Shown: positions 1-52,952 of the stretch, one piece after another
Position numbering within the stretch: the first letter of the stretch is position 1
How the letters are laid out: every line of letters starts with the position of its first letter
NCBI RefSeq assembly: GCF_013812825.1
Contig: NZ_JACCSU010000050.1
Span: 1 to 52,952, forward strand
Source of the DNA: Sphingomonas sp.
GTDB taxonomy: Bacteria; Pseudomonadota; Alphaproteobacteria; Sphingomonadales; Sphingomonadaceae
Direction: 5' to 3'
Length of the DNA: 52,952 nt
Notes under the pieces: model-generated
Told to the model about the DNA's origin: nothing
What the model saw: only the letters and a program-made list of their open reading frames with translations
Databases searched by the model: none
Translations under genes and position numbers: made by a program

Positions 1-28
1 ATTAACATTTCGTCTTGACGCCTTACAA

Positions 29-71
29 TTTGCGACATTCCTGCTATATGAAAGCGGCTATCAGTCGCAAA
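29..71. promoter_or_regulatory. Inverted repeat in the cspA leader
   Basis: TTTGCGAC at 29-36 is repeated as its exact reverse complement GTCGCAAA at 64-71, with 27 nt between. It lies about 95 nt upstream of the cspA start. A TTGACG at 15-20 could be a -35 box, but no -10 box sits at normal spacing. Cold-shock genes usually carry long structured 5' leaders, so this may be part of such a leader or an operator. The repeat is seen; the role is inferred. Confidence 0.35.
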
Positions 72-165
72 CGGACGGTCTCAAGGCGCTTTGCGGCTCC
101 TCATTCCTTCTATCGCTGCTCCTAGCAAAGGCCGAATATCCGGCCGATTCAGAAGGAAAACGACT

Positions 166-372
166 ATGCCAACAGGCACCGTAAAATTTTTCAACGCCGC
201 CAAGGGCTATGGCTTCATCCAGCCTGACGACGGCGGCAAGGACGCGTTCGTCCACATCAGCGCCGTCGAGCGCGCGGGTATGCGCACGCTGAACCAGGAC
301 CAGAAGGTCACGTTCGACGTTGAGGACGACGGCCGCGGCAAGCAGCAGGCGGTCAACCTGCAGGCTGAATAA
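166..372 (+). CDS. cspA: Cold-shock protein (CspA family)
   Basis: The gene encodes a 68-residue single cold-shock domain, a nucleic-acid chaperone that binds single-stranded RNA and DNA in the cytoplasm. RNP1 is KGYGFI at residues 13-18 and RNP2 is FVHIS at 28-32. Length and composition match the family. I chose ATG 166 because AGAAGGAAA at 151-159 is a Shine-Dalgarno at proper distance and the family begins this way; the frame stays open upstream to 91, but that part has no family similarity. The leader is at least 100 nt long and a strong terminator follows the stop, so the gene is probably monocistronic. Whether it is cold-induced or constitutive cannot be told from sequence. Confidence 0.95.
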   Translation: MPTGTVKFFNAAKGYGFIQPDDGGKDAFVHISAVERAGMRTLNQDQKVTFDVEDDGRGKQQAVNLQAE

Positions 373-379
373 TCGAAAC

Positions 380-416
380 GGGGCGCCGCCTTCACCAGGT
401 GGCGCCCCTTTCTTTT
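380..416 (+). terminator. Rho-independent terminator of cspA
   Basis: GGGGCGCC (380-387) pairs with GGCGCCCC (401-408) around a 13-nt loop, followed by the T-rich run TTTCTTTT (409-416). It begins 8 nt after the cspA stop. Confidence 0.85.
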
Positions 417-430
417 CCAAAGGTAAATGA

Positions 431-679
431 ATGACCGATCGCGAAACCTTCCTTTCTCGGGCCGCCGAAGCTCGAAAGGATGCGGACGAAGCGATGCTCG
501 ACAATGTGCGCGATCGCTGCCTGAGATCGGAAGCCGCGTGGAGCGAAATGGCCGCACGCGCCGAACGTACCGAGAAGATGCGCGCCGCCCGCGATGCCGA
601 AAAGGCGTCGATCAATGCCACTTCCAGCCTGGCGGAACCCCAGCCACAGCCGGCTGACCAAAACCCTAATCCAGCATAA
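431..679 (+). CDS. Small hypothetical protein, 82 aa
   Basis: I do not recognise a named family. The protein is short, highly charged and probably helical through residues 1-60 (many Glu, Arg and Ala), then has a Pro/Gln/Asn-rich tail. There is no signal peptide, membrane segment or cysteine. ATG 431 is preceded by AAAGGT at 419-424. Small proteins of this composition downstream of a cold-shock gene are familiar from sphingomonads, but no function is known to me. It starts right after the cspA terminator, so it may be read by leak-through or from its own promoter. Confidence 0.65.
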   Translation: MTDRETFLSRAAEARKDADEAMLDNVRDRCLRSEAAWSEMAARAERTEKMRAARDAEKASINATSSLAEPQPQPADQNPNPA

Positions 680-756
680 ACCTCGTCTTTACGCCCTTGG
701 GTTAGAACCCGTCCCATAGACCCGTCCCAGCGGTAGGGCGGCAGGGGAATTTGCGA

Positions 757-1428
757 ATGGCGATCAATCGGTTCGTCGACCGGCCTACGGTTAGCGTTGC
801 CGAATATCATCTTGCGCGCGTTGCCGAAGCCGGCAGCGCGCGGCACGCTTATTTTAGCGCCCTGGTGGAATCGGCTGGTCCGAATGCGGCTCGCGATATC
901 GCCGACGCGGTGCACTTGCTGTGCAGCGTTCACGGCCGCCACCCGGCGATCATGGCTCTGGCATTCTCGATGGCGCCGAAAGGATCGGTACATGGCTGGC
1001 TTGGCCGAGCCGCCGACGCGTTCGAACGCGAGCGGCTGTATCTGGTCCGCCTCACCGCCGCCGTCGGGCCGCTTCCAAGCACGCCTGGCGCCGCCGAGAC
1101 GGAGGCGGCACTGGTCGCCCAGCGGCACGCCCTCGAGGTCCTTGCCAAATCGGAACGCAACGGGTGCGCGCTTGGCGCTGCAACTGCGCTGGTCAGCGAC
1201 TGGTGGCCGATCCGCCGCCTGCTCGACCGTGCCGCCGCTCGGGTCGGGCTCGAATGCCCCGCGTCGTCACTTCCCGACGAACTGTCAATGTTGGAAGTCA
1301 TCAACCACGCCTGCGGCAGCCCTTCAAGCGAGCGGGCCCTGGCGTTCGGCGGGGAGCAGCTCCTGCTACAGCACCGCGCATTCCTCGACTTGCTTCAGGC
1401 GAGGGCTGCCGTAAGAGGCGACTGGTAA
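757..1428 (+). CDS. Hypothetical protein, 223 aa, mostly helical
   Basis: A cytoplasmic-looking helical protein without signal peptide or membrane span. It has a His/Ala-rich first half, with ARHAYF near residue 28 and a VHGRHPAIM segment near residue 59, and a WWPIRRLLDRA segment near residue 150. It is conserved-looking but I cannot assign a domain with confidence; it resembles sphingomonad-only proteins of unknown function. ATG 757 is preferred over TTG 751 because the AGGGG at 743-747 is 9 nt from the ATG but only 3 nt from the TTG. It is the last gene before the repeat-rich stretch. Confidence 0.75.
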   Translation: MAINRFVDRPTVSVAEYHLARVAEAGSARHAYFSALVESAGPNAARDIADAVHLLCSVHGRHPAIMALAFSMAPKGSVHGWLGRAADAFERERLYLVRLTAAVGPLPSTPGAAETEAALVAQRHALEVLAKSERNGCALGAATALVSDWWPIRRLLDRAAARVGLECPASSLPDELSMLEVINHACGSPSSERALAFGGEQLLLQHRAFLDLLQARAAVRGDW

Positions 1429-1456
1429 GCGATACTGCGGGCAAGCCCGGCGGACG

Positions 1457-1486
1457 AACGTCTGCTTTCGACCCATGTCGGACATT
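1457..1486. repeat. Dispersed palindrome, copy A (degenerate)
   Basis: A 30-bp imperfect copy of the palindrome seen best at 5381-5410. The left arm reads AACGTCTGC and the right arm TCGGACATT, so both arms carry changes from AATGTCCGC / GCGGACATT, while the spacer keeps the TTTC-ACCCAT pattern. Confidence 0.6.
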
Positions 1487-1657
1487 CTGGGCTGGGCGCG
1501 AACTCACCAGAAGCGGACGTTCATTCAGGATAATACGCAAATACCGCTGACGACCCGAGGCGGTCGTCGAATAGGCAGCGTACCAATCTCCGTAAGCGGA
1601 AATTTGAAGCGGGCTTCTGACACCCGCGAATCCGCCGCAACCAATGAAGCAGATACC

Positions 1658-1685
1658 GGTGTCAAAACGGACCGGTTGTGACACC
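1658..1685. repeat. 28-bp imperfect palindrome, left copy of an inverted pair
   Basis: The segment starts GGTGTCAAAAC and ends GGTTGTGACACC, so it is itself an imperfect palindrome. Its reverse complement matches 4251-4278 at 23 of 28 positions. The two copies bracket the MarR/S41/membrane-protein operon in opposite orientation. Confidence 0.7.
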
Positions 1686-1826
1686 AAGCTCACGGCGAAT
1701 AGCGCCGTCCCTTTACTCTCCCTGCTTTCCCGAATGGGATCGAATTTCGGGAATGAGAAAGCTTTTTAAAACCTATGCTTGGCGCGAGATGAGAAGGGTA
1801 CGCGGCTTTCGTGGCATATCGGTGAC

Positions 1827-1854
1827 TTGACACGTACCTAGTTACCGATATTTA
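1827..1854 (+). promoter_or_regulatory. Promoter of the MarR gene with palindrome between boxes
   Basis: A consensus -35 TTGACA lies at 1827-1832 and a -10-like TATTTA at 1849-1854, 16 nt apart. Transcription would begin near 1861, which is the first base of the GTG start codon, so the mRNA may be leaderless. Between the boxes is GTACCTAGTTAC (1834-1845), a 12-bp palindrome with a single mismatched pair around CTAG, placed where an autorepressor of the MarR type would bind. The boxes and palindrome are seen; promoter use and repression are inferred. Confidence 0.5.
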
Positions 1855-1860
1855 TGCCGC

Positions 1861-2358
1861 GTGGCCGATTTTATTGAGACGCAGGGCAACGTCTTCGTGG
1901 CGCACCGGCTGCGCCGCGCCTCCGATCGCATCGTCGACCAAGTCGGAGAGATGCTGGCCGCAGAGGGTCTTGATGTGCCGCCGCGCGGGGCGTCGATGCT
2001 GCTGATGATCGACGAACGGGATGCGATCGGCGTCGTCGAGGTCGCGCAGCGGCTGCGCCTCTCGCATCCGCTGATCGTACGGATGGCGCAGCGGTTCGAG
2101 CAGCTCGGCCTAGTCGAGATCGAGGTCGATCCCGGCGACGCGCGCCGCCGCCGGCTAGTTCCGACTGGAAAGGGGCGGCGGGAGGCGGCGGCGATCCGCG
2201 CCTTCAACACGCGCCTCGCCGCCATGTTCAACGCGCTCTTCGCCGAGATCGACAGCCCGCTCGTGACGGTGCTCGACAGGTTGGACGCGGCGCTCGACGC
2301 CACCCCCATCGCCGCGCGGATGGCCGCGCTTGCCGATCTCCAAGGAGCCGACGAATGA
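1861..2358 (+). CDS. MarR-family transcriptional regulator
   Basis: A 165-residue winged-helix regulator. The core spans residues 40-115: a helix-turn-helix around VVEVAQRLRLSHPLIVRMAQRF, then the wing with DARRRRLVPTGKG, typical of MarR proteins. The start is GTG 1861; an upstream in-frame stop at 1828-1830 leaves no earlier start, and there is no Shine-Dalgarno, in keeping with a leaderless message. The stop overlaps the next gene's start by 4 bp (ATGA), so the regulator and the S41 protease are translationally coupled. It probably represses its own operon through the palindrome at 1834-1845; the ligand is unknown. Confidence 0.85.
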   Translation: MADFIETQGNVFVAHRLRRASDRIVDQVGEMLAAEGLDVPPRGASMLLMIDERDAIGVVEVAQRLRLSHPLIVRMAQRFEQLGLVEIEVDPGDARRRRLVPTGKGRREAAAIRAFNTRLAAMFNALFAEIDSPLVTVLDRLDAALDATPIAARMAALADLQGADE

Positions 2359-3686
2359 AGCGCCTCACAACCCTGTTGTTGCCTGTTCTCGTCTGCTTGC
2401 CCGTGACTGCGTCCGGCCAGGCTCGGCCCGCTCCGGTCGGTATGGTCATGCCGCAGACGGCCGCGCTGACCGTCGCCGACAGGCAGGCAATCGTCGCCAA
2501 GCTGGTCGGCGCGCTGCGCGACCGCTATGTCTTCCTCGACGTCGCGGAGAAGGCCGCCGCGAGGGTGCAGGCGGCCCACGCTGCCGGCGACTATGCGGCG
2601 CTCGCCGATCCGAACGCGTTCGCCGCGCGGCTGACTGCCGATCTCGCCGGCGTCGCGCACGACAAGCACATGAAGGTCATATCGCTGACTGCGCCCCCGC
2701 CCGGGCCGATGCGGCCGATGGCGCGTGGCGAGGGCGGCGTCTTTCGCGCCGATCGGATCGCGGGCGGGATCGGCTACATAGAGGTGCTCGGCTTTCCACC
2801 GCCGATGATCTTCAAGCGGACGCTCGACCGGGCGATGGCCGCGCTCGCCGGCAGCCGCGCGCTCGTCATCGACATGCGGCGCAATGGCGGCGGCTCGCCA
2901 CGATCGGTCTCCTACCTCGTCAGCTACTTGGTCGCGCCCGGCCGACCGATCAACACGATCGTGTCGCGCACCGAGAAGACCAACGACTCCACCAGGGAGA
3001 GCTTCGCAAGCGAGCCGACGCCGACCAGCTTCGCGGGCGTGCCAATCTACGTCCTGACCAGCAAGGACACGTTCTCGGGCGGCGAGGAGTTCGCCTACGA
3101 CGTCCAGGCTCTCAAGCGCGGGACGCTGATCGGCGAGGTCACCGGCGGCGGGGCCAATCCGGTCGACATGGTCGAACTGGGGCACGGCATGGCGGCCATG
3201 ATCCCGTTCGGTCGCGCCGAGAACCCGGTGACCGGCACCAACTGGGAAGGACGCGGGGTGAAGCCCGACATCGTGGTTCCCGCCGCCGATGCGCTGCGGA
3301 CGGCGTTGACGAAGGCGGGCGGGAAACCGGCTGCCGACATCGCCGCGGCATCGGTCGAGCGCGTCTTCACGCCGCGGTCGGCACCGTTTCCTGGCTCGGA
3401 GAACGCATTGCGCCGGATCGTGGCGGGTTATGCCAGCGGCGCGCCCGATTACGCCATGATGGCGGCCGACGCGGCGGCGCAGGTGCGCGACGCGCTGCCC
3501 GCGCTGCACTCGCAATTCGCCGCGCTGGGTGCGCTCCAGTCGGTGACCTTCAACGGACCCGATCCGCTCGGCGGCGATGAATACCGGCTGCACTTCGCGC
3601 ATGGGACCTTAATGATGGCGCTGGTGCTCGGCCCCCAGGGCAAGGTCGCCGCGATCTCCACGCCGATGCCGCTCCCCGCGCCATGA
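2355..3686 (+). CDS. Exported S41-family serine peptidase
   Basis: A 443-residue protein with a Sec signal peptide (hydrophobic residues 6-18, likely cleavage near 20-23), an S41 N-terminal helical domain (about 38-105) and a ClpP-like peptidase domain (about 135-310). The nucleophile is Ser241 in TFSGGEEF, preceded by the strand YVLTSKD; VIDMRRNGGGSP near residue 175 is the usual S41 core. The IRBP-like layout without a PDZ domain suggests a periplasmic or surface enzyme with an unknown peptide substrate. A good ribosome site, AAGGAG, lies at 2342-2347 within the MarR gene, and the ATGA overlap couples the two genes. The C-terminal 130 residues look like an extra domain that I cannot name. 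Confidence 0.88.
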   Translation: MKRLTTLLLPVLVCLPVTASGQARPAPVGMVMPQTAALTVADRQAIVAKLVGALRDRYVFLDVAEKAAARVQAAHAAGDYAALADPNAFAARLTADLAGVAHDKHMKVISLTAPPPGPMRPMARGEGGVFRADRIAGGIGYIEVLGFPPPMIFKRTLDRAMAALAGSRALVIDMRRNGGGSPRSVSYLVSYLVAPGRPINTIVSRTEKTNDSTRESFASEPTPTSFAGVPIYVLTSKDTFSGGEEFAYDVQALKRGTLIGEVTGGGANPVDMVELGHGMAAMIPFGRAENPVTGTNWEGRGVKPDIVVPAADALRTALTKAGGKPAADIAAASVERVFTPRSAPFPGSENALRRIVAGYASGAPDYAMMAADAAAQVRDALPALHSQFAALGALQSVTFNGPDPLGGDEYRLHFAHGTLMMALVLGPQGKVAAISTPMPLPAP

Positions 3687-4195
3687 TGTGGACCGCACTC
3701 ATCCTCCTTGCCGTGTATGTAGCGCTGAAGAGCGGGCAGTTCGCCTTCCTTGGAAAGGCTTCGGGATATCGCGGCGAACCCGTGAGTTTGGGGCGTCGGC
3801 TCCGGAAGGGCGAACCCGCGCTGCTGATCATCGCCGCATTGATCACGGTGCCGCCGGTGCTGGCCGGAACCTGGTATCACCAACACAAGTTCGAGGAGGT
3901 GCTGCGCAACTCCGTCAAGTGCTACGGCCTTGTCCAGGCCTATCAGAATGCGCCCGAGATCAAGCGATCGAACGGCGGATATGCGGTATACGAGTCCGTC
4001 TACGGCTATCGATGGGCCGCGTTCGACGCGTCGAGGCAGCTCGGATCGGATGCCAAGGCGGTGCAGCAGCGGCTTGATGAGGCGGCGTTGGCGATGGCCG
4101 CTGAGAGCCGTCGCGCCGGCGCAGGTGTCCGGCACGAGAGGCTCTCCGTTACGCAGAGTTGCCTGCATCCGCCGAAGGAGCCTCCCAACGCGTGA
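3683..4195 (+). CDS. Hypothetical membrane protein, third gene of the MarR-S41 operon
   Basis: A 170-residue protein with two predicted membrane segments, about 4-22 and 47-63, followed by a soluble tail with two cysteines (CYGL near 80 and SCLH near 160). I do not recognise the family. The start ATG 3683 overlaps the S41 stop by 4 bp (ATGA), so it is translated with it. Its place suggests an accessory or substrate of the exported peptidase; this is inference from context only. A second ATG directly follows, so the start could be 3686. Confidence 0.7.
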   Translation: MMWTALILLAVYVALKSGQFAFLGKASGYRGEPVSLGRRLRKGEPALLIIAALITVPPVLAGTWYHQHKFEEVLRNSVKCYGLVQAYQNAPEIKRSNGGYAVYESVYGYRWAAFDASRQLGSDAKAVQQRLDEAALAMAAESRRAGAGVRHERLSVTQSCLHPPKEPPNA

Positions 4196-4250
4196 GGCCG
4201 CCTGATCAATGAAAGGATCGAGAGCAGGCGATAGCTCTTATATCCCAGCC

Positions 4251-4278
4251 AGTGTCACAACCGAACGGTTTTGATACC
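4251..4278. repeat. 28-bp imperfect palindrome, right copy of an inverted pair
   Basis: The segment starts AGTGTCACAACCG and ends GGTTTTGATACC. It matches the reverse complement of 1658-1685 at 23 of 28 bases. It lies 55 bp after the operon's last stop codon. Confidence 0.7.
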
Positions 4279-4320
4279 AGCGAATATCGGCTTTTTACTT
4301 AGCCTAATTCAAAACCTGCC

Positions 4321-4348
4321 TGTCCGCTTTCCACCCATTGCGGACATT
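4321..4348. repeat. Dispersed palindrome, copy B
   Basis: Arms TGTCCGC and GCGGACA are perfect and the spacer TTTCCACCCATT is identical to copy D. It lies directly upstream of the ribosome site of the gene at 4385. Confidence 0.85.
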
Positions 4349-4384
4349 CGATCAGGGTGCGACACCCCGGCAGCGGAGGGGTGC

Positions 4385-4966
4385 TTGAACACTTTTGAAT
4401 ACATCACCGTGCTGGTGTCGATCGTAATCGGCTTGGCGATTGCAGACATGGTAACCAGCCTCCATCGTCTCCTTCGCGCGCGGAAGGACGTGCAGTGGGA
4501 CTGGGTATCTCTGGCTGCTGCGCTGCTGATCCTCGCGGAGCTGTTCAACCTCTGGTGGAAATGGCACGGCTTTACCGGAAACACGCTGGGGCAGGTCGTG
4601 CCCTACTTTGGAGTGTTGATCCTTCTCTTCCTCACGGCGTGTGCCACCCTGCCGGACGCAATCCCAGCGGACGGCATCGACTTGGGTCGCTACTTCGACG
4701 ACACACGGCCTTATTTTTGGTCAACCTACTCTGCCTATGTCGCTAGCTGGATTACCTTGCGCCTAGTGGATGACTTTTCTTCTGGAGCTACCGCTGCTGA
4801 TGCACTCGCGCTGCGCTGGTTCGATCTCCTCAATATTCCAATTTTCATCGCCCTTATTTTCGTCCGCCTTCGCTGGGTCAGCGGCGTTGTTATCGTGGCG
4901 ACCTTATTGTGGCTGATGAAGGACTGGTGGTTCATGCGGCTAGCCGGCGAGGCAACTCGAACGTAG
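4385..4966 (+). CDS. Hypothetical six-span membrane protein
   Basis: A 193-residue integral membrane protein with about six hydrophobic segments: residues 3-22, 38-58, 68-88, 108-128, 148-165 and 168-188. It opens with NTFEYITVLVSIVIGLAIAD, a pattern I associate with conserved unknown membrane proteins of sphingomonads. I chose TTG 4385, with GGAGGGG at 4376-4382 just upstream. A longer frame opens at 4271, but its first 38 codons run through the inverted palindrome and copy B and are not protein-like. GGGTG-CGA-CACCC at 4355-4367 forms a small hairpin before the ribosome site. No function can be assigned. Confidence 0.7.
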   Translation: MNTFEYITVLVSIVIGLAIADMVTSLHRLLRARKDVQWDWVSLAAALLILAELFNLWWKWHGFTGNTLGQVVPYFGVLILLFLTACATLPDAIPADGIDLGRYFDDTRPYFWSTYSAYVASWITLRLVDDFSSGATAADALALRWFDLLNIPIFIALIFVRLRWVSGVVIVATLLWLMKDWWFMRLAGEATRT

Positions 4967-4988
4967 ACGACGCTTATCCAACGCAAGT

Positions 4989-5014
4989 AATGTCCGCTTT
5001 CCAATTGCGGACAT
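4989..5014. repeat. Dispersed palindrome, copy C (short spacer)
   Basis: AATGTCCGC ... GCGGACAT with a spacer 4 bp shorter than copies B and D (TTTCCAATT). It lies between the convergent genes ending at 4966 and 5034. Confidence 0.85.
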
Positions 5015-5033
5015 AGGAGCGGCGAGCGACGCG

Positions 5034-5360
5034 TCAGTCGATGACCCGTCGCCCCGCATCGAATGCAAACGCGGCATACCAGCACGCGATAAGACCCATC
5101 GCTACTAAAATGCTTGTTGCGCGGGATGGTCCTTCGGACGTGCGGACTTTCCGCACTAGCCACGCGACGTTGGCTATCAGCACGCACAGTAAAAGCAGGA
5201 CGCTGCCAAACTCCCACGCGAGATACTTGCGAAGGTCCTCAAGCGGCACATCAGTGACCCTGCGGTCAACCCAGAGTAGAGATCCCACTATTACGAAACA
5301 TGCGATGCCGACAGCGTTGACCGCCACCCAGCGCACTGGGGCATGTGACTTCGAGAGCAT
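5034..5360 (-). CDS. Small hypothetical membrane protein, 108 aa
   Basis: Three hydrophobic segments (about 10-31, 48-68, 82-101) with basic loops point to an inner-membrane protein. No family is recognised. ATG 5360 has no clear Shine-Dalgarno, which lowers confidence in the start. The gene is flanked on both sides by dispersed palindromes (copies C and D), so it may be a stand-alone accessory gene. Confidence 0.55.
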   Translation of the reverse strand: MLSKSHAPVRWVAVNAVGIACFVIVGSLLWVDRRVTDVPLEDLRKYLAWEFGSVLLLLCVLIANVAWLVRKVRTSEGPSRATSILVAMGLIACWYAAFAFDAGRRVID

Positions 5361-5380
5361 CGCAAAAGTCTAAAGGAGCT

Positions 5381-5410
5381 AATGTCCGCTTTCCACCCAT
5401 TGCGGACATT
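5381..5410. repeat. Dispersed palindrome, copy D (best copy)
   Basis: A 30-bp element with perfect 9-bp arms AATGTCCGC and GCGGACATT around the spacer TTTCCACCCATT. It lies between the 5' end of the small membrane-protein gene and the 3' end of the chemoreceptor gene. Confidence 0.9.
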
Positions 5411-5432
5411 CAGCTCACGCCGAGCGACGCAA

Positions 5433-6830
5433 TCACTCGTCTCTATAAGCGAGCTCGAAATTGCCCCAGCGGCGGCCCCTGAAGTAGAGCGGCACGAATA
5501 CATTCTTCACCGGGATGAAGCGGTCGCCCAGCTCCATTCGGTAGGTGGCGAGCGTCGCCGGCTTGTCGCTGGCGAGGGCGTTTCGGGTGGTGTCGTCGAT
5601 CAGGATCCGGCGGTTGCGGCAATGCTCGTCGTTCCACACCGGGTCCGGGCCCTGCGGGTGGCTGCGTTCGCTCAGGTGGGTCGGCAGATAGCCGTTCATG
5701 TCGCCGATCGCCGAGCCGATGATGCGGTTGTCTTGGCCCTTGGTGCGGTCGAGGATCGGGCGCACGTGTCTGTCGGCGGCCGCGTTGAAGCGGACGTCAT
5801 ATTGGATCGGGTTGCTGCCTTCGACCAGCTTGTAGTCGCGGTCGAATACGTCCTCGACGCTGACCTCGCCAGCGTCGATCGCGCGCTCGACGGCGATCAT
5901 GATGTTCCGCGCCGTCTCCTGCGCCTTGAGAATGAACGGCGTGTCGTCGATCTCGGCGCCGGAATTGGCGAGCGTGTCGAGCATGGTGTTCGACAATAGC
6001 TCGAGGTGAGCGAGGCGTTTCTCAGCGCTGAGCAGCTCCTGCCCGTTGTCGCGGGCGTCGGCGGCAAAGTCGGTGAGGCCGGCCTTGACCCGGTCGACGC
6101 TGGTCTGGATCATGCTGGTTGAATGGGCGATGCCTTCGGTCTGGCGGTCGACCCTGCCGACGATCTCGGAAACCTCGCGGACCGTGTCGCTGATCTGGCC
6201 AAAGCCCGACTGCGCGGCGCGGCTGCGCTCGACGCCAGTTTTGATCTCGGTGGTGACGGCGCCGGCCTCGCGAGTCAGCTCGCCGATGGTCGAGGCGATC
6301 TGGCTGGTCGCGGCGCGGGTGTCGTGGGCAAGCTTCTTCACTTCCGCGGCAACGACCGCGAAGCTGCGGCCGGCATCGCCGGCGCGCGCCGCCTCGATGG
6401 TTGCGTTCAACGCCAGCATATTGGTCTTGCGGGCGATCGCCTCGATAGTCGAGGAGACGGTCTGCACCTGGTTCATCGCCGAAGCGAAACCGGCCATGCG
6501 CTCGCCCAATTGGACGACGAGCTCGGTCAGGCCCTTGAAGCCGTCGATGGTGCCTTCGATGGCTTCGCGGCCGGCGTCGAGCTTGGCCTTGGCCTGTTCC
6601 GACAGCAGCCGCGCTTCGTCGGTAGAATCCGAGACGCGTTCTTGATCACCGAGCAGCCGCGTCGTCACGTCCTCGAGGCTGTCGAGCATCTTCAAATGCT
6701 CACTGATGCGGTCAGAAACGCCCTTCACGTAACCGGCAACGTCGCTGCACTCCATCGACAGCGACCCGCAATCGCGCGCCACCGCCCGGATCGCTTCCTC
6801 CGTAACCTGCTCGATGCCCTGTGTGGCCAT
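5433..6830 (-). CDS. Soluble methyl-accepting chemotaxis protein, signalling domain first
   Basis: A 465-residue receptor without any membrane segment. The MCP signalling coiled coil fills about residues 60-290, with the hallmark hairpin tip [10 protein letters not shown] at 142-151 followed by [12 protein letters not shown]. Residues about 325-465 form a separate C-terminal domain that ends with conserved-looking aromatic and basic runs ([29 protein letters not shown]). So the order is signalling then putative sensor, the reverse of classical chemoreceptors. Soluble receptors with this order are known in alphaproteobacteria. I cannot name the C-terminal domain; it may be a Cache-like or small-molecule sensor. 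No che genes are in the window. Confidence 0.88.
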
Positions 6831-6906
6831 TCCCGCTCCGCTCCCGCTTGGTCCTGGGCTCGGCTTACGGGCAAGCTCCTACTTCTTGGTTAACCACGCG
6901 GGCTGC

Positions 6907-8103
6907 TCAGTAGAGAAGATACGGTGCTCGCTGCTCTTCCCAAGCGCGCTCATCCGGCGTGGTCAGGGTGTCGAGATCGCCCGGCGCGGCTTCCAGGTCG
7001 TCGACCCATCCGCGAAGCAGCGGCGAGCCGTTGATGACGTCGATGGCGAGCTTGCCGAACTCATATTCGTAAGGGAAATCGCGCCACAGCTCATACTCCG
7101 GATAGAGCCGGCGGATCGCCTTGAACGCCAGCGCCTGCAGTCGCCACGGCTTGAATGCGGCGTGATCGTAGAAGCGCCCCTCGGCGTGGATGTGGACGCC
7201 GCTGCACAGCTTGCCAACATGCTTGTGGAAGGTCGGCTCGAAGCTGATCTCGCGAAGCGCGCAGCCGTCGAGCCATTGCGGCGCCAGGCGCTGCATTTCC
7301 GCGATCACCAGCCGTGCGTCGATGTCGGGCGCGCCGAACAGTTCGAGCGGCCGCGTCGTCCCCCTGCCCTCGCTTAGCGTCGCGCCCTCAAGCATCACCG
7401 ACCCCGCATAGCATCGCGCCATATTGAGGTTGGCGGCGTTGGGGCTAGGGTTGATCCACAGACGGTCCACGGGCCAGCCGAAGCCGGGGCCGTCGGGCTG
7501 CCACCCTTGCATCGCGATCACCCGGTAATCGACATCAAGCTTGAAGTGATCGACGAACCATTTGCCGAGTTCGCCGAGCGTCAGCCCGTGGCGCATTGGG
7601 ATCGGCCCGGCGCCCACGAAGCTCTCCCAGCCCGGGCGCAGCGTCAGCCCTTCGACCGGCCGGCCGGCGGGATTGGGCCGGTCGAGCACCCATACGGACT
7701 TGCCATGTTCCGCTGCCGCTTCGAGCACGTAAAGCAGCGTGGTGATGAAGGTGTAGATACGGCAGCCGAGGTCCTGCATGTCGATCAGGATGGTGTCGAA
7801 GGTGCCCAGCGACTGGCCGGTCGGGCGGCGCACCTCGCCATAAAGACTGAACACCGGGATGCCGTGGACCGGGTCGGTGAAGTCCTCCGATTCGACCATA
7901 TTGTCCTGCTTGTCGCCGCGAAGCCCGTGCTGCGGCCCGAACGCCGCCGACAGCCTCAACCCGGCGCCGGCCAGCGCGTCGAGGCTGTGGGTGAGATCGC
8001 TCGTCACCGACGCCGGATGGGCGAGCAGAGCGACGCGCTTGCCCTCCAGCGGTTTGCGCAGTTCCGGCTCGGCGAGCAGCCGGTCGATTCCGAACAAAGT
8101 CAT
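6907..8103 (-). CDS. namZ: DUF1343 family, NamZ-type exo-muramidase
   Basis: A 398-residue protein of the DUF1343 family, whose founding member NamZ removes terminal N-acetylmuramic acid from peptidoglycan fragments. Family signatures are AFGPQHGLRGD (about 61-71), LIDMQDLGCRIYTF (about 113-126) and VLDRPNPAGRP (about 143-153). No signal peptide is seen with the chosen ATG 8103; the frame is open further upstream, but there it only mirrors the neighbouring gene. It starts 10 bp after the DOMON-like gene ends, so the two are probably co-transcribed. MurNAc released by it could feed the AmgK/MurU pathway encoded at 33.7-35.5 kb; this link is inference. Confidence 0.85.
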   Translation of the reverse strand: MTLFGIDRLLAEPELRKPLEGKRVALLAHPASVTSDLTHSLDALAGAGLRLSAAFGPQHGLRGDKQDNMVESEDFTDPVHGIPVFSLYGEVRRPTGQSLGTFDTILIDMQDLGCRIYTFITTLLYVLEAAAEHGKSVWVLDRPNPAGRPVEGLTLRPGWESFVGAGPIPMRHGLTLGELGKWFVDHFKLDVDYRVIAMQGWQPDGPGFGWPVDRLWINPSPNAANLNMARCYAGSVMLEGATLSEGRGTTRPLELFGAPDIDARLVIAEMQRLAPQWLDGCALREISFEPTFHKHVGKLCSGVHIHAEGRFYDHAAFKPWRLQALAFKAIRRLYPEYELWRDFPYEYEFGKLAIDVINGSPLLRGWVDDLEAAPGDLDTLTTPDERAWEEQRAPYLLY

Positions 8104-8113
8104 GGCCAAGTGC

Positions 8114-8650
8114 TTACGGAAGCTGCGCGGCGAAGCAATCGGGATGGTGGAAATCGGGCGTCTCGGCCGGGTGGGCCAGCGCCCAGAACGACTTGGTGCC
8201 GTCCTTCTCTTCAAGCACCGCCGACAGGCCGAGCTCCCAGGGCTGGCCGGCATCGACGGCGATGGTCGCGCCCAGCGTCCACCAGGTGAAATTGTCCTCC
8301 ATTCGGATGTAGGGCGGCGAGCCGACATCGGCCCGCGCCATGTCTTCCCGATAGCTCGAGAAATCATAGGCTCCCCAGTTGCCCGACGGCGCGAAGTTCC
8401 ACTCGCGGTAGGATTCCGCTCCGGCCGGCCGGAGGAACGCTTCAAAGCACGTCGTCTGCCACAGCTCGTCCGCCCGCCAGGGCTCCCTCAGCTTGGGAAT
8501 GACGAAGCGGTTGGCCGGCGCGCCGACCCCGAACCAGATGTTGGTGGTCGCGACTGGACCGAGGGAGGCAATATGGTCGACCGTCGCCCAGACCCTGAAG
8601 GACGGGCCTCCTGGCGGCGCCGACGGGTGGGGCTCAAGCGTGAACTGCAT
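8114..8650 (-). CDS. DOMON-like domain protein
   Basis: A 178-residue soluble, beta-rich protein resembling the DOMON-like proteins found beside cell-wall genes in sphingomonads; DOMON folds bind heme or sugars. Aromatic and acidic runs such as DELWQTTCFEAFLRP and EWNFAPSGNW (mid-protein) are typical. I chose ATG 8650, since 18 upstream codons are open but contain a Cys/Arg-rich run that does not fit the fold. It is divergent from tyrS with 46 bp between starts and lies upstream of the NamZ gene, suggesting a role in handling muropeptide sugar. Function is inferred. Confidence 0.75.
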   Translation of the reverse strand: MQFTLEPHPSAPPGGPSFRVWATVDHIASLGPVATTNIWFGVGAPANRFVIPKLREPWRADELWQTTCFEAFLRPAGAESYREWNFAPSGNWGAYDFSSYREDMARADVGSPPYIRMEDNFTWWTLGATIAVDAGQPWELGLSAVLEEKDGTKSFWALAHPAETPDFHHPDCFAAQLP

Positions 8651-8696
8651 CGCATCGCAGTAGCAGCGTGGAAAGCATGACGCTAAGCGGCGTCTC

Positions 8697-9914
8697 ATGA
8701 CCACCTATCGTTCCTCGCTGCTGAGGCTGCTCGACGAGCGCGGCTACATCCACCAGGTGACCGACGCCGCGGCGCTGGATGCGCTGGCCGAGAAAGAGAC
8801 CGTCACCGCCTACATCGGATTCGACGCGACCGCTCCGAGCCTGCATGTCGGCAGCCTGGTTCAGATCATGCTGCTTCGGCGGCTGCAGCAGGCTGGCCAC
8901 CGGCCGGTGGTTCTGATGGGCGGCGGAACCAGCAAGATCGGCGACCCGAGCTTCAAGGCCGAGGAGCGAAAGCTGCTCGACGACGCGATGATCACCGCCA
9001 ACATCGCTTCGATCCGGCGCGTGTTCGATCGCTTCCTGACGTTCGGCGACGGCCCGGGCGATGCGATCCTGCTCGACAACGCCGAATGGCTGGACGAGCT
9101 TCAGTACATTCCGTTCCTGCGCGACATCGGTCGGCATTTCTCGGTCAACCGAATGCTGACGTTCGACAGCGTCCAGCTGCGGCTGGAGCGCGAGCAGTCG
9201 CTCAGCTTCCTCGAATTCAACTACATGATCACCCAGGCCTATGATTTCCTCGAGCTCGAACGGCGCCTCGGTTGTCGCTTGCAGATGGGCGGGTCGGACC
9301 AGTGGGGCAACATCGTCAACGGCGTTGAGCTGTGCCGGCGAGCGGATGGCGTGGAAGTCTTCGGCCTGACGACTCCGCTGATCACCACCGCCGACGGCGC
9401 CAAGATGGGCAAGACCGAGCAAGGGGCCGTGTGGCTCAACGAAGATCTGCTGAGCGCGTACGATTACTGGCAGTTCTGGCGGAACACCGATGATGCCGAT
9501 GTCGGCAAGTTCCTGCGCCGGTTCACCGACCTGCCGCTTGCCGACATCGCCATGCTGGAGAATCTGCAGGGCGCCGAGCTCAATACGGCGAAAATCGCTT
9601 TGGCCACCGCCGCGACCGCGATGCTTCACGGCGACGAGGCCGCACGCACCGCCCAGGAAACCGCCAAGGCGACCTTCGAAGGCGGCGCCGGCGAGGATCT
9701 GCCGACCTTGAGCGTCGGCGATGGAGTCAACATCGCTCACGCTCTGACCCAGCTCGGCTTCACTCCGTCGAACAAGGAAGCCAAGCGCAAGATCGCCGAA
9801 GGCGCGGTGCGGTTGAACGACGAGGTCGTCAGCGACCCGGGCCTGGTCGTCGCTGCAACCGAGCCGATGAAGCTCAGCCTCGGGCGCAAGAAGCACGCGC
9901 TGCTTGTGAAGTAA
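8697..9914 (+). CDS. tyrS: Tyrosyl-tRNA synthetase
   Basis: A 405-residue class I synthetase that charges tRNA-Tyr. The HIGH-type motif is HVGS at residues 50-53, the KMSKS-type loop is KMGKT at 236-240, and GGSDQWGN (about 200) is the tyrosine-binding signature. A C-terminal S4 RNA-binding domain occupies about 345-405 ([17 protein letters not shown]). Length is usual for the bacterial TyrRS. The gene is divergent from the DOMON-like gene and convergent with recG, separated from it by a long palindrome. Confidence 0.96.
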
Positions 9915-9980
9915 CCCTCACCCCAACCCTCTCCCGCGCGCGGGAGAGGGAGGAGGAGCGCAGCGACGGAGGGTGAGGGT
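9914..9980. repeat. REP-like nested palindrome between tyrS and recG
   Basis: The inner part, CCCTCTCCCGCG followed by its exact reverse complement (9927-9950), is a perfect 24-bp palindrome. Outer arms ACCCTCACCC (9914-9923) and GGGTGAGGGT (9971-9980) also pair. Elements of this CCCTCACCC/CTCTCCC kind are common intergenic repeats in alphaproteobacteria. Sitting between two convergent genes, it may end transcription from both sides. Confidence 0.85.
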
Positions 9981-9985
9981 CCTTC

Positions 9986-12040
9986 CTAACCGGAGCGGAT
10001 CAGCCCGACCGCCTGGTCGCGCTCGAACAGATAGAGGCAAATGCGCGCCGCCTGACCGCGGGTCCCGGCAAGCCCGCCGTCGCGATCGAGCAGCAGCTGC
10101 GCGTCGCTTTGCGCGATCGGCGCCAGCTCGGCGACCTCCTCGGCCGAGGCGACCCGGAAGCCCGCTTCGCCGGACTGTTTCGTGCCGAGGATTTCCCCGG
10201 GACCGCGCAGCCGCAAATCCTCCTCGGCGATCCGGAAACCGTCGTTGGTCTCGCGCATCAGAGCAAGCCTGGCGCGGGCGGTCTCGCTGAGGTTTTGCCC
10301 GCGCACCAGCAGGCAGGTGCTGACCCCTGCCCCGCGCCCGACCCGGCCGCGCAACTGGTGAAGCTGGGCGAGGCCGAAGCGCTCGGCGCCCTCGACCACC
10401 ATCAAGGTCGCGTTGGGGACGTCGACTCCAACCTCGACCACCGTCGTCGCGACCAGCACCGCCAGCTCGCCGCTAGCAAAGGCCGCCATCACCGAATCCT
10501 TGTCCGGCCCTTTCATTCGGCCGTGCACCAGGCCGATGCGCTCGCCGAAGCGCAGCCGGAGCATCTCGGCGCGCTGCTCGGCGGCGGCGCTGTCGATCTT
10601 GTCGCTCTCCTCGACCAGCGGGCACACCCAATAGGCCTGGCCGCCGCCCGCCAGGTGCCGGCCCAGGCCGTCGATCACCTCGGCCAGTCGCTCGTCGCTG
10701 ATCACCCGGGTCTCGACCGGCGTTCGGCCCGGAGGCATTTCATCGATTCGGCTGACGTCCATCTCGCCATACTGAGTCAGCGTCAGGGTGCGCGGGATCG
10801 GCGTCGCGGTCATCACCAGCAGGTGCGGCGGACGCTCGGCTTTCGCGGAGAGCAGCAACCGCTGCGACACGCCGAAGCGATGCTGCTCGTCGATCACCGC
10901 CAGGCCGAGGTTCTTGTAGCCCACCTTCTCCTGGAAGATCGCGTGGGTGCCGACGAGGATGTCGATCGAGCCATCGCCCAGGCCCATGTAGACCGAATCG
11001 CGCGCGCGCCCTTTTTCGCGGCCGGTCAGGATCGCGACCCGAACTCCGATGGAATCGAGCTGGGCGAGCAGCGTCGCGTGGTGCTGGCGAGCGAGGATTT
11101 CGGTCGGCGCGAGCAGCGCCGCCTGAGCGCCCGCCTCGACCGCCGACAGCATCGCCATCAAGGCGACCAGGGTCTTGCCCGAGCCGACGTCGCCCTGGAG
11201 CAGGCGCAGCATCGGCACCGGCTGCGCCATGTCGCCGCGGATCTCCTCGATCACCCGCCGCTGCGCTCCGGTCAGAGTGTAGGGCAGCGCATGCTTGCCC
11301 GTCAGCCGGCCGTCGCCGACGAGCGGCACTCCGCGCTTGCGCCGCGCCGACTGGCGCAGGAGCATCAGCGCCAGCTGGTTGGCGAAAACCTCGTCGTAGG
11401 CGAGCCGGCGGCGGCTTTGGCTCGACTGCGGCTCGGCATGGGCTTCGGCAAGCGCCGGTCGCCATGCCCGCCAGCCTTCGCGCGCGGCCAGGCTCGGCTC
11501 GATCCACTCGGGCAGCTCGGGAGCGCGCTCCAGGGCCGCCGCGGCGAGCTCGCGCATTCGGCGGTTGGTCACGCCCTCGGTCAGGCCGTAGACCGGCTCG
11601 CGCAGCGGCAGGTCGGCATCCTTGCCCGGCGCGGCGACCTCGGGGTGGATGATCTGCAGCTCTTGCCCGTAGGCTTCGAGCTTGCCCGAGACCAGGCGCT
11701 TGCCGCCCAGCGGCAGGCTCTTCTTCGCCCAGCCGGGATTGTTGAAATAGACCAGCGTCAGAGTGTTGCCGTCGGCGTCGGACGCGAACACCCGGAACGG
11801 CGCCCGGCCCTGCGCGGCGCGGGTTTCGAACGGAGTCACCTCGACGATGACGATCCGCCCGACCAGCTCGTGGCCGATGGCGCGAGCCCGCACCCGCTCG
11901 ATGGCTCCGGTCGGCAGATGGTAGAGCAGGTCGATCACCCGCGTCAGGCCGAGCCGTTTCAGCGCCTTGGAGAGGCCCGGGCCGACGCCTTTCACAACCT
12001 CGGCCTCGGCGAACAACGGGTTGAGGATCTCCGGGCGCAT
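9986..12040 (-). CDS. recG: ATP-dependent DNA helicase RecG
   Basis: A 684-residue superfamily 2 helicase that regresses stalled replication forks and branch-migrates Holliday junctions. An N-terminal wedge/OB region (about 60-160) precedes the helicase domains: Walker A GDVGSGKT (about 285-292), DEQH box in VIDEQHRFGV (about 390), TATPIPRT, and the QLRGRVGRG motif VI. I chose ATG 12040, which gives the usual RecG length; the frame remains open further upstream without family similarity. The gene lies downstream of the sigma factor and DUF6768-like genes on the same strand with a 56-bp gap that holds a hairpin. Confidence 0.95.
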   Translation of the reverse strand: MRPEILNPLFAEAEVVKGVGPGLSKALKRLGLTRVIDLLYHLPTGAIERVRARAIGHELVGRIVIVEVTPFETRAAQGRAPFRVFASDADGNTLTLVYFNNPGWAKKSLPLGGKRLVSGKLEAYGQELQIIHPEVAAPGKDADLPLREPVYGLTEGVTNRRMRELAAAALERAPELPEWIEPSLAAREGWRAWRPALAEAHAEPQSSQSRRRLAYDEVFANQLALMLLRQSARRKRGVPLVGDGRLTGKHALPYTLTGAQRRVIEEIRGDMAQPVPMLRLLQGDVGSGKTLVALMAMLSAVEAGAQAALLAPTEILARQHHATLLAQLDSIGVRVAILTGREKGRARDSVYMGLGDGSIDILVGTHAIFQEKVGYKNLGLAVIDEQHRFGVSQRLLLSAKAERPPHLLVMTATPIPRTLTLTQYGEMDVSRIDEMPPGRTPVETRVISDERLAEVIDGLGRHLAGGGQAYWVCPLVEESDKIDSAAAEQRAEMLRLRFGERIGLVHGRMKGPDKDSVMAAFASGELAVLVATTVVEVGVDVPNATLMVVEGAERFGLAQLHQLRGRVGRGAGVSTCLLVRGQNLSETARARLALMRETNDGFRIAEEDLRLRGPGEILGTKQSGEAGFRVASAEEVAELAPIAQSDAQLLLDRDGGLAGTRGQAARICLYLFERDQAVGLIRSG

Positions 12041-12055
12041 CGACAATCTTGGTAA

Positions 12056-12085
12056 GGGGAGGATCGCCGCCCAACAATCCTCCCC
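12056..12085. promoter_or_regulatory. Hairpin in the recG leader
   Basis: GGGGAGGAT (12056-12064) and ATCCTCCCC (12077-12085) form a perfect 9-bp stem with a 12-nt loop, between the DUF6768-like stop and the recG start. There is no T-run on either side, so it is more likely a leader structure or a weak terminator than a classical one. Confidence 0.5.
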
Positions 12086-12096
12086 GATCGCCTGCG

Positions 12097-12459
12097 CTAG
12101 CGCGCGGTCCGCGCGAGCTGGAGCTCGATCCGCTTGAGCTCGCGCATCAACCGATTGGCGTGGAGCGCCGGCGCCACTGCCAGCTTGATCATCAACGACA
12201 TCAACAGCAGAACCGCGGCCGGCAGTCCCCATCGCAGCTGAGTAACGGGGTCGCCGGCTTCGAAAAATTTCCACGCCGCCACGACACCGACGATGAAAAC
12301 AACGCTCTGCACGGCCATCATCAAGACTGCGACCCAGACTAGCCGCCGGCCAAACATTCCCAGTGTGCGCTCGATCACGCCTTCCTGTTCCATGCTGCGC
12401 AGCAAGTCACGCTCCTCGGCGTCTAGTGCCAGGTCAATTTTCCGGTCGATGTCCTGCAT
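12097..12459 (-). CDS. DUF6768-like membrane protein, probable sigma-factor partner
   Basis: A 120-residue protein with an acidic N-terminus (DIDRKIDLALDAEERDLL) and two membrane segments (about 40-64 and 76-96), then a basic helical tail. It resembles the DUF6768 family by memory. ATG 12459 overlaps the sigma gene's stop by one base (TGATG), with GGAGGAGATGAG upstream as ribosome site. The tight coupling to an ECF sigma gene suggests that its N-terminal segment could bind the sigma factor, as a membrane anti-sigma factor; this is inference, as no ZAS zinc motif is present. Confidence 0.75.
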   Translation of the reverse strand: MQDIDRKIDLALDAEERDLLRSMEQEGVIERTLGMFGRRLVWVAVLMMAVQSVVFIVGVVAAWKFFEAGDPVTQLRWGLPAAVLLLMSLMIKLAVAPALHANRLMRELKRIELQLARTAR

Positions 12460-13004
12460 CACTCATCTCCTCCAAGCGCGTCGCGCAACTTGCGCCGCGC
12501 ATGCATCAGGCGGGTCTTCACCGTGCCCGCCGGAACGTCGAGAGCGACCGCCACCTCCGCGATGCTCATGTCTTCGAAATGGAACAGAGCGATCGCCGCC
12601 CGCTGGTCCTTCGGAAGCGCCCGCACCGCCGCGCGCAGACGCTCGTCATCGCTGGCAGTTTCCGGCGACGACTGATCGCCCGGAGCGATTGTGGACTCGG
12701 CGGCGAGCTGTCGCTCGCGGACGGCGGCGCCGATCTGCCTGGCGCAGCGCCGCGAGACGATCCGGAATGCCCAGGCGGGAAAGGCGCGGTCGTCGCGAAG
12801 CCGCGACAGACCGTTGACGATCTCGATCCACCCCTCCTGGACCGCGTCGCGCGCCGCCTCGACATCGCCGCCAAGCAGGCGCCAGGCGTGGCCGAGCAGC
12901 TTCTTCTGCCAGCGCCGCGCAAACAGCTCGAACGCCTTGCGGTCGCCTGCATGGATCGAGGCAAGCAGATATTCGTCCAGTACTCGGGACGCATTCACCG
13001 GCAC
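12459..13004 (-). CDS. ECF-type RNA polymerase sigma factor
   Basis: A 181-residue sigma-70 family factor with only regions 2 and 4. Region 2 covers about 10-95 (DAVQEGWIEI and RAFPAWAFRIVSRRCARQ), region 4 covers about 120-175, with the helix-turn-helix DMSIAEVAVALDVPAGTVKTR. The start is GTG 13004, behind GAGGGGTGAGG; an ATG two bases earlier is in another frame and closes at once. The DUF6768-like gene follows with a one-base overlap. The signal and target promoters are unknown. The pair sits between recG and sdhE-mfd. Confidence 0.88.
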   Translation of the reverse strand: MPVNASRVLDEYLLASIHAGDRKAFELFARRWQKKLLGHAWRLLGGDVEAARDAVQEGWIEIVNGLSRLRDDRAFPAWAFRIVSRRCARQIGAAVRERQLAAESTIAPGDQSSPETASDDERLRAAVRALPKDQRAAIALFHFEDMSIAEVAVALDVPAGTVKTRLMHARRKLRDALGGDE

Positions 13005-13143
13005 ATCCTCACCCCTCCCGTTTTACGAACATAGGTGACTCGCTGCGCTGTTTCGGTTCAATCCGCCGACGAAAAAAGCGGCGCCGCTGGCGATCTGCCG
13101 TCGGATTGGATACGGCCATCGCCTGTCCTACATCCCTCCAGCA

Positions 13144-13410
13144 ATGTCTCCCGGCGATGAACTGAAGGCGCTGAAGTGGCGAGCCCACCACCGCGGGACG
13201 CGCGAGGCGGACCTGCTGATCGGCGGGTTTTTCGACGCCCACTGCGCGAGCTGGAGCGGGGCCGAGCGCGCGATGTTCGACGAGATGCTCGACGAGCAGG
13301 ATGTCGACATCATGGCCTGGGCGATCGGAACCGCCGAGCCGCCGCCGCGGTTCGAAGGTCCGATGATCGAAGCGCTGAAGCGGCTCGACTACATCCGGGT
13401 CAAGCGATGA
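13144..13410 (+). CDS. sdhE: Succinate dehydrogenase assembly factor SdhE
   Basis: An 88-residue member of the Sdh5/SdhE (DUF339) family, which helps covalent attachment of FAD to the flavoprotein subunit of succinate dehydrogenase. The functional RGxxE motif is RGTRE at residues 17-21. Size and helical content match. There is no clear Shine-Dalgarno before ATG 13144. The stop overlaps the mfd start by 4 bp (ATGA), so the two are co-translated, an arrangement I recall from other alphaproteobacteria. Confidence 0.92.
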   Translation: MSPGDELKALKWRAHHRGTREADLLIGGFFDAHCASWSGAERAMFDEMLDEQDVDIMAWAIGTAEPPPRFEGPMIEALKRLDYIRVKR

Positions 13411-16400
13411 GCGAACCGCTCAAGCGCGTTCTCGATGCGGCCGAGCCGCTGACCCTGGCCGGCGTCCCAAGCGGTTTCCTGCCGCTGCTCGCAGCCGATC
13501 TTGCGCGCGCCGCGCACGGCAAGGGCGTCCGCGCGGTCGTCATCGCGGCCGACGAAGCGGCCATGCGGGCACTCGCCGAGACGGTGCCGATCTTCGCTCC
13601 CGAGGTCGAAGTCCTGACCCTGCCCTCGTGGGATTGCCTGCCCTACGACCGCGCTTCGCCCGCCTTGCGAGTGATGGCCGAGCGCCTGGCGACCCTCAAC
13701 GCGCTGCAGGCAAGCCAAAAGCGGCCGCAATTGCTGGTCGCGACCGCCAGTGCGGCCACGCAGCGGCTGCTGACCCCGTTCCGGGTCCGCCAGCTGACGC
13801 GCCGGATCGCGGTCGGGGAGCGGATCGACCGCGGGGCGCTGATCGAGCAGTTGAACGGACTGGGCTACCAGCGCGCCGATTCGGTCGCCGAAGCCGGCGA
13901 ATATGCCGTCCGCGGGTCGCTGATCGACCTGTTCCCGGCGGGAGAGGAGTCGGCGCTTCGGCTCGATTTCTTCGGCGACGAGGTCGAGAGCATCCGCCGC
14001 TTCGATCCCGCCGATCAGCGCTCCATCGACAAGGCCAAGGGCTTCACGCTTCTGCCGGCATCCGAAGCGCTGCTCGACGAAGTCAGCATCCGCCGGTTCC
14101 GCTCGCGCTACCGCGAGACGTTCGGGGCCACCGCGACCGGCGACCCGCTCTACCAGGCTTTGTCCGAGGGCCGGCGGATGAGCGGCATGGAGCATTGGCT
14201 GCCGCTGCTCGAAGAAAGTCTGTCGACGCTGTTCGACCATCTCGGCGAGCACGACCTGATCGTCCGCGACAGCGGGGCGGAAGCGGCGCTTGCCGCCCGG
14301 CGCGACGCGATTGCCGATTATTATTCCAACCGGACTCGGGCGATGGCCGCGGAGCCCGGCAGCTACCGGCCGCTCGAACCGGGCTCGCTCTATGTGCCCA
14401 GGGAGGAATGGGGCTCGACGGTCGCCGGGCGTCCGATCCACCTCGCCTCGCCATTTCCGGAGCCCGAGAGCGCGCTCACGATTGCTTTCGAAGTCGAACC
14501 GGCCCGCGACTTCGCTCCCGAGCGCGCTCAGCAGGCCAATGTCTACGAGGCGGTCGCTGCCCATGTGCGGGCGCTGAAAAAGGACGGCCGCAAGGTTGTG
14601 CTGGCCAGCTACACCCGGGGTGCGCGCGAGCGGCTCCACGGACTGCTCGAGGACCATGGCCTCAAATCGCTGAAGCTCGCGGACAGTTGGCAGGACGCGC
14701 TCGGCGCGAAGGGTTCGGCGGCGCTGATGGTGTTGCCGCTCGACCACGGCTTCACCGCCACCGAGGTCGCGGTGCTGACCGAACAGGACATGCTCGGCGA
14801 CCGCCTCGTTCGGCGACGCCGCAAGCGCAAAGCCGCCGCCGCCTTCCTCGAGGAGCTGGCGACTCTGTCCCCGGGCGATCTCGTCGTCCACGCGGACCAC
14901 GGCGTCGGACGCTACGAAGGCCTCACCTCGATCAAGGTCGGCAACAGCCCACACGATTGCGTCGCCCTCGAATATGCCGGCGGCAACAAGCTCTATGTCC
15001 CCGTCGAGAATATCGAGCTCCTGACTCGCTACGGAAGCGAATCCGAGGGCGTCAGCCTCGATCGGCTGGGCGGCGAGGCGTGGCAGCGGCGCAAGTCGCG
15101 GATGAAGCAGCGCATCCGCGAAATCGCCGGCGAGCTGATCAAGACCGCGGCGTTGCGCGCGACTCGTCCGGGCACGGTCGCCCAACCCGACTCGGCGTTC
15201 CCGCAATTCGTCGACCGCTTCCCCTACGAAGAGACCGACGATCAGGACCGGGCGATCGAGGAAGTGCTCGCCGACCTCGAGTCGGGCAAGCCGATGGACC
15301 GGCTGGTGTGCGGGGACGTCGGTTTCGGCAAGACCGAGGTCGCTCTTAGGGCCGCGTTCGTGGTTGCCATGTCGGGCCTGCAGGTGGCGCTGATCTGCCC
15401 GACCACGCTGTTGGCGCGCCAGCATTATTCGCAGTTCGCCGAGCGGCTGCAGGGCTTCCCGATCCAGCTCGGCCGGCTGTCGCGGCTGGTGCCGGCGGCC
15501 GAAATGAAGAAGACCAGGGAGGGCCTCGCCAGCGGCCAGGTCGATATCGTCATCGGCACCCACGCGCTGCTTGCCAAAGGGCTGAAGTTCAAGCGCCTCG
15601 GGCTGGTGATCGTCGACGAGGAGCAGCATTTCGGAGTGGCCCACAAGGAGCGGCTGAAGGCGCTCAAGGCCGACGTCCACGTGCTGACCCTGACCGCGAC
15701 TCCGATCCCGCGGACGCTGCAGATGGCAATGTCAGGACTGCGCGACCTCAGCGTCATCCAGACCCCGCCCGTCGACCGACTGGCGATCCGCACCTACGTC
15801 AGCCCCTGGGACCCGGTCGTGGTCCGCGAGGCGCTGTTGCGCGAGCATTATCGCGGCGGCCAGAGCTTCTTCGTCGTGCCGCGGATCGCCGACCTGCCGC
15901 AGATGGAGGAATGGGTCGCCGCCGAGGTCCCCGAGGTCAAGGCGGTGACCGCCCATGGGCAGATGAGCGCGACCGCGGTCGAGGAGCGGATGAGCGCCTT
16001 TTACGACCGCAGATATGACGTGCTCCTGTCGACCACCATCGTCGAGAGCGGGCTCGACATCCCGACCGCCAACACTCTGATCGTCCACCGCGCCGACCGC
16101 TTCGGCCTTGCCCAGCTCTACCAGCTTCGCGGCCGCGTCGGGCGGGCCAAGACCCGCGCCTACGCCTATCTGACGACACCCGGCGACCGGTCGATCACCG
16201 AGGCGGCCGACAAGAGGCTGCAGGTGCTGGCCAATCTCGACAGCCTCGGCGCCGGCTTCCAGCTGGCGAGCCACGATCTCGACTTCCGGGGCGCCGGCAA
16301 TCTGCTGGGCGACGAGCAGTCGGGGCACATCAAGGAAGTCGGCTTCGAGCTTTACCAGTCGATGCTCGAGGAGGCGATCCTCGAGCAAAAGGCCGGCGGA

Positions 16401-16901
16401 GTGCCGCAGCGCGAGGAATTCTCGCCGCAGATCAGCATCGATGCTCCGATCCTGATCCCCGAGACCTATGCCCCCGACCTCGACTTGCGCATGGGGCTCT
16501 ACCGGCGCCTGGGCGAGCTCGAAGACCGCCGCGCGGTCGATGAGTTCGCGGCCGAGCTGATCGACCGCTTCGGGGACCTGCCCGAGGAAACCCAGAACCT
16601 GCTCAAGATCGTCGAGACCAAGATCAACTGCCGCCAGGCGTGCATCGCCAAGCTCGACATCGGCGCCCGCGGCGCGGTCGTCACCTTCGCCGAAGGCGGC
16701 TTTCCCGACCTCGGCGGACTGCTCGCCTACATCGAGCGGCTCAAGGGTTCGGCCAAGCTTCGACCCGACAGCAAGCTGTCCGTCGCTCGCGACTGGCCGA
16801 CCGCCGAGGCTCGGCTGGCCGGAGCGCTGCAGCTGTCGCGGGGGCTGGCCCGCGTGGCCGCGGCGGGGGAGAAAAAGGAAAAGGAGCTGGAGCCGGCCTA
16901 G
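13407..16901 (+). CDS. mfd: Transcription-repair coupling factor Mfd
   Basis: A 1164-residue translocase that removes stalled RNA polymerase at lesions and recruits UvrA. In order: UvrB-like N-terminal region (about 1-330), RNA-polymerase-interacting domain around 480-540 (GDLVVHADHGVGRYEG), helicase motor with Walker A GDVGFGKT (about 635-642) and DEEQHFGV, then TATPIPRT and QLRGRVGR, and a C-terminal TRCF domain. ATG 13407 is chosen because of the overlap with sdhE. The stop TAG shares the palindrome CTAG (16898-16901) with the stop of the convergent EAL gene. Confidence 0.96.
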   Translation: MSEPLKRVLDAAEPLTLAGVPSGFLPLLAADLARAAHGKGVRAVVIAADEAAMRALAETVPIFAPEVEVLTLPSWDCLPYDRASPALRVMAERLATLNALQASQKRPQLLVATASAATQRLLTPFRVRQLTRRIAVGERIDRGALIEQLNGLGYQRADSVAEAGEYAVRGSLIDLFPAGEESALRLDFFGDEVESIRRFDPADQRSIDKAKGFTLLPASEALLDEVSIRRFRSRYRETFGATATGDPLYQALSEGRRMSGMEHWLPLLEESLSTLFDHLGEHDLIVRDSGAEAALAARRDAIADYYSNRTRAMAAEPGSYRPLEPGSLYVPREEWGSTVAGRPIHLASPFPEPESALTIAFEVEPARDFAPERAQQANVYEAVAAHVRALKKDGRKVVLASYTRGARERLHGLLEDHGLKSLKLADSWQDALGAKGSAALMVLPLDHGFTATEVAVLTEQDMLGDRLVRRRRKRKAAAAFLEELATLSPGDLVVHADHGVGRYEGLTSIKVGNSPHDCVALEYAGGNKLYVPVENIELLTRYGSESEGVSLDRLGGEAWQRRKSRMKQRIREIAGELIKTAALRATRPGTVAQPDSAFPQFVDRFPYEETDDQDRAIEEVLADLESGKPMDRLVCGDVGFGKTEVALRAAFVVAMSGLQVALICPTTLLARQHYSQFAERLQGFPIQLGRLSRLVPAAEMKKTREGLASGQVDIVIGTHALLAKGLKFKRLGLVIVDEEQHFGVAHKERLKALKADVHVLTLTATPIPRTLQMAMSGLRDLSVIQTPPVDRLAIRTYVSPWDPVVVREALLREHYRGGQSFFVVPRIADLPQMEEWVAAEVPEVKAVTAHGQMSATAVEERMSAFYDRRYDVLLSTTIVESGLDIPTANTLIVHRADRFGLAQLYQLRGRVGRAKTRAYAYLTTPGDRSITEAADKRLQVLANLDSLGAGFQLASHDLDFRGAGNLLGDEQSGHIKEVGFELYQSMLEEAILEQKAGGVPQREEFSPQISIDAPILIPETYAPDLDLRMGLYRRLGELEDRRAVDEFAAELIDRFGDLPEETQNLLKIVETKINCRQACIAKLDIGARGAVVTFAEGGFPDLGGLLAYIERLKGSAKLRPDSKLSVARDWPTAEARLAGALQLSRGLARVAAAGEKKEKELEPA

Positions 16902-17740
16902 GCCGCTTGCGCCATCGACGCGGCGACGAAGCGGGCGAGCTCGATCTCGTCGAGTGGTCCGGCGCCTAGGAAACCCTGGTAGAGGTCGCAGCCCCAGTCG
17001 GCGAGCAGAGCCAGCTGGGCGGTGCTCTCGACGCCCTCGACCACGACCTGGAGGTCCAGTTCCCTGGCCAGCGCGATCATCGCCTTGACGACGATCCGGT
17101 CGCGGGTGCCGCCGACGATGTCGGCGACCAGCCCGCGGTCGATCTTCAAGATGTCGAGCGGCAGGCTGGTGAGATAGGCGAGGCTGGCATAGCCGGTGCC
17201 GAAATCGTCGACCGCGACTCGAATCCCGGCGGCGCGCAGCCGGCCGAGCCGCTCGGCGATCGAATCGCTGTCCGAAAGCAGGGCGCTCTCGGTGATTTCG
17301 ACCGTGATCCGCCTGGGGTCGATTCCGGCGATGTCGATCTCATCGAGCAGCCACTGGTCGTAACCGGCCCGGGCGAGATCCTGGGGCAGCAGATTGATCG
17401 ACAGGTCGAGCGACTTCAACGGCCCTTCCCAGATCGCCGCGAGGCGCAACGCCTTGCGCTGGACCAGCCGCGACAGCCGCTCGGCAAGGCCGCTCGCCGC
17501 GGCGCGCTGGAACAGCTCCTCGGGCGTGTCCGCGCCGTCCCAGCGGGCCAGCGCTTCAACGCCGATGATATCGCCGTTGGCCGGGTCGATCTGCGGCTGG
17601 AACAGCAGCGCAACATGCTGGTGCGCGATGACCGCTTCGAGGACATGGTCGCGCTTCGGGATCACGGGCGCCGGACCTTGCCGATCCGACGCCCGCTGCC
17701 CCCCGCTGAACCCGCTGAACCGGCTGAACCATTTGAACAT
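16898..17740 (-). CDS. EAL-domain cyclic-di-GMP phosphodiesterase
   Basis: A 280-residue protein that is nearly all EAL domain (about 32-275), with no GGDEF or membrane segment. Catalytic positions look intact: E62 in VEALARW, the Asn in INLLP, EITES, the DD pair in VDDFGTGY, Lys in LKIDRG, Glu in VVEGVES and Gln in LYQGF. It should therefore hydrolyse c-di-GMP. The N-terminus (FSRFSGFSGG) is encoded by three 9-bp tandem units TTCAGC(C/G)GG, so this end may be recently grown. Nothing in the neighbourhood tells which process it serves. Confidence 0.92.
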   Translation of the reverse strand: MFKWFSRFSGFSGGQRASDRQGPAPVIPKRDHVLEAVIAHQHVALLFQPQIDPANGDIIGVEALARWDGADTPEELFQRAAASGLAERLSRLVQRKALRLAAIWEGPLKSLDLSINLLPQDLARAGYDQWLLDEIDIAGIDPRRITVEITESALLSDSDSIAERLGRLRAAGIRVAVDDFGTGYASLAYLTSLPLDILKIDRGLVADIVGGTRDRIVVKAMIALARELDLQVVVEGVESTAQLALLADWGCDLYQGFLGAGPLDEIELARFVAASMAQAA

Positions 17741-17857
17741 GAGCTGCCTGCTAACGCCCCGCCGGCCGGACCGGAAGCGGCCGGGAGCGGCCGCCCCACA
17801 ACGGGACAGTGACGCCTTGCGCCAAAATCCCTATGCTCCGGTCATGAGGAGCACGCG

Positions 17858-18679
17858 TTGACGGCAGATGCGCCCAACATGGCCGGAGAAGGCGTCCGGC
17901 AGGACCTGACGAGCTCGCGTATCGGCCTATTGTCGTCGCCCACCCCGGTCGCCAAGGCGGCCGAGGACATGCTCCGCCGCCGCTATCAGTGGAGCGCAGT
18001 CGACGACGCCGACATCCTGGTCGCCCTGGGCGGCGACGGCTTCATGCTCCAGACGCTGCACCAGATGCTCGAAGGCGGCCGCTCGCGCCCGGTGTTCGGG
18101 ATGAACCGCGGAACCGTCGGCTTCCTGATGAACGAATGGCGGCTCGACCAGCTCGCCGAGCGCATCGCGACCGCCAAGGCGATCCGCGTCGCCCCATTGG
18201 AGATGGTCGCGACGACGGTCAGCGGCGAGACCTTCGTTCACGCCGCGATCAACGAAGTGTCGCTGCTTCGCGAAACCCGCCAGACGGCGAAGATCGAGGT
18301 GCTGGTCAACGGTCGGGTGGCGATGCCGGAGCTGGCCTGCGACGGGGTGCTGGTGGCGACTCCGGCGGGCTCGACGGCCTACAACCTCTCCGCGCGCGGG
18401 CCGATCCTGCCCTTGCAGGCGAAAATGCTGGCGCTGACCCCGATCAGCCCGTTCCGGCCGCGGCGCTGGTCGGGCGCCATCCTGCCCGACGATACCGCAA
18501 TGTGCTTCCGGGTGCTGGAGCCGGAGAACCGGCCGGTTTCGGCGGTCGCCGACCAGTTCGAAGTGCGCGACGTCGCCAAGGTCGACGTGACGCTCGACCG
18601 CGAGCGGTCGCTGACCCTGCTGTTCGACCCCGAGCATGCGCTCGACGACCGCATCGCCATGGAGCAGTTCACGACGTGA
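17858..18679 (+). CDS. nadK: NAD kinase
   Basis: A 273-residue kinase that phosphorylates NAD to NADP. The GGDG motif is at residues 58-61 (VALGGDGFML), followed by NRGTVGFLMNE and TPAGSTAYNLSARGPI, all typical. I placed the start at TTG 17858 because GAGGAGC at 17846-17852 lies 5 nt upstream. An alternative is ATG 17879 (codon 8), which is without a ribosome site. A five-codon open frame, ATG 17844 to TGA 17861, overlaps the TTG and could affect initiation. Confidence 0.92.
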   Translation: MTADAPNMAGEGVRQDLTSSRIGLLSSPTPVAKAAEDMLRRRYQWSAVDDADILVALGGDGFMLQTLHQMLEGGRSRPVFGMNRGTVGFLMNEWRLDQLAERIATAKAIRVAPLEMVATTVSGETFVHAAINEVSLLRETRQTAKIEVLVNGRVAMPELACDGVLVATPAGSTAYNLSARGPILPLQAKMLALTPISPFRPRRWSGAILPDDTAMCFRVLEPENRPVSAVADQFEVRDVAKVDVTLDRERSLTLLFDPEHALDDRIAMEQFTT

Positions 18680-18772
18680 TTTCTTGGGTCGCGATCCGAA
18701 GCCAGCGGATCGCTTATGCTTGTCTTTGAGCCAACCTCCGCTATTTAGCCGCCTCGCCTTGGCGAGAGGTGT

Positions 18773-18847
18773 TCCCCGGTAGCTCAGCGGTAGAGCGTTC
18801 GACTGTTAATCGAATGGTCGCCTGTTCGAATCAGGCCCGGGGAGCCA
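18773..18847 (+). tRNA. tRNA-Asn (GTT)
   Basis: A complete cloverleaf with encoded CCA. The acceptor stem is TCCCCGG (18773-18779) with CCGGGGA (18837-18843), the D-stem is GCTC/GAGC, the anticodon stem TTCGA/TCGAA holds the loop CTGTTAA with anticodon GTT at 18805-18807, and the T-stem is GCCTG/CAGGC around TTCGAAT. The discriminator is G, then CCA at 18845-18847. Its last 29 bases and the next 6 are exactly repeated at 20134-20168. Confidence 0.97.
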
Positions 18848-18853
18848 TCTTCG
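18819..18853 (+). repeat. 35-bp direct repeat, tRNA copy (attL-like)
   Basis: The segment from the T-arm of tRNA-Asn to 6 bp past its CCA is identical, base for base, to 20134-20168. Exact repeats of a tRNA 3' end in direct orientation are the classical footprint of site-specific integration. Confidence 0.8.
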
Positions 18854-18923
18854 CCGCCTGTCCGATCATTGCGACGATGTGCGCTCTTCCCCGACCTCGA
18901 CTTCGGGGAGAGAGGGACATAGG

Positions 18924-19919
18924 TCAGCGCGAATAATTGTCCACGGCCTGGAACAGTGCAGTGATCGCGCGGCGCTCCTCGGCTTCGATTTCCGGCCGCC
19001 AGACGTCGAAGATCAGGATGATGCGGTTGCTCGAGCCATCATTCCACGCCTCATGCTGGACCGTATCGTCGAACACCAGCAGTTCGCCTTCACGCCACTG
19101 ACGTGTCGCGCCAGCGACGCGGAAGCCGCAACCGGGCGGAACGATCAGTGGCAGATGACAGATCAGCCGGGCGTTCATCACCCCATGGTGCGGCGGGATC
19201 CTGGCGCCCGCCGCGAGGCGGGAGAAGAGGATCGAGGGAGCGCGCACGCTGATGTGCGGGAGGTCGAGCTGCTCGACCGCATTGAGAGTGCGCGAAAAAT
19301 CTTCGGCCAAAGCTGCCACCCGGCCACCCTTTTCCCAGATGTACAGCGTGCTCCAGTCGGGATTGTCGAGGAGCCCATGGACATCCGTCCTCGGTCGTGA
19401 CGGATCACTCACAATGTACGGCGAAAAATGATCTCCTGCGCGAGCGAGGTAAGCTAGAAGCTCCTCACGAATCGCATCCGCCGCCGCCTCGATCTCACCG
19501 GCCCACGCAAGCTCCGACCGTTCGTAGTAGCGGCGTTGCGGGAGGCCCGGGAAATAGTACGAAGTCGGCTGCTGCAACTCGAGCGTCGTCTGTTTGCGGC
19601 CGAGCATCAGGTCGAGCGATTCCTGGAAGCGCGGGGGTCGCTTTTCCGGCGGAAAACCGGCCTCCGAAAGAGATGATTCCAGGTGCCGTTCGAAGTAGGC
19701 CCTGCCCCGGCCGATCCCGGCCTGTGCCCGTTCGATCGCCGATCGCATCGATATCGGCAGCGGTTGGGCGGCAGCGGCCGCCCCCAGCGCGGCCTTGAAA
19801 AATGCATGCGCGGCGCGATCGTCACCCACAGCCTCCCGAAGTTCGCCCTTGCGAACCAGCGACTCGATGTTGCGAGGCTCGCGCTCGAGCAAGGCGTCGA
19901 TTTCCAACTCCTCGGTCAT
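18924..19919 (-). CDS. Aspartyl/asparaginyl beta-hydroxylase family dioxygenase
   Basis: A 331-residue Fe(II)/2-oxoglutarate dioxygenase of the AspH/LpxO type. The N-terminal about 90 residues form a TPR-like helical region (LVRKGELREAVGDDRAAHAFFKAAL); the double-stranded beta-helix follows. Iron ligands are probably His244 or His245 in IPPHHG and His289 in TVQHEAWN, with Arg in SNRIILIFDVWRPE binding 2-oxoglutarate. There is no signal peptide, so it acts in the cytoplasm; the substrate is unknown (protein side chain, peptide or lipid A). It is the only gene between two copies of the tRNA-Asn 3' end. A 7-bp-stem hairpin (19935-19951) lies just upstream of its start. Confidence 0.88.
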   Translation of the reverse strand: MTEELEIDALLEREPRNIESLVRKGELREAVGDDRAAHAFFKAALGAAAAAQPLPISMRSAIERAQAGIGRGRAYFERHLESSLSEAGFPPEKRPPRFQESLDLMLGRKQTTLELQQPTSYYFPGLPQRRYYERSELAWAGEIEAAADAIREELLAYLARAGDHFSPYIVSDPSRPRTDVHGLLDNPDWSTLYIWEKGGRVAALAEDFSRTLNAVEQLDLPHISVRAPSILFSRLAAGARIPPHHGVMNARLICHLPLIVPPGCGFRVAGATRQWREGELLVFDDTVQHEAWNDGSSNRIILIFDVWRPEIEAEERRAITALFQAVDNYSR

Positions 19920-19934
19920 CGGCTGTCGCCGCGA

Positions 19935-19951
19935 GGGATCGAACCGATCCC
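19935..19951. promoter_or_regulatory. Palindrome upstream of the beta-hydroxylase gene
   Basis: GGGATCG and CGATCCC are perfect 7-bp arms around AAC, 16 bp before the ATG of the minus-strand gene. It could be an operator or a leader hairpin covering the ribosome site. Confidence 0.4.
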
Positions 19952-20133
19952 GACCAAGTCGTGCTCATCACGGCGTTCCGTTTCGCACAGCGCGACTTTC
20001 GCCCGTTCGCCACCCTGCATCTTGGTCTCCCACCGTCAGCGTCCCGGAAGCGGCTGGAGGAATCCTCTAGCTTCCTTCGCGCTTCACGGCGAGCATTTGA
20101 GGCGTAGGAGAGTCTACTTGAAGCAGCCCGTGC

Positions 20134-20168
20134 CGCCTGTTCGAATCAGGCCCGGGGAGCCATCTTCG
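20134..20168 (+). repeat. 35-bp direct repeat, orphan tRNA 3' end (attR-like)
   Basis: An exact copy of 18819-18853 without the 5' half of the tRNA, so it cannot make a tRNA. It closes a 1.28-kb interval whose only gene is the beta-hydroxylase. Confidence 0.8.
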
Positions 20169-20321
20169 TCCGCCCTCGCATGAATCACGAAGCGGCCAGA
20201 CCAGGGGCCCGACCGCTTCGGCGAGGTGCGTTCGTGTCTCGCTAAAGACCACCCCGCAATCGCATCAACGACTGATTGGTGGCGCCGCTCCAGCCCGTCC
20301 CGTGGCGGGACAGCTTGCGCC

Positions 20322-23300
20322 CTAGCCTTCGAGCGCCGCCATCAGGGTCGCGTTGCCGCCGGCCGCGGTGGTGTCGATGCAGGTCACCCGCTCGGTCGCG
20401 AAGCGGGCGACATAATGCGGGCCGCCGGCCTTGGGCCCGGTACCGGACAGCCCCTCGCCCCCGAACGGCTGGCTTTCGACCACCGCGCCGATCTGGTTGC
20501 GGTTGACGTAGAAGTTGCCGACCCGAGCGCGCTGCTCGACGAAGTCCCGGACCGTGTCGATGCGGCTCTGCAGGCCAAGCGTCAGCCCGTATCCGGTCGC
20601 GTTGATGGCGTCGACGACGTGGCCGAGGTCCTCGGCAGCAAACCGGACGACGTGCAGGATCGGGCCAAAGTTTTCGCGATTCAAGTCACTTAGAGACTTG
20701 ATCTCATACATGGCGGGAGCAACGAAGCTGCCGTGCGCGGTTTCGTTGGGGAGCTCCAGCCGTCCGATGCGCCGGGCATTGGCCCCCAGCCAGTCAAGGT
20801 GCTCCTCGAGGGCTTTCTTCGCTTCCTCGTCGATCACCGGGCCGACGTCGGTCGAAAGGTCGCGCGGGTCGCCGACCCTGAGCGCTTGCATGGCGCCGGC
20901 GATCATCTCGATCATCTCGTCGGCGATGTCGTCCTGGAGGAACAGCACGCGCAGTGCCGAGCAGCGCTGGCCGGCGCTCTGGAAAGCCGACGACATGACG
21001 TCGCGCGCGACTTGTTCGGGCAGCGCCGAGCTGTCGACGATCATCGCGTTCTGGCCGCCGGTCTCGGCGATCAACGGGATGATCGGCCCCTCGCGCTCGG
21101 CCAGCGTGCGGTTGATCAGCCGGGCGGTCTCGGTCGATCCGGTGAACGCGACCCCGGCAAGCAAGGGATGCGACGTCAACGCCGCACCGACTCGGCCGTC
21201 GCCAGGAGCGAGCTGGACCACCTCGCGCGGCACACCCGCCTCGTGCATCAACTCGACGGCGAACGCTCCGATCAGCGGCGTTTGCTCGGCCGGCTTGGCG
21301 ATCGCCGCATTGCCGGCGGCGAGCGCCGCCCCGACCGGGCCGATGAAGATGGCCAGCGGAAAATTCCACGGGGATATGCACGCGAACACGCCGCGGCCGT
21401 GGAGGCGCAGCTCGTTCTGCTCTCCGGTCGGCCCGGGGAGCGGCAGCGGCCGGCTGAACTTGGCGCGCGCCTCGGACGCGTAATAGCGCAGGAAATCGAC
21501 CGCCTCGCGAACCTCGAGCACCGCATCCGGAAGCGTCTTGCCGCCCTCGCGGATGCACAGCGAGAACAGCTCTTCGCGATGCTCCTCGAACAGGTCGGCG
21601 GCGCGGTCGAGGAGCCTGGCGCGGGCTTGCCCGCCCAGCGCGTCCCATTCGGCCTGCGCGGCCGCGCCGGCGCGGACCATCTTGTCGACGTCTTGCGCGC
21701 TCGCCTCGACCACCGTTCCGACCATGATCCGGCGATCGTGCGGCGAGGTCACCGCCCTCCCCTTGCCGGCTTTCGAACCGCTCGGAGCTGCGTCCCAGCT
21801 GCGCGATTCCAGGGCGTTCAGCCGCTCCAGAAGCGGCTCGCGGACCAGCGGGTCGGAGAGGTCGACTCCGGCACTGTTGCGGCGAGACTCGCCGAAGATC
21901 AGCCGCGGCAGCGGGATCGCGGGGTTGCGTTTGCACTCGAGCGCGGCGAGCTCGGCGACGGGGTCGCGAACCAGTTCGTCGAGCGACACATGCTCGTCGG
22001 CGATCCGATTGACGAACGACGAATTGGCGCCGTTCTCGAGCAGGCGTCGAACCAGGTAGGCGAGCAGGTCCTTGTGAGTGCCGACGGGCGCGTAGATCCG
22101 GACCGGGGTCGGCGGGTCGCCGATTGCCGCCTCGAGCTTCGCCAGCTCCTCATAGAGCGCCTCGCCCATGCCGTGCAGGCGCTGGAACTCGAACGGCGCC
22201 TTGCCCGCGGGAGCCGATCCCGCAAGGGCCTTGATCGCTCCGATGCTGTTGGCGTTGTGGGTGGCGAAGGCGGGATAGATGACGTCATCCGCGGCGAGCA
22301 GCTTTTTCGCGCAGGCGAGGAACGACACGTCGGTCGCGACCTTGCGCGTGAACACCGGATAGTCGGCAAGGCCCGCCACCTGCGCGGCCTTGATTTCGGT
22401 GTCCCAGTAGGCGCCTTTGACCAGGCGGACCATCAGCTTGCGGCCATGCGCGCGAGCGGTTTGCACGACCCAATCGCACAGCGGCGCGGCGCGCTTCTGA
22501 TAGGCTTGAATCGCCAGACCGAATCCCGACCATCCATTCCCAAACAACTCATCGTCGGCGATCAGCGCCTCGAACAGGTCGAGGGACAGCTCGAGCCGGT
22601 CGGCTTCCTCGGCGTCGATGGTGAAATGGACGTCGGCCGCGCTCGCCTGCATCGCAAGCGCGCGAAGCACCGGCAGAATCGCCGCCTTGGCCTCTTCGGA
22701 ATGCGTGAACTCGTAGCGCGGATGAAGCGCCGACAGCTTGACCGAAATCCCCGGCGAGCGCGCGATACCGTCTTTGGCCTCCTGGGCGATCCGTTCGAGC
22801 GCACCAGCATAGGCTGCCGCATAGCGCGCCGCGTCCTGGTGGGTGCGGGCGGCCTCGCCGAGCATGTCGAAGCTGTGGGTGAGCCCGGCTTCACGGTCGG
22901 GCGCGGCGCGGCGCAGGGCTTCTTCGATGGTTCGGCCGAACACGAACTGGCGACCCAGGATGCGCATCGCCTGGGTGACCGCGGTCCGGACCACCGGCTC
23001 GCCGAGGCGCCCGACCGTGCGTCCGAGCACCGCGCGCCAATTGTCGCCTCGGTCGTCCGCGCCTTCGAGCACCTTGCCGGTCAGCAGGAGCGAGAAGGTC
23101 GCGGCGTTGACGAACGCCGAGTTCGACTGGCCGAGCTTCTCTGCCCAATCGGGACCGGCGAGCTTGTCGGCAATCAGTTCATCGGCGGTATGCGCGTCGG
23201 GGATTCGAAGCAGCGCTTCCGCCAGGCACATCAGGGCGATGCCCTCCTCGCTGCCGAGCTCATAGGCGTGAAGGAATGCGTCGAGGCCGGAGGGCTTGTG

Positions 23301-23495
23301 CGCTCGAACGCCGTTGACCAGGGCGCGCGCCGTCGCCGCCGCTACGCTCATCACCGACGGGTCGAGCTTCGCCTCGACGATCCGCTCGAGAGCGACCTGC
23401 TCCTCATCGGGGCGATAGGCGCGGCGAAGCTGGGTGCGGTCGACCGGTTTCAGCGCCGGCGGCGAAGCTGTCGTCAGGCCAGCTGGCCGTGGCAA
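20322..23495 (-). CDS. putA: Bifunctional proline dehydrogenase / P5C dehydrogenase PutA
   Basis: A protein of about 1057 residues that oxidises proline to glutamate, linked to the membrane quinone pool. The proline dehydrogenase barrel spans about 130-470 ([31 protein letters not shown]), the aldehyde dehydrogenase about 530-1010 ([19 protein letters not shown], catalytic Cys845 in GQRCSALR). No ribbon-helix-helix repressor domain is present. No ATG lies near the expected N-terminus. I placed the start at TTG 23495, behind GGAAG, inside the last 22 bp of secA; alternatives are CTG 23477 or the GTG-ATG pair near 23350, which would remove conserved residues. Confidence 0.88.
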
Positions 23496-26203
23496 TGCTT
23501 GAACTTCCGGCCGGAGCCGCACGGGCACGGCGCGTTGCGGCTGACCGGCGCATGGGCAGGCTCGCCACCGGCCGCCGCCGGCATATCCGGCCGCGGAATA
23601 TTGAGCGGCGGAAGGTTGGACAGGATTGCGCCCGTCGCGAAATCGATGTCGGCGGTGTTGTCGTCGCCCGAAAACGGATCGAGGTGCTGGGTGATGAACT
23701 CCGGCAACATCGGCGGCGGCGGCGCCTCGAGCTGCACCTGGGCGCGCATCAGCACCCGAGTCACGTCCTCGCGGATCGCGATCAGCAGCCGCTCGAACAG
23801 CAGGAACGCCTCCTGCTTGTATTCGTCGATCGGTTTCTTCTGGGCATAGCTGCGCAAGTGGATCACCGCGCGGAGGGCATCGAGGGTCGCCAGATGCTCC
23901 TTCCAGAAATGGTCGAGCGTCTGCAGCAGGATGTTCTTCTCGGCCTCGGCCCAGCGCTGCAGGTCGACCTCGCGGGTCTTTTCCTCCATCGCCTCGTCGG
24001 CCAGCTTCTGGATCCGCTCGGTGATCATCTCCTGCTCGACCGCCTCCTCCTGGAGCCAGTCGTCGATCGGCGGGTGGAGGCCGAAGATCGCGTCGACGCT
24101 CTCCTTCAGCCCGTCGACGTCCCACTGCTCGGGATAGGTGCCCGGCGGGCAGTGCGCGGTGACGATCGAGTCGGCGGTTTCGGCGCGCATTTCGGCGATG
24201 ACGTCGCTGACGCTCTCGGCGTCCATGATGTCGGCGCGCTGCTCGTAGATCACCTTGCGCTGGTCGTTCATGACGTCGTCATATTCGACGACCTGCTTGC
24301 GAATGTCGTAGTTGCGCGCCTCGACCTTCTTCTGGGCGGTCTCGATGGCCTTGGAGATCCACGGGCTGACGATCGCCTCGCCGTCCTCGAGGTTCTTGTT
24401 CATCAGCCGCGAGAACATCGTCTGCGGCCCGAAGATTCGCAGCAGGTCATCGTCGAGGCTCAGGTAGAAGCGCGATAGGCCGGGGTCGCCCTGACGGCCG
24501 GAGCGGCCACGCAGCTGGTTGTCGATGCGCCGGCTTTCGTGGCGCTCGGTGCCGAGCACGAACAGTCCGCCGGCCTCGACCACGAGCTGCTTTTGAGTGG
24601 CGACCTCGGCCTTGATCTTGGCGATCGCCTTGTCGCGCTCCTTGCCCTCGGGCAGGTCGCCCAGTTCGTCCTCGATCCGGAAATCGACATTGCCGCCGAG
24701 CTGGATGTCGGTCCCGCGGCCGGCCATGTTGGTGGCGATGGTCACCGCTCCGACCGCTCCCGCCTGGGCAACGATGTGCGCCTCCTTTTCGTGGAAGCGG
24801 GCATTGAGGACTTCGTGGCGGATGCCCTCGGCGGTGAGATATTCCGACAGCATCTCGGATTTCTCGATCGACACGGTGCCGACCAGCACCGGCTGGCCCT
24901 TCTCCTGCCGCCCCTTGATCTCCTTGGCGATGGCGGCGAACTTGTCGGTGATGTTCTTGTAGAACTCGTCGTCCTCGTCGATCCGCTGGACCGCCACGTT
25001 GGTCGGGATCGACACCACGTTCATTCGGTAGATGTCGAAGAACTCGGGCGCCTCGGTCAGCGCGGTGCCGGTCATTCCCGAAAGCTTGGGGTACATCCGG
25101 AAATAGTTCTGGAAGGTGATCGAGGCGAGCGTCTGGTTCTCGGGCTCGATCTGCACCCCTTCCTTGGCCTCGACCGCCTGGTGGAGCCCGTCCGACCAGC
25201 GCCGCCCTTCCATCATCCGGCCGGTGAACTCATCGATGATGATGATTTTCCCGTCCTTGACGATGTAGTCGATGTCCTTCTTGAACATGACGTTGGCCTT
25301 GAGCGCCTGGTTCAGATGGTGGACCACCTGGGTGTTGGCGATCGCGTAAAGGTTGCGGCCCTCGATCAGCCCGGCGTCCTCGAGCATCCGCTCGGCTTTC
25401 TCGGTGCCGTCCTCGGTCAGCACGACGCTCTTCTGCTTCTCGTCGAGCTCATAGTCCTCGGCCGTCAGCGTCTTCACCAGGCCGTCGACCGAGATGTACA
25501 GCTCGGACTTGTCGTCGGTCGGCCCGGAAATGATCAGCGGGGTGCGGGCCTCGTCGATCAGGATCGAGTCCACCTCGTCGACAATCGCGAAATTGAACGG
25601 CCGCTGGACCATCTGCTCGCGCGAATATTTCATGTTGTCGCGCAGGTAATCGAAGCCGAGCTCGTTGTTGGTCGCGTAGGTGATGTCGCTGTTGTAGGCG
25701 GCGCGGCGCTGCTCGTCGGTGAGGTTGGGGACGATGACTCCGACCGAAAGCCCGAGGAAGCGGTAGATCTGCCCCATCCAGTCGGCGTCGCGGCGGGCGA
25801 GATAGTCGTTGACCGTCACCACATGGACGCCCTTTTCGGGCAGCGCGTTCAAATAGACCGCCAACGTCGCGACCAGCGTCTTGCCCTCGCCCGTCTTCAT
25901 CTCGGCGATCTCGCCGCGGTGGAGCGCGATGCCGCCGATCAGCTGGACGTCGTAATGGCGCTGGCCGAGCGTGCGCACCGCCGCTTCGCGGACCGTCGCG
26001 AACGCTTCGGGGAGCAGCTGGTCGATCGTCTCGTCCTTGGCGAGGCGTTCGCGGAACAGGCGGGTCTGGTCGCGCAGCTGATCGTCGCCCAGCGCCGAAA
26101 TGGTCGGCTCGAGCGCGTTGATCGCGTCGACATACCTACCGAGGCTCCGCACATAACGGTCGTTGGCCGAACCGAATATAGACTTTGCCAGTGCGGCGAA
26201 CAT
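23474..26203 (-). CDS. secA: Preprotein translocase motor SecA
   Basis: A 909-residue ATPase that drives protein export through SecYEG. Walker A is [13 protein letters not shown] (about 102-114), the DEAD-like box is in [16 protein letters not shown] (about 206-221), and [11 protein letters not shown] lies in the second nucleotide-binding fold. The C-terminus carries the SEC-C zinc motif [13 protein letters not shown] that binds SecB and phospholipid. ATG 26203 fits the family. Its last bases overlap the putA start, so both are probably on one mRNA. Confidence 0.97.
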
Positions 26204-26333
26204 GAAAATCCCTTAAATGCCGGGACGCGCGCCACGGGCGATCCGCTAACGGGCGATCCGCCTCGCCCGCGCGCGGGCAACTGTGGGGCGCGATGTAGGC
26301 AGCACCCCGGTTTTAGTCAACGAAGGAGCCCCG

Positions 26334-26777
26334 ATGGCCGAGCACGAGGGACGGTGCCTTTGCGCAGCGGTTCGCTACCGGCTCGAGGGCGATCCGTTCG
26401 ACTGCGGCTGGTGCCACTGCCGGACCTGCCAGCTGAGCAGCGGAGCGCCGGCGATGGCCTTCGCCAGCGTCAGGGCCGGCCAGTGGATCGTCACCCAGGG
26501 CGAGGAGCAGGTCCGCCGGATGCGCTCGAGCAGCTTCGCCGAGCGGCTGTTCTGCGGATGCTGCGGGACTCCACTGGCGATCGACTACGACATCCAGCCC
26601 GAGACCTTCGATTTCAGTGTCCTCACCCTCGACGATCCGGCTCTCGTTCGCCCGGGCTTCCACATTTTCTGGTCGAGCCGGGTGGCGTGGTTCGATCCCG
26701 GCGACGAGCTGCCGAAATATGACCGGTTTCGGCCAAATACGGTCGGGCTAGAGGGAACCGAACCGCCTGATGGCTAG
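26334..26777 (+). CDS. GFA/CENP-V family zinc protein
   Basis: A 147-residue protein of the glutathione-dependent formaldehyde-activating enzyme (GFA) family. The zinc cysteines are visible as CLC near 8-10, CGWCHCRTC near 24-32 and CGCCG near 80. Most members are not formaldehyde enzymes and their substrates are unknown. ATG 26334 follows GAAGGAG at 26322-26328. The stop shares CTAG (26774-26777) with the stop of trxA. A second family member lies at 50062-50508, with low similarity. Confidence 0.88.
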
Positions 26778-27094
26778 AGCTGGGCCTCGAGCCACTGCTG
26801 GATCTGGCTGCGCGGCGCTGCGCCGACCTTCTGGGCGACCGGCTGGCCCCCCTTGAACAGCAGCATGGTCGGGATCCCGCGCACCCCGTAGCGGCCCGGG
26901 ACGTCGGGGTTCTCGTCGATGTTGAGCTTGGCGATGGTGACCTTGTCGCCGAGCTCGGTCGAGATCTCCTCGAGCGCGGGCGCGATCATCCGGCACGGCC
27001 CGCACCACTCGGCCCAGAAATCGACAAGCACCGGGCCCGGGGCTCCCAGCACGTCGGTTGCGAAGCTCTGATCGGTGACGGATTTGGTGGCCAT
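26774..27094 (-). CDS. trxA: Thioredoxin
   Basis: A 106-residue classical thioredoxin with the active site WCGPC (Cys31 and Cys34) and the cis-proline loop [11 protein letters not shown]. It is the general cytoplasmic disulfide reductant. It lies 54 bp downstream of addA on the same strand and may be co-transcribed with it. Confidence 0.96.
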
Positions 27095-27148
27095 GGCGGG
27101 GGAATCTCCTCTGCGATGGCGGCCATATGGCGATTCCGGGCGTGTCTC

Positions 27149-30100
27149 TCAACCGCCGAGCTCGAACAGGCGCGGCTCGGCGGTATAGAGCAGCGCCGAG
27201 CGGATGGCCCGGCCCGGGAAGATCACCGCAAGCGCCTCGGCATAGGCGCTCATCTGGGCTCGATGGGGCGCCGGGATCTGCTCTTCGCTCTCGGGTACCC
27301 TGCCCGTCTTGAAGTCGATCACCGAGACCCGGTCGTCCTCGACCCGCAGGCGGTCAACCGTCCCGGCAACGACGCGGCCGTCGGCAAGCGTCGCCGCGAT
27401 CGGCGCCTCGGCCAGCGATTCGCGACCGAACAGGGGTGAGAAGCGCGGATCCTCGAGGATCGCGCAGACGAGGTCGGCGAGCGCCTGGCGCTCCGCGGCG
27501 TCGGTGAGCCCAGCCGAGCGCTCGAGCCAGCGCATCGCGGCCGACGGGCGCTGCTCCGCCTCGACCCCCGGCAGGCGCTCGAACAACTGATGGATCAGCG
27601 TTCCCCGGCGTGCGGCGGCGCGCTGCTCGGCGCTGGGTGCCGGCGCGGCCTCCTTGTCATCGACCAGTGCCGATGGAGCCAGCGGCCGCGGCGGCCGGCT
27701 TTCGGGCGGTGCGGGGCTGCGGGCCCAGTCGGGCACCGGCGGGGGTTCGATCTCGATCCTCGGCGGCTTCGGCCGCGGCGCAACGGCTGCGACACTGCCG
27801 CGATACTGGATCGTCTCGCCCCAATGGTCGTCCGGCTCCGGCTGCGCACCTCGCGAAATCAGCGCCCGTTCGACCCGTGTGTGCCAGCAGTTCTCGGCCC
27901 GCTCGCCTCTCGGCTCGACCCCGGCGACCACCAGCCGCTCGATCGCCCGGGTCAGGCCGACGTAGAGCAAGCGCATATGCTCCTGCAGGTCGGACTGCTC
28001 CTTTTTCGCCATCACTTCAGCAAATGGAGATATCCGCTCGGCCTTACGCGGACGGATTAGCGGCACCTTCACCGTTTGCTCCGCATCGAGCGGGAAATTG
28101 AAAGACCGCGCAGTGCCGCCGAGCTTGGTGGGATCGGCCGTCGCGTCGGCCAGGATCACGAACGGGGCCTCGAGTCCCTTGGCGCCGTGGACGGTCATCA
28201 CCCGCACCGCCTGGGCCGGTGCCGAGGGGTCGCGCTGGATTTCGACGTCGCCGCGGCCGAACCAGGCGAGAAAGCGGTCGAGCGACGGTGTTTCGCTGCG
28301 CTCGAATTCCATGGCGCTCGACAGCAGCTCATCGATCGGGTCGCGCGATGCCAGGCCGAGGCGGCGGTAGAGCTTGCGGCGGCCTTCCAGTGGGCCGGAC
28401 AGGATGGTCTCGAGGAACCGGGCCGGAGTCGTGAAATCGGCCATCGCGAGAAGCGCTCCCAGCGCCTCGTGCGCTTGGGTCAGATGCGGCTGCTCGCCGG
28501 ACCGGTCGCGAAGCACCCGCCACAGCGGAGCCTTTTCTCTCCCGTAGGCGAGGTCGAACAACTGGTCTTGGCTCCAGCCGATCAGCGGCGAAACCAGCAG
28601 GTTGGCCAGGTTGAGGTCGTCGAGCGGCTGCACCGCGAACGCGACCGCGGCGAGCAGGTCGCGGACCGCGAACGGCTTCGACAAATGCAGCCGGTCGATG
28701 CCGGCGACCGGCACCTTGGCCGCGAACAGCCGGGCGACGATCAGCGAGGCGAGCTCGCCTCGGCTGCGGACCAGCACCAGAATGTCACCGGGGCCGAGCG
28801 GCCGCTTGGTCGAGGCGAGGATCGGTGCGGAGTCGAGCCAGCGCTTGATCTGGTCGGCCAGCGCGGTCGCATATTTGCGGTCGCGCTCGTCGAGCCAGCT
28901 CTCCTCGCCTTCTTCCGACTCATCGTCGGTTTCGACCGAGAACGGCTTCCACAGCTCGACCAGGCCCGGCCGCCGATCGAAGAAGGCCCGGTGCCGGTTG
29001 GGCGGCTCGGGCAGCCCCATGTCGCGAAAGCCGACCTCGTCGATTACCGCGTCGACCACCTCGAGGACCGCCGGCGCCGAGCGGAAGCTGGCGTCGATCG
29101 ACAGGTCGCGGAATTCGAGCGCGAGGCGTTGTGAGTCGTCCGCTTCGTCCTCGGCGCGACGCAGCGCGCTCGAATTCTCCTCGACCCACTCGCGCGCCCG
29201 CTGGAACTCGTTGGGGTCGGTGCCCTGAAAGCCGAAAATCGCCTGCTTGAAGTCGCCGACCATGAAGATCGTCCGGATCCGGCCTTCGGCCTCGCTCGAC
29301 CCGCTGAAATATTCGGCTGCGAGCGGCTTGATGATCTCCCACTGGTCGCGGTTGGTATCCTGGGACTCATCGACGAGGATGTGGTCGGTGCGACGGTCGA
29401 GCTTGTAGCGCACCCATTCGCCCATTCCCGGTGTCTCGAGCAGCCGCCTGGTCCAGCGGATCAGATCGTCGAAGTCGGCGACTCCGGCGCTTCGCTTGGC
29501 CCGGCTGTAGGCAGCGGCGAACGCCTGGCCGGCGCGCAACCCCGCCGCCATGTCGCAAGCGAGGCGGGCGCCGTTCTGGATTCGGAGCAGCTCCGACACC
29601 GCGGCGGCCAGCCGCTCGGCGTGGGTGTCGTAGGCCGGATCGGCGTTGCGCTGTCCGGCCTGCACCTTGCGCAAGTCGCCGGTTCCGGTGAACACCAGCA
29701 GCGCAAGGTCGGGAAGCGCGGCCGCGCGGGCCGCAGGATCGAGAGCCAGCCATCGCTCGACGCTGTCGGCAACGCCGGTGCCGGTGGCGCTGCCCCATTT
29801 CCGGTTGGCCGCGGCGATCGCCTGGAGCAGGTCGCAGTCGAAGCGGTCGTCGGCGCAATGCAAGGCCAGATAATCGTCGAGCGCGCCCTCGGGCAGCTGC
29901 ATCGCCGTCCGGAGCTTGCCTTCGATGGTTTCGGGTGGCCCCAATTGGGCCAGCGCCTCGCTCGCCCGGGCGCACTGCATCAGATAGGCGATCGCGTCCT
30001 TCTCGCCGAGGCGCAGGCTGAGGCACTGGACGTCGGCGATCAGCGCCTCGTCGCCCGCGCCCTCGGCATCGGCGAGCAAATTGGCCAGCGTCGTTCGAGC

Positions 30101-30574
30101 CAGCTCCTGCTCCGCGCGGCCCTCGATCGGCTGAAAACCGGGAGTGATCCCCGCCTCGGCCGGGAACGCGGCGAGCAACGCTTGCGCGAAGCCGTGAATG
30201 GTCTGGATGCGCAATCCTCCAGGCGCGTCGAGAATCTTCGCGAACAGACGCCGCGCCCGCTGCATGGTAAGCGGATCATTGACTTCGCCGAGGTTGATGA
30301 GATCGGTTCTCAAGTCCTGATCGCGCATCCGGACCCAGCTGGCGAGCCGGACATTGATTCGGTTGGCCATCTCCGCCGCACCGGCCTTGGTGAACGTCAG
30401 GCACAGGATATGCTCGGGCCGGACGCCCGACAGCAGCAGCCGAAGGACTCGCGCGCTCAGCACCTGGGTCTTGCCGGTGCCGGCAGACGCCGACAACGCC
30501 GCGTGGACGCCGGGATCGGCCGCCAGCGCCTGGTCGCCCTGCAGCTCCGGAAAAGGCTTCAGCTGACGGCGCAT
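27149..30574 (-). CDS. addA: Double-strand-break repair helicase-nuclease AddA
   Basis: A 1141-residue UvrD-like helicase with a C-terminal RecB-type nuclease. Walker A is SASAGTGKT (about 28-36); LTFTKAGAAEM, VDESQDTN and LLYVGLTRAIERL are helicase motifs; the nuclease core VIDFKTGRVP is near the end. With AddB it resects DNA ends and loads RecA. I chose ATG 30574, with GGGAAG about 10 nt upstream, over TTG 30592. Unlike the upstream genes in this block, it does not overlap addB; the 210-bp gap holds a small gene on the other strand. Confidence 0.94.
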   Translation of the reverse strand: MRRQLKPFPELQGDQALAADPGVHAALSASAGTGKTQVLSARVLRLLLSGVRPEHILCLTFTKAGAAEMANRINVRLASWVRMRDQDLRTDLINLGEVNDPLTMQRARRLFAKILDAPGGLRIQTIHGFAQALLAAFPAEAGITPGFQPIEGRAEQELARTTLANLLADAEGAGDEALIADVQCLSLRLGEKDAIAYLMQCARASEALAQLGPPETIEGKLRTAMQLPEGALDDYLALHCADDRFDCDLLQAIAAANRKWGSATGTGVADSVERWLALDPAARAAALPDLALLVFTGTGDLRKVQAGQRNADPAYDTHAERLAAAVSELLRIQNGARLACDMAAGLRAGQAFAAAYSRAKRSAGVADFDDLIRWTRRLLETPGMGEWVRYKLDRRTDHILVDESQDTNRDQWEIIKPLAAEYFSGSSEAEGRIRTIFMVGDFKQAIFGFQGTDPNEFQRAREWVEENSSALRRAEDEADDSQRLALEFRDLSIDASFRSAPAVLEVVDAVIDEVGFRDMGLPEPPNRHRAFFDRRPGLVELWKPFSVETDDESEEGEESWLDERDRKYATALADQIKRWLDSAPILASTKRPLGPGDILVLVRSRGELASLIVARLFAAKVPVAGIDRLHLSKPFAVRDLLAAVAFAVQPLDDLNLANLLVSPLIGWSQDQLFDLAYGREKAPLWRVLRDRSGEQPHLTQAHEALGALLAMADFTTPARFLETILSGPLEGRRKLYRRLGLASRDPIDELLSSAMEFERSETPSLDRFLAWFGRGDVEIQRDPSAPAQAVRVMTVHGAKGLEAPFVILADATADPTKLGGTARSFNFPLDAEQTVKVPLIRPRKAERISPFAEVMAKKEQSDLQEHMRLLYVGLTRAIERLVVAGVEPRGERAENCWHTRVERALISRGAQPEPDDHWGETIQYRGSVAAVAPRPKPPRIEIEPPPVPDWARSPAPPESRPPRPLAPSALVDDKEAAPAPSAEQRAAARRGTLIHQLFERLPGVEAEQRPSAAMRWLERSAGLTDAAERQALADLVCAILEDPRFSPLFGRESLAEAPIAATLADGRVVAGTVDRLRVEDDRVSVIDFKTGRVPESEEQIPAPHRAQMSAYAEALAVIFPGRAIRSALLYTAEPRLFELGG

Positions 30575-30621
30575 CAGCGAACCGCTTCCCAAGCGGCGGG
30601 CGAGGCCATAGAAAGCCGGCC

Positions 30622-30783
30622 ATGAGCGATGATGACAAGAAGCCCGCCGACGAGGCGAGCGAAGAGCGCCGGGCCAAGCTGGTCAAGGCGGGGGTTGCCG
30701 TCGGGATCGGCTCGGCGGCGATCGTCGCGGCGCTGCTGTACGCGTCCAAGGTCAAGAAGACCCCCGACAAGGCTGGCAAATAG
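30622..30783 (+). CDS. Small single-span membrane protein, 53 aa
   Basis: The frame runs from ATG 30622 to TAG 30781-30783. The protein has a charged N-terminus (MSDDDKKPADEASEERRAKL), a single hydrophobic helix (about 22-41, VKAGVAVGIGSAAIVAALLY) and a Lys-rich tail (KVKKTPDKAGK). This layout, with Gly/Ala/Ile spacing and basic flank, is typical of a real inner-membrane microprotein. It lies on the strand opposite to addB and addA, ends 2 bp before the addB stop, and has only a weak ribosome site (GAAAG at 30611). No family is recognised. Confidence 0.6.
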   Translation: MSDDDKKPADEASEERRAKLVKAGVAVGIGSAAIVAALLYASKVKKTPDKAGK

Positions 30784-30785
30784 CC

Positions 30786-33713
30786 TCATTCGCGGCCGTA
30801 CCATTCCTCCAGCCGCATCAGCTGGTCATAGTCGCCGTACGGCGCGTAGGCCGGGTTGAGCTTGGCCGTGAACGGCTCCTCGCCCGTCAGCCAGCGGCGC
30901 GCGGCGCCGATGAAATGGCCCTCGGCGTGCGCCAGGAAGTCGGCCGCGCCCATTTTCCTGTCCGGGCAGACGCGCTTGCCGAAACCGTCGCCATATTTGG
31001 TCAGCGACCAATATTCGTGGGCGAGCGGCGCGCCGTCGGCCCCGTCGAACCCGCCGGCGCGGGCGATCAGCCCGAGCAGGCCGAGCTGCAGCGCGAAACC
31101 GGCGTCGACGGCCTTCTGGGCGGGGGCCTTGCCGGTCTTGTAGTCGACGATCGCCAGACCGCCGGAATCGAAATGGTCGATCCGATCAACCTTTCCGTAG
31201 ACGGTCACTCCGTCGATTGCGGTTTCCCCCCAGATTTCCGCCTTCAGGGGCCGCCTGCCAGCGGCGCGGTTGTCCCGCTCCTGCTGCTCGACCCAGCGGA
31301 TCGCCTCGATCAACCGCGGCTGCCACAAGGCGCGCAGCATCGGGTGGATGGACTCGCTTTCGAGCAGCGCCCGGGCACGCGGCAGCAACTTGCCGGGATC
31401 GCATTCGTCCTCGGCCAGCCACTGCTCGAGCACCTCGTGCACCGCGCTGCCTTTCCACGCGGCGCTGTGATCGGCGTCGACCGAGTCCAGGCTGCGCAGG
31501 CCGAGTATCGCCTGGGCATAAAAGGCGAACGGGTCCGCCTTCAGGCGGTCGACTGCGGTCACGGAAATCCTGTCGGGGCGCTTGTTTTTCGCCGGTGACG
31601 GGCGCGGCCGGCTGGCCGGCTCAAGCACGCCCGGATCGTCCAGCGTGGCGGCCAGCCTCTCGAGGCGAGTGTCGCGGGCGAGGCCGCCGGTCATCGCCCG
31701 AAGCCGAAGCCAGAAGCGCGAGGCAACCGTCGGCGAACGGCTGTCGCGCCGCGCCCGGGTGACGAGGACGCTTGGCGCACCGAGCGCGCTGGCGAAGTCG
31801 TGCGCGGCGAGGCCGGTCCGAAAATCGAGCCCGGGCATTCCAAGGTTGGCGCGGATCTTCGGCGCCAGCCACGGGTCGGGCGCCGGAAGCGCCGGCCACC
31901 CGCCCTCGTTGAGCCCGCCGAGCACCATCAGGTCGGCCTGTTGCAAGCGCGCCTCGAGCAGGCCCCAGATGAACACGCGCGGATGACCGCCGAACGGCGG
32001 CCGCACCCGCCGCTCGTCGAGCAACTGGCGGAGCATCGGCACCGAATCCTCGGCGCTCAGGGCGAGGCCGGCGGCCTCCGCTGACCCCGCAAGCTCAGCG
32101 AGCAGCTCGGCGGCCATGCGCCCCTCCTGCCCTCGCCAGGCCGCGTCGGCGGCAAGCGCGTTTGCCGACCGCGCCAGGCGCTCCGCGAAGGCGCTGAGCG
32201 CGACCGGGGCTCCGACCATCCCGTCGAGCGGCGCGACCAGGCTCCGAACGCGCCTCCAGGCGCGAAGGCAGCCTCGGAACTGCCGCTGTTCGTCCTGTGC
32301 GGCAAAATGCTCGTCGAGCCCGTGCAGGGCGGCGGCCGGACGCGGCCCGCGCAGCGCGAGATCGAGCGAGCGGACATCGTCCAGCCATTCGAGCCGTGCG
32401 TTCCCCTCACCGCCGACCAGCGGATGCTTGAGCAGCGACAGCAGCGGCACCGGCGCCAGATCCTCCGCCGCGGCGGTGACAATCCCGAGCAGCAACGTGC
32501 CCGCTGCGACCTGCGACAGCGGTTTGCCGGCGCTGTCGTCGGCGTGAATTCCCCAGCGCTCGAGCAACGCCGACACGCGCGCGGCCAGCGTCCGGTCGGG
32601 CGTCACCAGCGCCGCCGTTCGCCCGAGAGTCTCGACCGCCTCGCGCAGCGCGAGCGCGATCGCCTGGGCTTCGGCCGCCGGATCGGGCAGCTCGGCCGAG
32701 CGAATTCCAGTCAGCCGCCGTTCGGCGGGCTTGAGGCCGTTCCACTTGTCGCTGAAGTCGGCGGCGGTCATCGCGTTGGCGACGGCGCGGCCGCGGATCG
32801 CCCGCGCCGCCGAACGGCCCGAAGAGCGCCACAGCCGCACTTCATCGCGGGCAATGCCCATCCGCTGAAGAAGCAGCTTCAGGTGGAACTGCGGATGGCT
32901 TTCCTCGCCCCTCGTCTCCTCGTCCGAGTCAAGCGCCTCCCATTCCTCGTCGGGCATGACCGACGCGAGGCTGAGGCCCGGCAGAACGACCAACCCTTCC
33001 GGCAGGTCCGCGACGCGCCGCAACAAGGCTGCGACCGCCGGCGCGGCGGTGGTGATTCCCGCGGCAATCGTGAAGCCGTCCGGCGGATTTCGTCGCCAGC
33101 GGTCCGCCATCGCCCGAAGCAGCCGGTTGCGCCGTTCGGCAAGGTCGATCTTGCCGGTTGCGGCGAGCTGCTCCGGCCAGCGGTCGAGGATCGCGCGCAA
33201 GCGGTCGAGCGACAGCTGCCAATGGCGCGCGAGCTCGGGGGCATCGGCGGCCGCTTCGGCAAGCCTTGCCGGAAGCACCTCCTCGATCAGCAGCGCGTCG
33301 AGCGTTCGCGCCAGATCGGCCGCCAGGCGCGCGGCTTCCGCCGTTCCGGTCCCGTCGACGGCGACCAACCGGGTCAGGGCCAGCAGCCGCTCGAGCGGGT
33401 CGACCGCTGGCGGCACCGGATCGGATGTATCGGCCGGGTCGAGCGCACCGCCGATCCGCTCCTCGAGCTCGGGATCGCCGATCGGCACCAGGCGCGGCAG
33501 CACGAGCCCCGAGCCGCTGGCTCGGACGAACGCTTCGGTGACCGTCCGAACGGCGCGATTGTTGGGAAGCAGGATCCGCCCCCGAGCGAGGTCGAGCGGC
33601 CCGTCGCCGAACCGCGCCCTCAGGCCCGCGACGAGAGAATCGGCGAACGAACGATGGGCCGGGATGGTGAACACCGCCGGGGCCCGCGGCCGCTCGGCGG
33701 CCAGTTCAGGCAT
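30786..33713 (-). CDS. addB: Double-strand-break repair protein AddB
   Basis: A 975-residue partner of AddA with an inactive helicase-like body and a C-terminal RecB-type nuclease (AIVDYKTGKAP near 865). The N-terminus ARGRILLPNNRAVRTVTEAF is typical of the alphaproteobacterial form. The cysteine quartet that holds an iron-sulfur cluster in Bacillus AddB is not evident. Its ATG 33713 overlaps the murU stop by 8 bp, so it is translated from the divL-murU message. Confidence 0.93.
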   Translation of the reverse strand: MPELAAERPRAPAVFTIPAHRSFADSLVAGLRARFGDGPLDLARGRILLPNNRAVRTVTEAFVRASGSGLVLPRLVPIGDPELEERIGGALDPADTSDPVPPAVDPLERLLALTRLVAVDGTGTAEAARLAADLARTLDALLIEEVLPARLAEAAADAPELARHWQLSLDRLRAILDRWPEQLAATGKIDLAERRNRLLRAMADRWRRNPPDGFTIAAGITTAAPAVAALLRRVADLPEGLVVLPGLSLASVMPDEEWEALDSDEETRGEESHPQFHLKLLLQRMGIARDEVRLWRSSGRSAARAIRGRAVANAMTAADFSDKWNGLKPAERRLTGIRSAELPDPAAEAQAIALALREAVETLGRTAALVTPDRTLAARVSALLERWGIHADDSAGKPLSQVAAGTLLLGIVTAAAEDLAPVPLLSLLKHPLVGGEGNARLEWLDDVRSLDLALRGPRPAAALHGLDEHFAAQDEQRQFRGCLRAWRRVRSLVAPLDGMVGAPVALSAFAERLARSANALAADAAWRGQEGRMAAELLAELAGSAEAAGLALSAEDSVPMLRQLLDERRVRPPFGGHPRVFIWGLLEARLQQADLMVLGGLNEGGWPALPAPDPWLAPKIRANLGMPGLDFRTGLAAHDFASALGAPSVLVTRARRDSRSPTVASRFWLRLRAMTGGLARDTRLERLAATLDDPGVLEPASRPRPSPAKNKRPDRISVTAVDRLKADPFAFYAQAILGLRSLDSVDADHSAAWKGSAVHEVLEQWLAEDECDPGKLLPRARALLESESIHPMLRALWQPRLIEAIRWVEQQERDNRAAGRRPLKAEIWGETAIDGVTVYGKVDRIDHFDSGGLAIVDYKTGKAPAQKAVDAGFALQLGLLGLIARAGGFDGADGAPLAHEYWSLTKYGDGFGKRVCPDRKMGAADFLAHAEGHFIGAARRWLTGEEPFTAKLNPAYAPYGDYDQLMRLEEWYGRE

Positions 33714-34467
33714 TGGCGAGCACCTGCTCGGTGGCCCGGATCGCTTCGGGGTTGCCGACGTCGAACCACAGGCCCTGGTGAACCGCTCCGTAGCAGCGCC
33801 CCTCGGCGATTGCGCGGTCCCAGAATAGGTTCGTCGAAAACGGCCCTTCCGGCGCGTCCCTGAGCAGCCTTTTCGATATGATCTGCAGGCCGGTGTAGAC
33901 GAACGGTGCGACGCGCGAGCGGCCGCGGCGGCGCAGCCGCCCTGCCCGGTCCAGGTGAAAGTCGCCCAAGCCCTTGTGATTCATCGCCCGCGCGTGCGGG
34001 ACCAGCAGGAGCAGAGCGTCCATCTTGCTGCCGTCCCAGTGCGAGGCCAGCAGCTTGAGCGTGTCGGCGGGGCCGTCGACCCACAGATTATCGCTGTTGA
34101 TCGCGAGGAACGGATCGCACTCGATCATCGACTGAGCGCGCACCAGGCCGCCGCCGGTTTCGAGCAACAGCGGGCGTTCATCCGAGATCGTCACCTCGAG
34201 CTCGTCCGCGCTTCGGACCAAGTGCGCCTCCAGAACGTCGGCGAGGTAGTGGACGTTGACCACGACCTTCTTGACTCCCGCTGCTCGAAGCCGGTCGAGC
34301 ACATGGTCGAGCAGCGCCTTTCCGGCGACCTCGATCAGCGGCTTGGGCTTGGTCGCGGTCAAGGGCCGCATGCGCTTGCCGAGGCCCGCGGCCATGACCA
34401 TCGCGGTATCCGGGACCTCCGCCGCGACCTCGGCCCGCAGCCGCAGCGTTCGCCGGCTTGCGCTCAC
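33706..34467 (-). CDS. murU: MurNAc-1-phosphate uridylyltransferase MurU
   Basis: A 253-residue nucleotidyltransferase that makes UDP-MurNAc from MurNAc alpha-1-phosphate, letting recycled cell wall sugar bypass the fosfomycin-sensitive MurA step. Signature AAGLGKRMRPLT is at 26-37 and KPKPL at 40-44; SDNLW carries the metal-binding Asp, and FDVGNPE ends the fold. The start is GTG 34467, whose GTGA overlaps the amgK stop by 4 bp. The pairing with the kinase gene makes the specific call MurU more likely than another sugar nucleotidyltransferase. Confidence 0.9.
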   Translation of the reverse strand: MSASRRTLRLRAEVAAEVPDTAMVMAAGLGKRMRPLTATKPKPLIEVAGKALLDHVLDRLRAAGVKKVVVNVHYLADVLEAHLVRSADELEVTISDERPLLLETGGGLVRAQSMIECDPFLAINSDNLWVDGPADTLKLLASHWDGSKMDALLLLVPHARAMNHKGLGDFHLDRAGRLRRRGRSRVAPFVYTGLQIISKRLLRDAPEGPFSTNLFWDRAIAEGRCYGAVHQGLWFDVGNPEAIRATEQVLANA

Positions 34468-35462
34468 GCCGCCTCGCTCCACGGCGCGGCGCGGTGCTCG
34501 GGGCCAACGTTCGAATCGAACCAGGCGCGCACCGGCGCCAGATGGGGGGTTGCGAGGTCGCGTTCGAGAAGGCCCCACATCCGCGGCTGGAACTGGGTGT
34601 AATGCGGCCTGCCGTCGCGCTTCCACAGACGCGTGAAGACGCCAATGATGCGTGTGTTGCGCTGCGCGGCGAGCGACCAGTAAGCGCGCTCGAAGGTTTT
34701 CCCCTGCCCCGTCACCGCCACGTAACGGTCCATCATCGCGCGCTCGAGCTGCGGCGGCACGTCGCGGCGAGCGTCCTCGAGCACCGAGGCGAGGTCGTAG
34801 GCCGGATGCCCGCAATGGGCGTCCTGGAAATCGAGCAGGCCGACGTGCGCGACCCCTTCGCGACCGCCGACCAGCATGATGTTCTCGGCGTGGTAGTCGC
34901 GAAGGATGGTCACCGGGCCGAGGCCATCGGACGCGACGGGCTGCAACGCTTCGATCCAGGCGGACCGGTAACCTTCGACGTCGACCGCCAGCCCGAGCGC
35001 GGGGCAGTACCAGTCGGTGAACAGCTTGAGTTCCTCGAGCCACTGGTCGAGCCCGTGCGTGGGCAGCCCCGGCATCGGCGGGTGGCGGTGAAGATGAATG
35101 AGGACGTCGGTTGCAAGCTCGTAGAGCTCGCGCTCCCGCTCAGGGTCTTGATCCAGCGTATCGCGAAGCCGGGCATCGCCGAAGTCGGCGAGCAGCAGCA
35201 GACCCTTGTCGAGGTCGCGGGCGATGATCTCCGGAGCGCTCAGGCCGGTCGAGCACAGCCATTCGGCCACCGCGGCGAACGGCCGCGGGTCCTCGTGCGG
35301 CGGCGGCGCGTCCATCAGAACCGCCGAGCGGCCCTCGCCGATCACTCGGAAATAGCGGCGGAACGAGGCGTCGCCGGCCAGCGGCTCGATCCGCGCCCCG
35401 CCCCAGCCGCAAGCTTCCAGGAAGCGCGGCGCATCGGCGGGCGGAATCATCGCGGGGGCCAT
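34464..35462 (-). CDS. amgK: Anomeric MurNAc/GlcNAc kinase AmgK
   Basis: A 332-residue kinase of the aminoglycoside phosphotransferase fold that phosphorylates MurNAc at the anomeric position, the step before MurU. The catalytic loop is ILRDYHAENIML (about 200-211) and the metal-binding Asp is in LLDFQDAHCGHPAYDLAS. I chose ATG 35462, with GGAGG 4 nt before it; ATG 35450, which overlaps the tsaE stop as ATGA, is an equal alternative. Followed by murU with a 4-bp overlap. Confidence 0.9.
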   Translation of the reverse strand: MAPAMIPPADAPRFLEACGWGGARIEPLAGDASFRRYFRVIGEGRSAVLMDAPPPHEDPRPFAAVAEWLCSTGLSAPEIIARDLDKGLLLLADFGDARLRDTLDQDPERERELYELATDVLIHLHRHPPMPGLPTHGLDQWLEELKLFTDWYCPALGLAVDVEGYRSAWIEALQPVASDGLGPVTILRDYHAENIMLVGGREGVAHVGLLDFQDAHCGHPAYDLASVLEDARRDVPPQLERAMMDRYVAVTGQGKTFERAYWSLAAQRNTRIIGVFTRLWKRDGRPHYTQFQPRMWGLLERDLATPHLAPVRAWFDSNVGPEHRAAPWSEAA

Positions 35463-35881
35463 CGCCCCTCCCATGCCGGGGGCACTTGGGCTGTCAAGCG
35501 CCGTGCGCCGGCCTCGGCGAAGTCGAGCGACAGTCGGAGCGCATTGGGCCAGCTGTGCCCGCCGGCGCGCTCGGGCCACTCGACCAGCAGGATGGCATCG
35601 CCGGCGGAGTCGAGGCCAAGCTCCTCCAGTTCCGAGCGGTCCTCGAGCCGGTAAAGGTCGACGTGCCACGCCGGCGGCTCGAGCGCCTCGTAAGGCTGGA
35701 CGATGGCAAAACTCGGGCTCGGCACCTCGTCCGAATGGCCGAGCCCGGCCAGGAAGCCGCGGACCAGCGTGGTCTTGCCGACCCCGAGCGGCCCTGAAAG
35801 CGCGACGATGTCACCGCGCCGGGCGCGGGCGGCGAGCTGCCCGCCGAGGGCCACCGTCTCCTCCTCGCTTGCCAGGATCAC
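35447..35881 (-). CDS. tsaE: tRNA t6A biosynthesis ATPase TsaE
   Basis: A 144-residue small ATPase that cycles the TsaB-TsaD complex in making N6-threonylcarbamoyladenosine at tRNA position 37. Walker A is GPLGVGKTT (30-38), and the motif HVDLYRLEDRSELEELGLD is diagnostic. ATG 35881 overlaps the divL stop by 4 bp. Neither tsaB nor tsaD is in the window. Confidence 0.95.
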   Translation of the reverse strand: MILASEEETVALGGQLAARARRGDIVALSGPLGVGKTTLVRGFLAGLGHSDEVPSPSFAIVQPYEALEPPAWHVDLYRLEDRSELEELGLDSAGDAILLVEWPERAGGHSWPNALRLSLDFAEAGARRLTAQVPPAWEGRWPPR

Positions 35882-38235
35882 GGCGCACCGCGCGGCACCG
35901 TCAGAGTGACCGTGGTTCCCTTCGATTTCTTCGACACCAGTTCGACCGTGCCGCCGTGCGCCTCGATGAACTGGCGAGTGAGCGGAAGCCCGAGGCCCAG
36001 CGCCGCCTCGCCGCGGACTCCCGCCTCCTCGACCCGGTCGAAGCGGTTGAACACGCGCGGCAGGTCTTCTTCTGCGATGCCCGAGCCATTGTCGCTGATC
36101 TCGATCACCGCGCGCTCGCCGTCGCCTTCGGCCCTGAGCGCGATCCGGCCCCTGCGGTCGGTGTAGGCGATCGCGTTGTGCAGCACATGCTCGATCGATT
36201 CGCGCAGCCGCCGCGCATCGCCGATGACGAAACCGGTCGAGGCGTCAATCTCGCTGGTCAGCTTCTGCGCTTTCTCGGCCGCCCTCGGCTGGGCGGTTTC
36301 GACCGCCGCCCGGCACAGCCCGGCAAGGTCGATCCGCTCGCGCTCGAGATTGATTCCGCGGGTATCGCCGGTGGTCAGGTCGAGCACGTCGTCGACCAGC
36401 TTGGCGAGCCGCCCCGAAGACTCGACGATCGCGCTCACATAGTCCTTGGCCGCCGGCGACAGCTTCCCGGCGTAGCCTTCCGAGAGCATTTCAGCAAAGC
36501 CGCCGATCGAAGTCAGCGGAGTGCGCAGCTCGTAGCTCATGTTGGCGACGAAGTCAGTCTTGACCCGGTCCGCCGCCTCGAGCGCGGTGGCGCGTTCGCG
36601 CAAGGCCGCCTCGATCCGCGTCGAGTCGGTCACGTCGACCATCGTGAAAAGCGCATTGCCGTCCGGCAGCGGAACCGCGGCAAACTCGAAATGGCGCCCG
36701 TCGGTCATCGAGATCCGACCGCCCGCCGACTCCCGTTTGCTGGTCGTCTGGCGGACCTGCTCGCGGATCTGGGCCGCGGCGGTCGGATTGACCAGCTTGC
36801 GCGCCATCGCCGGCACCAGCTCGTCGACTCGCGGGTGCTCGCTCAGCCATTCCTCGTCGAGGTCCCAGACCTGGCAGAAGCGGCGGTTCCAAAGATAGAG
36901 CCGGCCGTCGCTGGCGAAAACGCTGATCGCCTCGAACAAATTGTCGAACGTAGCCGCTCGCACCCGGAGCAGCGTGTCGCGGGCCGACGCCAGTCGCACT
37001 TGCTCGGTGCGGTCCTCGAGGAACAGGCGCAGCCCGCTGTCCGGAAGCGGCTGGGCGACGACCCGCAAATGGTCGCCATTGGCGAGCATCCATTCTTCCT
37101 CGATCACTTCTTCGGGGCTGCTGAACCAGCCCCGGCGCTCTTCCTTCCAGGCCGGGAAGTCGCGCGTTTCGGGCAATCGGTGGTTGTCGCGCATGCGTTC
37201 GAGCACGCGGTCGAATTCGGGGCGCTCGGCCAGCCAGTCGGGGTCGAGCTGCGCCATCACCGCGAACGGCTGGTTGAAGAAGCTCAGGCAGCGGTCGCCA
37301 TCGAACTGCGCCGCGCCGGCGGTCATCCGGTCGGCCAGCTCGCGCTGCGATTCGACGTGGCGAGCGAGCTCGAAGCGGGCGTCCTCCAGTTCCTGGATGT
37401 CGATCGCGAAGCCGGCGACAGCGCCCGTCGGCAGCGGCACGTTGACGATCCGCAGCATGCGCCGCTCGCCGCGCAAGATCGCCGCCTGGTGGCGCGACTG
37501 GATCTTGCCGACCTCGAGTGCCTTGAGGGCCGCTGCGCGCGCCCCGTTTTCGCCCGGCTCGTCGATCAGCTCGATGCCATTGGCAATGACTTCGGCCGCG
37601 TCGCTCGCCTCGACGGCGTCGACAAAGGCGCTGTTGACCAGGCCGAGCTTGAGGTCGGGTCCGCGGTACCACATCGGGAACGGCGCCGACTCGATCAGAT
37701 GGGTCAGCGAATCCAGCGCTCCTTCCGTCTGGCGAAGCCGCAGCGACAGCTTCGAGCGCTCCTCCTCGCTGGCGCTGGTGTCGAACAGCCACAAGAGCAG
37801 GGTGCCGGGAGGCTCGGACGGCGGCGCCGGCCCGCCGCGGACATCGAACACCCGGCGCGATCCCGCCGCCCGCACCTTGCGCTCGACCCGCTCGCAGGCA
37901 ATGGCGGCCGCCTCGACGTCGGCAACCAGCGCGTCGAGATCCTCCTTCTCGATGCCGACATGACCGCCGGCGAGATCGGCGAGCCTGGCCGGCGCCTGGT
38001 CGATTCCGAGCTCGCGCAGCAGGCGCGGGTCGGCCTCGATGCGGCCGTCGGGGCGGACCAGCAGCGGCCGGGCGGGCGCGACCTCGAGCAAGCTCGCCAT
38101 CGAGCGGGCGGAATCGAGCACGGAGCCGGCGCTGGCGAGGCGCCGCGCGGCCAGCACCGAAACAGCCACCGCGACGAGGATCCAAACTGCAGCGAGCGCG
38201 ATTGCGATCAGGCTAGCGCCTGTCAGCTCGCTCAT
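35878..38235 (-). CDS. divL: DivL-like PAS pseudo-histidine kinase (Tyr in place of His)
   Basis: A 785-residue membrane-anchored protein: one membrane span (about 9-30), several PAS-like segments (about 170-560), then a dimerisation and ATPase module (about 555-785). The H-box reads NMSYELRTPL, with Tyr568 where histidine kinases carry the phospho-acceptor His. The ATP lid looks intact (NGSGIAEEDL, GLGLPLTRQF). This substitution, the single span and the PAS series match DivL of Caulobacter (769 residues, Tyr550), which senses DivK and controls CckA and so CtrA in the cell cycle. Next to tsaE and ahead of amgK-murU-addB with a 4-bp overlap, it heads the operon. Confidence 0.88.
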   Translation of the reverse strand: MSELTGASLIAIALAAVWILVAVAVSVLAARRLASAGSVLDSARSMASLLEVAPARPLLVRPDGRIEADPRLLRELGIDQAPARLADLAGGHVGIEKEDLDALVADVEAAAIACERVERKVRAAGSRRVFDVRGGPAPPSEPPGTLLLWLFDTSASEEERSKLSLRLRQTEGALDSLTHLIESAPFPMWYRGPDLKLGLVNSAFVDAVEASDAAEVIANGIELIDEPGENGARAAALKALEVGKIQSRHQAAILRGERRMLRIVNVPLPTGAVAGFAIDIQELEDARFELARHVESQRELADRMTAGAAQFDGDRCLSFFNQPFAVMAQLDPDWLAERPEFDRVLERMRDNHRLPETRDFPAWKEERRGWFSSPEEVIEEEWMLANGDHLRVVAQPLPDSGLRLFLEDRTEQVRLASARDTLLRVRAATFDNLFEAISVFASDGRLYLWNRRFCQVWDLDEEWLSEHPRVDELVPAMARKLVNPTAAAQIREQVRQTTSKRESAGGRISMTDGRHFEFAAVPLPDGNALFTMVDVTDSTRIEAALRERATALEAADRVKTDFVANMSYELRTPLTSIGGFAEMLSEGYAGKLSPAAKDYVSAIVESSGRLAKLVDDVLDLTTGDTRGINLERERIDLAGLCRAAVETAQPRAAEKAQKLTSEIDASTGFVIGDARRLRESIEHVLHNAIAYTDRRGRIALRAEGDGERAVIEISDNGSGIAEEDLPRVFNRFDRVEEAGVRGEAALGLGLPLTRQFIEAHGGTVELVSKKSKGTTVTLTVPRGAP

Positions 38236-38321
38236 CGTCCCCGCCGCCCGGTCATGATCAAGTCATAGGATGCAAGGTCGGCGGCGTTAAAGCGAAAACC
38301 GTTGTAGCTGCGCGCCCCGCC

Positions 38322-38355
38322 AAGACAAAGAAAGGCCGCTCCCGAAGGAGCGGCC
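38322..38355 (-). terminator. Terminator of the TonB-dependent receptor gene
   Basis: On the minus strand GGCCGCTCC, a TTCG loop and GGAGCGGCC (38355-38334) are followed by TTTCTTTGTCTT. It lies 22 bp after the receptor stop and isolates it from divL. Confidence 0.88.
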
Positions 38356-38376
38356 CTGGAAGAGTGTTAGCGTCGC

Positions 38377-41300
38377 TTAGAAGTCGACCGTGGCACCCGC
38401 GTAGAAGTAGCGGCCGATTGAGTCGTACGGATCTCCACCCGCGATACCCAGCAGTCCGAGTGGCGGCTTGGTGTCGAAGATGTTGTCGGCGCCGATGTAG
38501 AAGGTCATCCGGTCGCGGCCGCCCTGCGGCACCTTCATGCTGAGGCGGAGCGCGTGGTACATCACGTCCGGGTAATACACCTCCTCGGTGAAGTCCTCAT
38601 TTTGAGGCGGCCGGCCCTGGACCGAGAAGTAGTTCTCATATGCGCCGATCGTCTGCTTGCCGATGTAGTTCAGGTTGTAGCGCATGTCGAAATTGCCGAA
38701 CCCGTAGGCAATCGTTGCGTTGGCTGCCCACTTGGGGTCACCAAGCTCGCTCAGCTGCCGGTCCGCGAAGTCCGGGTCGGTCGGGCTGATGAAGTTGTTC
38801 CGCTTGAGAACGCGGGTCGCGATTCCGCGAAGGTTGAGCCGATGTCCGTTCGAGAAATTGCGACGGTAGGCGACATCGAAGTCGATGCCGCTTGCGTCCT
38901 GCCTCGCAAAGTTGACGCCCGACGACAGCAGGGCCGGCTGAGCGAACAAGCCGTCCGGCTGCCGCGGGAAGATCAGGGCACAGAACTGGTTGTTGGTGCT
39001 CGGGAGGTCGACGCACTGATTGAGGATCGTTTGTGCGCTCAGCGTCGCAATGATGTTCTCGACCTTGATCTTGTAATAATCGACGCTGAGGCTGAGGCCC
39101 GGCACGAACGAAGGCGTGAAAACGCCGCCCAGCGTGAACCCCTTGCCGGTCTCCTCCTGGAGGTTCTCGTTGCCGCCCGACACGATCTCAATCGTCTGAG
39201 TGCGGGCAACCGTGTTGACGAAGCCCACTGGAACTCCGAGCGCCGCGCAGTTCGCCGCCCGGTTGGAGCTACCGGTGCCAATGAACAGCACGTCGCACGG
39301 ATCGCTCACGAACGCGAAGTTCTGGGTCGCCGGCTGGAACAGGTCGCCAAGCGTCGGGACGCGAACCGACTTCGAGTAGTTGCCGCGGAACCGGAGGCCG
39401 CGAAGCGGAGACCAGGTCGCATTTGCATTCCAGGCGAAGGTCGTATCCGCGGCCGTGTTATAGTCCGAATGACGCGCCGCGCCGGTGAGGGTCAGCTCAC
39501 GGGCAAACGGCAGGTCGCGGAAGATCGGTAGCTGAATTTCTCCGAAGAATTCACGAACCTTCAGCTTCGGCGGGTCGAACTCGGGGAAGGCGTTGAAGAA
39601 GGTCGCGCCGGCGGCCGAGAGCGGATCGGCCTCCTCATGGGCGGATTCGGTGCGATATTCGCCGCCGACCACGAAACGGGGAGCTCCACCCTGGAACTCG
39701 AACAGCTGCGATGTGTCGCCGCTGACGAAGGCAAGCGCATCGAACTGCGAGGCCTTGCCTTCGAGCAAGGAGGTCGTGTTGAAGTAGTCGAGCGCAGCCT
39801 GGCTGGGCCTTCCAGCACCAAACAGGTTGACCGGCACGCAGTTCGGATCGTCGTTCGTCGGGTCGGCATCGGCATTGACCCGGCAGACGATGTTACCGTT
39901 CGGGAGGCGAACCGCGTCCACGGCCCTCAGGAACGGCCCCTCGAGGAGTTCCCCGTCTGGGCCGATGTCGTTGATGACGAGATTGTTCCGAGCCTTCGTG
40001 TCCGAGCTCGAACGCCCGTAGTTCAACGAGACTTCGTAATTCCAGTCGGTGTTGAAGTTGCCGGTAACCCCGCCCACGACCCGGTAGGTGTCACGCCGGA
40101 TTTCCTGCTGGCGGCCTCCGAAATCAACGTTGAACCGCGACAGGAAAATGGTTTCCTGCGAGGTCGGTCCGCCGAGGCAGCGGCCAATCGACTGGAGGGT
40201 CTGGATATTCTGCTGAGTGAGGAACGGGTTGTCGCAGGTAATGCCGCGGCCGCTGCCGAAGAACCCGGCGAAGCTGCCCTGGAAGAAGCTCGGCTGGCCT
40301 TCCTGGAGCGCGTCAACGCGAGCGAATTTCGCCTCGATGAACGGACGCAACGCGTCACTGACCTCATAATGGGCCAGCAAGTTCGCCGTGTACCGGTCGA
40401 GGCCCGGCGCCAGCTGTCCGGTTTCGCGCAGGGTCGTCCCCCCCCGACACGGATCGTTCGGGCGCTGGATGAAATTCCCTCCACCGAACGGGCGGAAGTC
40501 GAGCGCCGGGATGACCTGGCACGCAGTGCCGTCTGGATTGAAGGCCACGATGCGCGGCTGGCCCTGCGGAGTCCCCGGGTTAAGGCAGCGACTAAGGACC
40601 GTCGCCGAGGCATTGGGGTTCGTACAGGAGAACGGGAAGTTTGGACTCGTGGGAGCGAACACACCGACGCCACGCGCACCAGCGGTACCGCCGGTTGAGA
40701 TCGTCAGGTTGCGGACACCGCAGAAGAACTGGTTGTCCGGCACATTGTCACCCTCGGGTGGCTCCCCGATAGTGGGCTCGGCCAGGTTGAACTGGCAGCG
40801 GCCGTCCTGCGAGCCGGTCAGGCCTGGCCGCTGATGGAAATAGAGCGGCTCCGCGTTCACATATTCCAGGTTGATCGCGACGTTCGCACGATCGCCGAAG
40901 AAATTCTCGCCGGCGGTCAGAGTGATGAACTGAATGCCACGATCGCCGCGCGACGACACGCCGCCCTGGCCACGCACGCGAATGCCGTCGAAGTCGCGCT
41001 TCAGGACGAAGTTGACGACACCGGCAACGGCGTCCGAGCCATACACCGCCGAACTGCCGCCGGTGACGATGTCCACGCGCTCGATCAGATCGGTCGGGAT
41101 CGTGTTGACGTCGACCTGGAACGTGCCCGGGTTGTACGTGACGTGCCTGCGGCCGTTGACCAGCACGAGCGTCCGCTCGGTGCCGAGCCCGCGCAGGTCG
41201 AGGAGGTTGACGCCCGCGGTGCCGATGAACCGGGTCGAGTTCGCCTGACTGAAGGTCGAACGCAGGGACGGCAAATCGTTCAGCGCATCGCCAACGTTGA

Positions 41301-41649
41301 CGTCACCCTGGTCCGTCAGTTCCTCGGCGCTGACCGAGGTGATCGGCACCGGCGAAGACGCGTTCGGATTGCGGATACGCGATCCGGTCACGACGATGTC
41401 CTGTTCGTCATCGCCGACAGCCTGACCCGATTCGAGTTCGACCTCACCCGAGATGCAGCGGTCGCGCGCACTGCCTTCAGGCAGGTTCAAGCATGCCGGG
41501 TCGGGCGCGTCGCCCGCGGCGCCGCTCGAGGCCGGCGGGTCGCTCGGCGGAGTCGGAGTCCCCTGGGTCTGGGCAAAAGCCGGATTCGCCGCCGCAATCG
41601 ACAGGGCAATCGCGGACGAGGATAGGGTGAAGGTCTTGGCAAGACGCAT
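38377..41649 (-). CDS. TonB-dependent outer-membrane receptor
   Basis: A 1090-residue outer-membrane transporter. The signal peptide ends in ANPAFA (about residues 20-27). The plug domain (about 82-215) starts DIVVTGSRIRNPN and contains GGSSAVYGSDAVAGVVNFV; the beta barrel fills the rest and ends in Phe, the usual last residue for barrel insertion. Cysteine pairs in extracellular loops and a long plug-to-barrel region put it with the large sphingomonad receptors whose ligands (peptides, sugars or metal chelates) are mostly unknown. The gene stands alone with its own terminator; no operator was recognised upstream. Confidence 0.93.
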   Translation of the reverse strand: MRLAKTFTLSSSAIALSIAAANPAFAQTQGTPTPPSDPPASSGAAGDAPDPACLNLPEGSARDRCISGEVELESGQAVGDDEQDIVVTGSRIRNPNASSPVPITSVSAEELTDQGDVNVGDALNDLPSLRSTFSQANSTRFIGTAGVNLLDLRGLGTERTLVLVNGRRHVTYNPGTFQVDVNTIPTDLIERVDIVTGGSSAVYGSDAVAGVVNFVLKRDFDGIRVRGQGGVSSRGDRGIQFITLTAGENFFGDRANVAINLEYVNAEPLYFHQRPGLTGSQDGRCQFNLAEPTIGEPPEGDNVPDNQFFCGVRNLTISTGGTAGARGVGVFAPTSPNFPFSCTNPNASATVLSRCLNPGTPQGQPRIVAFNPDGTACQVIPALDFRPFGGGNFIQRPNDPCRGGTTLRETGQLAPGLDRYTANLLAHYEVSDALRPFIEAKFARVDALQEGQPSFFQGSFAGFFGSGRGITCDNPFLTQQNIQTLQSIGRCLGGPTSQETIFLSRFNVDFGGRQQEIRRDTYRVVGGVTGNFNTDWNYEVSLNYGRSSSDTKARNNLVINDIGPDGELLEGPFLRAVDAVRLPNGNIVCRVNADADPTNDDPNCVPVNLFGAGRPSQAALDYFNTTSLLEGKASQFDALAFVSGDTSQLFEFQGGAPRFVVGGEYRTESAHEEADPLSAAGATFFNAFPEFDPPKLKVREFFGEIQLPIFRDLPFARELTLTGAARHSDYNTAADTTFAWNANATWSPLRGLRFRGNYSKSVRVPTLGDLFQPATQNFAFVSDPCDVLFIGTGSSNRAANCAALGVPVGFVNTVARTQTIEIVSGGNENLQEETGKGFTLGGVFTPSFVPGLSLSVDYYKIKVENIIATLSAQTILNQCVDLPSTNNQFCALIFPRQPDGLFAQPALLSSGVNFARQDASGIDFDVAYRRNFSNGHRLNLRGIATRVLKRNNFISPTDPDFADRQLSELGDPKWAANATIAYGFGNFDMRYNLNYIGKQTIGAYENYFSVQGRPPQNEDFTEEVYYPDVMYHALRLSMKVPQGGRDRMTFYIGADNIFDTKPPLGLLGIAGGDPYDSIGRYFYAGATVDF

Positions 41650-41803
41650 CGATCAGTCTCCGAAACGAACGTGGAACGGGCTCATGACGGAAGCCTTGTC
41701 CATCCCCGACGCAAAAGGAAATGGTTTGGCAGCGCAGAGACTTAACTTCCCGCTCAGTGTCACATTAATGCAACGTTCAACGTCGGAGAGGCCTTGCGCC
41801 TGC

Positions 41804-43228
41804 TCAGTAGCGATAATGCTCGGGCTTGAACGGGCCTTCGGGTGAGACTCCGATGTAGGCGGCCTGCTTGTCGCTGAGCTTGGTCAGCTTGACCCCCAAT
41901 TTGTCGAGATGGAGCGCGGCGACCTTCTCGTCGAGGTGCTTGGGAAGCACATAGACGTCGTTCTTATATTTGTCGGCGCCGGTCCACAGCTCGATCTGGG
42001 CGAGCACCTGGTTGGAAAAGCTCGACGACATGACGAAGCTCGGATGGCCGGTCGCGTTGCCGAGGTTCACCAGCCGCCCCTTAGACAGGACGATGAGCTT
42101 CTTGCCGTCGGGGAATTCGACCTCGTCGACCTGGGGCTTGATCTCGGTCCATTTCATGTTGGCCAGCGCGCCGATCTGGATCTCGCTGTCGAAGTGGCCG
42201 ATGTTGCAGACGATCGCCATGTTCTTCATCGCCCGCATGTGATCGAGGGTGATCACGTCCATGTTGCCGGTCGCGGTGACGAAGATGTCGGCGCGCGTCG
42301 CCGCCTCTTCCATGGTCACCACTTCATAGCCTTCCATCGCCGCCTGCAGCGCGCAGATCGGGTCGACCTCGGTGACGATGACCCGCGCTCCGCCGTTTCG
42401 AAGGCTTTGCGCGGAGCCCTTGCCGACGTCGCCGAAGCCGGCGACGCAGGCGATCTTGCCGGCGAGCATCACGTCGGTCGCCCGGCGGATCGCGTCGACC
42501 AGGCTCTCGCGGCAGCCGTAGAGATTGTCGAACTTCGACTTGGTGACGCTGTCGTTGACGTTGATCGCCGGGAACGGGAGCTTGCCCTGCCTGGCGAGGT
42601 CGTAAAGCCGGTGAACCCCAGTGGTGGTTTCTTCGGACACGCCCTTGATGTTCTCGACCGTCTTGGTGAGGTAGCCCGGGCGCTCCTTGAGGAACCGCTT
42701 GAGGGTCGCGACGAAGATCTCCTCTTCCTCGTTGGACGGCTCGAACAGCTCCTCGCCCGCCTCGGCGCGCGCGCCCCACAGCGCGAACATGGTCGCATCG
42801 CCGCCGTCGTCGAGGATCAGATTGGCGGTGCGGTCGGGCTGGCCTGGCGTCGCCCAGTCGAAGATCCGCGCCGCATATTCCCAATAATCCTCGAGGGTCT
42901 CACCCTTGATCGCGAACACCGGGACTCCGCTGGCGGCGATCGCCGCGGCCGCATGGTCCTGGGTCGAGAAGATGTTGCACGACGCCCAGCGGACTTCCGC
43001 GCCCAGGGCGGTGAGCGTCTCGATCAGAACCGCGGTCTGGATCGTCATGTGCAGCGACCCGGTGACCCGCGCGCCCTTCAGGGGCCTGGAGGACCCATAC
43101 TCCTCGCGCAACGCCATCAGCCCCGGCATTTCGGTTTCGGCGATCTCGATTTCCTTGCGGCCGAAATCGGCGAGGCCGACATCCTTGACGACATAATCGT
43201 TGAAACGGGTTTCAGCCTGGGTCGCCAC
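41804..43228 (-). CDS. ahcY: Adenosylhomocysteinase
   Basis: A 474-residue NAD-dependent enzyme that splits S-adenosylhomocysteine into adenosine and homocysteine, which keeps methylation going and feeds methionine recovery. The NAD-binding motif GFGDVGKG lies near 263-270; [14 protein letters not shown] and PFKPEHYRY at the C-terminus are family marks. The start is GTG 43228, 6 nt after GGAG. A perfect 20-bp palindrome lies about 90 bp upstream, so expression probably answers to SAH. An alternative start is not visible. Confidence 0.97.
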
Positions 43229-43317
43229 GAGATGCTCCGGATCAAGAGGGTTGAGAGACTGGCCAAACGGCCGCCTCGGTCGCCGCGAGCCCTAGCCGCG
43301 CCGCGTCTCCAAAGCAA

Positions 43318-43337
43318 ATATAAAGAATTCTTTATAT
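43318..43337. promoter_or_regulatory. 20-bp perfect palindrome upstream of ahcY (SahR-type operator)
   Basis: ATATAAAGAATTCTTTATAT is perfectly symmetrical and A/T-rich in a GC-rich genome. Palindromes of the type ATATAAAGA-TCTTTATAT stand before methionine-cycle genes in proteobacteria, where the ArsR-family repressor SahR binds and is released by S-adenosylhomocysteine. On the ahcY strand TTCAAC (43343-43338) and TATATT would be possible -35/-10 boxes, so the palindrome covers the promoter. Symmetry and position are seen; the regulator is inferred. Confidence 0.65.
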
Positions 43338-43353
43338 GTTGAAGCCGGAAGCC

Positions 43354-43926
43354 TCAGGCGACCCCGGTTTCGCTCGACAGCAGCCGCGGATCGACGCCCT
43401 GGGACTTGAACGCCGCCGCCCAGCGCTCCTCGGTCGGGGTGTCGAACAGGATCGCCGGATCGCCCTCGGCCGCGAACCAGCCGTGACGGGTCATCTCTTC
43501 CTCGAGCTGGGATTCCTCCCAGCCGGCGTAACCCAGCGCCGCCACCCAGCGCGACGGTCCCCGCCCCTCGGCGATCGCTTTCAGAACGTCGATGGTTCCG
43601 GTCATCGCGCACAGCTCGCCCCGCTCGCCGACCACGTGCAGCGTGTCCTGGCCGCCCCAGTCGGTCGAGTGGAGAATGAAACCGCGCCCCGGCTCGACCG
43701 GACCGCCGTGGTGGACAGCACTGTCGGGAGCCTCGCCGGGATCGATCCCGAGCTGGTTCAAAAGGCCGCGAAAGCGAAGCCCCGCGCGGGTATGGCCGAT
43801 GCCGATCCCGACCGCTCCATTCTCGTCGTGGACGCAGAGCGCGATCACCGCCCGATCGAAGCGCGGGTCGGCCATCCCCGGCATCGCCAGAAGCAGCTTG
43901 CCCGACAGGAAGGGCGGCTTGTCCAT
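43354..43926 (-). CDS. yqgE: YqgE/AlgH family protein (UPF0301)
   Basis: A 190-residue protein of the YqgE/AlgH family, opening with FLSGKLLLAMPGMADPRFDR and with GGPVEPGRGFILH in the middle. Its biochemical role is not settled; in Pseudomonas the homologue affects alginate and virulence regulation. ATG 43926 is chosen since residues before it are not family-like. It is divergent from the peroxiredoxin gene with 109 bp between. Confidence 0.92.
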   Translation of the reverse strand: MDKPPFLSGKLLLAMPGMADPRFDRAVIALCVHDENGAVGIGIGHTRAGLRFRGLLNQLGIDPGEAPDSAVHHGGPVEPGRGFILHSTDWGGQDTLHVVGERGELCAMTGTIDVLKAIAEGRGPSRWVAALGYAGWEESQLEEEMTRHGWFAAEGDPAILFDTPTEERWAAAFKSQGVDPRLLSSETGVA

Positions 43927-44035
43927 CGCCGTCGAGCATGGCCTCGCACCCGGCGTCGGGCAACCCTTGAGGCGGGCTGTCGCCGGGCCTATCTGCCGCC
44001 TTGTCCCAACACTCGTCCCTCCAGGAGAATCTCCC

Positions 44036-44515
44036 ATGACCATTTCTGTCGGCGACAAAATTCCCGACGTGCCGCTGGCGATCGCGGCTCCGGACGGACC
44101 GCAGCCGACCACCAGCGGCGAATATTTCCGCGGCAAGAAGGTCGCCCTGTTCGCGGTCCCGGGGGCGTTCACCCCGACCTGCTCGGTCCGCCACCTGCCG
44201 TCCTTCGTCGACAAGGCCGGCGAGCTCAAATCCAGAGGGGTCGACGAGATCGCCTGCGTCGCGGTCAACGACCCGTTCGTCCTGACCGCGTGGAACCAGA
44301 GCGAGGGATCGGCCGACATCACCATGCTGGCGGACGGCAACGGCACCTTTGCCGACGCGGTCGGGCTGGCCATGGACGGCAGCAAGTTCGGAATGGGCAA
44401 GCGCAGCCAGCGCTACTCGATGATCGTCAACGACGGGGTCGTCGAGCAGCTCAATGTCGAGGCTCCGGGCGCCTATGAAGCATCGAGCGCCGAACATCTT
44501 CTCGAACAGGTTTGA
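44036..44515 (+). CDS. Peroxiredoxin (Prx5-like)
   Basis: A 159-residue thiol peroxidase. The peroxidatic Cys49 is in PGAFTPTCS, the Prx5 signature, and a second Cys74 is present. It reduces hydrogen peroxide or organic peroxides using glutathione/glutaredoxin or thioredoxin. The ribosome site AGGAG (44023-44027) is clear. No glutaredoxin domain is fused. Confidence 0.93.
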   Translation: MTISVGDKIPDVPLAIAAPDGPQPTTSGEYFRGKKVALFAVPGAFTPTCSVRHLPSFVDKAGELKSRGVDEIACVAVNDPFVLTAWNQSEGSADITMLADGNGTFADAVGLAMDGSKFGMGKRSQRYSMIVNDGVVEQLNVEAPGAYEASSAEHLLEQV

Positions 44516-44631
44516 GGGGCTTTCCCGAGCAGCCGTCGCGTCCTCGCCTCTCTTCGCCCTATCGGGGAAACGCGCTGCGCTTCCGGGCGTTTATCATTGC
44601 GCGACAACCCCAAACATGAGGAGAGTATTTC

Positions 44632-45114
44632 ATGCCCCGGAACAGCAGCAATAATCGAGGCGGCAACCGGAGCCGTCGTTCCAAGAACAACAATCCGGAA
44701 GGGCATAATCAATATAGCAACGGCTGGATGGACACGGCCCGCGAACGTCCGGTGGCGGCTGCCGCGGCTGCGGCGGCGGCCGTCGGAGCCGGCGTGTTCC
44801 TGTGGTCGAAGCGCGGCCAGATCAGCGACCAGCTGAGCCAGCTGAGCGATCAGATCGGTGAGTGGACCGAGAACATGAGTTCCGAGCGGGAGTTCGAGAT
44901 GGCCGGGGGCGAGAATCGCTTCAGCGCCTCGACCGGCGGCGGAGCTTCCGGCGATTTCGGCACCCCGGCAACCGGCAGCTCCAACCGCATCGGATCGGCG
45001 CCCAGCCGGACCGCCAGCAAGCGCCGCAGCGCGACCAGCGGTTCGTCGACCGGCAGCGGAACGATGAGCGGCGGCTCGATCGACACCGGCCCCAGCGGAC
45101 GCGGCCGCGAGTAA
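44632..45114 (+). CDS. Low-complexity single-span membrane protein, 160 aa
   Basis: An Asn/Arg/Ser-rich basic N-terminus (1-30), an Ala-rich membrane helix (about 41-58, with a run of nine alanines), a helical stretch with the repeated SQLSDQ, then a Gly/Ser/Thr/Arg-rich disordered tail (about 95-160). No family is recognised. The basic disordered ends suggest nucleic-acid or surface binding at the membrane; this is a guess. GAGGAGAG at 44617-44624 is the ribosome site. The gene has its own terminator and probably its own promoter. Confidence 0.7.
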   Translation: MPRNSSNNRGGNRSRRSKNNNPEGHNQYSNGWMDTARERPVAAAAAAAAAVGAGVFLWSKRGQISDQLSQLSDQIGEWTENMSSEREFEMAGGENRFSASTGGGASGDFGTPATGSSNRIGSAPSRTASKRRSATSGSSTGSGTMSGGSIDTGPSGRGRE

Positions 45115-45140
45115 GCGCCGAGCACTAGCTCGCAAACGAA

Positions 45141-45169
45141 GGGGCGCCTCGCGGCGCCCCTTTTTGTTT
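45141..45169 (+). terminator. Rho-independent terminator between convergent genes
   Basis: GGGGCGCC (45141-45148), loop TCGC, GGCGCCCC (45153-45160), then TTTTTGTTT. It ends the preceding plus-strand gene; read from the other side it is followed by TTCGTTT, so it may also stop the M2 peptidase message. Confidence 0.88.
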
Positions 45170-45183
45170 AGCCTGTGCTTAGC

Positions 45184-47049
45184 TCACCAGCCGCATTGCT
45201 TGCCGCGGTTCTGCTCCTGGAGCCAGCCTTGCAGCGGGGCGAAGTAAGCGAGCAGCGGCCGGCCCGACATTTCGCGTGTGCCGGCGAACGCCTCGAGCGC
45301 GTCGGGCCACGGCCGTGACTTGCCCATCTCGAGCATCGCGTTGAGGCCGCGGCCGACTTCCTTGTTGTTGTAGAAGGAGCAGCGGTGCAGCGGCCCGGTC
45401 CAGCCGGCCTGGCGGCACGCCGCCTCGAAGAACTGGAACTGCAGGATCCGGGCGAGGAAATAGCGCGTGTACGGCGTGTTGCCGGGGATGTGGAATTTGG
45501 CGCCCGGATCGAAATCCGTGGCGGCGCGCGTCACCGGCGGAGTGATGCCCTGGTAGCGCAGGCGCAGGTCCGTCCACGCCTGGTTGTAGGTGGCGGGCGT
45601 CGTCTCCCCCGAAAAGACCCCCCAGCGCCAGCGGTCGACCATCAGCCCGAACGGCAGGAACGCCACCTTGTCCATCGCCTGGCGGAGCAGCAGGCCGATG
45701 TCCTTGGAAGCGGGCGGGACGCGATTTTCGGCAAGCAGGTCGACCTGCGTCAGATATTCGGGCGTCACCGACAATGCGATCATGTCGCCGATCGCTTCGT
45801 GGAAGCCGTCGTTGGCGCTGTCCTTGTAGAGGATCGGCTGGTCCTTGTAGGCGCGCTGGTAGTAATTGTGGCCGAGCTCGTGGTGGACGGTGACGAAGTC
45901 GTCGGCGTTGACCTTGGTGCACATCTTGATGCGGATGTCGTCGCGGTTGTCGATGTCCCAGGCGGACGCGTGGCAGACCACTTCGCGGTCGCCCGGCTTG
46001 GTGATCATCGAGCGCTCCCAGAAAGTCTGGGGAAGCGGAGCGAAGCCCAGCGACGAGAAGAAATTCTCACCGGTCTTGACGATCTTCTCGGGCGTGTACT
46101 TCTTGGCCACCAGCAGGTCCGTGAGGTCGTAGCCGATGTCGCCGGCACCCCGCGGGGCGACGATGTCGTAGATCCCTCCCCATTCCTGCGCCCACATGTT
46201 GCCGAGCAGGTCGGCGCGGATCGGACCGGTCGCCGGCTGGACCGAATTGCCGTATTTCTGGTTGAGCTTTGCTCGGGTGTAGCAATGCAGCTGGTCGTAC
46301 AGCGGCTTCACCTCGTTCCACAGCTTGTCGGTCAGCGCCGCGAACTCGTCGGGCGCCATGTCGTAGCCGGACCGCCACATCGCTCCCGTGTTGGCGTAGC
46401 CGAGTCCGCGAGCGCCGGCGTTCGACAGCTCCACGAAGCGGGAATAATCGGTTCGCATCGGGCGGCCGACATTGTTGTGCCAGCTGACCCACATCTCCTT
46501 GAGAAGCTCGGGATTGCGCTCGGTGCCCATCAGCTCTTCAAGATCGACGCCCGGTGTCGGCTTGCCTTTGTAGAGCCCCCGGCCCTTGCCATATCGGCTT
46601 TGCAGGCCGGTCAGCAGGGTCGCCAGCTCGTCCGCCGCTCCGGGCACATTCTCGGCCGGTGCGACGATTCCCTGCTTGAGGATGTCGAGCTTTCTCCTCG
46701 TGTCGAACGAGAGTCCCTGGACGGCGTCGAACCGCGCGGCCTCGGTCGCCAGACGGACCTGCGCCTCGGTCAGTTCCGCGCCGGCCTTCGAAGCGAGCCA
46801 GTCGGTGTCTTCGGTGATGTAGGTTGCGTTCACCCAGGCCGACTTGTTCACATAGAGGCTGAGCTCGTCGAGCTCCTTTTCGGCACGGGCGACGAAGGCG
46901 TCGGCCGCGGCGGCGGTCGGAGCCGCAGCGACGGCTCGACCGGGGGCGGCGTCGGCGTCGGCGACAACGAGCGGCGCCGCGACCGGCGGGTTGGTGGCAC
47001 AAGCGGCAAGCGCGATTGCGGCAAGCGATACGGAGGCGGCAAATTTCAT
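45184..47049 (-). CDS. M2-family (ACE-like) metallopeptidase, lipoprotein
   Basis: A 621-residue zinc dipeptidyl carboxypeptidase of the angiotensin-converting-enzyme family. The signal peptide ends in a lipobox (ALAAC, Cys17), so it is probably anchored to the outer membrane and acts in the periplasm. The zinc motif HELGH is at 390-394, preceded by an extra His, with the third ligand in the downstream segment FHEAIGDM. Length matches bacterial members. It would trim peptides two residues at a time; a link with the TonB receptor is only a guess. Upstream lies the hydrolase gene, 70 bp away on the same strand. Confidence 0.93.
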   Translation of the reverse strand: MKFAASVSLAAIALAACATNPPVAAPLVVADADAAPGRAVAAAPTAAAADAFVARAEKELDELSLYVNKSAWVNATYITEDTDWLASKAGAELTEAQVRLATEAARFDAVQGLSFDTRRKLDILKQGIVAPAENVPGAADELATLLTGLQSRYGKGRGLYKGKPTPGVDLEELMGTERNPELLKEMWVSWHNNVGRPMRTDYSRFVELSNAGARGLGYANTGAMWRSGYDMAPDEFAALTDKLWNEVKPLYDQLHCYTRAKLNQKYGNSVQPATGPIRADLLGNMWAQEWGGIYDIVAPRGAGDIGYDLTDLLVAKKYTPEKIVKTGENFFSSLGFAPLPQTFWERSMITKPGDREVVCHASAWDIDNRDDIRIKMCTKVNADDFVTVHHELGHNYYQRAYKDQPILYKDSANDGFHEAIGDMIALSVTPEYLTQVDLLAENRVPPASKDIGLLLRQAMDKVAFLPFGLMVDRWRWGVFSGETTPATYNQAWTDLRLRYQGITPPVTRAATDFDPGAKFHIPGNTPYTRYFLARILQFQFFEAACRQAGWTGPLHRCSFYNNKEVGRGLNAMLEMGKSRPWPDALEAFAGTREMSGRPLLAYFAPLQGWLQEQNRGKQCGW

Positions 47050-47119
47050 GGCGGGCGTCCTCGTCCTCGAGTCTTTGGCTGTTCGCGTGGGGAACGAGTG
47101 AAACCTGGCGCGAAAATCG

Positions 47120-47899
47120 TCAACCCTTCAGGAAAGCGGCAATTTCTTCCCCGAGTTCCGGTTTGGTGACCGAGCTCATGTGCGTTCCGGGCACTTCGGC
47201 GAACCGGGCGTCGGGAAGCGCCTCGGCGAGCTCCTTGGCCGAGCCGTTGTCCTCGTCCTCGCTGCCGCACACGACCAGCGTCGGCATCGAGAAGGCCTCG
47301 AGCCATTGCGGCGCCATGTCGCTGAAGCTCGACAGGACGTGGCCGACGGCGACCCGGTCGACCTTCATGGTTTTCATGAACTGGATCGCCAGCCAGTGCG
47401 GGTCGCCCCGCGCGCTGGTGTCGAAATGGGCGATCGCGTCGCGGAAGAAGGCCTGGCGCTTGCCCCAGTTCTGCAATCCGCGAAGCCCCATCCCGGCGAG
47501 CACCGCCTTGCCCGGGCGCAGGCCCTCGCCGACCGCCTGGACGACCGTCCGGGCGCCCAGCGAGAAACCGCCGAGGTCGAAGTCGGCGAGCTCGAGGTGA
47601 GCGATCAGCTCATTCAAATCGCGGACCAGAATCGCGTGCGGATAGGCGTCGGGCGAATGCGGCTTGCCACTGAGCCCGTGGGCGCGAAGGTCGGGCATGA
47701 TCACCCGCCGGCCGGTGGCGGCGATGCGGTCGGCATGGCCGAAGTTGATCCAGTTCATCGCCGCGTCCGAGAACAGTCCGTGGAGCAGGATCACGGCCCG
47801 CCCCTCGCCGACTTCGTGCCAGGCGAGCTCGGTGCCGTCGGACGCGGTCCAGCGATGGACGGCGGGCGCGGTGGGCGCGGCCGGGGAACGAGGCGGCAT
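47120..47899 (-). CDS. Alpha/beta-fold hydrolase
   Basis: A 259-residue alpha/beta hydrolase. The oxyanion strand is VILLHGLF (37-44), the nucleophile elbow GGFSLG holds Ser113, the acid is in LVVCGSEDEDNG, and the catalytic His is in PGTHMSSV (about 240). No signal peptide. Substrate unknown: esters, lactones or similar. It starts 8 bp after the TIR-TPR gene ends, so the two form an operon. Confidence 0.88.
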   Translation of the reverse strand: MPPRSPAAPTAPAVHRWTASDGTELAWHEVGEGRAVILLHGLFSDAAMNWINFGHADRIAATGRRVIMPDLRAHGLSGKPHSPDAYPHAILVRDLNELIAHLELADFDLGGFSLGARTVVQAVGEGLRPGKAVLAGMGLRGLQNWGKRQAFFRDAIAHFDTSARGDPHWLAIQFMKTMKVDRVAVGHVLSSFSDMAPQWLEAFSMPTLVVCGSEDEDNGSAKELAEALPDARFAEVPGTHMSSVTKPELGEEIAAFLKG

Positions 47900-47906
47900 T
47901 GCCCGG

Positions 47907-49682
47907 CTAACTCGACACAGCGGAGGTAGGCGCCGTCTTGTTGTCGATGCCGAGCCGCCTTTCCGCGTCCGCCATCATCTTCTGGAAGCGCGGGTCTTCG
48001 CGCAGGGGATCGAGGTCGGGGTCGGTCTGGGCGGACCTTACCGCTCGCGGCCCCGAGGTTTCCGCCAGGGTCCGCGCGAGCAGCTTCAACGCACCCTCAT
48101 TGTCATCGAGGTAAGCGGCGAGGATGCAGGCGAAATTGTAGCGCATGTTGAGGTTGTCGGGATCGACCAGCATCGCCCGCTCGATCCACTCTTTCGCGCG
48201 GTCGGTCTCTCCGAGCAACGCCAGGCCACCGGCGCCGACCCCGATCGCCGAGCCGTTGCTGGGGTCCTCGGCAACCGCTTTTTCGGCCTGCGCGACCATC
48301 ATCCGGGCCCCGCGGAGCACGCCCTCACGATTGTCCGCGGCCTGGTAGCAGCTGACCAGTATCGCCCAGGCGTGGTAGTCATTCTCCATCACCTCGACAG
48401 TTTTCTCGTAATGGCGAGTTGCTTCGGGGATGTTGCGGCGAAGCATGCACAGCCGCGCGGCTTCCTTGTTGACCTCCCAGCAATCCGGGTCGAGCTGGAG
48501 AGCCTTGGCGATTTCCGCCTCGGCATCGTCCAGTCGCTGGTTGTGCTCGAGCCGCAGGGCCATCGCGCAATAGGCCTCGGCGATGCTCGGATCGATCGAC
48601 AAGGCCGTATGGGCGGCGGCAAACCCGTCGTCGACCTCGCAGCCGAAACTGTAACGCATGCTCGACTGGGCGAGAGCCAGAAGAGCCCAGGCACGGGCGT
48701 AATAAGGGTCGATCTCAACGGCTCGACCGCAGATGCGCATCACCCGTTGCTCCCGGCGGACGTCCCCGTGATTGCCGGTGATCCAGTACTTTCGGGCCAT
48801 CAAATAGAGGTTGTAGGCTTCGGCGCTGGTCGTGCCGCGCTGCTCGATCGCCTTCTTTTCCTCGGGAAGCAGCTTGAGCTTGAGAGCGCCGACGATCGCC
48901 TTGGAAATCTCGTCCTGGATCGCGAAAATGTCGTTGAGGTCGCGGTCATAGCGGTCGGCCCAGACGTGGTCCCCGGTCGCGCCGTCGATCAGCTGGGCGG
49001 TGATCCGCACGCGGCTGCCGGCCTTGCGGACGCTGCCTTCGAGCACATGGGTGACCCCGAGCTTTTCGGCGACGTCGCAGACATCGACCGAACGTCCCTT
49101 GAAAGTGGAGGCAGTGTTGCGGGCAGTCACTCCGAGCGCCGAGATCTGCGACAAATCGGTGGTGATGTCCTCGCTGATTCCGTCGCTGAAATATTCCTGT
49201 TCGGCGTCGCCGCTCATGTTGGCGAACGGAAGGACACAGACGGACACTTCCCGCCGGGACCGCCGGGCGGGCTGCTTGGGCTCGTTTTTTCCCGCCGGAG
49301 CGAGCGCTCGAACGCTGGCGACCACCTTGGTCCAACCCGGGGATTCCCCGTTCCCGTCCCAATCTCGCAAGTCGGCGCATTGGATCTGGTTGAACGGAAG
49401 CGGCGGGACGGTCGCATCGAGCACACCCTGGACCAGCGTGCCCGCAGAGCGAGCGATGTCGGCCTCGGCGCGCACCCATTGCGACCTCGCCGCCTCCGCC
49501 GACCATAACACGACGACCGCTTTTGCAGCCTTCAGCCGTTCCTCGATGACGTCTCCGTAGGCGCGGTGCGCGGGCAGCTCATCGTCGCGCCACACCTGAT
49601 AGCCTTCGCGGCGGAGCGCTTCCGCAACGCGTGCAGCATGCGGCTCGTCCGGCCGCGCATAGGAAACGAACACGTCCGCCAT
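47907..49682 (-). CDS. TIR domain - TolB/FlgO-like domain - TPR protein
   Basis: A 591-residue three-part protein. A TIR domain fills residues 2-125 (DVFVSYARPDE, GYQVWRDD, VVLWSAEAARSQWVRAE), with Glu73 at the place of the NADase glutamate. A TolB-N/FlgO-like segment spans about 146-270 (VLPFANMSGDAEQEYFSDGI, VLEGSVRKAG). TPR repeats fill about 290-560. No signal peptide or membrane segment. Related proteins often carry an adenylate-cyclase domain in place of TIR. TIR proteins in bacteria can be NAD hydrolases in defence or signalling modules; whether this one is active is unknown. Upstream of the alpha/beta hydrolase gene. Confidence 0.85.
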   Translation of the reverse strand: MADVFVSYARPDEPHAARVAEALRREGYQVWRDDELPAHRAYGDVIEERLKAAKAVVVLWSAEAARSQWVRAEADIARSAGTLVQGVLDATVPPLPFNQIQCADLRDWDGNGESPGWTKVVASVRALAPAGKNEPKQPARRSRREVSVCVLPFANMSGDAEQEYFSDGISEDITTDLSQISALGVTARNTASTFKGRSVDVCDVAEKLGVTHVLEGSVRKAGSRVRITAQLIDGATGDHVWADRYDRDLNDIFAIQDEISKAIVGALKLKLLPEEKKAIEQRGTTSAEAYNLYLMARKYWITGNHGDVRREQRVMRICGRAVEIDPYYARAWALLALAQSSMRYSFGCEVDDGFAAAHTALSIDPSIAEAYCAMALRLEHNQRLDDAEAEIAKALQLDPDCWEVNKEAARLCMLRRNIPEATRHYEKTVEVMENDYHAWAILVSCYQAADNREGVLRGARMMVAQAEKAVAEDPSNGSAIGVGAGGLALLGETDRAKEWIERAMLVDPDNLNMRYNFACILAAYLDDNEGALKLLARTLAETSGPRAVRSAQTDPDLDPLREDPRFQKMMADAERRLGIDNKTAPTSAVSS

Positions 49683-49732
49683 ACACCCCCTGGCCCATCG
49701 ATATCAGGACTCTGGCGGTGAGTCTTGAGCCT

Positions 49733-50005
49733 CTATTCGGCGGTCGTCGGGTCGATCATGTTCCGGACGAGCGAGATCTTGTTGGCCGGAAACCCACCGC
49801 GCTGCGCATGCTCGCGGATGATGTCCTCGTCGGGCGCACGATAAATGCAATAGATCTTGTTGTCGGTAACGTAGCTGTGGACCCACTGGATATCCTGGCC
49901 AAGGTCGCGGATGACCGAGCAGGAGGTTTGCGAAGCGGACTTGAGGTCGGTCGGTCCGAGTTTTCCAACACCCGGCATTTCGCGTTCAATCACATAATGC
50001 GGCAT
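49733..50005 (-). CDS. DUF4242 / SCO4226-type nickel-binding family protein
   Basis: A 90-residue ferredoxin-like protein opening PHYVIEREMPG and containing DIQWVHSYVTDNKIYCIYRAPDED, which are typical of the DUF4242 family; its Streptomyces member SCO4226 binds nickel. The role here is unknown. ATG 50005 follows GGAGG on the minus strand. Lies 50 bp before the TIR gene on the same strand. Confidence 0.85.
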   Translation of the reverse strand: MPHYVIEREMPGVGKLGPTDLKSASQTSCSVIRDLGQDIQWVHSYVTDNKIYCIYRAPDEDIIREHAQRGGFPANKISLVRNMIDPTTAE

Positions 50006-50061
50006 GTCTGTTCCTCCCGCCGAGATCGACTTTGTGCGCCGAGCCGCGACGCGAGTCCAGA

Positions 50062-50508
50062 CTAGTCGGGCATCTTGCCCGTGGCGGCGATCCAGCGATC
50101 CACCAAGGCCGGGTTGTCGGTGGTCAGATGCTCGGGCAGCCCTTCGGTGTTCAGCCAGGCGCGGTGGAGGGATTCGGAACCGAAGTGGCTGGTCGGCCGG
50201 AACCGCGACGGGTCGTCGAACGCAGCGACCGTCAGGTCCATGTTCTTGCCCTCGCGGAACTGAAATCCCAGCGAAGTGCCGCAATCGCGGCAATAAGGGC
50301 GCCGCGCGATCGGCGAGCTCTCGAACCAGTCCGGGCCGCTCGCCCACTCGACATCGGCTTGCGCGAGGTTCTTGAACGCGATCGAGACCGAGCCGGTCGC
50401 CCGCTGGCACATTCGGCAATGGCACAGATAGGCTTCGTCATCTTCGATACGGGCCCTGAAGCGGACCCGGCCGCACGCGCAGCCGCCTTCCATCACCTCG
50501 TCCGCCAT
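50062..50508 (-). CDS. GFA/CENP-V family zinc protein
   Basis: A 148-residue second member of the GFA family. Zinc cysteines are CACG near 10-13, CHCRMC near 29-34 and CRDCG near 73-77. Substrate unknown. It is divergent from the sulfotransferase-like gene and lies 56 bp upstream of the DUF4242 gene on the same strand. Confidence 0.88.
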   Translation of the reverse strand: MADEVMEGGCACGRVRFRARIEDDEAYLCHCRMCQRATGSVSIAFKNLAQADVEWASGPDWFESSPIARRPYCRDCGTSLGFQFREGKNMDLTVAAFDDPSRFRPTSHFGSESLHRAWLNTEGLPEHLTTDNPALVDRWIAATGKMPD

Positions 50509-50570
50509 GTGCGCTTTTCTCCCGCCTGGAATGAGGATGCACGCGGCCCTTTGCGCGGCTAAGGGGCGGC

Positions 50571-51575
50571 ATGTCCAGCGCTCCGTCGGCCGCCCCTCCA
50601 GCCCGGGAAATCGTCCGCGACGCGCGCTGGCTGGCGCAGGCGCTCGACCCGAATGCCGGCGTCGTCCGGCTGATCGAGATGACTCCGGACGGGTACCGGG
50701 CGGCAAGCTTCCTCGACGACCGGATGCTGCAGGCGCCGGTTCATTCGGTGACTCGCCCGTTCGCCGAAATCGCCGCGGCCATTCCCGCCGACGCGCGCGG
50801 CGATGCGCGGTGGATTTTCCACATCGGCCATGTCGGCTCGACCCTGCTCGCGCGGTTGCTGGGCGAGCTCCACGGGGTGCTCGCGGTGCGCGAGCCCCGC
50901 ATCCTGCGCGACGTCGCGGCTTCGGGCCGCCGAGACCAGTACGTGCCTGCGGTTCGCAAGCTGCTGTCGCGCACCTTCGCTCCCGGCGAGATCGCGCTGG
51001 TCAAGGCAACCAGCTTCGTCAGCGAGATCGCCGCCGAGCTGGTCGTGTCCGGCGAGCGGGCTCTGTTCCTGTACGCAAAGCCGCGCCATTACATCGCCTC
51101 GATCCTCGCCGGCGAGAACAGCGTTCGGGAATTGGCGGCGCTTGCCGACAGCCGGTCGCGGCGGATGGCGGAGCGAGTCCGCGGCCTGTCCGGCCACGGC
51201 CCCGCGCATCTCGCGGCAGCCGCCTGGGCGTGCGAAATGACCGCGCTCGAAGCCGCCGCCGAGGCGATGGCCGACCGGCACGTGCGATGGGCCGACTTCG
51301 ATGCGCTGCTCGGCGACATCGAAGGGGCGCTTGCCGGGCTCGCGCAATTCTTCGGGTTCGAGGCTTCCGACGAGCGGGTCCGGGAGATCGCTCGCGGGCC
51401 GCTGATGGGGCGCTATTCCAAGGCCCTGGAATATGAATACAGCCCGTCGCTTCGCCGCGAGCTGATCGAACAGGAGATCCGGCTGCAGGGGCGCGCGATC
51501 GACGAGGCGGTGGCGATGCTCGCGCAGGTGGCGAAGGATTCGCCGCTGCTGGCGAGCACGCTTGCGAGGAGCTAG
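50571..51575 (+). CDS. Sulfotransferase-like P-loop protein
   Basis: A 334-residue protein. WIFHIGHVGSTLLARLL (about 81-97) looks like the PAPS-binding 5' loop of sulfotransferases or a similar P-loop; KATSF and LFLYAKPRHYIASIL downstream fit a sulfotransferase fold with the 3' phosphate site. The C-terminal part is helical. The acceptor is unknown, and no sulfate-activation gene is nearby. The stop TAG shares CTAG (51572-51575) with the asd stop. Confidence 0.65.
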   Translation: MSSAPSAAPPAREIVRDARWLAQALDPNAGVVRLIEMTPDGYRAASFLDDRMLQAPVHSVTRPFAEIAAAIPADARGDARWIFHIGHVGSTLLARLLGELHGVLAVREPRILRDVAASGRRDQYVPAVRKLLSRTFAPGEIALVKATSFVSEIAAELVVSGERALFLYAKPRHYIASILAGENSVRELAALADSRSRRMAERVRGLSGHGPAHLAAAAWACEMTALEAAAEAMADRHVRWADFDALLGDIEGALAGLAQFFGFEASDERVREIARGPLMGRYSKALEYEYSPSLRRELIEQEIRLQGRAIDEAVAMLAQVAKDSPLLASTLARS

Positions 51576-52606
51576 GCGGCTTTCTGCAGATGCTTGCGGC
51601 CGAGGAGCTCGGCGATCTGGACCGCGTTCAGCGCCGCCCCCTTGCGCAAATTGTCGCTGACTACCCACAGCGACAGCCCGTTCTCGACGGTCGAATCCTC
51701 ACGCACCCGGCTGACGAAGGTCGCATAGTCACCAACGCACTCGACCGGAGTCACATAGCCGCCGTCCTCCTGCTTATCGACCAGCATGATTCCGGGCGCC
51801 TCGCGAAGGATCGAGCGCGCCTGGGCGGCGGAGATCTCGTTCTCGAATTCGATGTTGACCGCCTCGGAATGGCCGACGAACACCGGCACCCGGACGCAGG
51901 TCGCGGTGACCTTGATTGCCGGATCGAGGATTTTCTTTGTCTCGACGACCATCTTCCATTCTTCCTTGGTCGAGCCGTCGTCGAGGAACTCATCGATGTG
52001 CGGGATGACGTTGAAGGCGATCTGCTTGGTGAAGTGCGAGGGTTCGCTCGCTTCGCCGACGAAGATGTTGCGCGACTGCTCGAACAGTTCGTCCATGCCG
52101 GCCTTTCCGGCGCCCGAAACCGATTGGTAAGTCGCGACGACGACCCGCCTGATCGTCGCCGCGTCGTGCAGCGGCTTTAAGGCCACCACCAGCTGTGCGG
52201 TCGAGCAATTCGGGTTGGCGATGATGTTCTTTTTCGAATAGCCGGCGATCGCCGCGGCGTTCACTTCGGGCACGATCAGCGGGACGTCGGGGTCCATCCG
52301 GAACAGCGAGCTGTTGTCGATCACCGTGCAGCCGGCGGCCGCGGCCCGCGGCACATGCAGCCTGCTGGTCTCGGAGCCGGCCGCGAACAGCGCCATGTCC
52401 CAGCCGGCGAAGTCGAAATGGTCGAGGTTCTTGACCCTGAGAGTCTCCCCGGACTCGCCGAAGTCGACGACGTCGCCGGTCGAGCGGGCCGAAGCGACCG
52501 CGGCGATCTCGGCCAGCGGAAACTGCCGCTCGGCGAGGATATTGAGGATCTCGCGGCCGACATTGCCGGTCGCACCGACAACCGCGACGCGATAGCCCGA
52601 CGCCAT
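51572..52606 (-). CDS. asd: Aspartate-semialdehyde dehydrogenase
   Basis: A 344-residue enzyme that reduces aspartyl phosphate to aspartate semialdehyde, the branch point to lysine, diaminopimelate, threonine and methionine. The NADP loop is GATGNVG (11-17), the catalytic Cys134 is in NPNCSTAQ, and HSEAVNIEF is the substrate-binding region. ATG 52606 overlaps the rplS stop by one base (TGATG), so it is read with rplS. Confidence 0.96.
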   Translation of the reverse strand: MASGYRVAVVGATGNVGREILNILAERQFPLAEIAAVASARSTGDVVDFGESGETLRVKNLDHFDFAGWDMALFAAGSETSRLHVPRAAAAGCTVIDNSSLFRMDPDVPLIVPEVNAAAIAGYSKKNIIANPNCSTAQLVVALKPLHDAATIRRVVVATYQSVSGAGKAGMDELFEQSRNIFVGEASEPSHFTKQIAFNVIPHIDEFLDDGSTKEEWKMVVETKKILDPAIKVTATCVRVPVFVGHSEAVNIEFENEISAAQARSILREAPGIMLVDKQEDGGYVTPVECVGDYATFVSRVREDSTVENGLSLWVVSDNLRKGAALNAVQIAELLGRKHLQKAA

Positions 52607-52952
52607 CAGCCCTTCGCCTTCTCCGACGTAGCGCCCTTCTCCGACGCGGCGCCCTTCTCCGTCTCGGCGCCCTTGCCGCCGGGGATGTCACGGCGCATGT
52701 CGCGCCGCTCGGCGATGCGGGCCGACTTGCCGGTCCGTCCGCGCAGATAATAGAGCTTGGCCCGGCGGACCGCGCCGCGGCGCACGACCTCGATCGAATC
52801 GATCGCCGGCGAGTAGAGCGGGAAGACGCGCTCGACGCCCTCGCCGAAGCTGATCTTGCGGACGGTGAAGCTGGAGCCGACGCCCTTGTTCGAGCGGGCG
52901 ATGCACACACCCTCGAAATTCTGCACCCGCGAGCGGTCGCCCTCGACCACTT
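52606..52952 (-). CDS. rplS: 50S ribosomal protein L19 (3' part, cut by window end)
   Basis: The visible 115 codons begin [20 protein letters not shown] and include [21 protein letters not shown] and [15 protein letters not shown], the diagnostic L19 core. The N-terminal part lies outside the window. The C-terminus is extended by a Lys/Glu/Ala tail built of three six-residue units GA(E/A/T)(T/S)EK. The stop overlaps asd by one base. Confidence 0.95.
52613..52666. repeat. 18-bp tandem repeat at the end of rplS
   Basis: Three units of 18 bp, the best being GCGCCCTTCTCCGACGCG (52631-52648) and its neighbours, encode the GAxxEK repeats of the L19 tail. A fourth, diverged unit follows at 52667-52684. 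Confidence 0.8.

Follow-up and report, generated by a model that had tools for sequence, protein, structure and literature searches.

The tRNA-Asn locus and its direct repeat

The window, by which we mean the whole stretch of 52,952 nucleotides analyzed here, contains an intact tRNA-Asn gene, a downstream copy of its 3' end, and, between the two, a gene for a dioxygenase of the Asp/Asn beta-hydroxylase type (Table 1). The two 35-nt repeat copies are identical and on the same strand, with a spacing of 1280 nt. An earlier note on this DNA had reported an exact, same-orientation 35-nt repeat at the tRNA-Asn 3' end, and its coordinates and orientation were confirmed. As in integrase islands, the tRNA 3' end is duplicated as a direct repeat and the tRNA is left whole. 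Searching the source genome (2.45 Mb in 100 contigs) with a 24-nt tail piece returned just two places at up to three mismatches and none with the reversed-pattern control, and a 15-nt core returned the same two places at up to one mismatch, with one match for its reversed control. The earlier note had named occurrence of the repeat at many non-tRNA places as a reason to doubt an insertion; genome-wide, there were just these two sites. Within the genus the tail pattern was matched in 67 of 71 genomes, and two exact tails on one contig were found solely in the genome of the window.

Table 1. Features of the locus and of the namZ/MCP junction, in window positions
Feature	Position	Strand	Description
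namZ/MCP junction	6831-6906		orthologue slot in relatives; no hydroxylase in the window
tRNA-Asn(GTT)	18773-18847	+	intact, insertion target; ARAGORN; Rfam RF00005, 71.3 bits
Repeat copy 1	18819-18853	+	29 nt of the tRNA 3' end plus TCTTCG
Left flank of the insert	18854-18923		70 nt; nothing convincing to match among the fetched loci
Hydroxylase gene	18924-19919	-	331 aa, open throughout; Asp/Asn beta-hydroxylase-type dioxygenase; PF05118, E 5.4e-42
Right flank of the insert	19920-20133		214 nt; no clear relative among 397 family genomes
Repeat copy 2	20134-20168	+	partial tRNA-Asn, 35 nt
Resident downstream sequence	20187-20258	+	directly after tRNA-Asn in relatives

The predicted hydroxylase scored 143.8 bits against PF05118 (cut-off, 22.6), covering profile positions 2 to 157 of 157, and phmmer matched it to aspartyl/asparaginyl beta-hydroxylase chains, with 5apa_A as the best match (E value of 1.7e-27). 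What we take to be the iron-binding His pair and the 2-oxoglutarate-binding Arg of AspH align with identical residues. No further Pfam domain was detected in the protein at an E value of 0.001, and the TPR-like N terminus that the earlier note had read into it was not borne out, as no TPR family in Pfam reached that threshold. Differences between the window gene and its counterpart in G084 numbered 45, 25, and 111 at the three codon positions over 237 codons, suggesting that the hydroxylase is under purifying selection and has been kept functional.

Little else was recognized in the interval. Five other open reading frames of 91 to 173 aa on its plus strand gave no Pfam or PHROGs family at an E value of 0.1, a short open reading frame ending at the hydroxylase start had nothing convincing to match in the fetched loci, and a promoter scan of positions 18700 to 20330 found no sigma-70-like site. 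The earlier note had described the interval as lacking an integrase, and none was recognizable either within it (Pfam and PHROGs) or on the contig (PF00589); with no integrase gene inside, the interval departs from an integrase island. Judging by titles and abstract openings, no publication on this locus was found.

The tRNA-Asn site in relatives

The order nadK, tRNA-Asn, putA was observed in most of the relatives read, G023 and G032 being cases where nadK does not adjoin tRNA-Asn. The resident downstream sequence of the window matched what comes after the tRNA in G007, G010, and G014 at 80 to 85% identity and the G035 sequence before putA at 78%, whereas the 79 nt after the first tRNA gave no such match to the post-tRNA sequence of relatives. 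Because that sequence resumes after the second repeat copy and has no match after the first, the DNA between the copies is an insertion at tRNA-Asn, in agreement with the earlier note.

The stretch from tRNA-Asn to putA was read in 50 of the 70 genus relatives, with G005, G011, and G087 among those left out and with no putA on the pieces read from G016 and G092. The longest exact match to the last 35 nt of the tRNA in the downstream sequence was 10 nt or less in 49 of these 50, compared with 29 nt in the window, the exception being G035 with a 15-nt exact match. Relatives that lack the gene and yet keep both copies, which the earlier note had proposed as counterevidence, did not turn up, a second long tail being present in 0 of the 50. 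The interval itself is missing from the tRNA-Asn site in relatives, another feature shared with integrase islands. The gap between tRNA-Asn and putA was 225 bp or less in 16 of the 48 relatives with a measurable gap and was longer, with other contents, in 32; differing open reading frames fill it in the 14 longer-gap relatives looked at. Across the 50 relatives the gap ranges in length from 23 bp to 9.5 kb, and most gaps contain no tRNA copy. G067 and G084 both have a Rieske/FAD reductase gene there, and an open reading frame in the G033 gap has a start similar to that of this gene. The tRNA-Asn site varies often, usually without a tRNA copy, and since most of the longer gaps contain no such copy, other routes must bring DNA there as well.

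In two relatives an integrase was associated with the same tRNA. In G087, contig C2 (L149) carries tRNA-Asn at 2616-2690 on the minus strand and, about 0.8 kb further on, an integrase gene at 656-1828, also minus, which is intact and encodes 390 aa with Arm-DNA-bind_3, Phage_int_M, and Phage_integrase domains. A partial tRNA copy (30 nt exact, 6464-6493) lies on contig C101 (L150) of the same genome, which carries putA. This copy consists of 24 nt of the tRNA and 6 nt beyond the CCA, and the window repeat likewise ends 6 nt beyond the CCA. We infer that C2 and C101 are probably the two ends of one island at tRNA-Asn. In G035, a PF00589 match (C42:33298-33735; E value of 1.9e-9) lies in a 226-aa open frame next to a 249-aa open piece without a Pfam match, and the integrase is apparently broken; a copy of the tRNA tail (15 nt exact, 19 of 20 overall) is near this match, within the same tRNA-putA gap. 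That gap (L116) is about 9.5 kb long and also holds a 796-aa open reading frame that is methylase-like by eye, with no Pfam match, and further open reading frames that by their look resemble an ABC transporter set. A PF00589 scan of 20 genomes, G087 not among them, gave a match at tRNA-Asn in G035 alone. The same tRNA is therefore targeted by an integrase in kin, intact in G087 and apparently broken in G035, which is a further trait of integrase islands.

When the G087 integrase was used as the query, 55 of the 71 genomes gave matches; among the matches listed, none was near tRNA-Asn except that of G087 itself and one in G012, and the best other match was in G014, at 59% identity. The G012 case (C184; L117) concerns a second, different tRNA-Asn at 9354-9428, with the integrase about 2.5 kb from its 5' side, and this tRNA is perhaps carried by an element. 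The genome of the window (G000) has eight PF00589 matches, none of them on the tRNA-Asn contig. Integrase genes are found close to tRNA-Tyr, tRNA-Ala, and tRNA-Ser on its contigs C19, C42, and C39 (L226 to L228), and the one on C39 has a stop inside the match. The nearest kin of the G087 integrase in this genome are 46 to 48% identical to it and are two of the three tRNA-adjoining integrases.

The repeat could also have been created in silico, by a short-read assembler joining pieces through the 35 nt. The genome is in 100 contigs, 35 nt is in our judgment short to be spanned unambiguously, and the two copies in G087 are on different contigs. Against this, such an error would have to affect both junctions and would still require the hydroxylase to be bordered by tRNA tails on both sides in the real genome, and most relatives read show the same flanking order, nadK-tRNA-putA. 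We regard an assembly artifact as highly improbable.

The hydroxylase gene and its slot in relatives

A homologue of the hydroxylase was found at an E value of 0.001 in 47 of the 71 genus genomes, and in a 31-sequence tree the window protein fell into a clade of six with those of G084, G067, G028, G076, and G018 (support, 99/93). All five of these nearest orthologues are beside namZ and/or a chemoreceptor (MCP) gene that adjoins namZ. The orthologue follows namZ by 2 nt in G067, 8 nt in G018, 25 nt in G076, and about 0.87 kb in G028, the MCP gene being located elsewhere in G067 and G028. In G084 the orthologue lies about 80 nt before the MCP gene, and the contig starts inside the hydroxylase, so that the namZ side is off the contig. 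Where the distance could be measured, in four genomes, the slot precedes tRNA-Asn by 10.8 to 12.5 kb, and the orthologues in the slot have the same orientation as the window gene. In the window itself, namZ and the MCP gene are adjacent with 76 nt between them, compared with 77 to 85 nt in seven relatives with an empty slot, and the clade's gene was found in the window genome solely behind tRNA-Asn. Two genes outside the clade in the tree also adjoin namZ, namely, a 40% identical relative in Erythrobacter longus and the gene of G015. The best reading of these data is that the hydroxylase is a displaced gene of the genus, the new fact being its fixed chromosomal slot in relatives.

The earlier note had suggested looking for the same gene beside other tRNA ends. 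This association was not found in 20 homologue loci (15 plus 5 from other places or genomes), where the nearest tRNA genes seen lay at distances of 3.4 kb (L156) and 5.6 kb (L130). The hydroxylase was also considered as phage or plasmid cargo: a scan of viral contigs, sensitive to close relatives only, gave no relative, and the 86 plasmid and 10 phage records that matched were all under 60% identity.

Both hydroxylase trees that were built placed the window with G084 (support, 96/93 and 97/94), and the groupings of G084 with G067 (AU test, p of 0.033) and of the window with G067 (p of 0.032) were weakly rejected. The putA tree rejected the window with G084 (p of 4.7e-5) as well as the window with G084 and G067 (p of 2e-4). 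The putA tree also conflicts with a four-gene backbone tree, G015 grouping with G018 in one and with G067 in the other, and putA may itself have recombined. The four-gene tree was made without G084, whose fetched contigs lack those genes. Because putA conflicts with the backbone and because the groups tested were chosen with the trees already in view, we draw no conclusion on a horizontal origin from these gene trees, which conflict within the genus.

The fixed slot bears on whether the unit behind tRNA-Asn is a minute passenger, its tRNA tails serving as working att sites for an integrase supplied by another element. Two identical, intact tails around one open gene that is seemingly under purifying selection, in a genome with integrases elsewhere, would suit such a passenger. 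On the other hand, its orthologues sit at a fixed slot, neither the viral scan nor the phage and plasmid records (at 60% identity or more) yielded a relative, and none of the eight PF00589 matches is on the tRNA-Asn contig. Moreover, no second occurrence was seen, two intact tails being on one contig in only 1 of the 71 genus genomes, and recurrence of the unit at other places or in other genomes, a hallmark of hitchers, was not observed. We consider a passenger of this kind quite unlikely. The earlier note had left the choice between the remnant of a larger island and a satellite moved in trans; the insertion and its tRNA target were borne out and the satellite was not supported, and since a unit of this kind was seen just once, a remnant is the likelier of the two.

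Origin of the interval and comparison with known elements

We think it probable that the locus is a scar of tyrosine-integrase-type insertion at tRNA-Asn and that the 1.28-kb interval is a remnant after loss of the integrase. An integrase event is favored by the shape of the repeat, by the insertion relative to other genomes, and by the arrangement in G087, and the integrases beside three other tRNA genes of the window genome also count for it. The missing integrase and the lack of matches for the flanks fit a remnant from which most of the inserted DNA was lost. By analogy with known elements, an integrase would have recombined a tRNA tail on incoming DNA with the chromosomal tail, so that one tail copy would keep the tRNA whole and the other would mark the far end of the insert. 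The integrase would have been lost later, leaving the interval as what is left of the inserted DNA, into which the hydroxylase may have entered either from the chromosome's own slot or from a relative. As no integrase is present, we classify the locus as a scar or remnant rather than an integrative element.

Some observations argue against an integrase scar. Neither the interval nor the contig yielded an integrase family, a further copy of the unit that would show movement was not seen, and the two ends in G087 are on different contigs. In addition, the tRNA is about 12 kb from the usual slot of the gene, a nearness for which we estimate a chance of roughly 1% with a random target (about 24 kb in 2.45 Mb). 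This nearness favors some local process and is a difficulty for a purely imported island.

For this reason we retained as an alternative a tandem duplication of the block of about 12 kb from the slot to the tRNA, after which most of the second block and the first hydroxylase would have disappeared, the partial tRNA being the stump of a second tRNA. Rearrangements by duplication and loss occur in mitochondrial genomes. One such event would account for the short distance, the unchanged minus orientation, the tRNA stump, and the lack of a hydroxylase in the slot. Flanks derived from the block would be expected to have stayed recognizable if they were neutral and as old as the stump, yet those of the moved gene do not clearly match the 12-kb block (window positions 5433 to 18772), while the stump is identical over 35 nt. 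In comparisons with this block, the score of the left flank was reached by 4 of 100 shuffles, which is borderline, and that of the right flank by 59 of 100. The left flank was likewise borderline against the G067 region (4 of 60 shuffles), and over the pieces of G067 and G084 the flank scores were reached by 4 to 58 of 60 shuffles. The origin of the flanks was also sought with blastn and local alignment in the window and in the fetched loci, where all matches were short and at chance level. In a search with the right flank that covered 397 genomes from the family and scored no more than two candidate places in each, the best nonself match was 25 nt long (E value of 2.1e-4 for one genome), and at E values up to 1 the matches in 375 of the 397 genomes, its own included, amounted to noise. 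The evidence from G087 and G035 for integrases at tRNA-Asn also speaks against duplication and loss, which we consider unlikely.

A trans-acting integrase might also have picked the resident gene from its place about 12 kb away and reinserted it behind tRNA-Asn as a single-gene unit, a course of events that seems to us improbable. If true, it would mean that integrases, besides importing islands, also move ordinary host genes over short distances.

Under the preferred reading, a remnant of an integrase-mediated insertion, an upper limit can be placed on the age of the event. If the second copy is neutral, a perfect match over all 35 nt would limit the divergence to below about 0.085 changes per site (simple Poisson estimate, 5% level). 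Compared with the 80% amino acid identity of the nearest of 17 congeners in a four-protein tree, the insertion would be recent relative to the divergence of the congeners.

It is well documented that integrated elements can have a partial tRNA copy at their far end (PMC9897764), and elements that depend on the integrase of another element are a known class (PMC11389934). The locus resembles the integrase islands at tRNA 3' ends in its partial tRNA direct repeat, its intact tRNA, the insertion relative to relatives, and the integrase at the same tRNA in G087; it differs from them in that the interval is 1.3 kb with one gene and no recognizable integrase. With integrase-less hitchers and satellites it shares att-like ends without an integrase, but there is no sign of movement and no second copy, and in relatives the gene is slotted. 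The predicted gene product resembles the PF05118 family in its nearly full catalytic domain and its matches to solved AspH chains and differs in having no further Pfam domain at an E value of 0.001. The presence of an att-like repeat on both sides of a gene is not sufficient proof of import from afar, and the gene that remains here is not clearly foreign, since relatives keep it in a fixed place nearby. In comparison with these known systems, the locus looks like an ordinary insertion scar, small and clean, with a mildly surprising displaced gene rather than a new kind of element, and it shows that tRNA-Asn serves as a target for insertion in this group.
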